Shown here: piece after piece, positions 1 through 64,000 of the stretch
How the letters are laid out: each line of letters starts with the position of its first letter
How positions within the stretch are numbered: position 1 is the first letter of the stretch
Notes under the pieces: generated by a model
What the model saw: the letters and a program-made list of their open reading frames with translations, nothing else
What the model was told of the DNA's origin: nothing
Database searches by the model: none
NCBI RefSeq assembly: GCF_041381155.1
Contig: NC_091134.1
Coordinates: 30,261,540-30,325,539, forward strand
Source of the DNA: Argopecten irradians
Lineage: Eukaryota; Mollusca; Bivalvia; Pectinida; Pectinidae
DNA length: 64,000 nt
Direction: 5' to 3'
Program-made: the position numbers and the translations under genes

Positions 1-187
1 ATAAATATCATTGCGCAAGGCGGCAAAACAGCGAAATAACTGTTTTTATATATTTCGCAGGAAATATTGCATGTGTTTGGTGGTGTAACATCATCTTATT
101 CCATCGGTTTATATATTTTCTGGTGTTATTAATGGGTGTTTTTTTTAAACCATTATATTTTGCTCCGGAAAGGTAGTGTGCCTTTAA
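1..187. repeat. Partial TTAA-flanked MITE (right end)
   Basis: The window opens inside a repeat whose right end reads 'GGAAAGGTAGTGTGCCTTTAA' minus its first base, finishing on TTAA at 184-187. The same end occurs at 7226-7249 and 7460-7479, and its reverse complement starts a fuller copy at 6946. The internal part (G/C-rich 'GGCAAAACAGC' near the left) is shared with 7339-7479. TTAA target sites are typical of piggyBac- or Kolobok-type non-autonomous elements. The superfamily is not settled. Confidence 0.5.
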
Positions 188-1598
188 TAATTTCATATTA
201 GCTGATACACTTACATCGACTCAGCAGTGCTATTGTGACAACCTCGGTACGTATTTTTATATGTACATGTATTAGCTAACTTCATAACACAACACCAGTG
301 TATGGTCCTTACGTTATACAAAATAATTACCATTTAACGTTGGTAAAGTTTGGGCTTTGGCAACTGAAGATATTTAAATATCTATACATTATATACACTT
401 AAAACAAAATACGGAGTTTGTGGCTTTAAGTCTTATAAGCTATAAGACAAAAAGTTTAATTAACTTTAATAAATCAATCAAGACGAAGAATGTTTTGGGA
501 ATGCGTAGTGATCATAAACGTGTAGGTCTGTGTTAGGTCGCACTACCTGTGTTGTTGGTGGTTCCTAAATTTTGATAATAATTTTGAAAAAGATATTTCG
601 AGAAAGAATATTGTTAACTTTGGGATCTATTTAGAAGGGAAATTTTATTTTGCGATAACCCTTTTATTTGGTTTCCCCTACACATAATACCAGTATTTTG
701 TGGATAAATGAACTACGTTAAATCAAATATTCGCGTACATGCGAATATAACGTTGATGCGAAATCGCGAAACTAACCATTCAAAAAACTCATCTGCTTTT
801 GCAGCATATATTTTCATAACAAGCCACAAGGTATATTATTGGCTTGGTGTATCTGAAGAATTTACAATAGACCCGTTTTCTAGGTAAAAAAATATGCGTT
901 GTGATTATTCGTCAGATTTTTCGATGTTCCTACTCCTCTAATTCTTTATTGCTGAGAGGATTCCAGCCTGCCTTATAATTAACGTGTATTCCCTCATGTT
1001 AATGTCTACGCCTACCGTAAGTCGAGTTTTGAATGTGTATGAACTTTATGTTTTAAATTATTCGATGCCATAATGTTAAACAGAAGACGTCTGTCGCTTT
1101 GTTTGAGTGTGTTGTGAACTGCGTGTACTGAAACAAAATGACAGCTTTTTGAAAATAGTTGATGGATTGGGCGTTGATCTGATGCTAAGTATACAGTCCG
1201 CGTCATATCTATAAAGGATTACATCTCAGCGCTGGATATATAGCTACAGACTGAGGAGATCTGTTGAGCACCTGCTGGGCCTCACTAGTCTTCACTGTGC
1301 GGGGAAATGTTCCTGTGGTGGCTTATATTAGTTACCTGTAAGGATTTCTGAGGAACTAATTTATTAATGACATTTATTTGTTATTCATTAATGGTACACC
1401 AATACAGTGCCAGATTACCTGCAATTAATTCATACAGGGAGTTATTAATTAGGATGGATGTATTTCACACCGTAATTAATTTGCATTGTAAAAACAAAGA
1501 TTTGGTGTGTATTAAGGTCCAAAGTGGGAGATATAATATACGAGCCAGTTAGGACGTGACAAGCGTGGTGACCCATCATATGTCATTTCACGAACAAG
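188..1598. other. Intergenic, upstream of CAP gene 1
   Basis: A+T-rich DNA with only short chance reading frames on both strands. No exon, RNA gene or clear repeat was recognised. It presumably holds the promoter of the CAP-domain gene that starts at 1599. Confidence 0.4.
1531..1540 (+). promoter_or_regulatory. Possible TATA box of CAP gene 1
   Basis: 'ATATAATATA' lies about 60 bp before the ATG at 1599, which leaves room for a start site near 1560 and a 5' UTR of about 40 bp. In DNA this A+T-rich such a match is weak evidence. Confidence 0.3.
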
Positions 1599-4500
1599 AT
1601 GGTGGATCGCTTGTCCAAAATTGAAATTATTTTGTGCATTTTGATATTATTTATATGTCAATCTAGTTCAAATCTGCGGAGACGTACCTATAAATCTAGT
1701 AGACCTGTATGGGACTCTGGGAATTCTAACCCAGGAGGGGTTCCCGTGGCTAGCCATGGAGGATATATACCTGCACCTACACCAAAGCCACAAGTTCGGA
1801 CTCGGACTGAGACCAGGATTGTTTCCGACGGAAATGGCATCCGCCAAACTAGGATCATATCTAGCGGGGGAAGCTTCCCTCAGACTGTGGTAAGTTAACA
1901 TTGGTCCTGCTAGTAGACAACTGATGACAGTTTGTGTGTCAACAATTTACCATTGTTTCAAATTCTGCAAATTCTAGATCAGCATTAAATGCGAATGTAA
2001 TTAAATGTCATATTGCATATTCGATTGACAATAATGACTTTAATATTCTGAACAAATTGACTAAAACTATAGTAAAATACATCAAATAGAGAAATAATAT
2101 TATATAATTAAAGTTAGTAAGATACACTTGAAAATAATATCTTTTCAATGAAACAGTAATTCGTTTCCTATACGCAGTCATAAGTATAATATTGTGACCC
2201 AATATACACATATGGCATTGTCTATGTATAATGAACGAAAGCCTGTGTCTACGGCTTGATGCCGAGAAGAGGTGTTAATGAACAGAGGTGAGAACAAAAC
2301 AAAATCTGGATTGAAAAAAACACGAGCCATCAACATTTGAATGAGGTGGTGCAACTCTATCAATTATTTATACATGAAAACACGTTCTGAACTGATTTGA
2401 ATAAATCAAGACGTATCAAACAGATGACAAGGCGGTCCTTTGAAATCTCTTGATGTTTGTCTTTTTTAAATGTGTATTGGAAAATATTTAAATTTATCTT
2501 GACAATTTAACCATATCTGCATTCCACCTGTCTGTCATCTGTAAGATTGTATTCACAAATAGAAATAGAAGAAATAGGACCACTTTCCTGAGACCCATAT
2601 AGTCAGTTTTAATACAATTTGACCTGCGTTTAAAGACTACTGGCTATGAAGACCAATTTCCATTTGTCTCTTTAATATTGTTTATAGAGAGGTTTTAAGT
2701 ATTAAACATAATACCAGTACTGAGTTTATATAAGAACATTAGAAAAATTTCCAACTTGATGAAATTTTAACATAAAGTTCAGTTTAAAGTAATTACTAAT
2801 TAAGCTATTTGGAACAATGAACTATAGAGACTGAGATGAATATCAACCCTAACAATTTGGCTTGGTTTGGTTGGTTGTGTTAAACACCCTACTACCACCT
2901 AAGGCCATTTAAGGTGTGTGTCGGTGTGTTTTGGGAGGGTGTGGCATATCAGTTTTGTCACGTCTCCTCCTTTTAATAGTTGAATCTTGGCCATTTCATA
3001 GTGCTATCAAACTGAAGCATGCCATCAAAGATATCGAACAACACACACACCCTATTAAATCCGTCAAACTAGTCTCTTCCCACTCCCTTTATTCTGAGTG
3101 CTAGAGACTAGCACTTATATATACTATGATGTGCCTGTTGCTACGTTTTATTTTAACGACATTTGCATTTCAAGTGGCTTCGTTTATACCACGACGTGCA
3201 ACAAAGGAAGGAAGTTATATATTTTTCATTCCTCATATTTTATTCTTCCTACATTTTACAAAGGAATGAAAGAGCTGCATTATTGCTAATCATACATATA
3301 ACAAAGGTAATGCAGTGTTTTATTACAGCATTTCTATATAACAAATCTGGTTTCAGGGAGGGTCTAGTCGGAGGGTGATCATATCTTCATCCGGTACAGG
3401 AGCGTCTAGGGACGCGATGATGGAGCAGATGAGGAAAATGATAAAGGAACAGCATGACCGTATAAGGAGTGAAGGAGGAAACGGAAAGTTTACTATAACT
3501 AGTCACACCTCACACATAATACAGGGGGCGCCCCAAGTCGTCCAGGGTCCGGCGCCAGCTCCTCAGCCAAAACCTTACAAAAGTACAAAACCACTGACGC
3601 CATCTAAGTTTACCCCACAGGAACAGGCCACATTACTACGGTATCATAATGATGTACGACAACACTTGGACCCTCCCCCAAAGGTCATGGAACAGATGGT
3701 GAGTATAACAGCGATCGTAAGCTTGTTTGAATAGTCATATCGTTACTTCATGTTCGCTATGGTTACATAAGTTACTTTATTACAAACGCCAACGCCATTT
3801 CATTCAGAGTTCACCGTGTTAAGTCACGAGTAGATTGTATTTCTTGTCCTTAAACCCATTTGCCTGATAGTTTTTTTTTATTAATGAGAAACAGCGATGA
3901 AAGAAATCACAAGTCAGCAAATCTTCATTGTAATTTTTATCATTTACAGAAAAATAATGACAAAAACAGTAAACAAGCCTGATTCAGTTTTCAGTTGAAT
4001 TTCTTACCTTCAAAGGCTTATCATTATCTGAACTTATCAATTGTCATCTTTATCTTTGCGATAACATATTGATTGTTTGACGATATTCAAAGTAAACCAA
4101 TGGTGTAATTTTCGCAATGACACGACAGAGGTATCGACAACAGTTCAACGTTATGTATTACGAGCATTGTTTGAAAGTAGATTTGCATACTTTATATTTT
4201 TATCACATAGAAGCTAGATAGCTCTATCCAACCTATCTTTCTTTTGTGAAATATTCTTTTCCGACGATACAGACTTCCCTCTTGCTTGATTTTATTTCTC
4301 GAGTCGTCGGTAAAAATATAGTATGGTACATATCTGTGCATCCTTCTTTTCACTCATATTTCTTCCTTCTTATTCTTCAAATGACAAAATGTCATTCTCT
4401 TTCATGTCTCAGCTTCTCCATAGACGGATTATCATGCCAGTTTCCTTGTGGTGGAAAGGTCTTCAGCAATCATTAGATATAATGAATCTTAATTAATGGA

Positions 4501-7500
4501 ATCCTAACTTGATGGATATGTAACATTACTATTATTACAGAAATGGAGTGACGTTTTGGCGGGGAAGGCCCAGGAGTACGCGGAGAAATGTGAATGGCGA
4601 CACAGTGATAAATCCACGAGGAAGGATCAGCTTGGTTACAGTTTTGTCGGGGAAAACCTTTACGTGTCTACAGGTGTGTTTGTAATACTGTATACAATAA
4701 AACATGGTTATAACGAACCACCAATATAACCACTTCGTTATAAACATAGTTCGTTTTATACAACCTAGACGAGGCCGTGGTGGCTGAGAAGTTAAGATGT
4801 CCCGACAGTGCCAAAAAACTATCCACCTCTGGGTTGCGAATTCGTTCGAATCTCATGTGAGGCAGTTGCCTGGTACTGAAAGTTGGTCGGTGGTTGTCTC
4901 TAGGTTCTTCGGCTTTCCTTCCACAACAAACCATCCTAAACCGTCCTTAAATGAGACTGACGTTAAATTAATAAGACTGAAACTTGACGGGGAATTAAAA
5001 TGTGTAAACAATTCGTATGAATATAACGTAGTTATTCGTTATAAGCATATTCGTTATGAAAATGTTTTACTGTATTTGGTTGGTGATTTTTGCAGGAACG
5101 AGTTTTTCTTGAATTAACGACACAATGTTATTCTATCGAGATTAGCAATGACATAAAAACTGCTTTAGTGTGATAAAAAATATCTTTTCGTATTTCGGTC
5201 AAATGCAGCTTCTTATATTGTGTGTTACTGGGGTCATATGTTATGTATGACACCGGATATAAAACCTTATTGATAAATATGTAATAAAACTATGTAGAAA
5301 ATCCATCCTCTATAGAAGCAATCATGTGGGGTTGGGGTTAACCGTTGCAAAATATTTCATAAAATTACAATTTTAATTTCCAATATGATAACATTACAGA
5401 TTGAACACACTGCTAAGTATATACAGTAAAACCTGCCTTAGTGACCACCTCTGTGCAAGGACCATCTGCTTAATTAATATCCCAAATGGCCGATTACAAC
5501 AAAATTCAACCTATGTATTAAGACCACCTTACCAAAAAGACCATTTTCCGTCTGTCCCTTGGGTGGTCTTTATAAATAATTAGTTTTGACTATAGTTCGA
5601 ATGATGATACGTTTCTCCATGCCTCATATTTACACTTCAGGTCGCTTTATCCGACATGTCACCAGGCTGATGTGATTATCCTCATTGTATTCATTGCCTG
5701 ACGGCGTCCATTGCAGTCAGAGAATGGAGCTTAATACTTACATCTGCTGCTATTTATACCATCACAAAGTTCAGATGCGTTGAATCGACACAAATTCAAT
5801 TTGTGCATAGTTGAATGTATTTGTACTTTAGCATAACAGATATTTCAAAAAGAATCAAGTATTCACAGATGAACGACTAACGTTTCACACTTGATATTTT
5901 TGTTTAAAAGGTACTCACGTAACATATCATAGCATTTTACTTCTCCTTAAAGATTTAATTTAAAATGACTCTATGTGTATAAGGCTCTGATGCTTACAAG
6001 TTTTAATATTGTATTAGGATGCTAACTGATACAAAAACTAATCAAATAATACCAAAACCGGATACAATACCTTCAGTAACAATAGTATGTAATATTATAA
6101 AGGTACATCAATGAATCAATTAAGATATACGTATAATAGAACCATAACTCTAAATATTGTAGAATACAGTGTGACAAAGAGTGTGAAGAGTTGGGCGGAC
6201 GAAAAAGCGTTCTACGATTTCTGGGCCAACACATGTGTCCCTGGTGAACAGTGTGGACACTATACACAGGTGAGCACGTAGTCCAGGAGGTATTACTATA
6301 ACGGAATGAGAATAGCAATGTCTTTTTTAATCTTTACACATGGAATTTAAGCTCTTTTCTATCACCGTAGATTAACGACGTAACAAAGAAAAATGTTCCG
6401 TAGAAAATAAGACCAGACCTATTGCAAAGGGGGCATCTTCGACAACCTGCGCGACACAAATCTAGAACCAAATCGAATACGGACTAATTCTTAGGAAAAT
6501 TGTTCTAGTAATAACGGAACCAAAAGATAAAAAAATCATCCACAACGTTTGAGATTTGTTAATGTCTTTTCTTTTAAAGAATGCATTGACATATTTAAAT
6601 AATTCATCGGAATAAATTATTTAACAAAACATAATACTTTTTTTCTTTTTTAATGCGGTCACTTGAAATACACAATTTCTAGTCAGGCATTGACATCAGG
6701 TCATTTTAATGATCGAAAGCACTATTAATTTTATTTCAGATGATTTGGGCGACAACGAACATGGTGGGCTGTGGTATTCACTTCTGTAAAACGGTCGCGT
6801 TCTGGAGACGAGGAGATGCTTACTATGTCGTCTGCAACTACGGACCTGGGTAAGGAACAAAGCTTTTGTTTGTTTAAGTTTTAAGTCATAAAACATTATT
6901 AGCTTTACCGTCAATACTTAGCTTATCAAAACTTCTAAATCAATTTTAAAGGCCCACTTCTTTTCCGAAATAAAAAGTACAAGTTTCTTAAAAACAATAT
7001 TAACAAAAGAAAATTTATATCGATGACCTGAAATAAAGTTACAACGCCAAACAAATGTATTTTTTCTGCGTAATCTTTGTTTAGACTAAGGGGCTGCATT
7101 TAGGACAACGCGCTTTTAACATTTAATTTATTTTTAATTAAATTGTTTAGGGATTGATAATAAGTATAGTATTAACGTTAAATTAACTAACTTTTGCGAC
7201 TCTACAAAATCATCTACCTCGTTTTACGGAAAGGTAGTGGGCCTTTTAATAGATGATATTTTCCACAACGCTGATTGTGTTATATTTCATGCCGTCGTCT
7301 TAATCGACGAACAGTAGCTGACTATCACTACGCCACGGGGCAAAACAGCAAAAAGAACCTTCATGCTTGACATTTACACAGGACATCTGGCATGTTTTGG
7401 CGTAGTCTTAGGTCATGATATAGATGTTTTATTGATTTTTTTTTTCAAATTTTGTTTCCAAAAAGTAGTGGGCCTTTAACTCCAATCCATTCTTTTAAGT

Positions 7501-8262
7501 TTAGGCTGTTTTTCTATCATTTTGTATTTCAAAACTGCAATCCGATTTCCTAACTTCTTCAGAGGTAATCTCAATGGGGCTCGACCGTATGAAGCTAAAA
7601 CGTCCAGAAGCAGTAACACAGTACAGAGTGTTAACGGATGGGGGAGTCAGACTATCAGGAAAACTGACCAGAAAACCTGGAACCAACAAACAGGAACTTC
7701 TAGGGATGTACAAAACAATGGTAATTTGGGAGGCAACTTGAACAGTGATCATTTTGGTACCCCGACTAACACAAATGGAAATTGGAACAATGTAAACTAT
7801 GGTACCATTACTACCAATGGCGATAATAACATTGGAAATAAATGGAATAATAATGGAAACTATGGTAATCCTACTAACACTCATAATAATTGGAGCAACG
7901 GAAATGATAGAAACTATGGTAATCCTACTAACACTCATAATAATTGGAGCAACGGAAATGATAGAAACTATGGCGCCACTATTAACACTCATAACAGCAG
8001 GAACAATGGTAATATTGGAAACACACATCATAGTGGAACCATTGGAGATATTGTTAACAAAAATAACAACTTGCATATTGGACATGCTACACACACTGGT
8101 AATAAACGGAAAAGTGTTCACTCTAGTAGACATCATATGAGCCACGGAACACACAGTCAACATAATGAAGGGACTGTTATATCACATTCCAGGGGTAGTA
8201 GTAAGATGAGTAGGAAAAGGGGAGGTAAAAAGAAGGGTCGATCACGCCGCCGTCGTCGATAG
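1599..8262 (+). CDS. CAP-domain secreted protein 1 (SCP/CRISP family), N/G/H-rich basic tail
   Basis: Six exons: 1599-1889, 3357-3698, 4541-4673, 6163-6269, 6740-6849, 7563-8262. They join in phase with GT-AG borders and predict about 560 aa. Residues 1-24 are a signal peptide (hydrophobic core IILCILILFIC). Residues 25-185 are a basic, Pro/Gln-rich linker. The CAP domain (about 186-332) has all four signatures: HNDVR (194-198), GENLY (248), GHYTQMIW across the exon 4/5 joint, and VVCNYGPGGN near 323-330. Cysteines match an extracellular fold (EKCEW, NTCVPGEQC, GCGIHFC). The last exon encodes a long tail rich in Asn, Gly, Thr and His with an 18-residue tandem repeat, ending in a Lys/Arg block (KKKGRSRRRRR). 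CAP proteins are extracellular and have diverse roles; the exact function here is unknown. The tail composition resembles mollusc matrix-type proteins, but that is inference. The start is chosen because it gives the signal peptide. Confidence 0.9.
4695..5072. repeat. pogo/Tigger-like MITE flanked by TA
   Basis: It lies in intron 3 of CAP gene 1. The left end 'CAATAAAACATGGTTATAACG' less its last base and the right end (reverse complement 'CAGTAAAACATTTTCATAAC') form imperfect terminal inverted repeats beginning CARTAAAAC, each next to TA. CAGTAAAAC-type ends with TA target sites are known from pogo/Tigger elements. A SINE is inserted in the middle. Confidence 0.55.
4768..4985 (+). mobile_element. 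tRNA-derived SINE (V-SINE-like)
   Basis: The head looks like a tRNA promoter. A box-A-like 'GTGGCTGAGAAGTTAAG' and a box-B-like 'GTTCGAATCTC' lie about 60-80 bp apart, followed by 'GAGGCAGTTGCCTGGTACTG'. The body has the conserved central motif (GGCTTTCC, then CGTCCTTAAATGA and GACGTTAAA) seen in SINEs of molluscs and other deuterostome/lophotrochozoan lineages. It is nested in the pogo-like MITE and has diverged (an extra 'ATTC' by box B), so it is old. Confidence 0.75.
5424..5572. repeat. CAGTAAAACC-type element fragment
   Basis: It begins 'TACAGTAAAACCTGCCTTAG' and carries 'AGACCACC' / 'GGTGGTCT' motifs. This resembles the ends of pogo/Tigger-type non-autonomous elements. No matching far end was found, so it is partial. 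Confidence 0.45.
6946..7249. repeat. TTAA-flanked MITE with ~22-bp inverted ends
   Basis: The left end 'TTAAAGGCCCACTTCTTTTC' is inverted at the right end ('GGAAAGGTAGTGGGCCTTTTAA' without its outer bases), giving a roughly 300-bp foldback-type element in intron 5 of CAP gene 1. TTAA is present at both borders. Confidence 0.65.
7310..7479. repeat. Second partial copy of the GGCCCACT MITE
   Basis: It ends 'AAAAGTAGTGGGCCTTTAA' and shares inner sequence ('GGCAAAACAGCAAA', 'CAGGACATCTGGCATG') with the fragment at the start of the window. Only a right half is visible. Confidence 0.5.
7861..7968 (+). repeat. Two perfect 54-bp coding repeats
   Basis: Units 7861-7914 and 7915-7968 are identical over 54 bp and encode an 18-residue Asn/Thr/His-rich block (core YGNPTNTHNNWSNGNDRN) in the tail of CAP protein 1. 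A more diverged unit (YGATINTHNSRNNGN) follows. Perfect identity points to a recent duplication. Confidence 0.9.
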
Positions 8263-8392
8263 ATGACCGTTACTATAACTTGTTTCCGCGTGCGATCAAC
8301 ATTCTCAATATTTCTGGCCATTTATAATTTGTGAAAATAGAACGAAACGTTTCCATTACAAGTCAAATAATTTTTTACACTGTAAACCGCGG

Positions 8393-8531
8393 AATAAAAT
8401 TGTCATGAAGAATTAAGATTGTAGGAAAATGCGAAGATATGTCGACTTAATACATTTTCTATTTCTTTCGTGATATTGTGTTCAATATACGTACGGAGAA
8501 ACAAATATGAGTTACCATGGTGATCAATAAA
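8393..8531 (+). terminator. Poly(A) signals of CAP gene 1
   Basis: AATAAA occurs at 8393-8398 and 8526-8531, about 130 and 265 bp after the stop codon. Either could end the transcript. Confidence 0.45.
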
Positions 8532-10041
8532 TTTAAAAAGAAGAAGACCCATTTTCATTATATTTGTGTAATCTGTTACTTAGGTGCATTTTGACCATTG
8601 ATGTAAGCCTAAGTAGCATATTTGAGGTACTTTGCAATTTATTTCATAAGTAAGAAAGCTTCTGCATTTACTAATATGAAATAATGGCATAATCACGTTG
8701 GTGTAACATCTGCTATTAACACCGCCCATGTTCTTGTGATGTTTGTGTTGTTAAAGGGAATGAATGCATAATTACATGATGTCAGATCTGGAAGGAAACA
8801 CAGGTGGACTGCGCGCAAAGGTAATGTACAGGAATAATTATTTCATAGTTGTTCGATATGAGGCAATCCATGAGGATGGTGAAAACAGAATAGAATCAAA
8901 GTCCTACAAATATAGTCTTCATGTCATTAATATGATCAAATTCGATCAAAACAGTATACAAACTAATCGTAGTATTCCAAAAGCTACCGTAGTAAAGATA
9001 ATACTCTCAATGTGATATTTCAATCAAAACATGAAGCGAGAAGTGTTTTAATGAGCCAGTGCTCATGATGAGGAATGCCTCAATAAAGCAAAATTATAAT
9101 AGAATAGTAACTGATTCTGATTTGTAAATAATCCGAAAATTGTGCGAAAACCAGATGTTTTCGTAAATCCATAATAGTGACACCGACGCTGTGTATTGAT
9201 TCGGAAATGAATCCCGTGGAAAATCACTGGAATCCGACGTTTAAAGGTATTTTGTTTTATTAAGTATTCTGGAAATTTAATTATAAGCATTGATTTCATT
9301 TTTAAAAATTTTTTATTGGGTTATAGATTAAGTTTTGTTTGCAAACATTTTAGAGAATTCATTACGCGAATTCACGCAGTTTGCATACAAATGTTTTCAG
9401 ACCCCGATGAAATAAAATATAAAAAATAGTAACATCGATTCTTAAGCAATTTTACGATTTTCAAAAATATGGGTTTTAAATAATAGAAACTGTAAATTTT
9501 ATTTGATTATGATAAATGGTTATATCGTTAATTGCTGCTTTGTCAATTTGTGGATACTCAACAGACTTATGAACATCCATTGTATTGCTTGGTTACTAAC
9601 GTATAAAGGTCAGCCCAGCAAAGTACCACAGGCACGGTAGGTATGAAGCACTAGCTGATAATGTGTTGTAGGGTAATATGCGGAGTCATATGGGTGATAA
9701 ACCAGTATATTAGATACGGTTATAACGTTTGAGGACCTATGAAAATAATTCGTCACAAGCTTATTCAGTAATAAAGATATTACAAACGACTAATTGGAAC
9801 ATTTAAGGGAAATAAAAATTACTACGTTATAACCGTAATTCGGTGTAAGCTTGTTTGTTTGACGTAAGAAATGACATGTATATTAATAACCACTTAGTCG
9901 GATATTCGCGTGAGTTTTCGCGAATTCAGATAAAAATCATGAAATTAAAATTTAGCGGATTTGAATTTTCAGCATTTCTAAATATTTAGCAGATTATAGC
10001 AATGTCCCGCGCAATCGCACATATATTACCCCCCCCCCCCC

Positions 10042-10083
<42 letters not shown>

Positions 10084-10662
10084 TATAGTTTAAGTCATTG
10101 GAATAAAGTTTTAAATAGTATTCCGATGAACTTTGTAACAAGCATCCTCGATATTGCATGGGAACCGATTACGGTATCTGAAGAAGAACAAATTCTTGCA
10201 GGAGACGACCTTAAATTGTAAAACTGGGTTGCTGCTTTACTAAAACGGTTTATTTCCACTTACACTTCGCTTTTCCATATGCTGTCTGTCATTTTGTGTA
10301 ACCTGCATCTCCCAATTTCAGTTACTTTGCTTTTGTTATACAAAACTGCAGTATTTTTTGTGTATAAAACACTCGTTAATTACATGCTAACTAGTTTAAA
10401 ACAAACCAATGTGATCGCTATTGAAGTCATACTGAGACAAACAATCTTGATATATCAACGACAGCCATTATTGAGATTGAGACTGATATTATAGTTCATT
10501 GTTGTCACACAATTAATTGTAAGACCAGATGAAATAGCTTTGAAATATACCCTCGCAATGAAGAAAAATTGCCCTAATATACCGTCGTGGTGCATTAATA
10601 AAAACGGTGCAATTTTATTTTAAAATATTTTTACTTCGTCAACATATTTACTTATTAATTAG
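8532..10662. other. Intergenic between CAP genes 1 and 2
   Basis: No exon with a supported splice pattern was found. A homopolymer tract, 14 C (10029-10042) then 38 A (10043-10080), is the main feature. A short inverted pair (GGTTATAACG near 9718, CGTTATAACC near 9823) marks a possible small MITE. A first exon for CAP gene 2 would have to lie here but was not recognised. Confidence 0.4.
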
Positions 10663-12822
10663 AAATAGACAAAGTAGCACCATTACCTCGGAGGAAAAGA
10701 CCCGACAAGAGCTCCAAGTCGTCGAAGTTTTCTCCAAAGGAACAGGCCATACTTCTACAGTATCATAATGACGTAAGACAAGATCTGAACCCTGTCCCTA
10801 AGGTCATGGAAAAGATGGTGAGTAACACAGAGATCGTAAGCTTGTTTTAATTTGTTAAGCTGTGTAACACATCTTCCATGTTTCTATGGCAACAGGTTTT
10901 ACCCCTACCAATAAACGATTGACAGGACGTCATCGAAAACAAATCCAAAACCGACGCACACTTTATTGTATTATTATATGTATTATAAGTGCGCATAAAT
11001 TGTCAAATCTCCCTACAAACACAAATGTCAGCCATGCAGAGAGATGACGCAGAGACATTATACGTATCAATTATCATAAGTGTTTATTCAGAGCTATTGG
11101 TAAAGACGAGTTTATGATTATACAGCGATGGAGTGACGAACTGGCTAGCAAGGCCCAGGAGTACGCGGAGAAGTGTGAATGGCGGCACAGTCCAAAGTCT
11201 GGTCGGAGGGATAAACTCGGGTACCGCTTTATAGGGGAGAACCTCTACATTTCTACATGTTAGTTAAGTACATATTATTTAAAAAAATCTTTATAACTTT
11301 GTACTATATCATAAAATTGATTTTGAAATTGGAAATCTGAAATACTGTAAACTAACTTTCTTTCGTGGCTGCTTATTATCGTTTATGTTTATCGTTTAAC
11401 CCATGTAACGACTCGCATTAGTTATTTTCAACTTCTCTTCATTCCTATTGGCTTTTAACCATTATGGTGTGGATAAGATCCACATCTAAAATATCTTTAT
11501 ATCATGTGTTTTGTCTTCTTCTTATAGCGAATTTCCTTTTTAATTGAAATTATAAATTCCCTAAGTTAAATCGCGTGTCTTTTCAAAAAATTAAACTAAA
11601 GTAACTCGAGTTTGATAAACATGACAAGCAAATGTCGACTTGTTGAAAAATCTCTATATACAGTTTGTGAATATCAAATTGAATGTTTCAGCATATGGAG
11701 TGACAAAGAGTGTGAAGAGTTGGGCGGACGAGAAGGCGTTCTACGATTACTGGACCAACACATGTGTTCCAGGTCAACAGTGTGGACATTATACACAGGT
11801 GACAGACTAAATAAAAATCATAAAGCATCATTTCACACTATGTAACTAACACCTTCAGAGACCTCCCTCTTCTTCCTAAATAAGAATTCAACACGTATTT
11901 TGGAAACAATACAGATTGAATTGCACGTTGAATATGAATAAATGTGACAAGTCCGTCACAATGTAGATTTTAATCATAAATCTTACCAAATAGACATGTA
12001 ACTGCTAGCTTTAGGCCATTGATTTAATAATTCTATGTTCACCAAAAATTTGACGGCGAGTGTTTCCAGAACACATTGACATTTTCATTACTTTCTTTTA
12101 ATTTTTATTCATTTCAATGAAATCTCTTTTTGATCTTACTTATATTTCGATATTTAACTGAACACCAGGCGCGCTTTGAAAACGATTTTGATTTAAGATG
12201 ATCTGGGGGACCACGAACATGGTTGGCTGTGGAATACATTTCTGTAAAGAGGTCGGATTCTGGAGACGAGGAAATGCTCACTATGTTGTCTGCCACTATG
12301 GGCCTGGGTAAGGCATAGTGTATAACGGTTAAATTTGGATGGAGTTAGATATGTATTTTCATTGAAATCCACGAATTCTTAAACACCAGCGCGATATCAA
12401 GAACACATTGACGGTTCTAACAAAAATACAAATAATTTAAAGGATTGGACTAATTATTAACCTCTGCGAATATGTTTATAATATGAAACATTGCTAATTT
12501 TAAGCGCTATGCAGTATACTGAGAGCTGGTTTCCGTTACATAAAAAGCTTACTACTTTTTTGCTATTTTAACATTTCGTAGTTTTAAACTCAAGGACGCG
12601 TCAGTCTAAAAAACTTGATTTCTTCCGTCTTTCTTTAGTGGAAATATCAATGGTGCTCGCCCATATGAGGCTAAAACTGGTGATAGCGGTACTGGTAGCA
12701 ACGTAATCACTAGCAGCAAAACGACCACAAAAAGTATCCTGGATGTTTGGAAAACAAATACAGAAAACAGTGGAAATAACGGGTATACCCAACGAAATGG
12801 TAATGTTGGAACAATAGATTGA
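10663..12822 (+). CDS. CAP-domain protein 2 (5' end not found)
   Basis: Exons 10663-10817, 11126-11258, 11692-11798, 12198-12307 and 12639-12822 repeat the structure of CAP gene 1, with core exon lengths 133, 107 and 110 nt identical to those of genes 1 and 3. The visible part gives about 228 aa. It keeps YHNDVR, GENLY, GHYTQMIW and [10 protein letters not shown], where the Asn of the usual CNY motif is His. The tail is short (about 55 aa), Asn/Ser/Thr/Gly-rich, and lacks the Arg-rich end of genes 1 and 3. The first visible exon enters in a phase needing one base from an upstream exon, unlike gene 1 where that intron is phase 0. No signal-peptide exon was found, so the start is open. AATAAA at 12846-12851 is a likely poly(A) signal. 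Confidence 0.82.
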
Positions 12823-13458
12823 TGAATGGTATATTTACTAATACTAATAAAAAGGAACAATTGGACTAGTCTGGATCATTCTATAAGCATTATTTGCGTG
12901 CGATTTTTAAAAATCGCATAATTTTCAAGCGGTTAGAATACATCAAAATGGTAGAATTGTACATTTATAATCCTTTTAACATCAGTTCATTTGCAACCAA
13001 AAGTGTCATGATGCACATGTATAACAGATAAATTGGTGCGCATTTAATTCTAAATTTCAAAATTATGTCTATAAACTGATCCGGTGACATCTGGGTAATG
13101 ATGTAATTTACCAGGTTAGATGATAAAAAAGAATTACCCTATGCTGTTTTTCTATTTGATATTGATAAAATCTTTCCAACTTAATCATAATGCATTGCTT
13201 AACATAAAACTTAAGTTCGCGGTGATGTTATTTTCGCGATAGAGGCACCTTTATATTTTAGCCACATACATATGTAGCTCCTATATTCGCAAAATATTAT
13301 ACGCGCAGAGGAATTTTCGGGAGAAAGCCTTCCCTTCGTGTAACTAGTCACATTCACAGTCTAAGATCACCACTAAAATATGTACAGTATATCAAAATGT
13401 ATACTGTAAAACACACCTTTATCCCGGAAACCTGATTCGCTATTTACTTTATATCTAG
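12823..13458. other. Intergenic between CAP genes 2 and 3
   Basis: 636 bp. It holds the poly(A) signal of gene 2 and a stretch with repeated 'TTCGCG' motifs (about 13215-13320). No signal-peptide exon ending in the phase that CAP gene 3 needs was seen. Confidence 0.4.
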
Positions 13459-16400
13459 GAATAGATAGAGTTGCCCCATTGCCTAGGAAAAAGAGACCCG
13501 GCACGAATTCTGGGTCGAAATTTACGCCAGAGGAACAAGCCATACTTTTACAGTACCATAATGACGTAAGACAAAACCTGACCCCTACTCCAAAGGTCAT
13601 GAAAAAGATGGTAAGTGAAAAGGGCTAGATGGCGTCGATGATAGCATAATAATGTCAGCACTCTGTCATGGTGTGTGAACATATATATTTGATCCTTTCA
13701 AAAGCTTTAAGTCAAGCTTTCACAAACGAAATGGTAAAACGTATTGTCCAAATATGGCATGATTTTATCAAGTGGAGCTTTTGATACTATTTTCCCTTTT
13801 TTTTGGTTCGCAAGAGAGTGGGTTTATGGAATTTGCTCAGCATCGGTATTGGTAAGGTTTTTTGGGGTATCGAATGGATTTTTGCATTGATATCGGATTA
13901 CAAGTGAAGTTTTGGATGAGTGCTGAAATCAAGTTAGCCTTAGAACCTGACTAAGATTTCTGCTTTGAGGATAATAAGCATAGTTTTGGAAACGTGAAAT
14001 CATTTTAATAAGAAAAATGCACAAGAGTTTAAATGGGCATATTAAACTTTGACTAAACGAGGGTTATATGGTATCAAATATCTTGACAAGATTATCAAAC
14101 AGAAATTAGAATAGAAATCTTTACTAAAATCAACTCTTATCAGTTTTCATATCCATACTTACATCTTCAATGTCACTTCATTTGTATTATATTTTCAATT
14201 TATTGCATAATGATTCTAATTATAACACAATGTATATCTATAAAAACTCAAAAGTGATAGTTGTCAAGCACTCAATGGCACAAAAATAAGAGGATCCTAC
14301 TGGCCAGTTATGTGATAAATAATTATTACAATAGTATACATTGAGTTGTATTTTTGTGTTGACCTAAAGAAATGGAGTAATGAACTGGCTGCTAAGGCCC
14401 AAGAGTATGCGGAGAAGTGTGAATGGCGGCACAGTCCCAAATCTGGTAGAAGAAAACAACTTGGGTATCGCTTTATCGGAGAGAACCTCTACATCTCTAC
14501 ATGTAAGTTATGTGAAGCCATTTTAATTAAGGTATCTCTTTGAGGATGAGTTTTTCATTTCCCCGTGGATATAAAAGATAATTTTTATCCTAATGTATAT
14601 AATATGTGAGCCAAAGAATCCAGTAGAATTAGAGGAACTTCTGTGGATTATGGTATGTTACAATGTGTTTGAATATATCAATTACCTGGAATGTGCAGAC
14701 ACATGAATCCATATATGGATTTTTGAACATTTTAATTTTTAGATAGAAAATTTTACTTAATGAAAGGGAATATTCGAGGACATTCTTGAACGCCACCTTA
14801 ATTATAATTATAAAATATTATAAACTATCTCTGTAGCTTGTGTAATTTGGCACATAGAAGTAAACTGTTACATACCGTAACATATAAGCTATGATACACA
14901 CCATATCGGGTAGCTGCTATAACCCAACTAGAAAGAAGAATCTAATCCGAATGTGTCTGGATTTTTTCTATTACAGCGTATGAAGTGACAAAGAGTGTGA
15001 AGAGTTGGGCGGACGAGAAGGCGTTCTACGATTACTTGGCCAACACATGTGTTCCTGGTCAACAGTGTGGACACTATACACAGGTATGGATTGACTACCT
15101 ACATAAGAAATAAAAAGAATTTTTTATCTTTAACCATTTTAGCGTCACTGCACAGAAAACAGAACAACTGTTTCATTTTCTGATTAAACCCAATTAATTC
15201 CACTGGTGTATAAAAGTTAAGATGGGTGACACTTAAGGATGCTCCACCGCTGACAGGGCATAATAAATGATACTCATCATATGCACAATAATTGATGTTT
15301 AATTTTGTATATATGTATCCGATTATCACAAAAGTACATCTAAAATAATTTATTTTACTTTTTGTACTTGCGGAATCAGTACTTCATTCCATATTGGGCA
15401 TATTGTGTTATGGAGTTTTTTGGGACGTAATTAATCATCTTTTAATATTCGTATCCTGAGGTTAAATAAGAAGCTTAAACTTTTCAATGGTGGTAACGGT
15501 GTAACGTAAGGAACTGTTGTAACTGTCTATACTAGTTCGTCTGTTTCTGATAGAGAAACATATCATTCGTCGGCAGTGTAGCATCTTTAATTGCATATCG
15601 TCTGTAGGTGTTCTACTTCTACACGATTTTCATCAAATGGAAAAGACGAAGTTCGTTTTTAAATGGACTCATTATCAATGAATCCTGAAGGGTTTTTTTT
15701 TTGTCTTTGAAATAGCAATAGTAACGAGCCAATTTCTCAAATTGTAGTTATAGTCAATCGGCTTTCATTTTCTAGCTTATTTCGTCTTCCACATACAATG
15801 TTTAAATATAAATAACATTCGTGCTTTTGTTAGTACCCAGTTTGTTCTTGGTTGTATTTGTAACTTGCAATGTTTTCCTTCCATTGAAAATCTGTGCCAT
15901 TTTCTTCTTCCCTTTTGGCTAAAATTATGGTTCTGATAGAAGCAAACATTATCTTTTTATGTTGGTAAACGGAAACGGTCAACTTATTCCCAAATAACCT
16001 TAGTTAGCTCATTCTTAATGTTCATAAAAGTACTTGTCGTTAACACCGAGACCAAAGATTCCACAAATCATGTGTAGTTTTCAATACAAAGTCCCCCTTC
16101 TCACCACAATTAGTTCTATATCTTCTATCAGTATTTCATTATACATGTATCCACTTCCTCAGTAATGTCTATACCTGGTCCATATCTTTAAAATTGTTAG
16201 ATGATCTGGGGAAACACGGATATGGTGGGCTGTGGGATACACTTCTGTAAAGAGGTCGGATTTTGGAGGCGAGGAGATGCCTACTATGTCGTCTGCAACT
16301 ACGGACCCGGGTAAGCCCTACGCCGCTATTTCAGTAAAGCGCGTTTCTCTTTGTACTTTCCTTCTCTATTCTGATACCTTTTCACGAATCTTCATAGAAA

Positions 16401-16967
16401 TGTATAGTTTATCCCGTTATATGCATGGCATAGTATATACCCTTGATTAACCTCATATTGTTCATGTAATGTCGGTGAACTTCATTATTGTAATTTTACA
16501 GCGTTATTTATTCCATGTCTTTAGAATAAACCCTGGCCTTTGTTGGAGAGCCATTAGGAGTATATCATTAGTCATAAATAGAAAATTTCATACTGGTTTT
16601 CAATCAGTTTTGAATCTTAACAAACTTGGTGTAATATGAACTAATTTCTTAACCTTTTAGGTTTTTTTTTAAATTGAATTTCTTTGATCCCACATGAACT
16701 CTTTTATACGCAATACGCAACTAAAATCAAACCCTATGGCATCTCAGTCATACGGATACTGGTACTGTAGTATCACTGAGCTGCTACATAATGGACTTTA
16801 TCCCATTATTGTTCAGGGGGAATATCAATGGAGCTCGACCATATGAAGCTAAGTCCGGTGGGAATGGCAATAAAAGTGACGGCAACTGGAGAAAACAGAC
16901 AACCGTTATAAGACGTACGAAAAGACGGACGAGTAAGAACTCAAGATCCCGTCGACGTCGCCGATAG
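13459..16967 (+). CDS. CAP-domain protein 3 (5' end not found), Arg-rich tail
   Basis: Exons 13459-13610, 14370-14502, 14977-15083, 16201-16310 and 16817-16967 join in phase (about 216 aa visible). CAP signatures HNDVR, GENLY, GHYTQMIW and VVCNYGPGGN are intact, as are the cysteines. The tail is only about 40 aa and ends SRSRRRRRR, echoing the basic end of gene 1 without its long Asn/Gly repeat. As in gene 2, the first visible exon begins in phase 1 and no leader exon was found upstream. Either an unrecognised small exon lies close by, or genes 2 and 3 share a more distant first exon. AATAAA lies at 17244-17249. Intron 4 holds a TTAA-flanked MITE at 15233-15590. Confidence 0.82.
15233..15590. 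repeat. TTAA MITE family, diverged copy
   Basis: It runs from 'TTAAGGATGCTCCACCGC' to 'GCAGTGTAGCATCTTTAA'. It is the most diverged of five copies in this window (others at 28340, 35963, 45239, 49383) and lies in intron 4 of CAP gene 3. Confidence 0.8.
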
Positions 16968-17913
16968 ATAGTCACTGTTATTTGATAGTACTCAAACTGT
17001 TACATACATTTCGGAAGCAACATCACTTCGAGAGTCAAAACCCGACGGCAGGCAGTCGGACCTGTCATGTTATAAACTGTTGTAATAAAATCGTTGTTAT
17101 AACAAGCATGGTTTGTTATTACTGAGTCTGTCCGCGACGTGTTTCCTCGTATTGAGATGGTGTGAGTACTGGGAGCAATGATCATTTGTAATAGGCCTAC
17201 CTATTCCTCTACCTCATCGATTATACCAAACATTAAAACACAGAATAAAAACTTTATTTTTTGTGCTTATTTCATGGAATGCATATGATTTACCCATATC
17301 TGATCTTTATGTGGCCTGTAGCCGGTTTAATATTCAGATTTTGGGCCGCTGCCCGGTTTTATGTGATAATTTTGGACAGTCACTTATAAACCAGTTGAAG
17401 GTAAATCCAGAGCACAGCTCGCAATGTCAAGGCATGTTCAGAAGAGTTTTAGAGCACTCTATAACAAATATGCATTTGGAACAACATACACATATAATTC
17501 ACAAATTATACAATGTATTCAGATAAGCTGAACGTGTGTTTTCATCATGCACTATTTTTCAATAGTAACGTTCTTTCTGTCCTGAATGGATACTTTTACA
17601 TCTTTGCAGCACCTTCTCTTTCCATTAGTACGATAATACAATGGCTGATCTACGGCCAATTTGTTGTCAAACACTATTTCCACATAAATTTGCGAATTAG
17701 ATAAACTTATATTAGCTATATAGAGCCATTAAATAATTGGTTGGGTAAATGTTCTATATTTCTGTAAATCCAATGGATATAAATCACGTATTCGCAAAGG
17801 TTCTTTGTTAGGGTTTATCAATTCCCACAAAGAATACATGTATGCATATGTAGGTATGTTGCAACATTTGTTGCTAAATTTAGTTTACCAACACGTACAC
17901 ACGATCTCCTGTA
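16968..17913. other. Intergenic after CAP gene 3
   Basis: 3' flank with the AATAAA at 17244. Otherwise A+T-rich sequence with no recognised gene. Confidence 0.4.
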
Positions 17914-18926
17914 CAGTGGCGTAGGAAGATGAAACGTCATGGGGGGGCAAAAGGTCCTCAATATTTTGTAAACCCCCAACCCCCCGCCACACCTACAGGA
18001 GGGGATTAATTCAACTCCCAAACCATATAATATATGCTTTATGTAACATTTTCCATATATCACTAAATTTAATCCTTGTACACATTTATAGACAGTGGGG
18101 TCGCTAAAAGGAAATTAACGAATACGCAAATTGGCCAAATTAGCGTGTGAGCGTCGAAGGCGCAAGATTTTGGTGTTTTATTAGGGGTCTGAGGGTGACC
18201 CCCGGGATGAGTTTTATGTATTTTGATGATTTTTCGATCGCCCGAAAGCACGAGAAATTTGGTGTTTGGGGAGTCCGGGGGTCTCCCCCAGGAAAAAATT
18301 ACAATTTATAATGGCTTAGATGAGTTTTACGATGCATTTTTGATGAATTGCAAGCGCCCAAAGGCGCGAGAATTCGGTGTTAGGGGGGTCCGGGGGGGTC
18401 TCCCCCGGGAAAAAAATTACGATTTAGAATGGCTGAGATGAGTTTTACGATAAAGTTTAATGATTAAAAAGCGTTCTGAACATGGTAATTTTTCGATTTA
18501 AAGCTACCTGCATTTAGAAATGATAATTGTGTCGTCATAACATTATGGAACCCTACTCGATCTGAATATACCGGCTTCACACCATCGGTATATTGTTGTG
18601 TAACAGAAAAAAATAGAAATTAATTGTCTCGCTAAGACATATAAACAAATTGATCTTTTAAGAGACATTTTTTTAAATAGTACATAGAATCCCTTGATGG
18701 ACATTTTTAGTCTAGTTTGTGTGTATTGAATTTTTACAATTTAAGGTTTGACATTATGTGCTTGAACCTTTTAGGAAATGCGCCGCGCAGCGGAAAAATT
18801 TTCTAGAATGAAGTACGAAAAATGTGCAGGAGGACCATTTTTTCTTTCAAATAAGCTTTTTTAGAAAATTTCAGTCGTCGAAAATGGGGGGGGGGGGGGC
18901 AAAAAGACATGTTTGCCCCCCCCGTC
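17914..18926. repeat. Transposon-derived region with G/C-rich subrepeats
   Basis: It starts near 'CAGTGGCGTAGGAAG' and 'CATGGGGGGGCAAAAGG' and ends with 'GGGGGGGCAAAAAGACATG'. Between about 18140 and 18460 are roughly three tandem units of 120-130 bp sharing 'GGGGTCTGAGGG' or 'GGTCTCCCCC' blocks, then 'GATGAGTTTTACGAT'. The layout resembles non-autonomous elements of invertebrate genomes. The family is not identified. Confidence 0.5.
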
Positions 18927-19027
18927 CTATATATTATAAGGTTATGTATATGTACTCTCTATCTCATCCTCGATATTCCAGGGGTTACTGTCACTGTCGT
19001 TATATTCAAGGCTCTTGCTCTCAAGCA

Positions 19028-19174
19028 CAGGTTTATGACGCGCGCAAAAAAAAAAGGACCAAAAAAAAAGAGACACCCAAAATACTATGTAGACTATTTC
19101 AAGTTGTGTGTTTTTTTTTGTTTTTTTGTTTTTTGTTTTTTTTTTTTTGCGCAAGCGTCGTAAACCTGTTTCTC
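19028..19174. repeat. Short foldback with A/T-run arms
   Basis: Left arm 'CAGGTTTATGACGCGCGCAA' plus an A run, and right arm a T run plus 'TTGCGCAAGCGTCGTAAACC'. The arms are inverted copies of about 30 bp with a loop of about 80 bp. It sits just after a partial left end (about 18965-19012) of the CATCCTCGAT repeat family. Confidence 0.6.
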
Positions 19175-19280
19175 AAGTTGCATCTCTTGATACTGTACTA
19201 TGATAAAACACAAAAATACGTCCATTTAGTTCAACATCTTTATATCAACTCTTCATGTTACAACAAGATAACTGCAATCG

Positions 19281-19745
19281 AGGCATCCTCGATACACCAT
19301 GGGTTACTTTCGCTGCATTATATCCAGCCTTCGACTATCTCATATAGTAAAACTGGAGGTAGCAGGAGAAAATAACTGACCAATCACGGGCCTGCAGAGA
19401 CTTCCTTTTAAGATTACAGAGAGAGCGATGCTCAACTGCAAAGCTTCACAGTCAACTACAGTGTACCGTTAGACCTATGCAATTTCTTAGATGTACATCA
19501 AAGGATCAAATTGTCTTTTTTGCCTCCAGTCCACTGGGGTGGATAATGCCAGCACAGGCGTCTGCTCCTGGGTTTTGAAAAAAAAAATGAAAAATATAAC
19601 AGCTTACCCTACTATGTGGTTAGCTAACAGGCCGCTAGTGATCTATATTTTTCCAAACCCAGAAGCAGACGCCTACAGACTGGTGGTGATAATAAACCTT
19701 GCAGCATCGAGGATCCAATCAAGGGGACATAATCGTAGCATGTAA
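19281..19745. repeat. Degenerate copy of the CATCCTCGAT palindromic repeat
   Basis: The left half ('GCATCCTCGATACACCATGG', 'GACTATCTCATATAGTAAAA') matches the repeat at 20672-20992. The right half is rearranged, with 'GCATCGAGGATCC' near 19707. The right border is uncertain. Confidence 0.5.
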
Positions 19746-19977
19746 ACATGTTTTCAATGTAGGTACATAGAACCAGAGATTTAACTTGTCTCTGATAAAA
19801 CTATCTAAATTTATTTACACGTATATTAGCATGTATACTGTTTTGTTAAAACATGTAGATGATACTGTGTCTACGCTCGGGGCATTTGCAAGGCTAGTGA
19901 AACAAGTTGAACAAAACGCTTGTCTTTGAAGGAATAATTGTAAGCGTCATTGTGACAAAGATCTTATTATTTACAAC

Positions 19978-25621
<5,644 letters not shown>

Positions 25622-25870
25622 TATTCATATTATAACTGCAGTCTGTCAAGCTGAATTCCATTCTTTAGAACTAGGGTTTGAATTGTATACACAGTATCTA
25701 ATTTCCAGTAGACTTGAAGTAGAATATTTGAGTATCGGTTTGTTGTATGTAGTGTTTAGTGGATAGAAATGTGTATAAATCTAACTGCTAACGATTAAGG
25801 TTCATTGACACTCCAGCATTGTTATTTTTCTTCAAGATATGCACAGTGAGCTATAATGGTTGTGTTTGCA

Positions 25871-25876
25871 AATAAA
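25871..25876 (+). terminator. Poly(A) signal of ZC4H2
   Basis: AATAAA 250 bp after the stop codon. Another AATAAA is at 27612-27617, which would allow a roughly 2-kb 3' UTR. Confidence 0.45.
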
Positions 25877-28339
25877 GCATATCTATACCTTTTAGAAAAT
25901 ATGTTTTTGATATAGACATGTATATTGAGAATGAATTAAAAAAAAACCAAGAGAGAAAGATCATTTTGTCAATTTACCGGTAAATTTGTTTGGCTGTTTA
26001 AATCTTCAATATACATTTTGTACTGTGAAACAGAATAATTTTCCATTTAAGAACATCATATTCAATTGTTCATATTCCTATGTTTGAAGTATTGTAATAG
26101 AGGTTCGTGTTTGTAATCAAGTGTATGTGAGTTTTTATTTTACATTCAAGCATTATTGACTCTTCCATAGTTTAAATATTTTCTCTTATCAATGAATTTG
26201 CATCATTACATTTTTTCTTCTTCTCCAAATATAATATGTTAGTTAAAATTGTGTTGTATTTTAACCATGGACCATGACATTTTAACATTTCATTCATTGT
26301 TTGTGTGTTACTGGTAAAATGATCTGTTTTTACGTTAAGTAAAACATAGCTAACTACTGCAATATGCTGTCTTTATCAGACATAAACAAATATTTTGATT
26401 GTTGTTTTCTGGCTTACCTCCCGATAAGATTGGAAAAATTGTTGATAAAATTATTTTTGAGTGCAATATCGTATCTGCTTGTTTACACGTTTTGGTTTTT
26501 TTTTTATCTTTCATAATCTGCATTTGAAATGATATGTCATCTAATTTGAGGTTGTTTTAAAATGTGCATTGCATGTCAGTGAATATTGTGTAGGATTATA
26601 AAAGTTCAATAGGATTGATTTAACATTGCACATTTAGTTTGTTCTCTATTGAAGTCAATATCATCAGAAAACTTTAAAAAGAAACTAGTAAATAAATTGA
26701 GTCATGATTTTGTGAAACTATCTTCACATTTCAGGTTTGTTAAGATTATAACCAGTTATCTGTCACAACTAAAGAGTTAATTGTTAGTGACCTTTCAATG
26801 TTACATTTAAAACTGCTACTTTCATCAAGCCAATAGATAAAACGTGTGAATGAGCTGATAATTACTATTGTAGATGGATAAGTGCAGCTTTAGGATATAG
26901 AATAGAGTGAAAAGCTGTTTTGATCAAAGGTGATCCACTTTTGTGATGAATTAAGCTATGAATGTTTCAAGCACTGTTCGCTAAATAACTCTTCATGAAG
27001 ATGAATATTACCAGCTTGTCATTAATCTTTTTTTTTAACTATCATATATTTCATTTTCAATGTACACATTCCACCATCCTCATTACTCCATGGGTTACTA
27101 TCACTGTGATTATATACACCCCTGGACTATGTCATATTGAAACTAAATACGACAACATATGAGGCAGGTAGTTTGGTCCTCTTATGTACACTGTATGATT
27201 TTGAAGTTAAACATCGCATTAAATACTTTGTAGACCTGTGATTGGTCAGTTTTTCTCCTGTGATGTCTTTAGTTTAACTATGACATAGTCCAGGGGTAGA
27301 TAAAATGACCATGATAGTAACCCCTCAAGTATTGAAGATTAAAATCCACTTGCTCCAAAATATTAATGAAATTCCATCAGTATTATATCAGTACACTTTA
27401 TGTCTTTGTCATTCTGAGATCAGAATGAGTGTGTACACCAAAGAATGATGTAAAATTGGTGCTATATGTTGGACAATGTTAGGTATATTTTTGTGATAGG
27501 TATTTCAGATTTTTGCTAATGTCAAATATTGTATATCATTGACTTGTTGAGTAGATCCTATATTTGTTGTACATGTACCAATTTTTTATACGATTGATTT
27601 TATTAGACTAGAATAAAGATGAAAAATATTTATCCTGATCATGAGTTGTAATTACTTTCATACCATATTTGCAGCAATTAGAACCCTCCTCTTTTCTGAA
27701 GGAATTGGAGTTATACAAGCAGAGGCTATTAACGGTCACCTAAGTTCTGATATAGAATGAATTGAAGATGGATAAACACTCTATATTGGCCCATTACACT
27801 CACCAGGCTCTTGAAGTCAGTCTGGATAAATTACACAATGTGAGCACATGATTTTATACATAGTGCAAAAATGGCTGCAATCTGACAAAAGATCCATATG
27901 TAAGTCTTTGATAAAACGAAGAAAAAAAACCAAACAACATTTACATAATCAAAGTGATTTTATCAATTGACCTTTCAATCTATGAAGAGTATACAGTATT
28001 TGATTTCATCACATCTATGATTTCAGGAGAATTTTTTTTATTTCAGTCATTCTGATCTTTTTTGGCCCGTCCTTCTTGGGGTCTGTGAGGATCGATTTGG
28101 ATATTACGTTATTAGTACTAGTGTCTCAGGCTAACAATTCTAACCAAGTCAGACTTACTATGGAAATTGAACAAATAATTCTCCAAATGTAATTTTAATT
28201 TTCATATGCCTTATGCCATAGAAGGTTTGTGCAAAATTTCAATGAATTTTCTTCAGCAGTTTCAGAGCAGAAGTCGAAAATGTAAATTGCTAACAGACAT
28301 ATGTATGACAAAGGACAAAAGGACTTCGTCTCAGGTGAC
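25877..28339. other. ZC4H2 3' flank / possible long 3' UTR
   Basis: No open reading frame of interest on either strand. It contains the foldback repeat at 27076-27339. The stretch 28060-28335 looks transposon-derived ('TATGACAAAGGACAAAAGG') but was not classified. Confidence 0.4.
27076..27339. repeat. CATCCTCGAT-family foldback, second copy
   Basis: Ends 'ATCCTCATTACTCCATGGG' and 'CCCCTCAAGTATTGAAGAT', inner arms 'CACCCCTGGACTATGTCATA' and 'TATGACATAGTCCAGGGGT'. It has the same architecture as 20672-20992 but is shorter (264 bp) and diverged. Confidence 0.7.
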
Positions 28340-29566
28340 TTAAAGATGCTCCACCGCCGACAGACCATAAATGATACTCATCATTTGAACAACAATTGGT
28401 GTTTAATCGTGTATATATATGTCTAATTAACACAAAAAATAATATCACATAATTCATTTTGCTTTTGGTGCATGCGCAGTCAAAACTTCATTCTATATAG
28501 AACATAGTGCCACGGAATTTTTATGATGGTGGGCTATTCAAATCGCCTTTCGTCCGTCCTTCCGTCCGTCCGTTAACAATTCTTGTTACCGCTATAGCTC
28601 AGAAAGTGCTAAAGGGATCTTTTTCAAATTTCATATGTAGGTTCCCCTAGGACCCTAGTTGTGCATATTGCATTTTGGGACCGATCGGTGAACAAGATGG
28701 CCGACAGGCGGCCATCTTGGATTTTGATAGTTAAAGTTTGTTATCGCTGTTTCTCAAAAAGTACTGAAGGGATCTTTCTCAAAATTCATATTTAGGTTCC
28801 CATAGGACCCTAGTTGTGCATATTGCATTTTAAGACCGATCGGTGAACAAGATGGCCGACAGGCGACCATCTTGGATTTTGATAGTTAAAGATTGTTACC
28901 GCTATTTCTCAAAAAGTGCTGAAGGGATCTTTTTCAAATTTCATATACAGGTTCCCCTAGAACCCTAGTTGTGCATATTGCATTTTGGGACCGATCGGTA
29001 AACAAGATGGCCGACTGACGGCCATCTTGGATTTTGATAGTTAAAGTTTGTTATCGCTATTTCTCAGAAAGTACTGAAGGGATCTTTCTCAAATTCCATG
29101 CATAGGTTCCCCTTGTACCCTAGTTGTGCATAGTACCTTTTAGGACTGACGCATAATGCCTTTCGGGACTGATCGGTAAACAAGATAGGCAACTGGCCGC
29201 CATCTTAGATTTCATTGTTGAAGTTTGTTACCACTATTTCTTAGAAAGTACTATAGCGATCTGTCTCAAATTTTATATGTAGTGTGTTTGAAAAAGTTTG
29301 AAAAACAGGGAAAAGATCCCTCTTTCCATTGTCAGACATTGATCATTCTTTGGTGGGCGCCAAGATCCCTCTGGGATCTCTTGTTTCGGGATGCAATTAA
29401 TTTTTTTTTTTTTTTTCATCTTGAAGTAAAATTAGAAGCTCAAACTTTCCAATGGTGGTAATGGTGTAAAGTAAGTAACTTTTGTAACTGAAGAAAAATA
29501 ACAAATCGTCTGATCCTCTTTTTGATAGTGAACAAATACCATTTGTCAGCGGTGGAGCATCTTTAA
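28340..29566. repeat. TTAA MITE split by a nested element
   Basis: It runs from 'TTAAAGATGCTCCACCGCCG' to 'CAGCGGTGGAGCATCTTTAA'. The element body is the same as the intact 362-bp copy at 35963 but is interrupted after 'GTGCCACGGAATTTTT' near 28521 and resumes at 'CGGGATGCAATTAATT' near 29387. Confidence 0.8.
28522..29386. mobile_element. GATCCCTCTGGGATCTCTTGT tandem-core element, nested
   Basis: It begins 'ATGATGGTGGGCTATTCAAA' with 'CGTCCGTCCTTCCGTCCG', holds about four 150-155 bp units (each with 'GACCGATCGGT', 'AACAAGATGGCCGAC' and 'CCATCTTGGATTTTGATAG'), and ends 'GATCCCTCTGGGATCTCTTG'. It lies inside the TTAA MITE. A longer relative in the opposite orientation is at 33161-34926. Confidence 0.75.
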
Positions 29567-31341
29567 TTAAACTAGCAGACAGGCAACCTGATGAAAACAT
29601 CACAAACTAAAGTATAAATTTTAGATCAAAAATTTTATTATCAATATTTTAAATTCAATATGTATTGATGGTGAACTATCACCCTTTTGTTGATTTATTA
29701 CAAAATACTTTTTTCCTACTGCTCATTTACCCCCCAAAAATCCTACATGACAACCAGAATGTGATCTGCAAACATATATTGCAGTAAAAAACATAAATTA
29801 CAGCACTTATGTGAACAGTTGAATCAAAATCTTTTACTAAAACTGTTATTTTCTCTTGAATTACTTCTATTTATTCCTTTTAATTTCTATTTAATGCATT
29901 TTACCCCAATCAAATTCAGACTGGGATCCAATATCTGAGTTTCAAAAGTGACCGAAAGAAATATGTATGGTAAATCTAAATTTTAGAAAATTTGGTTGTA
30001 ATGCTTGTAAGGAATTTTTCCCATTTTGACTCGTAAGAAAGCCATTTTGTCTTAATGTCTTCATGTGACTCCTACCATTGTAGTTAAAGTAGATTACCGG
30101 TGAGCTAGACATGAGCAGCTTGATCCTGGATCATTACATAATGCATTATAGATGAACGATTTACAAAATACTGTTCATATCCATTACCATCAAAATGGCA
30201 TCCAAACCATGATACACCCCCTCCCTTTCAAGCCAAAAATCAAAATACACCAATGCAACATTATTTTGATAATTACAAATTTAATGCATCATTGTACACC
30301 AAAAGTTACCATGTAAAAGTTTGGATCTTTTGATATCCTATAGACCCAAAGGTATCTAACTTAATCAAAATAACCACAAACCTGGTCTATAAAGTGCTCT
30401 CCCAACAACATCATCCACAATTCTGATATTTAGATTAGACTTTGATATATTTTACTGGAACCAGACAACATGTGAAGATATACAACATAGATGTATTACA
30501 ACAAAGTATTTTTAAATATTTTCTATTGTTTAAACCATAAAACACACAATTTATATAGGTATTCAGTTATCAATTAATTGCAATAGTTATAAACCAGTGG
30601 AATAACCACACATTTGACCCCTCTACTGAAGGTCATGCTTCTAATGGGAACTAAATGTAGGATCACACATGTATTTACAGGGTATAACATGTGACCAAGC
30701 AACCTACCAAGTGATAAGTAATATCCTCAATGCATCAACAATGATAATTGACATTTCCAAAAAAAACACGGAATCATTTAAAAATTTGTAATATTATAAA
30801 GAAAAATCTGACAGCATATACAAACCTATTGAAAAACTTGATTTTTAAAAGATCTTGTAGGTGATTATTGAGATCGTTCCTGATCTCCGATTGTGGTGAT
30901 AGAGACAAGCTGTACATGATGTAAACTATCATGAAATTTGATTTTGTCTCATCCATATCAAGAGAGAGAAAAATATAAACAACGAAAAAAAATTAATAAC
31001 ATCATATCAGTAAATACTATTCACTTTAAAGAGTAGATGACATTAAATTCAGTCATTTCATTTTCCTAGATTATGTACAGAGTGACCTCATTCCAAAATC
31101 CTTCCATAGAATAAATAGCTTTTTCCATGAAATTGTCTGCCTGTAGTCCGCTCACAGAACCTCAATCATTAGTTTCATTACAGGCATTATCACATAACAT
31201 TGCTATATAGAAGCTTGTAATGATAACACAATGTCAGATTAATTAAGTCACTCTCACAGTAAAACAACAGCAGATATTTTGTGTCCACGGACATCTGCTA
31301 ATCATAAACAGTTTCCATCAGCAAAATAATCAACTCTGCTT
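29567..31341. other. Downstream flank of eIF1A gene 1
   Basis: A+T-rich, with no exon recognised on either strand. It probably includes the 3' UTR of the minus-strand eIF1A gene, whose stop is at 31342-31344. Confidence 0.4.
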
Positions 31342-34300
31342 TTATATCTGAAAATGAAATATAACGATACATTTAAATACAGAACTAATGCAAAAGAAAA
31401 TCTTTGAACACTTTTAGATATCAATTCTATATTTCGTTTGGTATTAAGAAGAAAACACTATTTCAAGAAACTGTTGACATCATGGAATATAATTAGTGAC
31501 GTCACAATGGCCAGTGTAGCTCCACCCACTGGTGGTCTAACTTTGGTGGTTATGCTTTGTATTACTGAACAATGGAATTTTTTTTATCAATGATCTCTTC
31601 TTTATTTTTCAATCGATCATTAAATGTTATAAACCAAAATGGAGATGGGATCATTTCCTTTCCAATCATGTCTTTCAGTTTCCGTTGACATTTCTGTGTT
31701 GATACGCCATAGTTATCAACTTACCTGTATTTTTCTAACTTCATGTCTCTACTAAACCCAAGTTAATTTACGGTAGACCACCAGTAAGCGTGGCCTCATT
31801 ATATAATCAATCTATTGTTCTGACCAGTGTGGGGTCAGCTTAAATACAGTAACTACTCTTGTATCTGCCTCACTTATCAAGAATGAAATCATATCATAAT
31901 TAGATAAGATAGTAGGGATAAATACTATATTTGGGAAACCAAAATTTAATAACTCTTTCAGTTGTTTTGAAATCTTAAATTACTCACATCATCAATATCA
32001 TCATCATCTCCATCAAAGTTATTCTGGAACTCAATTTCATCTTGATTATCTTCATCAAAGAGGTTGTCGTTGAGTTTTGCTGCAAAGGAAAATGAAAATA
32101 TAAACACTCAACAAAGTCTTTGATAAATAAAACTAAGGCAACAACATCTAAACTATTTTTACCTACAGAAACGTTAAACAATCCTGGTGGAAACTTGCTA
32201 CAATATGTATACCTACTGGTTAGAGAAATCACTTATTACTCTGATTAATTAAAAGTTTTAACATTAATCCTGTGTTCTATTTACACATGCAGATAATAGA
32301 TATCATACCAGATTCTGGAAGTTCTCCATAGGCCTTCAGATTCCTGGCTTCGTCTGGTGTGTATTTTAGGATAACATCTGCCTTGTTGTCTTGGTAATCC
32401 CTAAGTCCCAGTAATATGATGTCTCCAGCATTGATCCAAACCTAAAATGGCACATTGTCAGCAAGGATATTCCAATCACAAATGGCAGCAAATTATTTGA
32501 TTATGTAGGATATATTCATTGCTAGATAATGCATCAAAATCTAGTGCAAAAATATTACTATCTTTATGATGGAGTTAAAATAAAATGCCATTTAAAATTC
32601 CAAATAGAAGTGCAACTCTAAATTGCTTAATTACAATAGCCATTTTATTATATACAGTCAGGACTTCACATTTACTACTGCCAAACTGCCCAGGGCAGGT
32701 CAGACCTCCAGTCAGGCAAGTCAGATATATCTGTGACTTGCCTGACTGGCCATGAGTGGGTGGAGATTTTAAGGGACATGATGTCATTGATACTTGTTTA
32801 GGTTGAAGTAGAGTTGATATCGTAGTCAAGATAAAATTGCAACAGAATCTGGACTATCCACATATTTCCTGAGGAGTTGTAAGATGTAAGATCAGGAGTT
32901 AGCTGCTCAAGCTGACTGGACAGTACCATACGTAGGAACAATTTATTCTGTTGCGAAAATCGCTATGTTATTTAAATTTACTACCGAGACTGTGTATCAT
33001 TACATATTATTATTAGATATAAAAGGGGCAGTTAAAGGTAGCCAACGAGCTGTAGATATACTGTATAGGGTCTACAGTATACACATATTAATATGATTTA
33101 ATCATTCGACAAATTTTGGCATGTCAGGTTTATATATAGCACGACAAGGCAAGTCCTTAAACAAGAGATCCCAGAGGGATCTTGGCACCCACCAAAGAAT
33201 TATCTGTATGACAAACAAAAGAGGAATCCTTTTTCTGCTTTTCTAACTTTTACTACATATGAAATTTGAGAAAGATCCTTTGAGTACTTTCTGAGATATA
33301 TAACAGTAACAAACTTCAATTATCAAAATCCAAGATGGCTACCTGAAGTCCATCTTTTTGACCGATCAGTCCAATAAATGCAATAAGCACAACTAAGGTC
33401 CTAGGGAAACTTCCATATAAAATTTGAGACAGATCCCTTCAGTACTTTCTGAGAAATAGTGGTAACATGCTTCAACTATCAAAATCCAAGATGGTTTCCT
33501 GTCCGCCATCTTGTTCACCGATCGGTCCGAAAATGCATTATGCACAACTAGACCCTAGGGGAACCTGCACATGCAATTTTACACAGACCCCTTCAGCATT
33601 TCTGAGAAATAGCGGTTACAAACTTCAATTGTCAAAATCCAAGATGGCTTCCTGTCGGCTATCTTGTTCACTGATCGATACCAAAATGCAATATGCATAA
33701 CCAGGGACCTAGGGGACCATGCAAATGAAATTTGAGAATGATCCCTTCAGTTCTTTTGAGAAATAGCGGTAACAAACTTCAATTCTCAAAATCCAAGATG
33801 GCAGCCTGTCGGTCATCATGTTGATCGATCGGTCCCAAAATGCAATATGCACAACTAGGGCCCTAGGGGAACCTATATGTGAAATTTGAGAAAGATCTCT
33901 TCAGCACCTTTTTAGAAATAATGTTACAAACTTTAACTATCAAAATCCAAGATGGCGACTGTCTTGTTCACCGATTGGTCCCAATATGCAATATGCACAA
34001 CAAGACCCCTTGGGGAACCCACATGTGAAATTTGAGAAAGATCCCTTCAGTACTTTCTGAGAAATAGCGGTAACAAACTTTAACTAATAAAATCCAAGAT
34101 GGCGTCCTGTCCGCCATCTTGTTCACCGATCGGTCCGAAAATGCATTATGCACAACTAGACCCTAGGGGAACTTGCACATGCAATTTTACACAGACCCCT
34201 TCAGCATTTCTGAGAAATAGCGGTTACAAACTTCAATTGTCAAAATCCAAGATGGCTTCCTGTCGGCTATCTTGTTCACTGATCGATACCAAAATGCAAT

Positions 34301-37300
34301 ATGCATAACCAGGGACCTAGGGGACCATGCAAATGAAATTTGAGAATGATCCCTTCAGTTCTTTTGAGAAATAGCGGTAACAAACTTCAATTCTCAAAAT
34401 CCAAGATGGCAGCCTGTCGGTCATCATGTTGATCGATCGGTCCCAAAATGCAATATGCACAACTAGGGCCCTAGGGGAACCTATATGTGAAATTTGAGAA
34501 AGATCTCTTCAGCACCTTTTTAGAAATAATGTTACAAACTTTAACTATCAAAATCCAAGATGGCGACTGTCTTGTTCACCGATTGGTCCCAATATGCAAT
34601 ATGCACAACAAGACCCCTTGGGGAACCCACATGTGAAATTTGAGAGAGATCCCTTCAGTACTTTCTGAGAAATAGCGGTAACAAACTTTAACTAATAAAA
34701 TCCAAGATGACTGCCTGGCGGCCATTTTGTTGACCAATTATTGGTCCCAAAATGCAATATGCACAACTAGGGCCCTTGGGGAACCTACATATGAAATTTG
34801 AGAAAGATCCCTTCAGTTCTTTCTGAGAAATAGCGGTAACAAGCATTGTTAACAGACGGACGGAAGGACGGACTACGGACGAAAAACGATTTGAATAGAC
34901 CACCATCTGATGATGGTGGGCTAAAAAGTTAATGTCGAGCCCTGTATAGATTTTTTTTGTCACTTAAAATTTTATGTTTTTATGTAATATATTAAAAATA
35001 GTTGTGTTTGTATTGTATAATACTTTCTTAATTAATAGTGAGTAACTCAAAAGTACCTTTTTCCTAAGCTTTCCTCGGATGTGACATAACCTCTTCACGC
35101 CATCAAAGCAGAGTGCCTCCAATCGTCCATTTCCCAACATCTTTGTAACTTGTGCATATTCTGCAATACAGAGCTTCTCTAGATATATATGAATCAAAAT
35201 ATGTTATAAGCAGAATCAAAGAAGTCTAATTTTCACTTTCATACATTTCATCTATCAAATCTGAACTAGGTTTGAGCATCACATTGATGCTGTTATTCTG
35301 GAGAAAATGTTGAGATAACTACTGGTACAGACATCAGGTTTATTTTAGTGATTTCACTGACATTTTCATTAGGCCTAGGTCATTAAATTCATCATGAACT
35401 TTACTTTACTTTAGAGGTAAACATGACCAGACACTTTTAAAACATTACCTCATGTGTCCTCATACACATGTAGAGTACATCAACTATTGCTATACATTGT
35501 GTATTATTATTTTCACTAAAATCTATAAACTGATGTTTAACATCAACTTGCTGATCCGATAGGAATTACAACACCACTTTGAACATACATGTATAAAATA
35601 CATTGATATCATCCTCTCACCTTGTCCATCTTCTCTAAATACAAGCTCTCTCTTTTCGTTTTCATTCTCATTTTTACCCCTCCTCCTGTTTTTACCTCCC
35701 TTTCCTGTGAGAAAGACAAACATTTAGTTTTGTTAACTGCTCAACGATACAAAAACAATTTTTGTGGATTTTGGAGACAAGATTGATAGATTGATAACAT
35801 TTTGTTGATGAAAATTGGAACATGGCAAGAATGATTATTTTCGGTGAAAATTTGATCATTTAACATCTATATGTGGTTACCATGGCCAGTGATTTATGAT
35901 AGTAGGTAAAATATTGATTTTGCATGCAACATATACCAATGCTATGTCACCTTTCTTTAAACTTAAAGATGCTCCACCGCTGACAAATGGTATTTTTTCA
36001 CAATCAAAAACAGGAGCAGACGATTTAGGATTTTTCTTCAGTTACAAAAGTTACTAACTTTACACCATTACCACCATTGAAAAGTTTGAGCTTCAAAATT
36101 TACTATAAGTTAAAAATATGAAAAATAATTAATTGCATCCCGAAAAAATTCCGTAGCACTATACCCTATATAGAATGAAGTAATGATTGCGCATGCACCA
36201 AAGGCGAAATAAATTATTTGATGTTATTTTTTGTGTTAATTAGGCACATATACACGATTAAACACCAATTATTGATCAAATAATAAATATCATTCATGCT
36301 CTGTCGGCGGTGGAGCATCTTTAACAAAAGGAAGAAAATAAATAAAACTGATGCCAATGTATTTAATATTATCAAAACATGATGAATATATCAACAAATG
36401 CAACAAATTGAAGTACACTAAAATATTCCATTTTGTAATCAACAGGTGCTCAAGAGAATTTCCACCTGTCAACCTGCAGACCGTCGCTTGCATACAGTAA
36501 TCCAAAAAGCATATGACGCAATTGGTAAAAATACATTGATTAATAAACAATCAAGTTTTTTCGACTGATTAATCTATTTGCTTTTTATGATTGTAATAGA
36601 GATGCTTTTTCTTATTTGAATTTCAATTACTTTTCGCATATTTTTGAAGTACAACAGAGGTTTTTTTTCATTATCGTCTGTTTTAATTCAAAATCATACA
36701 TCTAGTATGAAACTAATCATCGTTGCAATTGGGAAAATATAAAAATAACAGTTGCAAAGAATTCAAAGTGCTTATGGCAACAAGTTATGATGATTTTCAA
36801 AAGTATGCAGAAATATGTGCTATATGACCAATCATATGTAGACTAGTGACCATGAGCATTGGTAGGCTGAGTGAAGAAATTTGCTGTCGGTCTGACAACA
36901 GGACTCCCGGTGTTTAACATATGTTGGGGAAAACCAATAACTTAATGTGTAATTATATATGCAAACTAGAGTATTATACCTCCCAACTGGAGTTTGAATT
37001 TGCTACTAAAAATTAATAAAATTAACTTTTATTTTCACAAATCGCATTTATTTAACTATGAAATATAACACAAATGCAAAAATTAGATTATGTCGGAAAG
37101 AGTTGAATATAGATGCAACAATCTGTTACTTTAAGAACTAGTCTGATGCCCATGACTAGTAATTATACGACCACACTGTATAACTGTAATAAACTAGTCC
37201 AATTGGACTAGTGCCTCCCCGTCCCATTAAAATTGATTAATGCCATATTTACAAGAGCGGAGGTCAATTCCATTTTTCAACACACTTGTATATAGTATAT

Positions 37301-38137
37301 ATTGTATACAGTGTATTCTGTATGCGATTATTTATGATGTCCCGGTGCATCATTTTGTGAGAATTTGCGTTCATGAACGCATCAAGACTGTAATTTGGGT
37401 CAAAATGGTAAACTGATCATGACCGATGTGCTGAAGTTAAACGGATGTACATGTATATTTGATTTGGACTTATGATGAAATAAATGGAGTTGTAATATTT
37501 TGGGGTTTTCTATTCCAAATGACTAGCAGCGTCACTAAATTGTACATTAATACTTTGCATATATTTGAGATTTTTTTAAAAAAGTACCGCAAAGATGTGA
37601 TTTCAGTAATTTTGGCTATTTTTAGTAACAAATTCATACTCCGATTGGCTATAATACGCCAGTTTGCGTACTATAATACCTAAGTTGGTGGTTTTCCCCG
37701 ACCTGTTTATAACGTTCTTTAAAAAAATATAGCATAAATATATAAATAAATTTTATAACAAATAAAAGTATATTTGGGGTATTGTATCCTATATATTAAT
37801 TATTGAATGACAGAACGTCAAACTCCCGTGGTCGGACTATTGGGTAGATTGCACACGAGTACGTAATACAAGGAAAATCCAAGTTGACTTATTCGAATAT
37901 CCACGGTTCTAATTTTCAGGACATAATCCGATTACTAAAAACAAGTGTCATTTTAGTTACCAATTAAAACTTATAAAATCGAGTTTATCGACTGATAATC
38001 ATAAAATACTTATAAGTCGTAAACCTTGCGATGTCGTGGAAACCAAAAATGAAATATGGTCATTTTTAAGACAATCGATATGATCATAAACTACTAATGA
38101 TGCTTCATTTGTGATTATTACCTTTATTTTTCGGCAT
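31342..38137 (-). CDS. EIF1A: Eukaryotic translation initiation factor 1A (copy 1)
   Basis: Exons in transcript order: 38137-38122, 35704-35621, 35160-35057, 32441-32309, 32079-31988, 31347-31342. They encode exactly 144 aa, the length of human eIF1AX. The N-terminus [19 protein letters not shown] is the basic tail. The OB fold (about 22-94) includes [18 protein letters not shown] and [12 protein letters not shown]. The acidic C-terminus is [18 protein letters not shown]. eIF1A binds the 40S A site and helps eIF1 in scanning and start-codon choice. Exon 5 ends at GTGAGT. A six-base last exon ATA-TAA after TTTTCAG at 31348-31354 restores the universal DIDDI end, so it is preferred over reading through. 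Intron 3 holds a 1.8-kb tandem-core repeat and intron 1 a MITE. Confidence 0.96.
33161..34926. repeat. ACAAGAGATCCC tandem-core element in eIF1A intron 3
   Basis: It starts 'ACAAGAGATCCCAGAGGG' and ends with 'ACGGACGGAAGGACGG' and the hairpin 'CCACCATCTGATGATGGTGG'. It is the reverse orientation of the element at 28522. The core is about ten units of roughly 150 bp ('AAATCCAAGATGG', 'ACCGATCGGTCC', 'AATGCAATATGCACAAC'). A block of four units (about 608 bp) is duplicated almost perfectly: about 33,485-34,090 against 34,093-34,700. Confidence 0.8.
35963..36324. repeat. TTAA MITE, intact copy
   Basis: A 362-bp element from 'TTAAAGATGCTCCACCGCTG' to 'GGCGGTGGAGCATCTTTAA', with terminal inverted repeats of about 23 bp and TTAA at both ends, in intron 1 of eIF1A gene 1. 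Confidence 0.85.
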
Positions 38138-41100
38138 TGCTCAACCTTCTTGTCAACCTCGAATGTGTAAAGAGAAGTCGTTCACTCTTTATTTACGAAA
38201 TTAATGCAACAAAGTGCGTCTTTCCTTTCAACATGTGAATGTATCCACCACCGGAAGTATGTTGTAGATGGCTTATGGGAAATCCACGTTGATTACAAGC
38301 TTTATACTTCCTTATGTATCAAGCGTTTTGTTGATTTAGATATTATGCAATACATATTTTTTTATTAACTCGGTAAAACCTAAATGCTATGTGAAGCAAC
38401 ATAAATACTTATCCTTGACATACGTTAAAATTTTTAAAAGGTCCCAAGGGCCTTAAATTAAAGTTGTAAATCAGTAGAAGTGTATGACAGGGGTTCTTTC
38501 TTAAAAAAAAACAAAAAAAAAACACGGTATCCTTAATATTCACTTAATGAGTCAACTTTTTGGTGCACTCAAACAGTGGGTAAATCACCATTGCTTATAA
38601 ACGGGATGGCTGCAATTTACGAGGCATTTTTAGAACATTGTTTAGAATGATAATTTAAATTTATCTTGAAACATTATATCATTAAAAAGTCATTTCGACA
38701 TTCACAAAGAGAAAAACAGACAGTAAACAACAGCATTATTACGCGAAACTTTTTTTTTTTTTTTTACATAATCGGGGGTTATTTTATATTCTACCGGGGC
38801 AGTATAACAATTAACATATTCATATTAATGGAATCAAAGGTCTCTTATTTAATTGTATAAGATAATAATTTTCTCTGAAAATTGCCAATATGATTACTTG
38901 AAGTGCTTGTTACTTACAAGAAAAATGATGGCTATTAGACACTACCATGATGAACTCAGTGTTTGGATAGTGGTATTTAAAAGTCCAATATCGATATGCG
39001 ACTATGTCACACAACACTAGCTAATATTAAATTGATGTTTCTAAAAAAGGAAAATCTGAGTTTATATATATGCATGCTATACATCGACCTTCGCGTGACC
39101 ATGGGTGTGGTGGAAATTTTTGTCTTCTATAGATGATTACTAACAATTTTAACAGTTTCCAGCAATAAAATTTCATATGCAATTATGCTTACGTTTAAAT
39201 AATATGATTGTACATCAATGAATTTGTTATAAAGTATATATAATCATGGGACTTATTTTAGCAACAGTATATCTTATAAATTGTGTGTATAATGATAGAA
39301 TTTATTCTAAAATGAACATGGAAAATTATGTGGATGCGTGTGAATACGGGAGTATATGGTAGCTACGCACCTGAAAGTTATTAAAGACAAATCAACACTA
39401 AAGCGGTATCTAAAGCGATTGAAATTAAGATGGAAACAGTTTTCAGACTTAAACAATGGTTCAACTTTTATTTTGAGTGACCTTCGTCATTCCGGACAAC
39501 GCCATGGGTTAAGAAGACAGAGTTCTTGCTCGTCCATATTAAATGTGGTTTCCGGAATGAAAATATGGCTTCCGAGAGCTCAAACAATGCAATATATAAA
39601 AAAATTCGCGTAATAACGCCAAAGTTTCGCAAAATTAAGCGATTTTTTTTTCTTCTTCCGAAATAGCCCTATCGGCTTTCGTAGAGAATATATTACTCTA
39701 GCACTCAAAACATCTTTATATTGTAACTGGAACTTTACATGTATTTGCTACTTTTTGTAATGTTATTTATACGCTTGAGAAAATAATAAACTTTGTTGTG
39801 ATAAATATGTTTTTGATACCGTTTTGGATCAAGAACGGAACCCTGCAACACATCTTATAAATCATGTTTTGAAAATTAACATGCGTACCACCAAATTCAA
39901 TGACTAATAGTGATCAAAACGACTAGACCCACATAATATTATTATGTAGATGACGAACAATAAGATTGCTCAAAAACTCGCAAGACAACACTTACTTTAC
40001 ATATTGGGTATCGTACCGAATACCATTGGCTAGCGAAGTTGGGACGTACAATGTAAGTAGCTTCTAGAATTTAGAATTACAGGGACCTGAGAATGGGTTA
40101 TATTTGGATATAACCTTAGTGTCTATCAGTTATTCTTGGACGTACTTATGTTTATATAGATTAGACATCGGAAAAACAATATGTTTTACATGCATGACTA
40201 ATCTTCGAGTTCAACGATGTATATTAATGTTTAAGACTACCTAATTGGTTGCAAATCTTTCATTTAAACCAATAAAACACCTCGAATATTAGAAATTTTA
40301 TATAGATACGTTTTTATTTGCAATAATGATGTTTACAATTGTTTTAATATTACATGTAAAGCAACATGAGTTGATATAGACAGAAGATGATTACAGTTTC
40401 ACATGAATGCCTTTCATCGATAACGTTCCAGCGGTTGTTTTCTCATCTTTTTACAGAATTCTGGACTGTCATTGTTGTGTCATCTGGAAGAAAATCTGGA
40501 AGAGAATGAAAAGCTAACCACACGTCAAAGTAATGGTTTCAGAGAGTCATAATAATTCCATTGGGTGACCAGAACATTATCGTCTTGTATGATTTTATTT
40601 TTCCTCTTTAATTTCATAAAACTAAAATCTTATCTTCATGGTTATTTGTGGCTTACGTAGTACTTGGAAAACGAAAACATTAGCAGGCGATTTTAATAAG
40701 ATTGTTAAGATAAAGAGGCACATAATTGTATATATTTTAGCAGTTCGACTATAGTGGCCTGATTGAAGAAATCTACAATGAGTAACCGAATACTGTTCCC
40801 AATCATTTTCTTAAAGTTTCAGTCAAATCCTTACTTTAATAAGTTTTAAATAGCGCCAAAGTCTTAGTGTTTAGTAATAGTCGGTACTATGAAAGCAGCC
40901 AAGAGTCTTTACTAGTAAAAGTCCCCAGCATTTGTTAGCCTTGACTTAGAGTCATTATGCCACCAGGATTTTTGTTGGCTTAAATATAACTCTATCAGCC
41001 CATACATGAAAATCAATGTTTCTGATAGGATTCATGTTTTAATGTATATCATAATTACCAAAGTTCTTTGATTGAAATAGATGTATTATAATTGTATCAT

Positions 41101-42468
41101 AATTGATCAATGGGTATAAATATTGATTGTTCTTTATCCTAAATAAGCAGAAATTAAGCTAAGTATATAAAGAACTATAATTACTCATTTTGGAGAATTT
41201 ATAGGTGCGAATGGATTATTCGCTTAATATCTTATTGTATTCTTGTTCGAAGAACTATTCTCTCATAGAATTACAAGATATTCCATATATTAAGCATAGT
41301 GTGTAACTTTTCATTGGTTCATGATCAGTTTGATCATTTTCTCTTCTAAATGTAAATTAAGTCTTCAGTTACCAAATTTAGATTTTTTACACATTTTGTT
41401 TACAGATCATTTTAAATTAGTTAATAGCCAATTATTGTATAGTTTGGTATATCTAATATTAAATTTTAACAATTTATGGTGCTAATGATGTTAATATTCT
41501 CATTTGAGTTTGTAAATGATGAAATAAAATACATTAAGCTACATAAATTGAAGATATATTTATAAATAAGAAGTTTCCTTTATTAGTGTAATTAAAGCTG
41601 AATTCCAGTATAGATATATTTTATAACTTATCGATAAAGGTCAAAGTTTATAGATTACACTTTAAGATACTAAATTACTTTATTATTCTAATTATTTCCA
41701 CCATTATTATTGTTTCTATTATCATTAATTACTCTCTCATTACCCCTCTCATTGTCAAGTGAGTTCTACCATATAATTTATTGTTCTGCTAATTGTCCCC
41801 CCAAAATATTAAAGTAAATTATCAAGTGTTCAGTGTGTAGTAAACCTTTTATTGTAAATTGTACTGCCTGTTATTTCTTGGATGTGCTGTAAACTTATAA
41901 GTGTAACTTTAATATTTAAATTTTATTGTATGTGCATTTGAATTGTCACTCTTGACCAAGACCAATAAAGAGGAAACATCTAAAGAAACAGCTCTCTTTA
42001 TCATATTTACAGAACGACAAAACCCGATGAAACACCCCACAAACCCAACCCCTAAAAAATGACGTTGCATTTTGAAACGTCGCTAATGATTTTCTGATAC
42101 GAAAGAGTTGCTTAATAAAACTGAAATTTCGAAAGATCTTATGTTACTGGGGTATAACACAAAATTCCAAACGCATCTTAATTATAAACTGCTTCTCGTT
42201 TTATTTGGAGTACACTCTGGGTTTTGTGTTATATCTCCATAAGACATAGTATATTTAAATCTACATTAAGTTAATCCTTCAATAAAATTGACCCCAAATA
42301 CCAGAAACGTTACTACGGCATCATATCAAGAAGTTCAAGATGGATTTTTTCTTTACGTGTACTTGAGGATGGACATGCAAAAAATGTAAAAGATGAGACA
42401 AAAGCGCTGTTAAAAAACCCAGAAAAGTATTGTATTTTTATTAAATATTTATGAAACATTAGAAGTAC
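38138..42468. other. Spacer between the two eIF1A loci
   Basis: Just upstream of the eIF1A ATG on the minus strand is a pyrimidine stretch (CTTCTCTTT) that could be a TOP-like start. The rest is A+T-rich. A short CPQ-like segment is at 40440-40483. Sequence ending 'GACCAAGACCAATAAAGAG' near 41970 looks like a plus-strand transcript or retroelement 3' end. No coding gene was recognised. Confidence 0.35.
40440..40483 (-). pseudogene. Possible relic of the CPQ last exon
   Basis: On the minus strand, after CTTCCAG, the sequence ATGACACAACAATGACAGTC and then CAGAATTC resembles the start of the CPQ last exon at 54698 (GTGACACAATGACAGTCCAG): a shared 15-mer plus flanking similarity and one 3-base insertion. 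A stop follows after about 14 codons. The match is short and could be chance. Confidence 0.25.
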
Positions 42469-42521
42469 CTTTGACTAATTCCATTGATATTCTATCGTCC
42501 TCCAGGTACAAGTATCCTGTA

Positions 42522-44292
42522 TCATCTGTTTGATGTTTGTATTTGACACCTGCCTTGAGCTTGAGAACGTCCTGGGGTGACGAAGGCATTGCAGCTGGCA
42601 TTAACGAACACCTAAAACATTACAGTAAAGATCATTTTTCTCCCGCAGACACATGTTTCTAGGAGCCCGATGTAGACCACCATTGAGAAATCCACATGTT
42701 ACCTCGATACCATTCTATAGCGTACGGAGGATTTGTAGTCATTTGTTAAAGGAAGTGTATCGCCATTTACTTCTAATTTTTATATACTAATATCGCGGAT
42801 TTGCTTACAAAGCGTTGTATCGTTCAAAAGTTAAAATTACTCACACCTTCATCGTCTTTAAGGACCCCACTACACTGAATCTTACAATCGATTTCACTTT
42901 GATGGTCATCCAACCTTTCGCCAAGTTTTCTATGAGAGATATCTGAAAACATGTCAGTTGTTTTTTATGAAGGCAAGAGTGTAATTGATTATAGATGATC
43001 AATTAACGTAATCTAGAGTTAAAGTTTGATTTACATTGTATAAATAATGATAGAGAACAATAGAGAATAGAACCGAGTGTTCAGTATGAGCATGTACTAC
43101 GTGTTCTAGCTCTGATCATCGACATTACCCGCCATGCAAATCTAGGTCGAATATGAAGTAACCATTTAAATTTGGTAATGACAATACATGTAATTAAAAT
43201 ATTTTATTAAAAACAATAATGAAGTTAGTGCAAAAAGGAAAATAACCAGTTTTGAATTAGAAATTTGAACTTTTCACTTGTCATGCTTGTCCCCGAAATA
43301 GACCTTATGTAGTGAGGTAGTAATCATCCTACAATGTATGAACGCATAAACTTACATGACATTGGTATAGGTATATATATTTTCGTGGGGATGTAAATTC
43401 GTTGATTTTGGTCAAAAAACGAAATCCACGAAAATTAAACACCCACGAAAATTAATGATTTCACAGTAAGCCTGTTTTGTACGGGTTACCATACGAGAGG
43501 AACCATACATACCCGTTACTTGAGCAGGTTCTCTATAAACCATTTGATGGCGTTCTTCCTCTGGTACGCATTTTTCTCCGAATTTTGTCCTTGTATCATG
43601 GTCATCTTTTCTTCCTGTGTTTCCATTTTCCCACATCTAGAATAACAAAACAGACACAAAAACATGATTGTTATTTATTCTTTGAAATAATACAATTTGA
43701 CATCCAGTGTTAAAACATTACCCAAACGAACGAACCAATATTTATTATCATTATTGCATATCGTGCATGCATAGACTGATTATACAAGGCTTTTAAAATC
43801 CTATATATAAAACCGATTACCATCAAGCATTTGAAATGACCATGTGTATCATGCAGCTGCTGTACGATCGTATATGGTTGTTCAAATTAAGTTTTCAAAT
43901 TACTCACAAACACACTGTCTTCAACGTCCACATTGTTCTGAACATCGCCATCAATTTTGCATTGATTATCACCCAGTCTTTTTCCTAGCTTTCCTGGAAA
44001 GTTAGCCAAATCATGTCATTTAGTGTTTCATATAAACCACATAAGACTATGTAAATGCTACTGTTGGTAAGTGGTATGCATCATAAAACTATAACTGCTT
44101 ACATTTTGCATATAGAAGACACACGAGAAAGTTCTGATTTTGTTTTCGAAACATAAAGTAATCACCAATCCTAGCCGATTGTTGGTGTTCCCAATGGCCT
44201 TTCAGGTATTTTCCCGCGTCTGGTATCTCCTCGCCTGCTGGTCTAGTGTCCTTGACATCCTTTGGTCTGTCGCTCTTCTGTGGTTCCCACAT
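42522..44292 (-). CDS. Diverged duplicate exons 4/5 of eIF1A (possible C-terminal extension of copy 2)
   Basis: Five exon-like blocks on the minus strand: A 44292-44166, B 43993-43908, C 43636-43513, D 42942-42845, E 42611-42469. A and C have phases 0 in/1 out like eIF1A exon 4 and resemble its end (IPDAGKYLKGHWE and VPEEERHQMVYREP against [14 protein letters not shown]). B and D have phases 1 in/0 out like exon 5 (KLGKRLGDNQCKID, QNNVD against KLNDN, QNNFD), and both donors read GTGAGTAATTT, as in eIF1A copy 1. Exon 5 of copy 2 ends in phase 0, so A-E can splice onto it and would give about 317 aa, ending inside E. Lengths differ from the parents by -6, -6, -9 and +6 nt; E differs by +10. 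Transcription is unproven; decayed partial duplicates are the alternative. Confidence 0.55.
43379..43452. repeat. Small inverted repeat (ATTTTCGTGGG)
   Basis: ATTTTCGTGGG at 43379-43389 is inverted at 43442-43452 (CCCACGAAAAT). It resembles the ends of short palindromic MITEs with 'CACGAAAATTAA' motifs. It lies in the spacer after block C of the eIF1A-derived exons. Confidence 0.45.
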
Positions 44293-44410
44293 CTAGATAA
44301 CAAAACATCAGAGGCATTACTACCAACACCATCGGGATAAGATATGAACCCAGAGACGAAGATCAGAAGTTCAATCTATCTCTTTTACTGAGCTACAAGA
44401 ATAAGCTCAG

Positions 44411-44560
44411 CCGAATTCTCGAGGGAATATACACACAAGTCGAGTTCTCTAGGGAATATACACGCAAGTCGAGTACTCGAGGGAATATACACGCAAGTCG
44501 AGTTCTCGAGGGAATACACACGCAAGTCGAATTCTCGAGGGAATATACACGCAAGTCGAG
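44411..44560. repeat. 29-bp minisatellite with CTCGAG
   Basis: Five units at an exact 29-bp spacing (GGGAATA at 44423, 44452, 44481, 44510, 44539). The unit core is CTCGAGGGAATATACACGCA plus AGTCGAGTT. Each unit carries its own small inverted pair (CTCGA / TCGAG). Confidence 0.9.
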
Positions 44561-44940
44561 AACTATCCTTGTCTTATGTTTCGCCTATAGGCCTACCGAA
44601 AGTATATATTTATGTACCATGTTAATTGGAGGAAGTAGAAAAGGGAATCAATTGGTTCGACTTTTTTTGCCTGGAGGATCTGCACATTATGCAATGAAGA
44701 AAAGATTTGAGGCAATCGTTTTCATTTAAACCATCTCACATAAGCTATGATGGCCAGGACAGTTTGATTGATAGGTTTCAGAATTAAGCAACAATTGGGA
44801 GGAGATGGAGAAATTTGTTTGGTAAAATAAGTTTGAACTCGATGACATTTTGTTTAGAATAAGACGTTTACTAAAGTATATAAGTTCAATGAGACGATCG
44901 AGAGGTATTTTTATAACAATGTCGTAGTTCACACATATTT

Positions 44941-45053
44941 ATCACAGGGAGTTGGCACAAATTTCCAACCAACGGTTAATATATTTATATATATGTTTTA
45001 TGCTATATATAATACATGTAGATAATGACCGTTGGTTGGAAAGTCCCTGTGAT
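44941..45053. repeat. 113-bp foldback just after eIF1A copy 2 exon 5
   Basis: Outer arms ATCACAGGGA (44941-44950) and TCCCTGTGAT (45044-45053); inner arms TTTCCAACCAACGGT and ACCGTTGGTTGGAAA; an A+T loop. It starts two bases beyond the read-through stop of eIF1A copy 2 (45055-45057). It may be a MITE or a 3'-end RNA hairpin. Confidence 0.75.
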
Positions 45054-45054
45054 A

Positions 45055-48000
45055 TTAATAGCCTATCACCAGGTCAAGATCAGCATCACTCACGGCATCA
45101 TTATAGTCAGCGTCGTCGTCATAGTTGTTATGGAACTCTATTTCTTCATTGTTATCCTCATCAAAGAGGTTGTCGCTGAGTTTTGCTGGAAAATCATATA
45201 AATAGAAAAGTAATATGCACTTCTAGTGGAATTTTCTATTAAAGATGCTCCACCCCCGACAGAGCATAAATGATATTCATCATTTGAACAATAATTGGTG
45301 TTAATCGTGTATAAATATGTCTAGATAGCACAAAAATAATATAAAATAATTCATTTTGCCTTTGGTGCATGCATAATCAGTGCTTCATTCCATATAGGAT
45401 ATAGTGCCACCCAATTTTTTCGGGATGCAATTAATTATTTTTAATATTTTTTAACTTGAAGTAAAATTAGAAGCTCAAACTTTTCAAAGGTGGTAATGGT
45501 GTAAAGTAAGTAACTTTTGTAACTGAAGAAAAATCCTAAAATCTTCTGCTTCTGTTTTTGATAGTGAAAAAAATACCATTTGTCAGCAGTGGAGCATCTT
45601 TAAGATTTAAACGGACAAATATGAGATGTAGATTTATTAATGAAATCCTATAACTAGTAATTCATACAACAACTCATCCATTGTGGAGAGTGATACTTAT
45701 TGATAGAAATTAAAGCTATAGACATGTTATAGGGTTATCAATTTCAGTCCTAGTGTGTATCAATGGTGTGTACAATTTTGAATCCCCACCCTATAAGAAT
45801 GTTTCCATTGCATTATGAGTGCTATCCCATGCTTAGTTTAAGAGAAGAAGTCGTTTAAATGGAAATAGCCAAATTGACCCCTTTTGGCTCCGCCCCTCAG
45901 GCCCCTGGGGGGTCAGCCCCATCATTTGTACAATTTTCAGTAAGTAGCCCATAAGGATGCCACAGTCAAATTTTGTTAAAATTCGACCAGCGGTTATGGA
46001 GAAGAAGTCGATTGTTGACGGACGGACGACGGACGGACGACGGACGCCGGACGCCACGGTATGGCATAAGCTCACCTTGGTCCTTCAGACCAGGTGAGCT
46101 AAAAATTAATGAGGATATTGATCTAGCATTAAACATATACAAAGATGTATATTAATTATATTGTTTATGTATACGATAAAAATATACGATCTTTAACGAT
46201 ACGGAAAAATAAAAATATGCGTTTGAATGTGTGCATTTTATTTTGATGAAAGCCTTACACAAAAAAGATATGCTAATGATTTGATATTCTTCTGAGATGT
46301 ACGAATAATACCAGTTTCAGGAAGCTCTCCATATGCCTTCAGATTCCTAGCCTCGTCTGGTGTGTATTTTTGTATAACGTCCGCCTTCATATCTTGAAAC
46401 TCCCTTAACCCAAGTAGAATGATGTCGCCAGTATTTATCCAAACCTAAACAAATGATGAGCTAAATTTTGTTGTTGAAGGAGGAAGGCCAGTTGTACTTT
46501 CAGTTTTCATCACCCACCATGGGGACTCGCTTGCAGATTATTAACGATATTATGTATATTTAAAAAAAAAATAACAAAACCCCCTCAAAATATATGTCGC
46601 AATGGTTAACATTAAAACAAGTTGCACACTATGGTTTTCAAATAACAGTCGTAAATTCATTTTTATGTGAGTTGACTGTATATCCTCCATACCTTTTTCC
46701 TTAGCTTTCCACGAATATGACACATCCTCTTCACTCCATCAAAGCACAGAGCTTCCAATCGTCCATTTCCCAACATCCGTGTAACCTGTGCGTATTCTGT
46801 ATCAAACATTGTAGATGTTTATGAGTAAGTTTATTACATTTTTAAATTGGTTAGTTACATAGTATTACGCTGTTATCAATTTCAATCTCAAACCTGCTGA
46901 TACACATCGCTACCGAAAATGGAACACTCTTAAAATATATGATACAGAATTTTCAGTTTATAATCTAAACTAACAATAACTGTCATGAACAAAACAATTA
47001 GGTGCTGAATATTAACTGTGTAAATTTTCGGGTCCTTTAAAAAACAAATCCAGGAAACGAAATCCTGTTACAACCGTAAAACATCATATATTCAAAAACG
47101 AAAAATATTGCTTAATGGAATATTTGTGGCAGATAAGTGAAAAAAGAACTTTCCTTAAATTTTCATCATGACATTTTAAAAGCAAATCTTAATAAGGAGG
47201 TGTTCCAATTTGGATACTCGAATCTGCTGAAACACCATGGTTGGACCGGTTATGCTTCAAAGCTCTGTATTTATAAATATATGCGCTGCTGACAAGAAAA
47301 CAAATCATGAAATTTAAATGACGGCGTTTATTTGTGAAATGTTGAATTCAAGCATTCGGTTGAATTTTTTTTTATATAATTATATTCAAAAAGTGTTCCA
47401 ATTTGGGTAGCGTCACGTTTTAGGTTGTAACCACACAAATTTTCCAACAAACCGAGCATACGGTGAGACTTCATTGGTTACACGTGAAAAAAACAAGAAC
47501 TTAACAAATTTTTATAATACTCTATTGCCATTTGGTGATTATTACAATGCATGTAATAAATTCATTTTAGGATTGGAAATCTCTACTAGTTAATTGGCTG
47601 TAATCAGGGAGTGTCATTTGATACCGCTAATAAACTGTTAAATCCTGTCTCTATAAAGTACATTTATATTGCATCGGTAGGCCTGAATTTGTATCGATAG
47701 GACTTTCAAGCTTTTAAAACGTCGTTAATTATACTACACGTAAATGGTATAGTTTTATATAGGATATGAAGTGTAATGATATAATTTTGAGTCAATAGCT
47801 ATATACAATGTGCTTTACGTTTGTTATAAAATATATTGTTTGTCTGCCAATATACGAAAGATTACTTTTCTTACACAGAATCTGAAAAGCCTGAATGGTT
47901 ATAAGCATGTACTTGTTCCGAAAACAGCAAAAACAGCAGACCTTTATTCAAAATGTCAGAATGTTGACAGTCTACCTTGATTGGTGTAATTCAAATACAG

Positions 48001-48508
48001 CTACACGCAGAACAAAGTCTAAAATAAAAGCTTGATGTGAAAACAAACATAATCGATACGTTTTACCCTCGACGTTAAAGTGATAGATTAGGAACCTTTT
48101 AGAATGTTTACTACCTTGTCCATGCTCTCTAAATACCAGTTCTCTCTTTTCATTTTCATTCTCATTTTTACCCCTCCTCCTGTTTTTACCTCCCTTTCCT
48201 GTAAAAGAATACAATGATTTACGTTATTAGTTTCTAGATAGTTATTCCTCCAATAATCATTGTTAAATTACTGAACACGTATTGCTATTTTTGTATACTA
48301 GTATAGCCCAATACCATTAACCATTTCAATACAAATTCGCAAAATTGATTGGCATTTTTTTCAATTTTAGTGATGATTATTGTGATTAGCGGAAATAAGC
48401 ATTCGCAAATTTACTTGGCTGGGGATATTACTGAAAGTACATCGCACGCGACATGAATTTGATTTTACAGTACATTATTTGTATATCAATACCTTTGTTT
48501 TTCGGCAT
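45055..48508 (-). CDS. EIF1A: Eukaryotic translation initiation factor 1A (copy 2)
   Basis: Exons 48508-48493, 48198-48115, 46796-46693, 46444-46312 and 45185-45094 have the same lengths (16, 84, 104, 133, 92) and phases as copy 1. The protein keeps [15 protein letters not shown], the OB fold ([30 protein letters not shown]) and [13 protein letters not shown]. It differs by HGQ for DGQ, REFQDM for RDYQDN and IQKY for ILKY. The acidic tail has diverged ([17 protein letters not shown]) and no DIDDI end was found. After the 92-nt exon the frame either reads through GTGAGT to [12 protein letters not shown] and stop (155 aa, the span given here) or splices to the exon-4/5-like blocks downstream. 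Intact frame and conserved core suggest function, possibly tissue-specific. Intron 4 holds a MITE and a tandem-core relic. Confidence 0.9.
45239..45603. repeat. TTAA MITE, copy in eIF1A copy 2 intron 4
   Basis: 'TTAAAGATGCTCCACCCCCG' to 'CAGCAGTGGAGCATCTTTAA', same length class (365 bp) as 35963 but in the opposite orientation. Confidence 0.85.
45771..46105. repeat. Truncated copy of the AGCTCACCTGG tandem-core element
   Basis: About two core units ('GCCAAATTGACCCC', 'GGGGGTCAGCCCCATCATTTG') followed by 'GGACGGACGACGGACGCCGG' and the end hairpin 'AGCTCACCTTGG' / 'CCAGGTGAGCT'. It is inverted relative to 22314-23683. Confidence 0.8.
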
Positions 48509-49382
48509 GGCTCGACCTTTTTAACAACCAGTGTGAAAAGTAATCTTCTATTGTAAGCTCAAACAATGTCTCGTATTTATATTCATTTGCTGCTCACATA
48601 CATGCACCAATGCCCGGAAGTCGCCGATGGGAAATCGATATTCATGACAAACTTCCTTGTTGTTCATCAAAAGTACTGATACACATACAGTCAATAAGAC
48701 TTAAAAAATATTCTGATACGTGAACAGAAAATAACATAAAATATCATAGATAAGTCAAACTTTGTTCCGAAATATTTTAACTCGAGAAATGTCTATGTAA
48801 GATATTATTCCTGACCAAATACATGTAGAATATTATCAAACAAAATGTTAAGAAATATGCTTTGGTGGAAACGACAATATTCATGACCCAATTTTTACCC
48901 GTAACCCAACTCATGCGACTCTAGGATGTAATCATCTTAAGCAGATCCACATGCAATGCTAACATCAATATCAAATGGTTGAAAGTATTTTGATCTAGGT
49001 AGACATGAGATAAAGATCCCAAATTTAGTCGCCTTTACAATAATAGAGTGGGACATTAGGTCATTAAGTACAATTCTAACATTTTGACATCTTCAGTATA
49101 GGTGTTGCTTAGAATTCTCTCATAAAAAGAAATAAAAAAAAAATAAAAAAATGAAATCATCTGAAGCAGACCGTGACAAAATCCACAGGCAATACTCAAC
49201 CTCAATCTCAAGTTATCAAATCGTGGTAAAATTAAGGTTTCTGCAAAGTTTTCATGCTAAAATAGAACATATGCTTAACTACTGTGACATACTACTTTTT
49301 CGCCTGTTATCTGAACTGAAATATAGATTTGTAGGCGAAAACCGAGAAAAATATCATTACTACTCTAATATCTAATTACAAC

Positions 49383-49746
49383 TTAAAGATGCTCCACCGC
49401 TGACAAATGGTATTTTTTCACTATCAAAAATAGGAGCAGACGATTTAGTATTTTTCTTGAGCTACAGAAGTTACTTACTTTACACCATTACTACCATTGA
49501 AAAGGTTTAGCTTCTAATTTTACTTCAAGTTAAAAATATGAAAAATAATTAATTGCATCCCGAAAAAATTCCGTGGCACTATATCTTATATGGAATGAAG
49601 TAATGATTGTGCATGCACCAAAGGCAAAAGAAATTATTTTATGTTATTTTTTGCGTTAATTAGGCATATATATTCACGATTAAACACCAATTATTGTTCA
49701 AATGATGAATATCATTTATGCTCTGTCGGCGGTGGAGTATCTTTAA
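49383..49746. repeat. TTAA MITE, fifth copy
   Basis: 'TTAAAGATGCTCCACCGCTG' to 'GGCGGTGGAGTATCTTTAA', 364 bp, same orientation as 35963 and very similar to it. Confidence 0.85.
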
Positions 49747-49835
49747 AATGAAAACCTAAATGTTCATCCTTTGGCCCTTCATATTACCATGGGCCCAGCA
49801 AAATATTTGATGTTCTGAATTGTTTTCGATTGCAG

Positions 49836-49966
49836 GCATTACAACCCGGAGCATATCTGAGAACAAAAGTCACAGAGACACAATACATAAAGCAGAAAAG
49901 AGTTGACTTAGAAAAGTATCTACATAGTCATTTCAATAAATTTCAAGAACTGCCCGCTCGACATCG
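49836..49966 (+). pseudogene. Isolated exon-like segment, unknown gene
   Basis: A good acceptor (TTTTCGATTGCAG) and a donor (GTAAGA) enclose 131 bp open in one frame (phase 0 in, 2 out). It encodes a basic, helical-looking peptide that starts ALQPGAYLRTKVTETQYIKQ and ends KFQELPARHR. No partner exons were seen nearby on the plus strand. I do not recognise the family. It could be one exon of a gene extending outside the visible model, or a relic. Confidence 0.35.
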
Positions 49967-50485
49967 GTAAGAACCAATGATTTTCCTTGGAAAGTTAACT
50001 ATTCTTAATGTAGTATTGTAAACAACATGACCAAGTTTTACTGCAAAACATGTCAGCACTGATGGTTTTTACGAAGTTACATTATACTATAGGAACATAT
50101 GAAATGCAAGTACAAGTAAAACAAAGACAAACAATCACCCTTGCTAATAGCAACGCCCTTCTTACTACAATTAAAATACAATATTTCATTTAACCAATGC
50201 TGTATGCTGTCAACTGTTCTGTTAGTCTCTGTGTATTCCCTCAGTCGTGTTCTGTTTCTAGTCATTTCAACGTCAGGTTGGCATTACATCTAAAAATTGT
50301 ACTTAGATTAGATTTTGATTCTTAAATGGCGTGTGCTAGACATGCGGCTGAGAGGGTACATATGCACACTGTACTTACTCTTGAAATTGGTACTATTTTT
50401 TCAGTCTCTATATGGAAACCTTGGAAAACTCAAGTTGACCCCATGCCTATTTAATCGAGCCGAGGACGTTTTGGTTAAAGGCAAG

Positions 50486-51642
50486 CAGGGTTGGGGTCAA
50501 TTACATTGCAATGTAATTAATTACAATTACAATTACTTGGTCAAAACTCAATTACAATTACAATTACAATTACTCAGTTTTGTAAATGTAATTAATTACA
50601 ATTACAATTACATTCAAAAAGTAATTAATTACAATTACACATTACATTTTCTTAATATGTTTTTTATATGTTTATACCAAGGATTTATAAGTGAGATATA
50701 CATCCTTGCATATATACACATTTGTATAATCTTGCACTTTAGCAGTTATACAGATATAATAAGTCGATATCAGTAAATTCTGATAGAACATATGTTCAAT
50801 TCACATAAACTGCAAGTTACAATTGAGTATTGGTAGGGTGTATTTGTTTTAAATGTAGATTTTTATTGGACCTAGCAGTAATATTGTCAAATGCGTCAGC
50901 TTTATGTACCAGGTATTGATATTTTTTATTGCATTTTATCATCATTAGCATCTCAAAATCATCATCAGACAGTCTGTATCTGTCTGGTCGGAATACTTTG
51001 CCAGCAATTAACACTAAACAATCTCTCTACTGGAGCTGAAGTGGCTGGTATAGCTAAGTAGTTGCTAGCTAAAAAAGACGAATTTAGAAATTTGCAAGAA
51101 TAATCTTTCCAGAACTTTAATGGGTCACAATATTTCTCTGCAATCTTCACTAAAGTCTTCTGTTAAAATTTTCTTGGCAGGGGCAGTGAAGACAAATCTG
51201 AGCTATCATCTATATTTTTGCCTTCATTAGATTTGCTAATTAGGTGATCAACAGGTGTTATATAAGCAAGACCTTTGTGAGTTGTAATCACAGGCTTTGT
51301 GTTCACAACTTCACACCTCACACCTAGCTTGTATATTGCTTGAGGGGTAAACTACAGGTAAAACAGGTCTCACATATGTTACCTGTTTAAATTTCTACAT
51401 AGCCAAATAAATGTCATACATTCATTAATCTTGGTAATTATTTAGACATTAGTAAATATATAAATGTAATTGAAAAGTAATTGAAATGTAATTGTTAATT
51501 ACACATTTTTATAATGTAATTAATTACAATTACAATTACATGTAATTGAAATATTTCTTAATTACAAATTACTTTCAATTACTTGAAAAAATGTAATTAA
51601 TTGCAATTAATTACAATTACATTTTTAATTACCCCAACCCTG
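50486..51642 (-). mobile_element. hAT-superfamily transposon derivative
   Basis: A 1,157-bp element flanked by perfect 8-bp target duplications AAGGCAAG (50478-50485 and 51643-51650). The terminal inverted repeats begin CAGGGTTGGGG. Both subterminal regions are arrays of AATTAC-type repeats. On the minus strand about 51150-50900 encodes a hAT C-terminal dimerisation domain: DPLKFWKDY, YLAIPATSAPVERLFSV, then in another frame AGKVFRPDRYRLSDDDFEML. The frame changes once inside the domain, near 51010, and the rest of the transposase is missing, so it is a defective, internally deleted copy. Confidence 0.9.
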
Positions 51643-51650
51643 AAGGCAAG

Positions 51651-54591
51651 TGTATTATCGCTGGCCGACAATTATCTAGTAATCGTATCTCTTTTAAGGA
51701 AACAAAACTTTAAGTAATTTATAATGGAGGTGATAAGATTCAGTAGTAAGTTCTTCATATTGGATGTTTAAATCAATAGCAGTTCATCCCAGCAGTTAAA
51801 CCTGCCAATATTATCAGGTTAAAAATGCCTAATATATATATTTGTTAAAAACACATAAAAATAAAACATTCTAGTAACATAGGCAGGTTTAACGCACTAA
51901 GTTTGTTATTGACACCGATTAAAACAAACATAACACAAATTGTCATCTTTAATCTTGTATGATGTTTATTTTTGATAAATCACAGTCATATTTGTATAAC
52001 AATTGAATAACAATATTCCCCTGATTTTAGGAATTAGTACATCTATATCAAAAGAAGAAAGTGAATATCACAGATTAACAATTCTGGTTAAACAATACAA
52101 AATACTCTTCTATTATTGATGCAACGTTCACTGGCGTGAAACATGATAAATATATATTCCACACAGAAAAACGTCAATTACAGTTTATAAAACAAACAAA
52201 ACACTTTATTTACTGGTAGTAAATAATGAACATTTGGTCAAAAGTTATGCAGCCATTGTAAAGTTTTCGATGTAAAAAGTGTAAAGAACATGCTATGTTG
52301 TAGTGTTAATGTATAGTACATAATAATAAACTAAAGCTTCATCTTCAATATTAAAATTAACCTTCACCTTAAATATCAAAATGGACCTCCTGCTTCAATA
52401 AAAAGTAACAAGAAGCCCATTGGCCTTGACGTAGAAGAACGAATATACGTACCCGGCCTACTATACCTTTTACTGCAAAGTAATGATTATGCAAACCATT
52501 ATAAAACATTTGCTTGCATTTAATCGGACTTTTTTATATCGCTAACCTACTAGGCAATACAACTGAACCTCATCAATTTTTATCGAGATATTGTTTTTTT
52601 ACATAATACACATGAAGTTTTTTTCTGAAGGGAATGTATACACTTAGTCCACAAATTGTGACTTTGACGTCTTGTGAGCGGTACGGTAGCTATTTAGAAT
52701 GGTAGTTATGTTTGTTTTGGACAAAAGTAATATATAAATGCATGAATACGCATAAAAAATGGAAACCTACAAAAAAGTATAGAAAATTGTGGCCGAGTGA
52801 GGCAGTGTTCCACTAGGACACATAGGCACCATTTCGTACCATGCCGAAAGGTATAGTAGGCCGGGTACGCATATTCGTTCTACATGTACTTCAGATCACA
52901 TACATTTTCTACACATTGCTACGTCAATTGATAACGCCATTTCGTCCGAGTATATGTATACATTCAGCTTATTTGTGCTTTTTGGGCGAGATGACTACGT
53001 ACACGAGAATAATTCGGACAGCTTTTTCAAACTATTTCGTCCCATCAAGATTCTGGCAGTGCAAATTTGATTGGCCATTTCCAAAGGTCATCTGGACGTG
53101 ACCCCTAATGGGATGTTGTCAGATCCTCTTATCAAACGTAGTAATAATAAGGATATGTATTTTAATCAGATTGACAGATGAAAGTGATTTTCCCAAATTT
53201 CTGAGCGTTAAATCTTTCTTTCAGTCAAAATTGGACTTCTACGCAAATTTTGACGTTCGTCGGAACAACACAGTCTGGCCTTACTTGACTAGAGTCGAAG
53301 GCGAAACAAAATGGTTCTGATTATTATATAGTATTATATATAGTACATGAAATAATTTTTTGTATCCTGCCACCACAACAAATTCATAAATTGTACAAAA
53401 GTCATATAATGCATTAAAATATATTAATTCTACACCAGGTCAGGTATAAATAACAACATGAAAAATATTATTTAGTTTATGTTGTGCTAGTCACCAAACA
53501 AAATGACTATGATAGACTCGTTTATAAACCCTGTATATTCAAAACTAATTAAAATGGAGTAAATCTTTGTCACTAGAAAAATATGTTACATGCATCACTT
53601 CGATAAATATCTTATTATGACATTTTAAGCATCATTTTACACTTTGCATTGTAAATAACAAGAATTTGCATGAACTTAACCATACCAAATTAAAGGGAGC
53701 TAAACTTTAATACATCAAATGACGGTACATTCACAAATTACGGTTTTAACAAGCCAAACTTAGATTTAAAGCATAGATTGAGAACGTGCGATATCTATAA
53801 GTTGTAGCAATCCAACATTCATTTTTCAGATATTTGTATCAAGTGTGAAATTGTCATATCAAGTTTATAAAACCCATTCGGTTAATAATATACTGTCTAT
53901 GAAACACGGGAGTTTCGATATATTAAAACTGATGGTGACGTCACAAATATCATGTAAAAATATGACGTCATAATCACCATACTCACTGGAATGTGAGACT
54001 AATCGTTGGTAAATCATACTGTTACCCACCTCATTGTTTTGGTTTTTAAAAATTGATGTATTGCAGGATTCCCTATACTTAATTTATAACTGTAACAATA
54101 AATAGCAACACCCGTATCGCAAATGAGAGATGATCTCTCCATAGATTATATATACATCTAATTAATTCTAGGATTGTTTTATATGTATTTGTAAAATTAT
54201 GAATACAAAATTTTCTCTGTAATAATTTAAACAATAAAAAATACATAGATAATAGAAATTCAGTAAGAAGACAAAGTATATGTAACACGAAAACAAATCA
54301 GGCGCAATTATGGAATGAGTACAGTTATAAGAATGTGATCAATTATAAGTACATCCTCTCACCAAGATGCTTTACAACGAGAGTTATGATGTTTGACCAA
54401 CACAAAGATTTCAATATGACGCAACTCATAATTCAACATTATTTCCCCTAGCATTAGCATATCTCCATACTTGTTACAATAACTTGGACATATTCACCAT
54501 AGCAACGTTTCCTCCATTATGATGATAATGTAACTAAAACATTCACCATGGCGACGTATCTCCATATATAGTGATGCTGCAACTAAAACAT
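51651..54591. other. Spacer downstream of CPQ
   Basis: It holds the inverted-end element at 52436-52881. The rest is A+T-rich. The CPQ 3' UTR should lie at its right side; reverse-strand AATAAA candidates exist (for example 52205-52210), none decisive. Confidence 0.35.
52436..52881. mobile_element. Relative of the AGCTGCAAT element with true inverted ends
   Basis: The left end 'AGAACGAATATACGTACCCG' plus 'GCCTACTATACCTTT' is inverted at the right end (ATTCGTTCT). The inside matches copies A and B ('AATGATTATGCAAACC', 'GAGCGGTACGGTAG'). Copies A and B have only the right end of this type, so they are related but differently bounded. Confidence 0.65.
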
Positions 54592-57500
54592 TTACCGCGG
54601 TAACATGTCCTCCATATCAGCTACTGTAAAAGCCACAACCGCCCACACAGCAGCACACAGGTTCATCTTTTCTGGATCCTGGACTGTCATTGTGTCACCT
54701 GAAATAAAATCAAGACTGTGTTATGTAACATCTTACTATTTTGATATTAATATAGGTTGGTAACAAGAAGCTGTCGCTATGTTACTTCGACATCAAATAC
54801 AGATGTTAGGTTGGTAACAAGAAGCTGTCCCTATGTTACTGTGACATCAAATACAGATATTAGGTTGGTAACAAACAGTTGTCGCTATGTTACTGTGCCA
54901 TCAAACATTGATGTTAGGTTGGTAACAAGAAGCTGTTGCTATGTTACTTCGACATCAAATACAGATGTTAGGTTGGTAACAAGAAGCTGTCCCTATGTTA
55001 CTGTGACATCAAACACTGATGTTATGTTGGTAACAAGAATCTGTCGCTATGTTACTGTGACATCAAACACTGATATTAGGTTGGTAACAAGAAGCTGTCC
55101 CTATGTTACTGTGACATCAAACGCAGATATTAGGTTGGTAACAAGAGGCTGTCGCCATGTTACTGTAACATCAAACACAGATATTAGGTTGGTAACAAGA
55201 AGCTGTCCCTATGTTACTGTGACATCAAATACAGATATTAGGTTGGTAACAAACAGTTGTCGCTATGTTACTGTGACATCAAACATTGATGTTAGGTTGG
55301 TAACAAGAAGCTGTTGCTATGTTACTTCGACATCAAATACAGATGTTAGGTTGGTAACAAGAAGCTGTCCCTATGTTACTGTGACATCAAACACTGATGT
55401 TAGATTGGTAACAAGAAGCTGTCGCTATGTTACTGTGACATCAAACACAGATATAATGTGCGTAACAAGAATCTGTCGCTATGTTACTGTGACATCAAAC
55501 ACTGATATTAGGTTGGTAACAAGAAGCTGTCACTATGTTACTGTGACATCAAATACAGATATTAGGTTGGTAACAAACAGCTGTCGCTATGTTACTGTAA
55601 CATCAAACATTGATATTAGGTTGGTAACAAGAAGCTGTCGCTATGTTACTGTGACATCAAAAACAGATGTTAGGTTGGTAACAAGAATCTGTCCCTATGT
55701 TACTGTGACATCAAACGCAGATATTAGGTTGGTAACAAGAGGCTGTCGCCATGTTACTGTAACATCAAACACAGATATTAGGTTGGTAACAAGAAGCTGT
55801 CCCTTTGGTACTGTGACATCAAACACAGATATTAGGTTGGTAACAAGAAGTTGGCTCTATGTTACTGTGACATCAAAAACAGATGTTAGGTCGGTAACAA
55901 GAAGCTGTCCCTTTGGTACTGTGACATCAAACACAGATATTAGGTTGGTAACAAACAGTTGTCGCTATGTTACTTCGACATCAAACACAGATATTATGTT
56001 GGTAACAAGAAGCTGGCTCTATGTTACTGTGACATCAAAAACAGATGTGAGGTCGGTAACAAGAAGCTGGCTCTATGATACTGTGACATCAAACACAGAT
56101 GTTAGCTTGGTAACAAGAAGCTGGCTCTATGATACTGTGACATCAAACACAGATATTAGGTTGGTAACAAGAAGCTGTCGCTATGTTACTGTGACATCAA
56201 ACACAGATATAATGTGCGTAACAAGAATCTGTCGCTATGTTACTGTGACATCAAACACTGATATTAGGTTGGTAACAAGAAGCTGTCACTATGTTACTGT
56301 GACATCAAACGCAGATATTAGGTTGGTAACAAGAGGCTGTCGCCATGTTACTGTAACATCAAACACTGATATTAGGTTGGTAACAAGAAGCTGTCACTAT
56401 GTTACTGTGACATCAAAAACAGATGTTAGGTTGGTAACAAGAATCTGTCCCTATGTTACTGTGACATCAAACGCAGATATTAGGTTGGTAACAAGAGGCT
56501 GTCGCCATGTTACTGTAACATCAAACACAGATATTAGGTTGGTAACAAGAAGCTGTCCCTATGTTACTGTGACATCAAACACAGATATTAGGTTGGTAAC
56601 AAGAAGCTGTCCCTATGTTACTGTGACATCAAACACAGATATTAGGTTGGTAACAAGAAGCTGGCTCTATGTTACTGTGACATCAAAAACAGATGTTAGG
56701 TCGGTAACAAGAAGCTGTCCCTTTGGTACTGTGACATCAAACACAGATATTAGGTTGGTAACAAACAGTTGTCGCTATGTTACTTCGACATCAAACACAG
56801 ATATTATGTTGGTAACAAGAAGCTGGCTCTATGTTACTGTGACATCAAAAACAGATGTGAGGTCGGTAACAAGAAGCTGGCTCTATGATACTGTGACATC
56901 AAACACAGATGTTATGTTGGTAACAAGAAGCTGGCTCTATGTTATGATACTGTGACATCAAACACAGATGTTAGCTTGGTAACAAGAAGCTGGCTCTATG
57001 ATACTGTGACATCAAACACAGATATTAGGTTGGTAACAAGAAGCTGTCGCTATGTTACTGTGACATCAAACACAGATATTAGGTTGGTAACATGAAGCTG
57101 TCGCTATGTTACTGTGACACCAAAAACAGATGTTAGGTTGGTAACAAGAATCTGTCGCTATGTTACTGTGACATCAAACACAGATATTAGGTTGGTAACA
57201 AGAAGCTGTCACTATGTTACTGTGACATCAAACACAGATATTAGGTTGGTAACAAGAAGCTGTCGCTATGTTACTGTGACATCAAACACAGATATTAGGT
57301 TGGTAACAAGAAGCTGTCACTATGTTACTGTGACATCAAACACAGATATTAGGTTGGTAACAAGAAGCTGTCGCTATGTTACTGTGACATCAAACACAGA
57401 TATTAGGTTGGTAACAAGAAGCTGTCACTATGTTACTGTGACATCAAACCCAGATTTACACACTTTACATTCCTACCAATATTGATCTCAATTGCAAAGT

Positions 57501-60500
57501 TGAAACTGCAGAAGAAGTTTGCAATGTGTTTTTCGAAAATAGTGGTTGTGTTTGCCGCATTTCGGACCAACCCCAAAAAGGATCATTCTAAGCAATATTC
57601 CGCTCAATGCCACTAGAGGAATTTAAAAATAAGTTTAAAATGAAAAAGTTTATGGACAGCAGATGACACAATGCACACAATGACAAATGAAGCACAACCA
57701 CAGCCTTTGGGTTATATGACCTAAAACTGTCATGTCCTTGACATGCATTAGTGTACCATACACTGAGCTACCTACATATACAATGGTGCCCTGGTTTGTT
57801 CTTGGAATACCTACCGTTGGTATGGTGGTAGTAGAAGTAAGTGGACTCATCGTTATATAGACTAGAGCCAGGCACGCCTTGTGACATCCACATAGCTATG
57901 TCTGTACCATCAGCCCCTTTTATCAGTTTACTAGCGTTTATTGGTCGTAATAAATCTACGACAGACTCCATGATTTCTGTAGCTTTTTCATTGCCTGTAA
58001 TAACAAATATTTATAACCCACATAGTACATGTACATGATATAATGTGACACCTACAAATTCCCTACCGGATATTTTTAATTAAAATTTTTCATAAAATTT
58101 TTTCATAAAAATAACCAATATCACTGAAATAAGATTATATCTACACTCGGAATCTAGAATCAGAAGCCTCTATTATGTTACAATGGCAACGGGGGTTTTC
58201 CAAAATGATACAGTTGTCTTTTGCAAAATCTATTCTTCAAACTTAATAAAAAACATAGCATAATTTTGACTAGGTATTTCAGAATAGATGTTGCTCTATT
58301 GAAAAAAATATGCACTTGTGCATCTAAGCACCCACTCAACACCCATGTTAGGTGCCAATGAAGCCTGACACATAGATACAGATCGTAACCAAATAAGTCC
58401 CTCACTTCATTTAGAGCCATAATAAGATAAATGCTTTTAAATGAATCATATAGTGAAAACAATCAAAGAAAAGTGCTCGAGTAAAATTTTTGCTAGAATA
58501 CTTAAAATATATTTTTTCAAGGTTCATTAACAACTAACAAGGTTACAAATAAATCACCAATCATCAAAATTGTGCTTTACCGCAAACAAAAATGTAACAT
58601 TCCATATACATATTTGTGGACTACCTATGAATCTCCAATAAAATGTGAAGCACGTAAATAGAAAAACAGCATTCATCTTAAAGAGATTTCACTTTGTATT
58701 GTGCATGGTATTGATGTCTAAAGGCCTTTTTGATAAAGCGATAATTATGTGTCCATAAGTTCCTTTGTGTTGAAGAGACCTTATAAACGGAAATTTTAAT
58801 ACTTACCAGTGAATTGTATTCCATATGGATGGAAGGTTCCTATATCTGACTCCATCACCATATCAAATTTACTGACGTCGTCCTGGAAACACAAATTACA
58901 TGGCTGATAAACTGTGGTACTTACACAAATTATCTTCCTAACCAAATTCTTTTCCCATTAGGATAGCACTCAATAAATTTTTTCTTAAATTATTAAAGAA
59001 TTAGATGTTGTATTCGATTTCTCTTTACCTTATGAGCTTGGTAGTATGCTTCAGCTCCAATTCCTCCCATTTCCTGAAAGTACAAAGTAGGTTCTCCGTT
59101 ATTGTCCTTTGGAAACACCAGTATTATTCAACAGTGTCTCAGTTAATAGTCAATATAAGTAGATTGTACGATATTGACTCTATAATGGATGTCCTAAGAC
59201 AAAAGTACTGTACCCTTGTCTTAGGACATTCATTATAGAGTCAATATGTGTAAATTGTACCCTTGTCTTAGGACATCCATTATAGAGTCAATATGTGTAA
59301 ACTGTAACCTGGTCTTAGGACGACATCCATTATAGAGTCAATATGTATAAACTGTACCCTTGTCTTAGGACGACATCCATTATAGAGTCAATATGTGTAA
59401 ACTGTACCCTTGTCTTAGGACGACATCCATTATAGAGTCAATATGTGTAAACTGTACCCTTGTCTTAGGACGACATCCATTATAGAGTCAATATGTGTAA
59501 ATTGTACCCTTGTCTTAGGACATTCATTATAGAGTCAATATGTGTAAATTGTACCCTTCTCTCAGGGCATCCATTATAGAGTCGATATGTGTAAACTGTA
59601 CCCTTGTCTTAGGACGACATCCATTATAGAGTCAATATGTGTAAACTGTACCCTTGTCTTAGGACGACATCCATTATAGAGTCAATATGTGTAAATTGTA
59701 CCCTTGTCTTAGGACATCAGTTATAGAGTCAATATGTGTAAATTCTACCCTTGTCTTAGGACATTAATTATTGAGTCAATATGTGTATATTGTACTCTTG
59801 TCTTAGGACATCCATTATAGAGTCAATTTGTGTAAACAATACCTTTGTCTTAGGACATCCATTATAGAGTCAATATGTGTAAATTGTACTCTTGTCTTAG
59901 GACATCCATTATAGAGTCAATATGTGTAAATTGTACCTTTGTCTTAGGACATCCATTATAGAGTCAATATGTGTAAACTGTACCCTTGTCTTAGGACGAC
60001 ATCCATTATAGAGTCAATATGTGTAAATTGTACCCTTGTCTTAGGACATTCATTATAGAGTCAATATGTGTAAATTGTACCCTTGTCTTAGGACATCCAT
60101 TATAGAGTCAATATGTGTAAACTGTACCCTTCTCTCAGGGCATCCATTATAGAGTCAATATGTGTAAATTGTACCCTTGTCTTAGGACATCCATTATAGA
60201 GTCAATATGTTTAAACTGTACCCTTGTCTTAGGACATCCATTATAGAGTCAATTTGTGTAAACAATACCCTTGTCTTAGGACATCCATTATAGAGTCAAT
60301 ATGTGTAAACTGTACCCTTGTTATAGAGCATCATTATAGATCAATGTTTAAACTGTACCCTTGTCTTAGGACATCCATTATAGAGTCAATTTGTGTAAAC
60401 TGTACCCTTGTCTTAGGACATCCATTATAGAGTCAATATGTGTAAACTGTACCCTTGTCTTAGGACGACATCCATTATAGAGTCAATTTGTGTAAACTGT

Positions 60501-63500
60501 ACCCTTGTCTTAGGACATCCATTATAGAGTCAATATGTGTAAATTGTACCCTTGTCTTAGGACATCAGTTATAGAGTCAATATGTGTAAATTCTACCCTT
60601 GTCTTAGGACATCAGTTATAGAGTCAATATGTGTAAATTCTACCCTTGTCTTAGGACGACATCCATTATAGAGTCAATATGTGTAAACTGTACCCTTGTC
60701 TTAGGACGACATCCATTATAGAGTCAATATGTGTAAATTGTACCCTTGTCTTAGGACATCCATTATAGAGTCAATATGTGTAAACTGTACCCTTGTCTTA
60801 GGGCATCCATTATAGAGTCAATTTGCGTAAACTGTACCCTTGTCTTAGGACATCCATTATAGAGTCAATATGTGTAAACTGTACCCTTGTCTTAGGACGA
60901 CATCCATTATAGAGTCAATATGTGTAAACTGTACCCTTGTCTTAGGACATCCATTATAGAGTCAATATGTGTAAACTGTACCCTTGTCTTAGGACATCCA
61001 TTATAGAGTCAATATGTGTAAACTGTACCCTTGTCTTAGGACGACATCCATTATAGAGTCAATATGTGTATATTGTACCTTTGTCTTAGGACATCCATTA
61101 AAGAGTCAATTTGTGTAAATTCTACCCTTGTCTTAGGACATCCATTATAGAGTCAATATGTGTATATTGTACCCTTGTCTTAGGACATCAATTATAGAGT
61201 CAATATGTGTATATTGTACTCTTGTCTTAGGACATCCATTATAGAGTCAATTTGTGTAAATTGTACTTTTGTCTTAGGACATCAAATATAGAGTCAATAT
61301 GTGTAAATTGTATCCTTGTCTTAGGGCATCCATTATAGAGTCAATTTGTGTAAACTAAACCCTTGTCTTAGGGCATCCATTATAGAGTCAATTTGTGTAT
61401 ACTGTACCCTTGTCTTAGGACATCCATTATAGAGTCAATTTGTGTAAACTAAACCCTTGTCTTAGGACATCCACTATAACTTGCATTCATCATTAAAATG
61501 TTTACCCTAGCCTTGTCCATGGTTAAGCTGATTGATCATCCTTCATTGTATATCTTGAATTATTCTTGTTCACTTTCTGAAGTCTCATCCTACTTAATCT
61601 TGTCCATATTCAAGTTCTCTTTCTGTGATCTTTAACCCTACCTGACAATAGTTTATCTGTATGACTTTCATCCACTGTTGTAATCTAGTCTGACTTTGAC
61701 TTCTGGTTGATAATATAATTTGATTTATCTCCCCTACTTGAAATCAAATCAGTTTGGAATTGTTTAACTAACCTCTGTGTCAATAATGAATCTGTATTAC
61801 TTATCTCCCCTGATTACAGTCAATATATGTCCCCCTTATATATGACCAATATGTACTGCTTACCTCCCCTGATTGTAGTCAATATCTGGTCCCCTTATAT
61901 ATATGACCAATCTGTACTGCCTACTTCCCTTGACAACAATCAATGTCTGTCTCCCTTACCTCTACTGACTGGAGTCTGGTTTTTCTTATCTATTATGATT
62001 CTAAAGTGCTTACCTCCCCTGTCCACATAATCATCCTCATCGTCCGTTTTGGTCGAAGTCCAAGTTGGGAGATCAAGGACAATGCCTGTTACGATAAAAC
62101 AATGTTAGAGTCTTATGACAAAGGACCAGATATGAAATGCAATGTAAAATACTGTCAAAATTTAAAAAAATGCCATTTTAGACATTCACGTAACTTTGAT
62201 GATGTATAACACAGTTGTGTAGTTGTGAAATCATGAATAACAATCGACTCATCAGTTTAATAGAACATTACCTGCCAAGATATAAAAGCGCCCCCACCAT
62301 CATCCATGGCTCCTTGACCAACATCCCAGCTGTCTAAATGTCCTCCAAAAAGCACAACCTGCAAATATCACAAGGGTTTAATTGACTCACTCTAACAGCA
62401 AGATCAATGTTACAACAGTAAATAAAACACATCTCTTCCAAAAACCATAGCCGTGACATGCTCAACTGTGACCTTGACCCACATCAAACCTGGCCAGGAC
62501 ACGACACAGCTGTGACCTTGATCCACACCATATCATGACAGAATATGACACAGATGTGACCTAGACCTATATTTTACCTCATCAGGATATGTGCTGCCCA
62601 CCACCTCTGCTATAGTGTTCCTTGATTTGACTGGAGGAAGGTTTTGGGCTGCCATTTTCAATTCTACCACAATCCGCTCGCCTGCATGATATAAAAAGAT
62701 GTTGCAGCACTGGAATACACTCTCTTCTTCTTTATTTGCTGTTACCCTTATAGTGAGATAGTAAACCATTACCATAAATATTTAGACACTAAATAATATT
62801 GCTAAAATTTGAGTAGTGGTCAGACATTAATTAAAAATAATGTATAGATTGATTTTTCAATGAGCATTATACATGGCTAAAGTGAAGTAAAATACCAGAA
62901 ACGAACATGCCTGGATAAGAGATTTTTTTCCTTATGAATGTTACTAACATATCATATCAGAAATGATTAACTGCATGTTAAAGACATTTCATGAATTTTG
63001 ATCAACAGAGTTAATTCCCTTCGTTGAGTACTAAGTCAACGATTTTTAGGTATATTTGGAGCTAAATAAGGCCACTTTCCCTACCCTAGAGAAAATTTGC
63101 TGTATTTTCTCAATTTAACGTAAATGTTTTCCCAAATAAAGAAAAAAAAATCTCTAGAATATACAAGAAAGATGCAATATATAATGTATTATTTTCCAAA
63201 TTGAAAAGGTACAGGCCTCTGAAATTATTGGGTAAAAAAATCACTGCAAGTAAGCATATAAGGGTGTGTTCCAGGGTAAGGATAGATGTACAAATTTATT
63301 TGTAAATGAAAAGGATATTTCTAAAAAGAATAATATCTTATAAGCATTTAAAATTTTTTCAGTTGATGTGTCAGTGACACACAAACAATATGTATTCCTT
63401 ACCTCGCTGTTGCATTCTGTCCATCATCTCAGCATCCTCAACAGTAATACATGCTGTAGGTATCTTATTTACACCATCTGCATAGTCCTGTTAATATAAT

Positions 63501-64000
63501 AAACCAAGGTCATGATTGTAAGGGTCTTTTTTGGCTGTGCTCGAATCATCTTCATTTTCATATCAGAATGCCTTCGTATATGGGATCATGACATTACTAC
63601 AGAATTATACATGACATTTTATTGCTTAGCATTTTGCCAAGTAACAGACATGACATCTTTCACATTTGCCAAAATATAATCCAGTCGACATATTTTTCTT
63701 TCTATCATCATTGTGTATTCTACAGTTATCAGACTTCTGCTGGCACACTCAATAACATATGCTCATATCAAACTAGTAGGAATTGACAAAAACAAAAATA
63801 TTCCATATAACACACAGGTTATGAAATTAACAATTATAAGATCCCATAATTCTTCACAGTTACTTTTACATAGTATCCAATACCTGCATTCCTGTATGTG
63901 GACTGTAGACAGAGAGAGGGGTGACACTACGTATCAGAGTAGCCACGGCCCCGTGAACAGCCGCCCTCGACGCCCCGTTACTACGGTAATCCACAGACAC
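54592..64000 (-). CDS. CPQ: Carboxypeptidase Q (M28 metallopeptidase), 3' part
   Basis: Ten exons in transcript order: 64000(open)-63884, 63487-63403, 62681-62578, 62358-62272, 62085-62014, 59073-59029, 58882-58807, 57994-57815, 54698-54592. (The listed pieces are nine; the gene continues beyond the window.) They give the last 290 aa of roughly 470. The PA-domain end reads YSPHTGMQ and [14 protein letters not shown]. The M28 catalytic part has all metal ligands: His in GGHLDSWD, Asp in AMDDGGG, the Glu pair in WTGEEMGG, Asp in MESDIGT and His in YHHTNGDT. The C-terminus [18 protein letters not shown] matches the family end. CPQ is a secreted/lysosomal dipeptidase that acts as a dizinc homodimer. 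All visible junctions keep frame. Two introns have been invaded by long minisatellites (54753-57456 and 59165-61475). Confidence 0.96.
54753..57456. repeat. 54-bp minisatellite in the last CPQ intron
   Basis: About 50 units of 54 bp (core AGGTTGGTAACAAGAAGCTG, TCGCTATGTTACTGTGACAT, CAAACACAGATATT). Variant units recur as blocks: a 378-bp (7-unit) repeat at 54871 and 55249, and an 810-bp (15-unit) repeat at about 55849 and 56659. The final units alternate CGC and CAC variants as a 108-bp dimer. Because 54 is a multiple of three and the unit lacks stops in one frame, a long open frame appears on the strand opposite CPQ. Confidence 0.97.
59165..61475. repeat. 47/50-bp minisatellite in a CPQ intron
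   Basis: Nearly 50 units with core ATCCATTATAGAGTCAATAT, GTGTAAACTGTACCCTTGTC, TTAGGAC, in two length forms: 47 bp, and 50 bp with an extra GAC. The left edge (59170-59210) is one unit in inverted orientation facing the array, making a hairpin at the boundary. Confidence 0.97.
61476..62013. other. CPQ intron remainder after the minisatellite
   Basis: Contains loosely repeated 'CTTACCTCCCCTGATTGTAGTC'-like units minus end bases (about 61,790-62,020, spacing roughly 60 bp) that resemble copies of the splice-donor side of the adjacent exon boundary. No extra exon was seen. Confidence 0.4.

Follow-up and report, generated by a model that had tools for sequence, protein, structure and literature searches.

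An eIF1A copy of the bivalve Argopecten irradians is followed by exon-like blocks that apparently stem from its own exon 4-5 pair, a candidate modular tail

Results

Two eIF1A copies in the window

The window analysed here is a 64,000-nucleotide stretch of the Argopecten irradians genome (NC_091134.1, forward-strand positions 30,261,540 to 30,325,539), and its features of interest are collected in Table 1. It carries two copies of eIF1A. In copy 2 the PF01176 OB-fold domain spans residues 32-93 (E 6.6e-22; score 77.4 bits, cut-off 30.2), residues 1-142 align with residues 1-143 of human EIF1AX (144 aa), and the basic N-terminal tail is present, residues 1-20 being identical to those of human eIF1A. 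Both copies have in common a 53-nt block around the ATG of exon 1 (E 1.3e-8); a weak extra match to copy 1 lies upstream of the start block of copy 2 (E 0.012), and a TATAAA occurs at 48581, near exon 1. Exon 4 of copy 2 is 81% identical to that of copy 1. Over the core, the two differ by a dN of 0.071 and a dS of 0.81 (dN/dS about 0.09), and purifying selection on the copy 2 core is thereby supported. A genome search with PF01176 found three places: the two eIF1A copies and one third locus, which we take to be EIF1AD. The copy 1 protein ends in ...DDDDIDD followed by I, an acidic end that presumably represents the eIF5B motif.

Table 1. Features of the two eIF1A copies and of the region downstream of copy 2 (window coordinates).
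Feature	Position	Strand	Details
eIF1A copy 2 exon 1	48493..48508	-	ATG CCG AAA AAC AAA G
eIF1A copy 2 exon 2	48115..48198	-
eIF1A copy 2 exon 3 (OB fold)	46693..46796	-
eIF1A copy 2 exon 4	46312..46444	-	133 nt, phase 0 to 1
eIF1A copy 2 exon 5	45094..45185	-	92 nt, phase 1 to 0, donor GTGAGT
Exon 5 donor read-through, copy 2	45055..45093	-	12 codons in frame, then TAA (45057-45055)
Block A, putatively exon-4-derived	44166..44292	-	127 nt, phase 0 to 1
Block B, putatively exon-5-derived	43908..43993	-	86 nt, phase 1 to 0, donor GTGAGTAATTT
Block C, putatively exon-4-derived	43513..43636	-	124 nt, phase 0 to 1
Dispersed repeat (MITE-like), about 201 bp	43268..43468	.	intron between C and D
Block D, putatively exon-5-derived	42845..42942	-	98 nt, phase 1 to 0, donor GTGAGTAATTT
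Block E, possible exon-4 derivative	42469..42611	-	143 nt, out of frame with exon 4
eIF1A copy 1 exons 4 and 5	31988..32441	-	exon 4, 32441-32309; exon 5, 32079-31988
eIF1A copy 1 exon 6, coding part	31342..31347	-	ATATAA (I, stop)

Splice signals and phases of the downstream blocks

Beginning 801 nt past exon 5 of copy 2, five blocks (A to E) are each preceded by AG and followed by GT, all on the minus strand. A sequence-only reading of this DNA had assigned lengths, phases and donors to A-D and an ATG-TGG-GAA start common to A and C, and all of these were verified on the sequence. The lengths depart from 133 and 92 nt by multiples of three, as had been claimed (A by -6, B by -6, C by -9 and D by +6); A and C both start ATGTGGGAA, with the ATG directly at the acceptor, and the donor sequence of B and D also follows copy 1 exon 5. 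No stop codons occur in A-D in the frames of that reading. The A-B, C-D and exon 4-5 pairs all run from phase 0 to phase 0, and the intron phases are compatible. The donors scored 3.8 (A), 4.9 (B), 8.1 (C) and 6.5 (D), within a range of 1.1-10.7 for the eIF1A donors scored; for the complete set of 272 GTs in 40000-45000 the 90th percentile is 4.1, which the A donor does not reach. The exon 4 donor position aligns with CT in A, whose modelled donor follows 9 nt later and in phase; the modelled D acceptor is about 12 nt upstream of the site aligned with the exon 5 acceptor. The repeat between C and D has at least 39 other copies at 93-98% identity, a lower bound obtained with 40 of 309 candidates scored.

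Homology of A-D to exons 4 and 5

The origin of A-D is clearer from DNA profiles than from protein comparison. A profile of A and C found exon 4 of copy 1 (E 5.8e-7) and of copy 2 (E 9.4e-4), and a profile of B and D found exon 5 of copy 1 (E 5.7e-5) and, only at E 0.18, that of copy 2; the profile rows were taken from joint alignments, which is a mild bias. Searches from the source exons to the blocks were much weaker: the exon 5 profile found D (E 0.0071) and B (E 0.018), while the exon 4 profile found C only at E 0.39 and A was absent from its matches, appearing at E 0.024 after C had joined the profile. In protein shuffles (2000 each; counts are given as global and local), C against exon 4 of either eIF1A copy was matched by 0 and 0, B against D by 0 and 1, and A against C by 4 and 21. 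The corresponding counts were 38-81 and 83-138 for A against exon 4, 3-12 and 60-391 for B against exon 5, and 23-343 and 66-319 for D against exon 5, so that as proteins A, B and D resemble their source exons weakly. A-D are neighbouring homologous exon-like blocks on the same strand, and to judge by these comparisons they derive from eIF1A exons 4 and 5. The earlier proposal that one exon 4/5 pair was duplicated repeatedly is supported by DNA-profile homology, order and phases. Another origin, in which A arose by read-through of an ancestral exon 6 (ATATAA to ATGTGG), was dropped once A and C matched exon 4; BLAST with the copy 1 exon 6 region (31500-30400) returned nothing at E up to 1 within 45100-40000.

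Reading frame, codon composition and amino-acid constraint

Frame-blind DNA alignments, with a gap opening of -20 for the cleanest set, kept A and C in phase at 112/112 bases (exon gaps of 6, 3, 6 and 3), C and copy 1 exon 4 at 121/121 (gaps of 3, 9 and 3), D and copy 1 exon 5 at 86/86 (one gap of 6) and B and D at 86/86 without any exon gap. One-base gaps were confined to the outside of exons in the A-C and C-exon 4 alignments. At the same setting, two comparisons were not clean: exon 4 with A (gaps of 2, 1, 12 and 6; 105/115 in phase) and exon 5 with B (gaps of 2, 4, 7, 1 and 6; 64/79). Weaker gap penalties lowered the A-C counts to 104/109, 97/107 and 79/110, and a gap opening of -15 gave 111/120 for C-exon 4 and 81/86 for D-exon 5. 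In a neutral simulation, full phase was seen in 1.0-1.75% of the pairs kept, and both exons of a pair were openable in 0-1.9% of runs. Codon log-odds per codon were 0.39 (A), 0.37 (B), 0.29 (C) and 0.28 (D), the best of the three frames in each block, with 0.28-0.55 for exons 4 and 5 of the two eIF1A copies; null segments scored as high in 2.6%, 3.2%, 7.2% and 8.2% of cases, respectively. Since the exon gaps in the cleanest alignments are multiples of three, such frame keeping is rare under neutrality and the codon composition favours the proposed frame, A-D have the look of coding exons that are real or were so until recently.

The coding constraint that had been claimed for these blocks is borne out in frame keeping, codon composition and splice signals, but not in amino-acid constraint, where omega did not reach significance. 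B against D gave an omega of 0.39-0.41 (2dlnL 2.9-3.7; not significant), comparison of copy 1 exon 5 with B and with D gave 0.49-0.90 (not significant), and constraint on C against exon 4 was likewise not significant; in the A-C fit, for which a protein-guided alignment was used, the branch length was unbounded. B and D have 11 identical residues, against a neutral mean of 9.6 (P 0.31). The extension by itself had no match in Pfam, and a weak endosulfine match for the joined protein (E 0.12; score 12.9 bits, cut-off 29.8) was set aside.

Possible ends of the copy 2 protein

Read-through of the exon 5 donor would give an alternative protein of 155 aa with an acidic tail ending in DLDLVIGY. Between 45100 and 43746, neither AATAAA nor ATTAAA, the two hexamers scanned, is present for a short transcript. 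In the long form exon 5 ends ...DYNDA and continues into A, the added tail having a pI of 5.7; this predicted form would lack an acidic C-terminal tail with an eIF5B-binding end and would be an eIF1A in its core only.

Joined to exons 1-5 and A-D, block E completes a spliced model of 317 aa to the first stop, the total given earlier, but E, on which this total rests, is not in frame with exon 4. E had been called exon-4-like. Its coordinates and AG/GT borders hold, but no likeness to exon 4 as protein was detected in a shuffle test and 54/116 bases are in phase in the alignment; as DNA, shuffles equalled it 1 and 3 times in 500, and nhmmer gave E 0.21-0.49. In the frame of the model E reads 29 codons and then TGA (42524-42522), and an AATAAA starts at 42442, past the block. 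E may supply a different tail end if translated in another frame, starting at an internal acceptor near 42571 (...KLKAGVKYKHQTDDTGYLYLEDDRISMELVK); the codon score is 0.23 for the alternative frame over the whole block and 0.32 for the internal-acceptor segment in the shifted frame. A candidate terminal exon further on (40495-40443, DFLPDDTTMTVQNSVKR, AATAAA at 40318) was rejected, as it scores below zero on codon composition (-0.33 per codon) and does not significantly resemble exon 5 or B (485/5000 shuffles at best).

Discussion

We favour, with modest confidence, the reading in which eIF1A copy 2 is a functioning tandem paralog, its exon 4-5 pair having been duplicated twice and the extra copies being spliced on as a long tail. 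The homology of the blocks, their order and phases, the kept frame and the kept splice signals are established at the level of the DNA. The 225-nt exon 4-5 pair would have been duplicated downstream of exon 5 and, since it is in phase 0 at both ends, a tandem copy would have been in frame from the start; the duplicate pair would then have been duplicated again, giving A-B and C-D. Spliced after exon 5, A-E would add about 174 hydrophilic residues, with the tail ending in E and a poly(A) signal after it. Binding to the 40S subunit is predicted to be kept through the intact OB fold. In place of the acidic C-terminal end there would be a longer tail that is only mildly acidic and makes different contacts; the read-through stop after exon 5 may yield a second isoform of ordinary length. 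That copy 2 is a lineage-specific paralog with a modular tail, having kept ribosome binding but, as the long form, no longer carrying the eIF5B handle, and that the exon 5 donor acts as a switch between 155 and 317 aa, is a tentative and less probable extension of this scheme.

A rather unlikely alternative is that copy 2 ends by the 155-aa read-through or by some other short end, A-E being what is left, in decay, of an older duplication of the exon pair that was coding during part of its history. In favour of this are the in-frame read-through stop with its acidic tail, the frame of E, the lack of significant amino-acid constraint, and the displacement of the A donor and D acceptor relative to the source exons. 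Set against this are four open blocks with correct phases and indels that are mostly multiples of three, the missing poly(A) hexamers for a short transcript, and the GTGAGT retained at the exon 5 donor. The ATG found right at the acceptor of A and C, together with the distance between exon 5 and A, could also indicate that A-E form a separate small gene for a protein derived from the eIF1A tail and lacking the OB fold; an upstream non-coding exon would come first, and translation would begin at the ATG of A. We consider this improbable: the splice acceptor at which A starts aligns with the exon 4 acceptor and calls for an upstream exon, which exon 5 of copy 2 offers in phase. Symmetric phases would equally suit alternative cassettes, A-B and C-D replacing exons 4-5 rather than lengthening the protein, but most residues of A and C are unlike those of exon 4 and the OB fold would presumably break, which makes this arrangement very improbable.

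eIF1A is universally conserved. Among vertebrates its tails are conserved in length and sequence, the C-terminal tail being less so between kingdoms, and its tail end binds eIF5B, which matters for subunit joining in yeast (PMC6122471). According to passages of the same study, some animals, namely nematodes and flatworms, have an eIF1A without the acidic eIF5B-binding end, a state that the long form of copy 2 would resemble, and Mollusca are said to retain the motif; unlike copy 2, the nematode and flatworm proteins are described in those passages with no mention of added exons (PMC6122471). Compared with the family as a whole (PF01176; human EIF1AX), copy 2 has four extra exon-like blocks that apparently come from its own exons 4-5, and in its long form the acidic, eIF5B-binding terminus would be missing. 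Chains of the eIF1A family longer than 144 aa do exist in the PDB (for example 4bts_A0, 211 aa, and 7ase_w, 166 aa). Of a 339-aa query, the 4bts chain covers residues 2-154, reaching only 11 residues past exon 5, and in this alignment there is no sign of a repeated exon 4-5 module in 4bts_A0.

Tandem exon duplication is a known phenomenon in eukaryotic genes, and A-D are like its products in being adjacent, homologous, on the same strand and of matching phases. Among the open-licence papers listed in our searches, we found no account of it for eIF1A. What sets copy 2 apart is that an exon pair seems to have been duplicated twice, apparently lengthening the protein end. If our favoured reading of copy 2 is true, its tail, reassembled from duplicated exons, would offer a natural experiment on eIF1A tail function, and the locus would illustrate clearly how a symmetric exon pair can lengthen a protein in frame.

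Results

The five exon-like blocks downstream of eIF1A copy 2 (A, C and E resembling exon 4, B and D resembling exon 5) have the places, lengths and splice signals assigned to them by the sequence-only reading, and joining them to copy 2 exons 1-5 gives a long form of 317 aa, as proposed (about 317). That the exon 4/5 pair was duplicated more than once, also proposed, is real according to block-exon alignments and profiles. In pairwise DNA comparisons, whose E-values hold for those short pairs, B matches D (66% over 136 columns, E 1.8e-14), D and B match copy 1 exon 5 (84 nt, 63%, E 1e-5; 74 nt, 62%, E 5e-4), and C and A match copy 1 exon 4 (128 columns reaching into the intron, 65%, E 2.6e-4; 57 nt, 65%, E 0.001). 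Against copy 2, C with exon 4 was the sole pair under the 0.05 cut (E 0.016); faster change of copy 2 alone may explain why the blocks are closer to copy 1. Across the whole window, an A+C DNA profile recovers copy 1 exon 4 (E 5.8e-7) and a B+D profile copy 1 exon 5 (E 5.7e-5). The reverse searches were weaker, the exons 5 profile finding D at E 0.0071 and B at 0.018, and the exons 4 profile finding C at 0.39 and block E at 0.49, with A not among its matches in the window. The exon 4-5 pair begins and ends in phase 0, and duplicating it in tandem therefore leaves the reading frame intact. Exon 4 lacks the start common to A and C, which suggests that the second copying probably began from the first copy.

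Searched against the genome, the A-E protein (with E in its alternative frame) found five places, the blocks themselves. DNA 42440-44320 gave 70 matches among 40 scored of 309 candidates: itself, 39 copies of a MITE-like repeat in the C-D intron at 93-98%, a further copy at 77% and 29 short fragments of that repeat. PF01176 had three matches among 11 scored candidates in the 845.8-Mb genome, namely copy 1, copy 2 and one on another contig that we identify by eye as EIF1AD. With the 155-aa copy 2 protein as query, eight places came up, each an exon of copy 1 or copy 2. Over exons 1-5 the copies differ by dN 0.071 and dS 0.81, from which we judge that they are old paralogs rather than haplotypes and that purifying selection has long acted on copy 2.

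Features of the eIF1A region and repeats in the window
Feature	Position	Strand	Remark
eIF1A copy 2	from 48508	minus	first of tandem pair, ahead of copy 1
Block A	44292-44166	minus	
Block B	43993-43908	minus	
Block C	43636-43513	minus	
Block D	42942-42845	minus	
Block E	42611-42469	minus	
eIF1A copy 1	from 38137	minus	second of tandem pair
Intron segment	45769-46106		part of copy 2 intron 4; matches 22308-22631 and 158-bp tandem array at 22463-23434
~380-bp repeat	45232-45610		copy 2 intron 4; more copies near 49376-49754, 35956-36324, 15233-15590
Inverted repeat, ~80 nt	44962-45042		just after read-through stop
29-bp tandem repeat, 5 copies	44412-44560		between copy 2 exon 5 and block A
MITE-like repeat	43268-43468		C-D intron; at least 39 other copies at 93-98% identity
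154-bp tandem repeat, ~10 copies	33253-34842		copy 1 intron between exons 3 and 4
54-bp tandem repeat, ~50 copies	54753-57455	plus	open across 732 codons on this strand
47-bp tandem repeat, ~48 copies	59207-61478		

The ORF of the 54-bp repeat exceeds the Pfam cut-offs for BfiI_DBD (50.6 vs 25 bits) and Crisp; no single stretch passes either alone, and both matches are taken for repeat artefacts.

In frame-blind alignments at a gap opening of -20, exon gaps were 6, 3, 6 and 3 in A-C, 3, 9 and 3 in C-exon 4 and 6 in D-exon 5, and the exon part of B-D had none. Just outside the exons, A-C and C-exon 4 carry one-base gaps, D-exon 5 a gap of 12 and B-D one of 6. Exon 4-A (105/115 in phase; gaps 2, 1, 12, 6) and exon 5-B (64/79; gaps 2, 4, 7, 1, 6) were less clean. 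The in-phase share of A-C varies with gap penalty: 112/112 at -20, 104/109 at -15, 97/107 at -12 and 79/110 at -10 with extension -2. Neutral pairs were simulated and retained when their length difference was divisible by three and they carried three or more gaps; of 400 such pairs per setting, 1.0-1.75% were in phase throughout. With splice sites free to shift by 0, 12 or 20 nt, 0-1.9% of simulations left both members of an exon pair openable (800 runs per setting), a figure that squaring would overstate because A-B and C-D have a partly common history. Codon composition favours the proposed frame in 4/4 blocks A-D, and their donors score 3.8-8.1, inside the range of scored eIF1A donors, A's being ordinary for any GT.

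Discussion

Blocks A-D are a multiply duplicated exon pair, real and with clear marks of coding history. The claimed coding constraint stands in part: frame and codon composition are kept, but amino-acid constraint is not significant. For B-D, identity at codon positions 1, 2 and 3 is 15, 20 and 17 of 28, and constraint was not significant (omega 0.41, 2dlnL 2.92; with other frequencies 0.39, 3.65), nor was it in C-exon 4, D-exon 5 or B-exon 5. Pooling A-C with B-D gives omega 0.20 and 2dlnL 14.4 in a protein-guided alignment that favours constraint; A-C alone gives a strong value, likewise favoured by that alignment, its branch length lacking finite convergence. DNA-guided identity in A-C (25/38, 24/37, 19/37 by codon position) is not striking. 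The frame of A-D is kept and the residues are fairly free.

The copy 2 exon 5 donor keeps GTGAGT, past which lie 12 more open codons and a TAA; read-through would yield a 155-aa, ordinary-looking eIF1A. Between 45100 and 43746 there is no AATAAA or ATTAAA, so a read-through transcript would have to use a different signal or an extended 3' end. The copy 1 protein ends in ...DDDDIDD, then I and a stop, and BLAST with its exon 6 region found no match in 45100-40000 at E up to 1. Block E is out of frame with exon 4 (54/116 in phase); in the proposed frame its TGA (42524-42522) lies about 80 nt ahead of an AATAAA at 42442, which fits a putative terminal exon. On one genome, we lean modestly towards A-D serving today as an eIF1A tail, the likeliest reading.

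Such a tail would follow an intact core, copy 2 residues 1-142 aligning with human eIF1A. PMC6122471 describes eIF1A tails as disordered, the extreme C-terminus as binding the eIF5B-CTD, and this site and a negatively charged tail as retained in Mollusca. The added 174 residues hold 27 K+R and 32 D+E (pI 5.7, GRAVY -1.17), and the long form might bind the ribosome without normal eIF5B recruitment. It would perhaps do so in a restricted tissue; TATAAA lies 73 nt upstream of the copy 2 ATG, a motif absent from the 164 nt scanned for copy 1. The PDB eIF1A chains 4bts_A0 (211 aa) and 7ase_w (166 aa) are likewise longer than usual, so that length alone is not unheard of for eIF1A; what is unusual in the long form is its origin from an exon pair.
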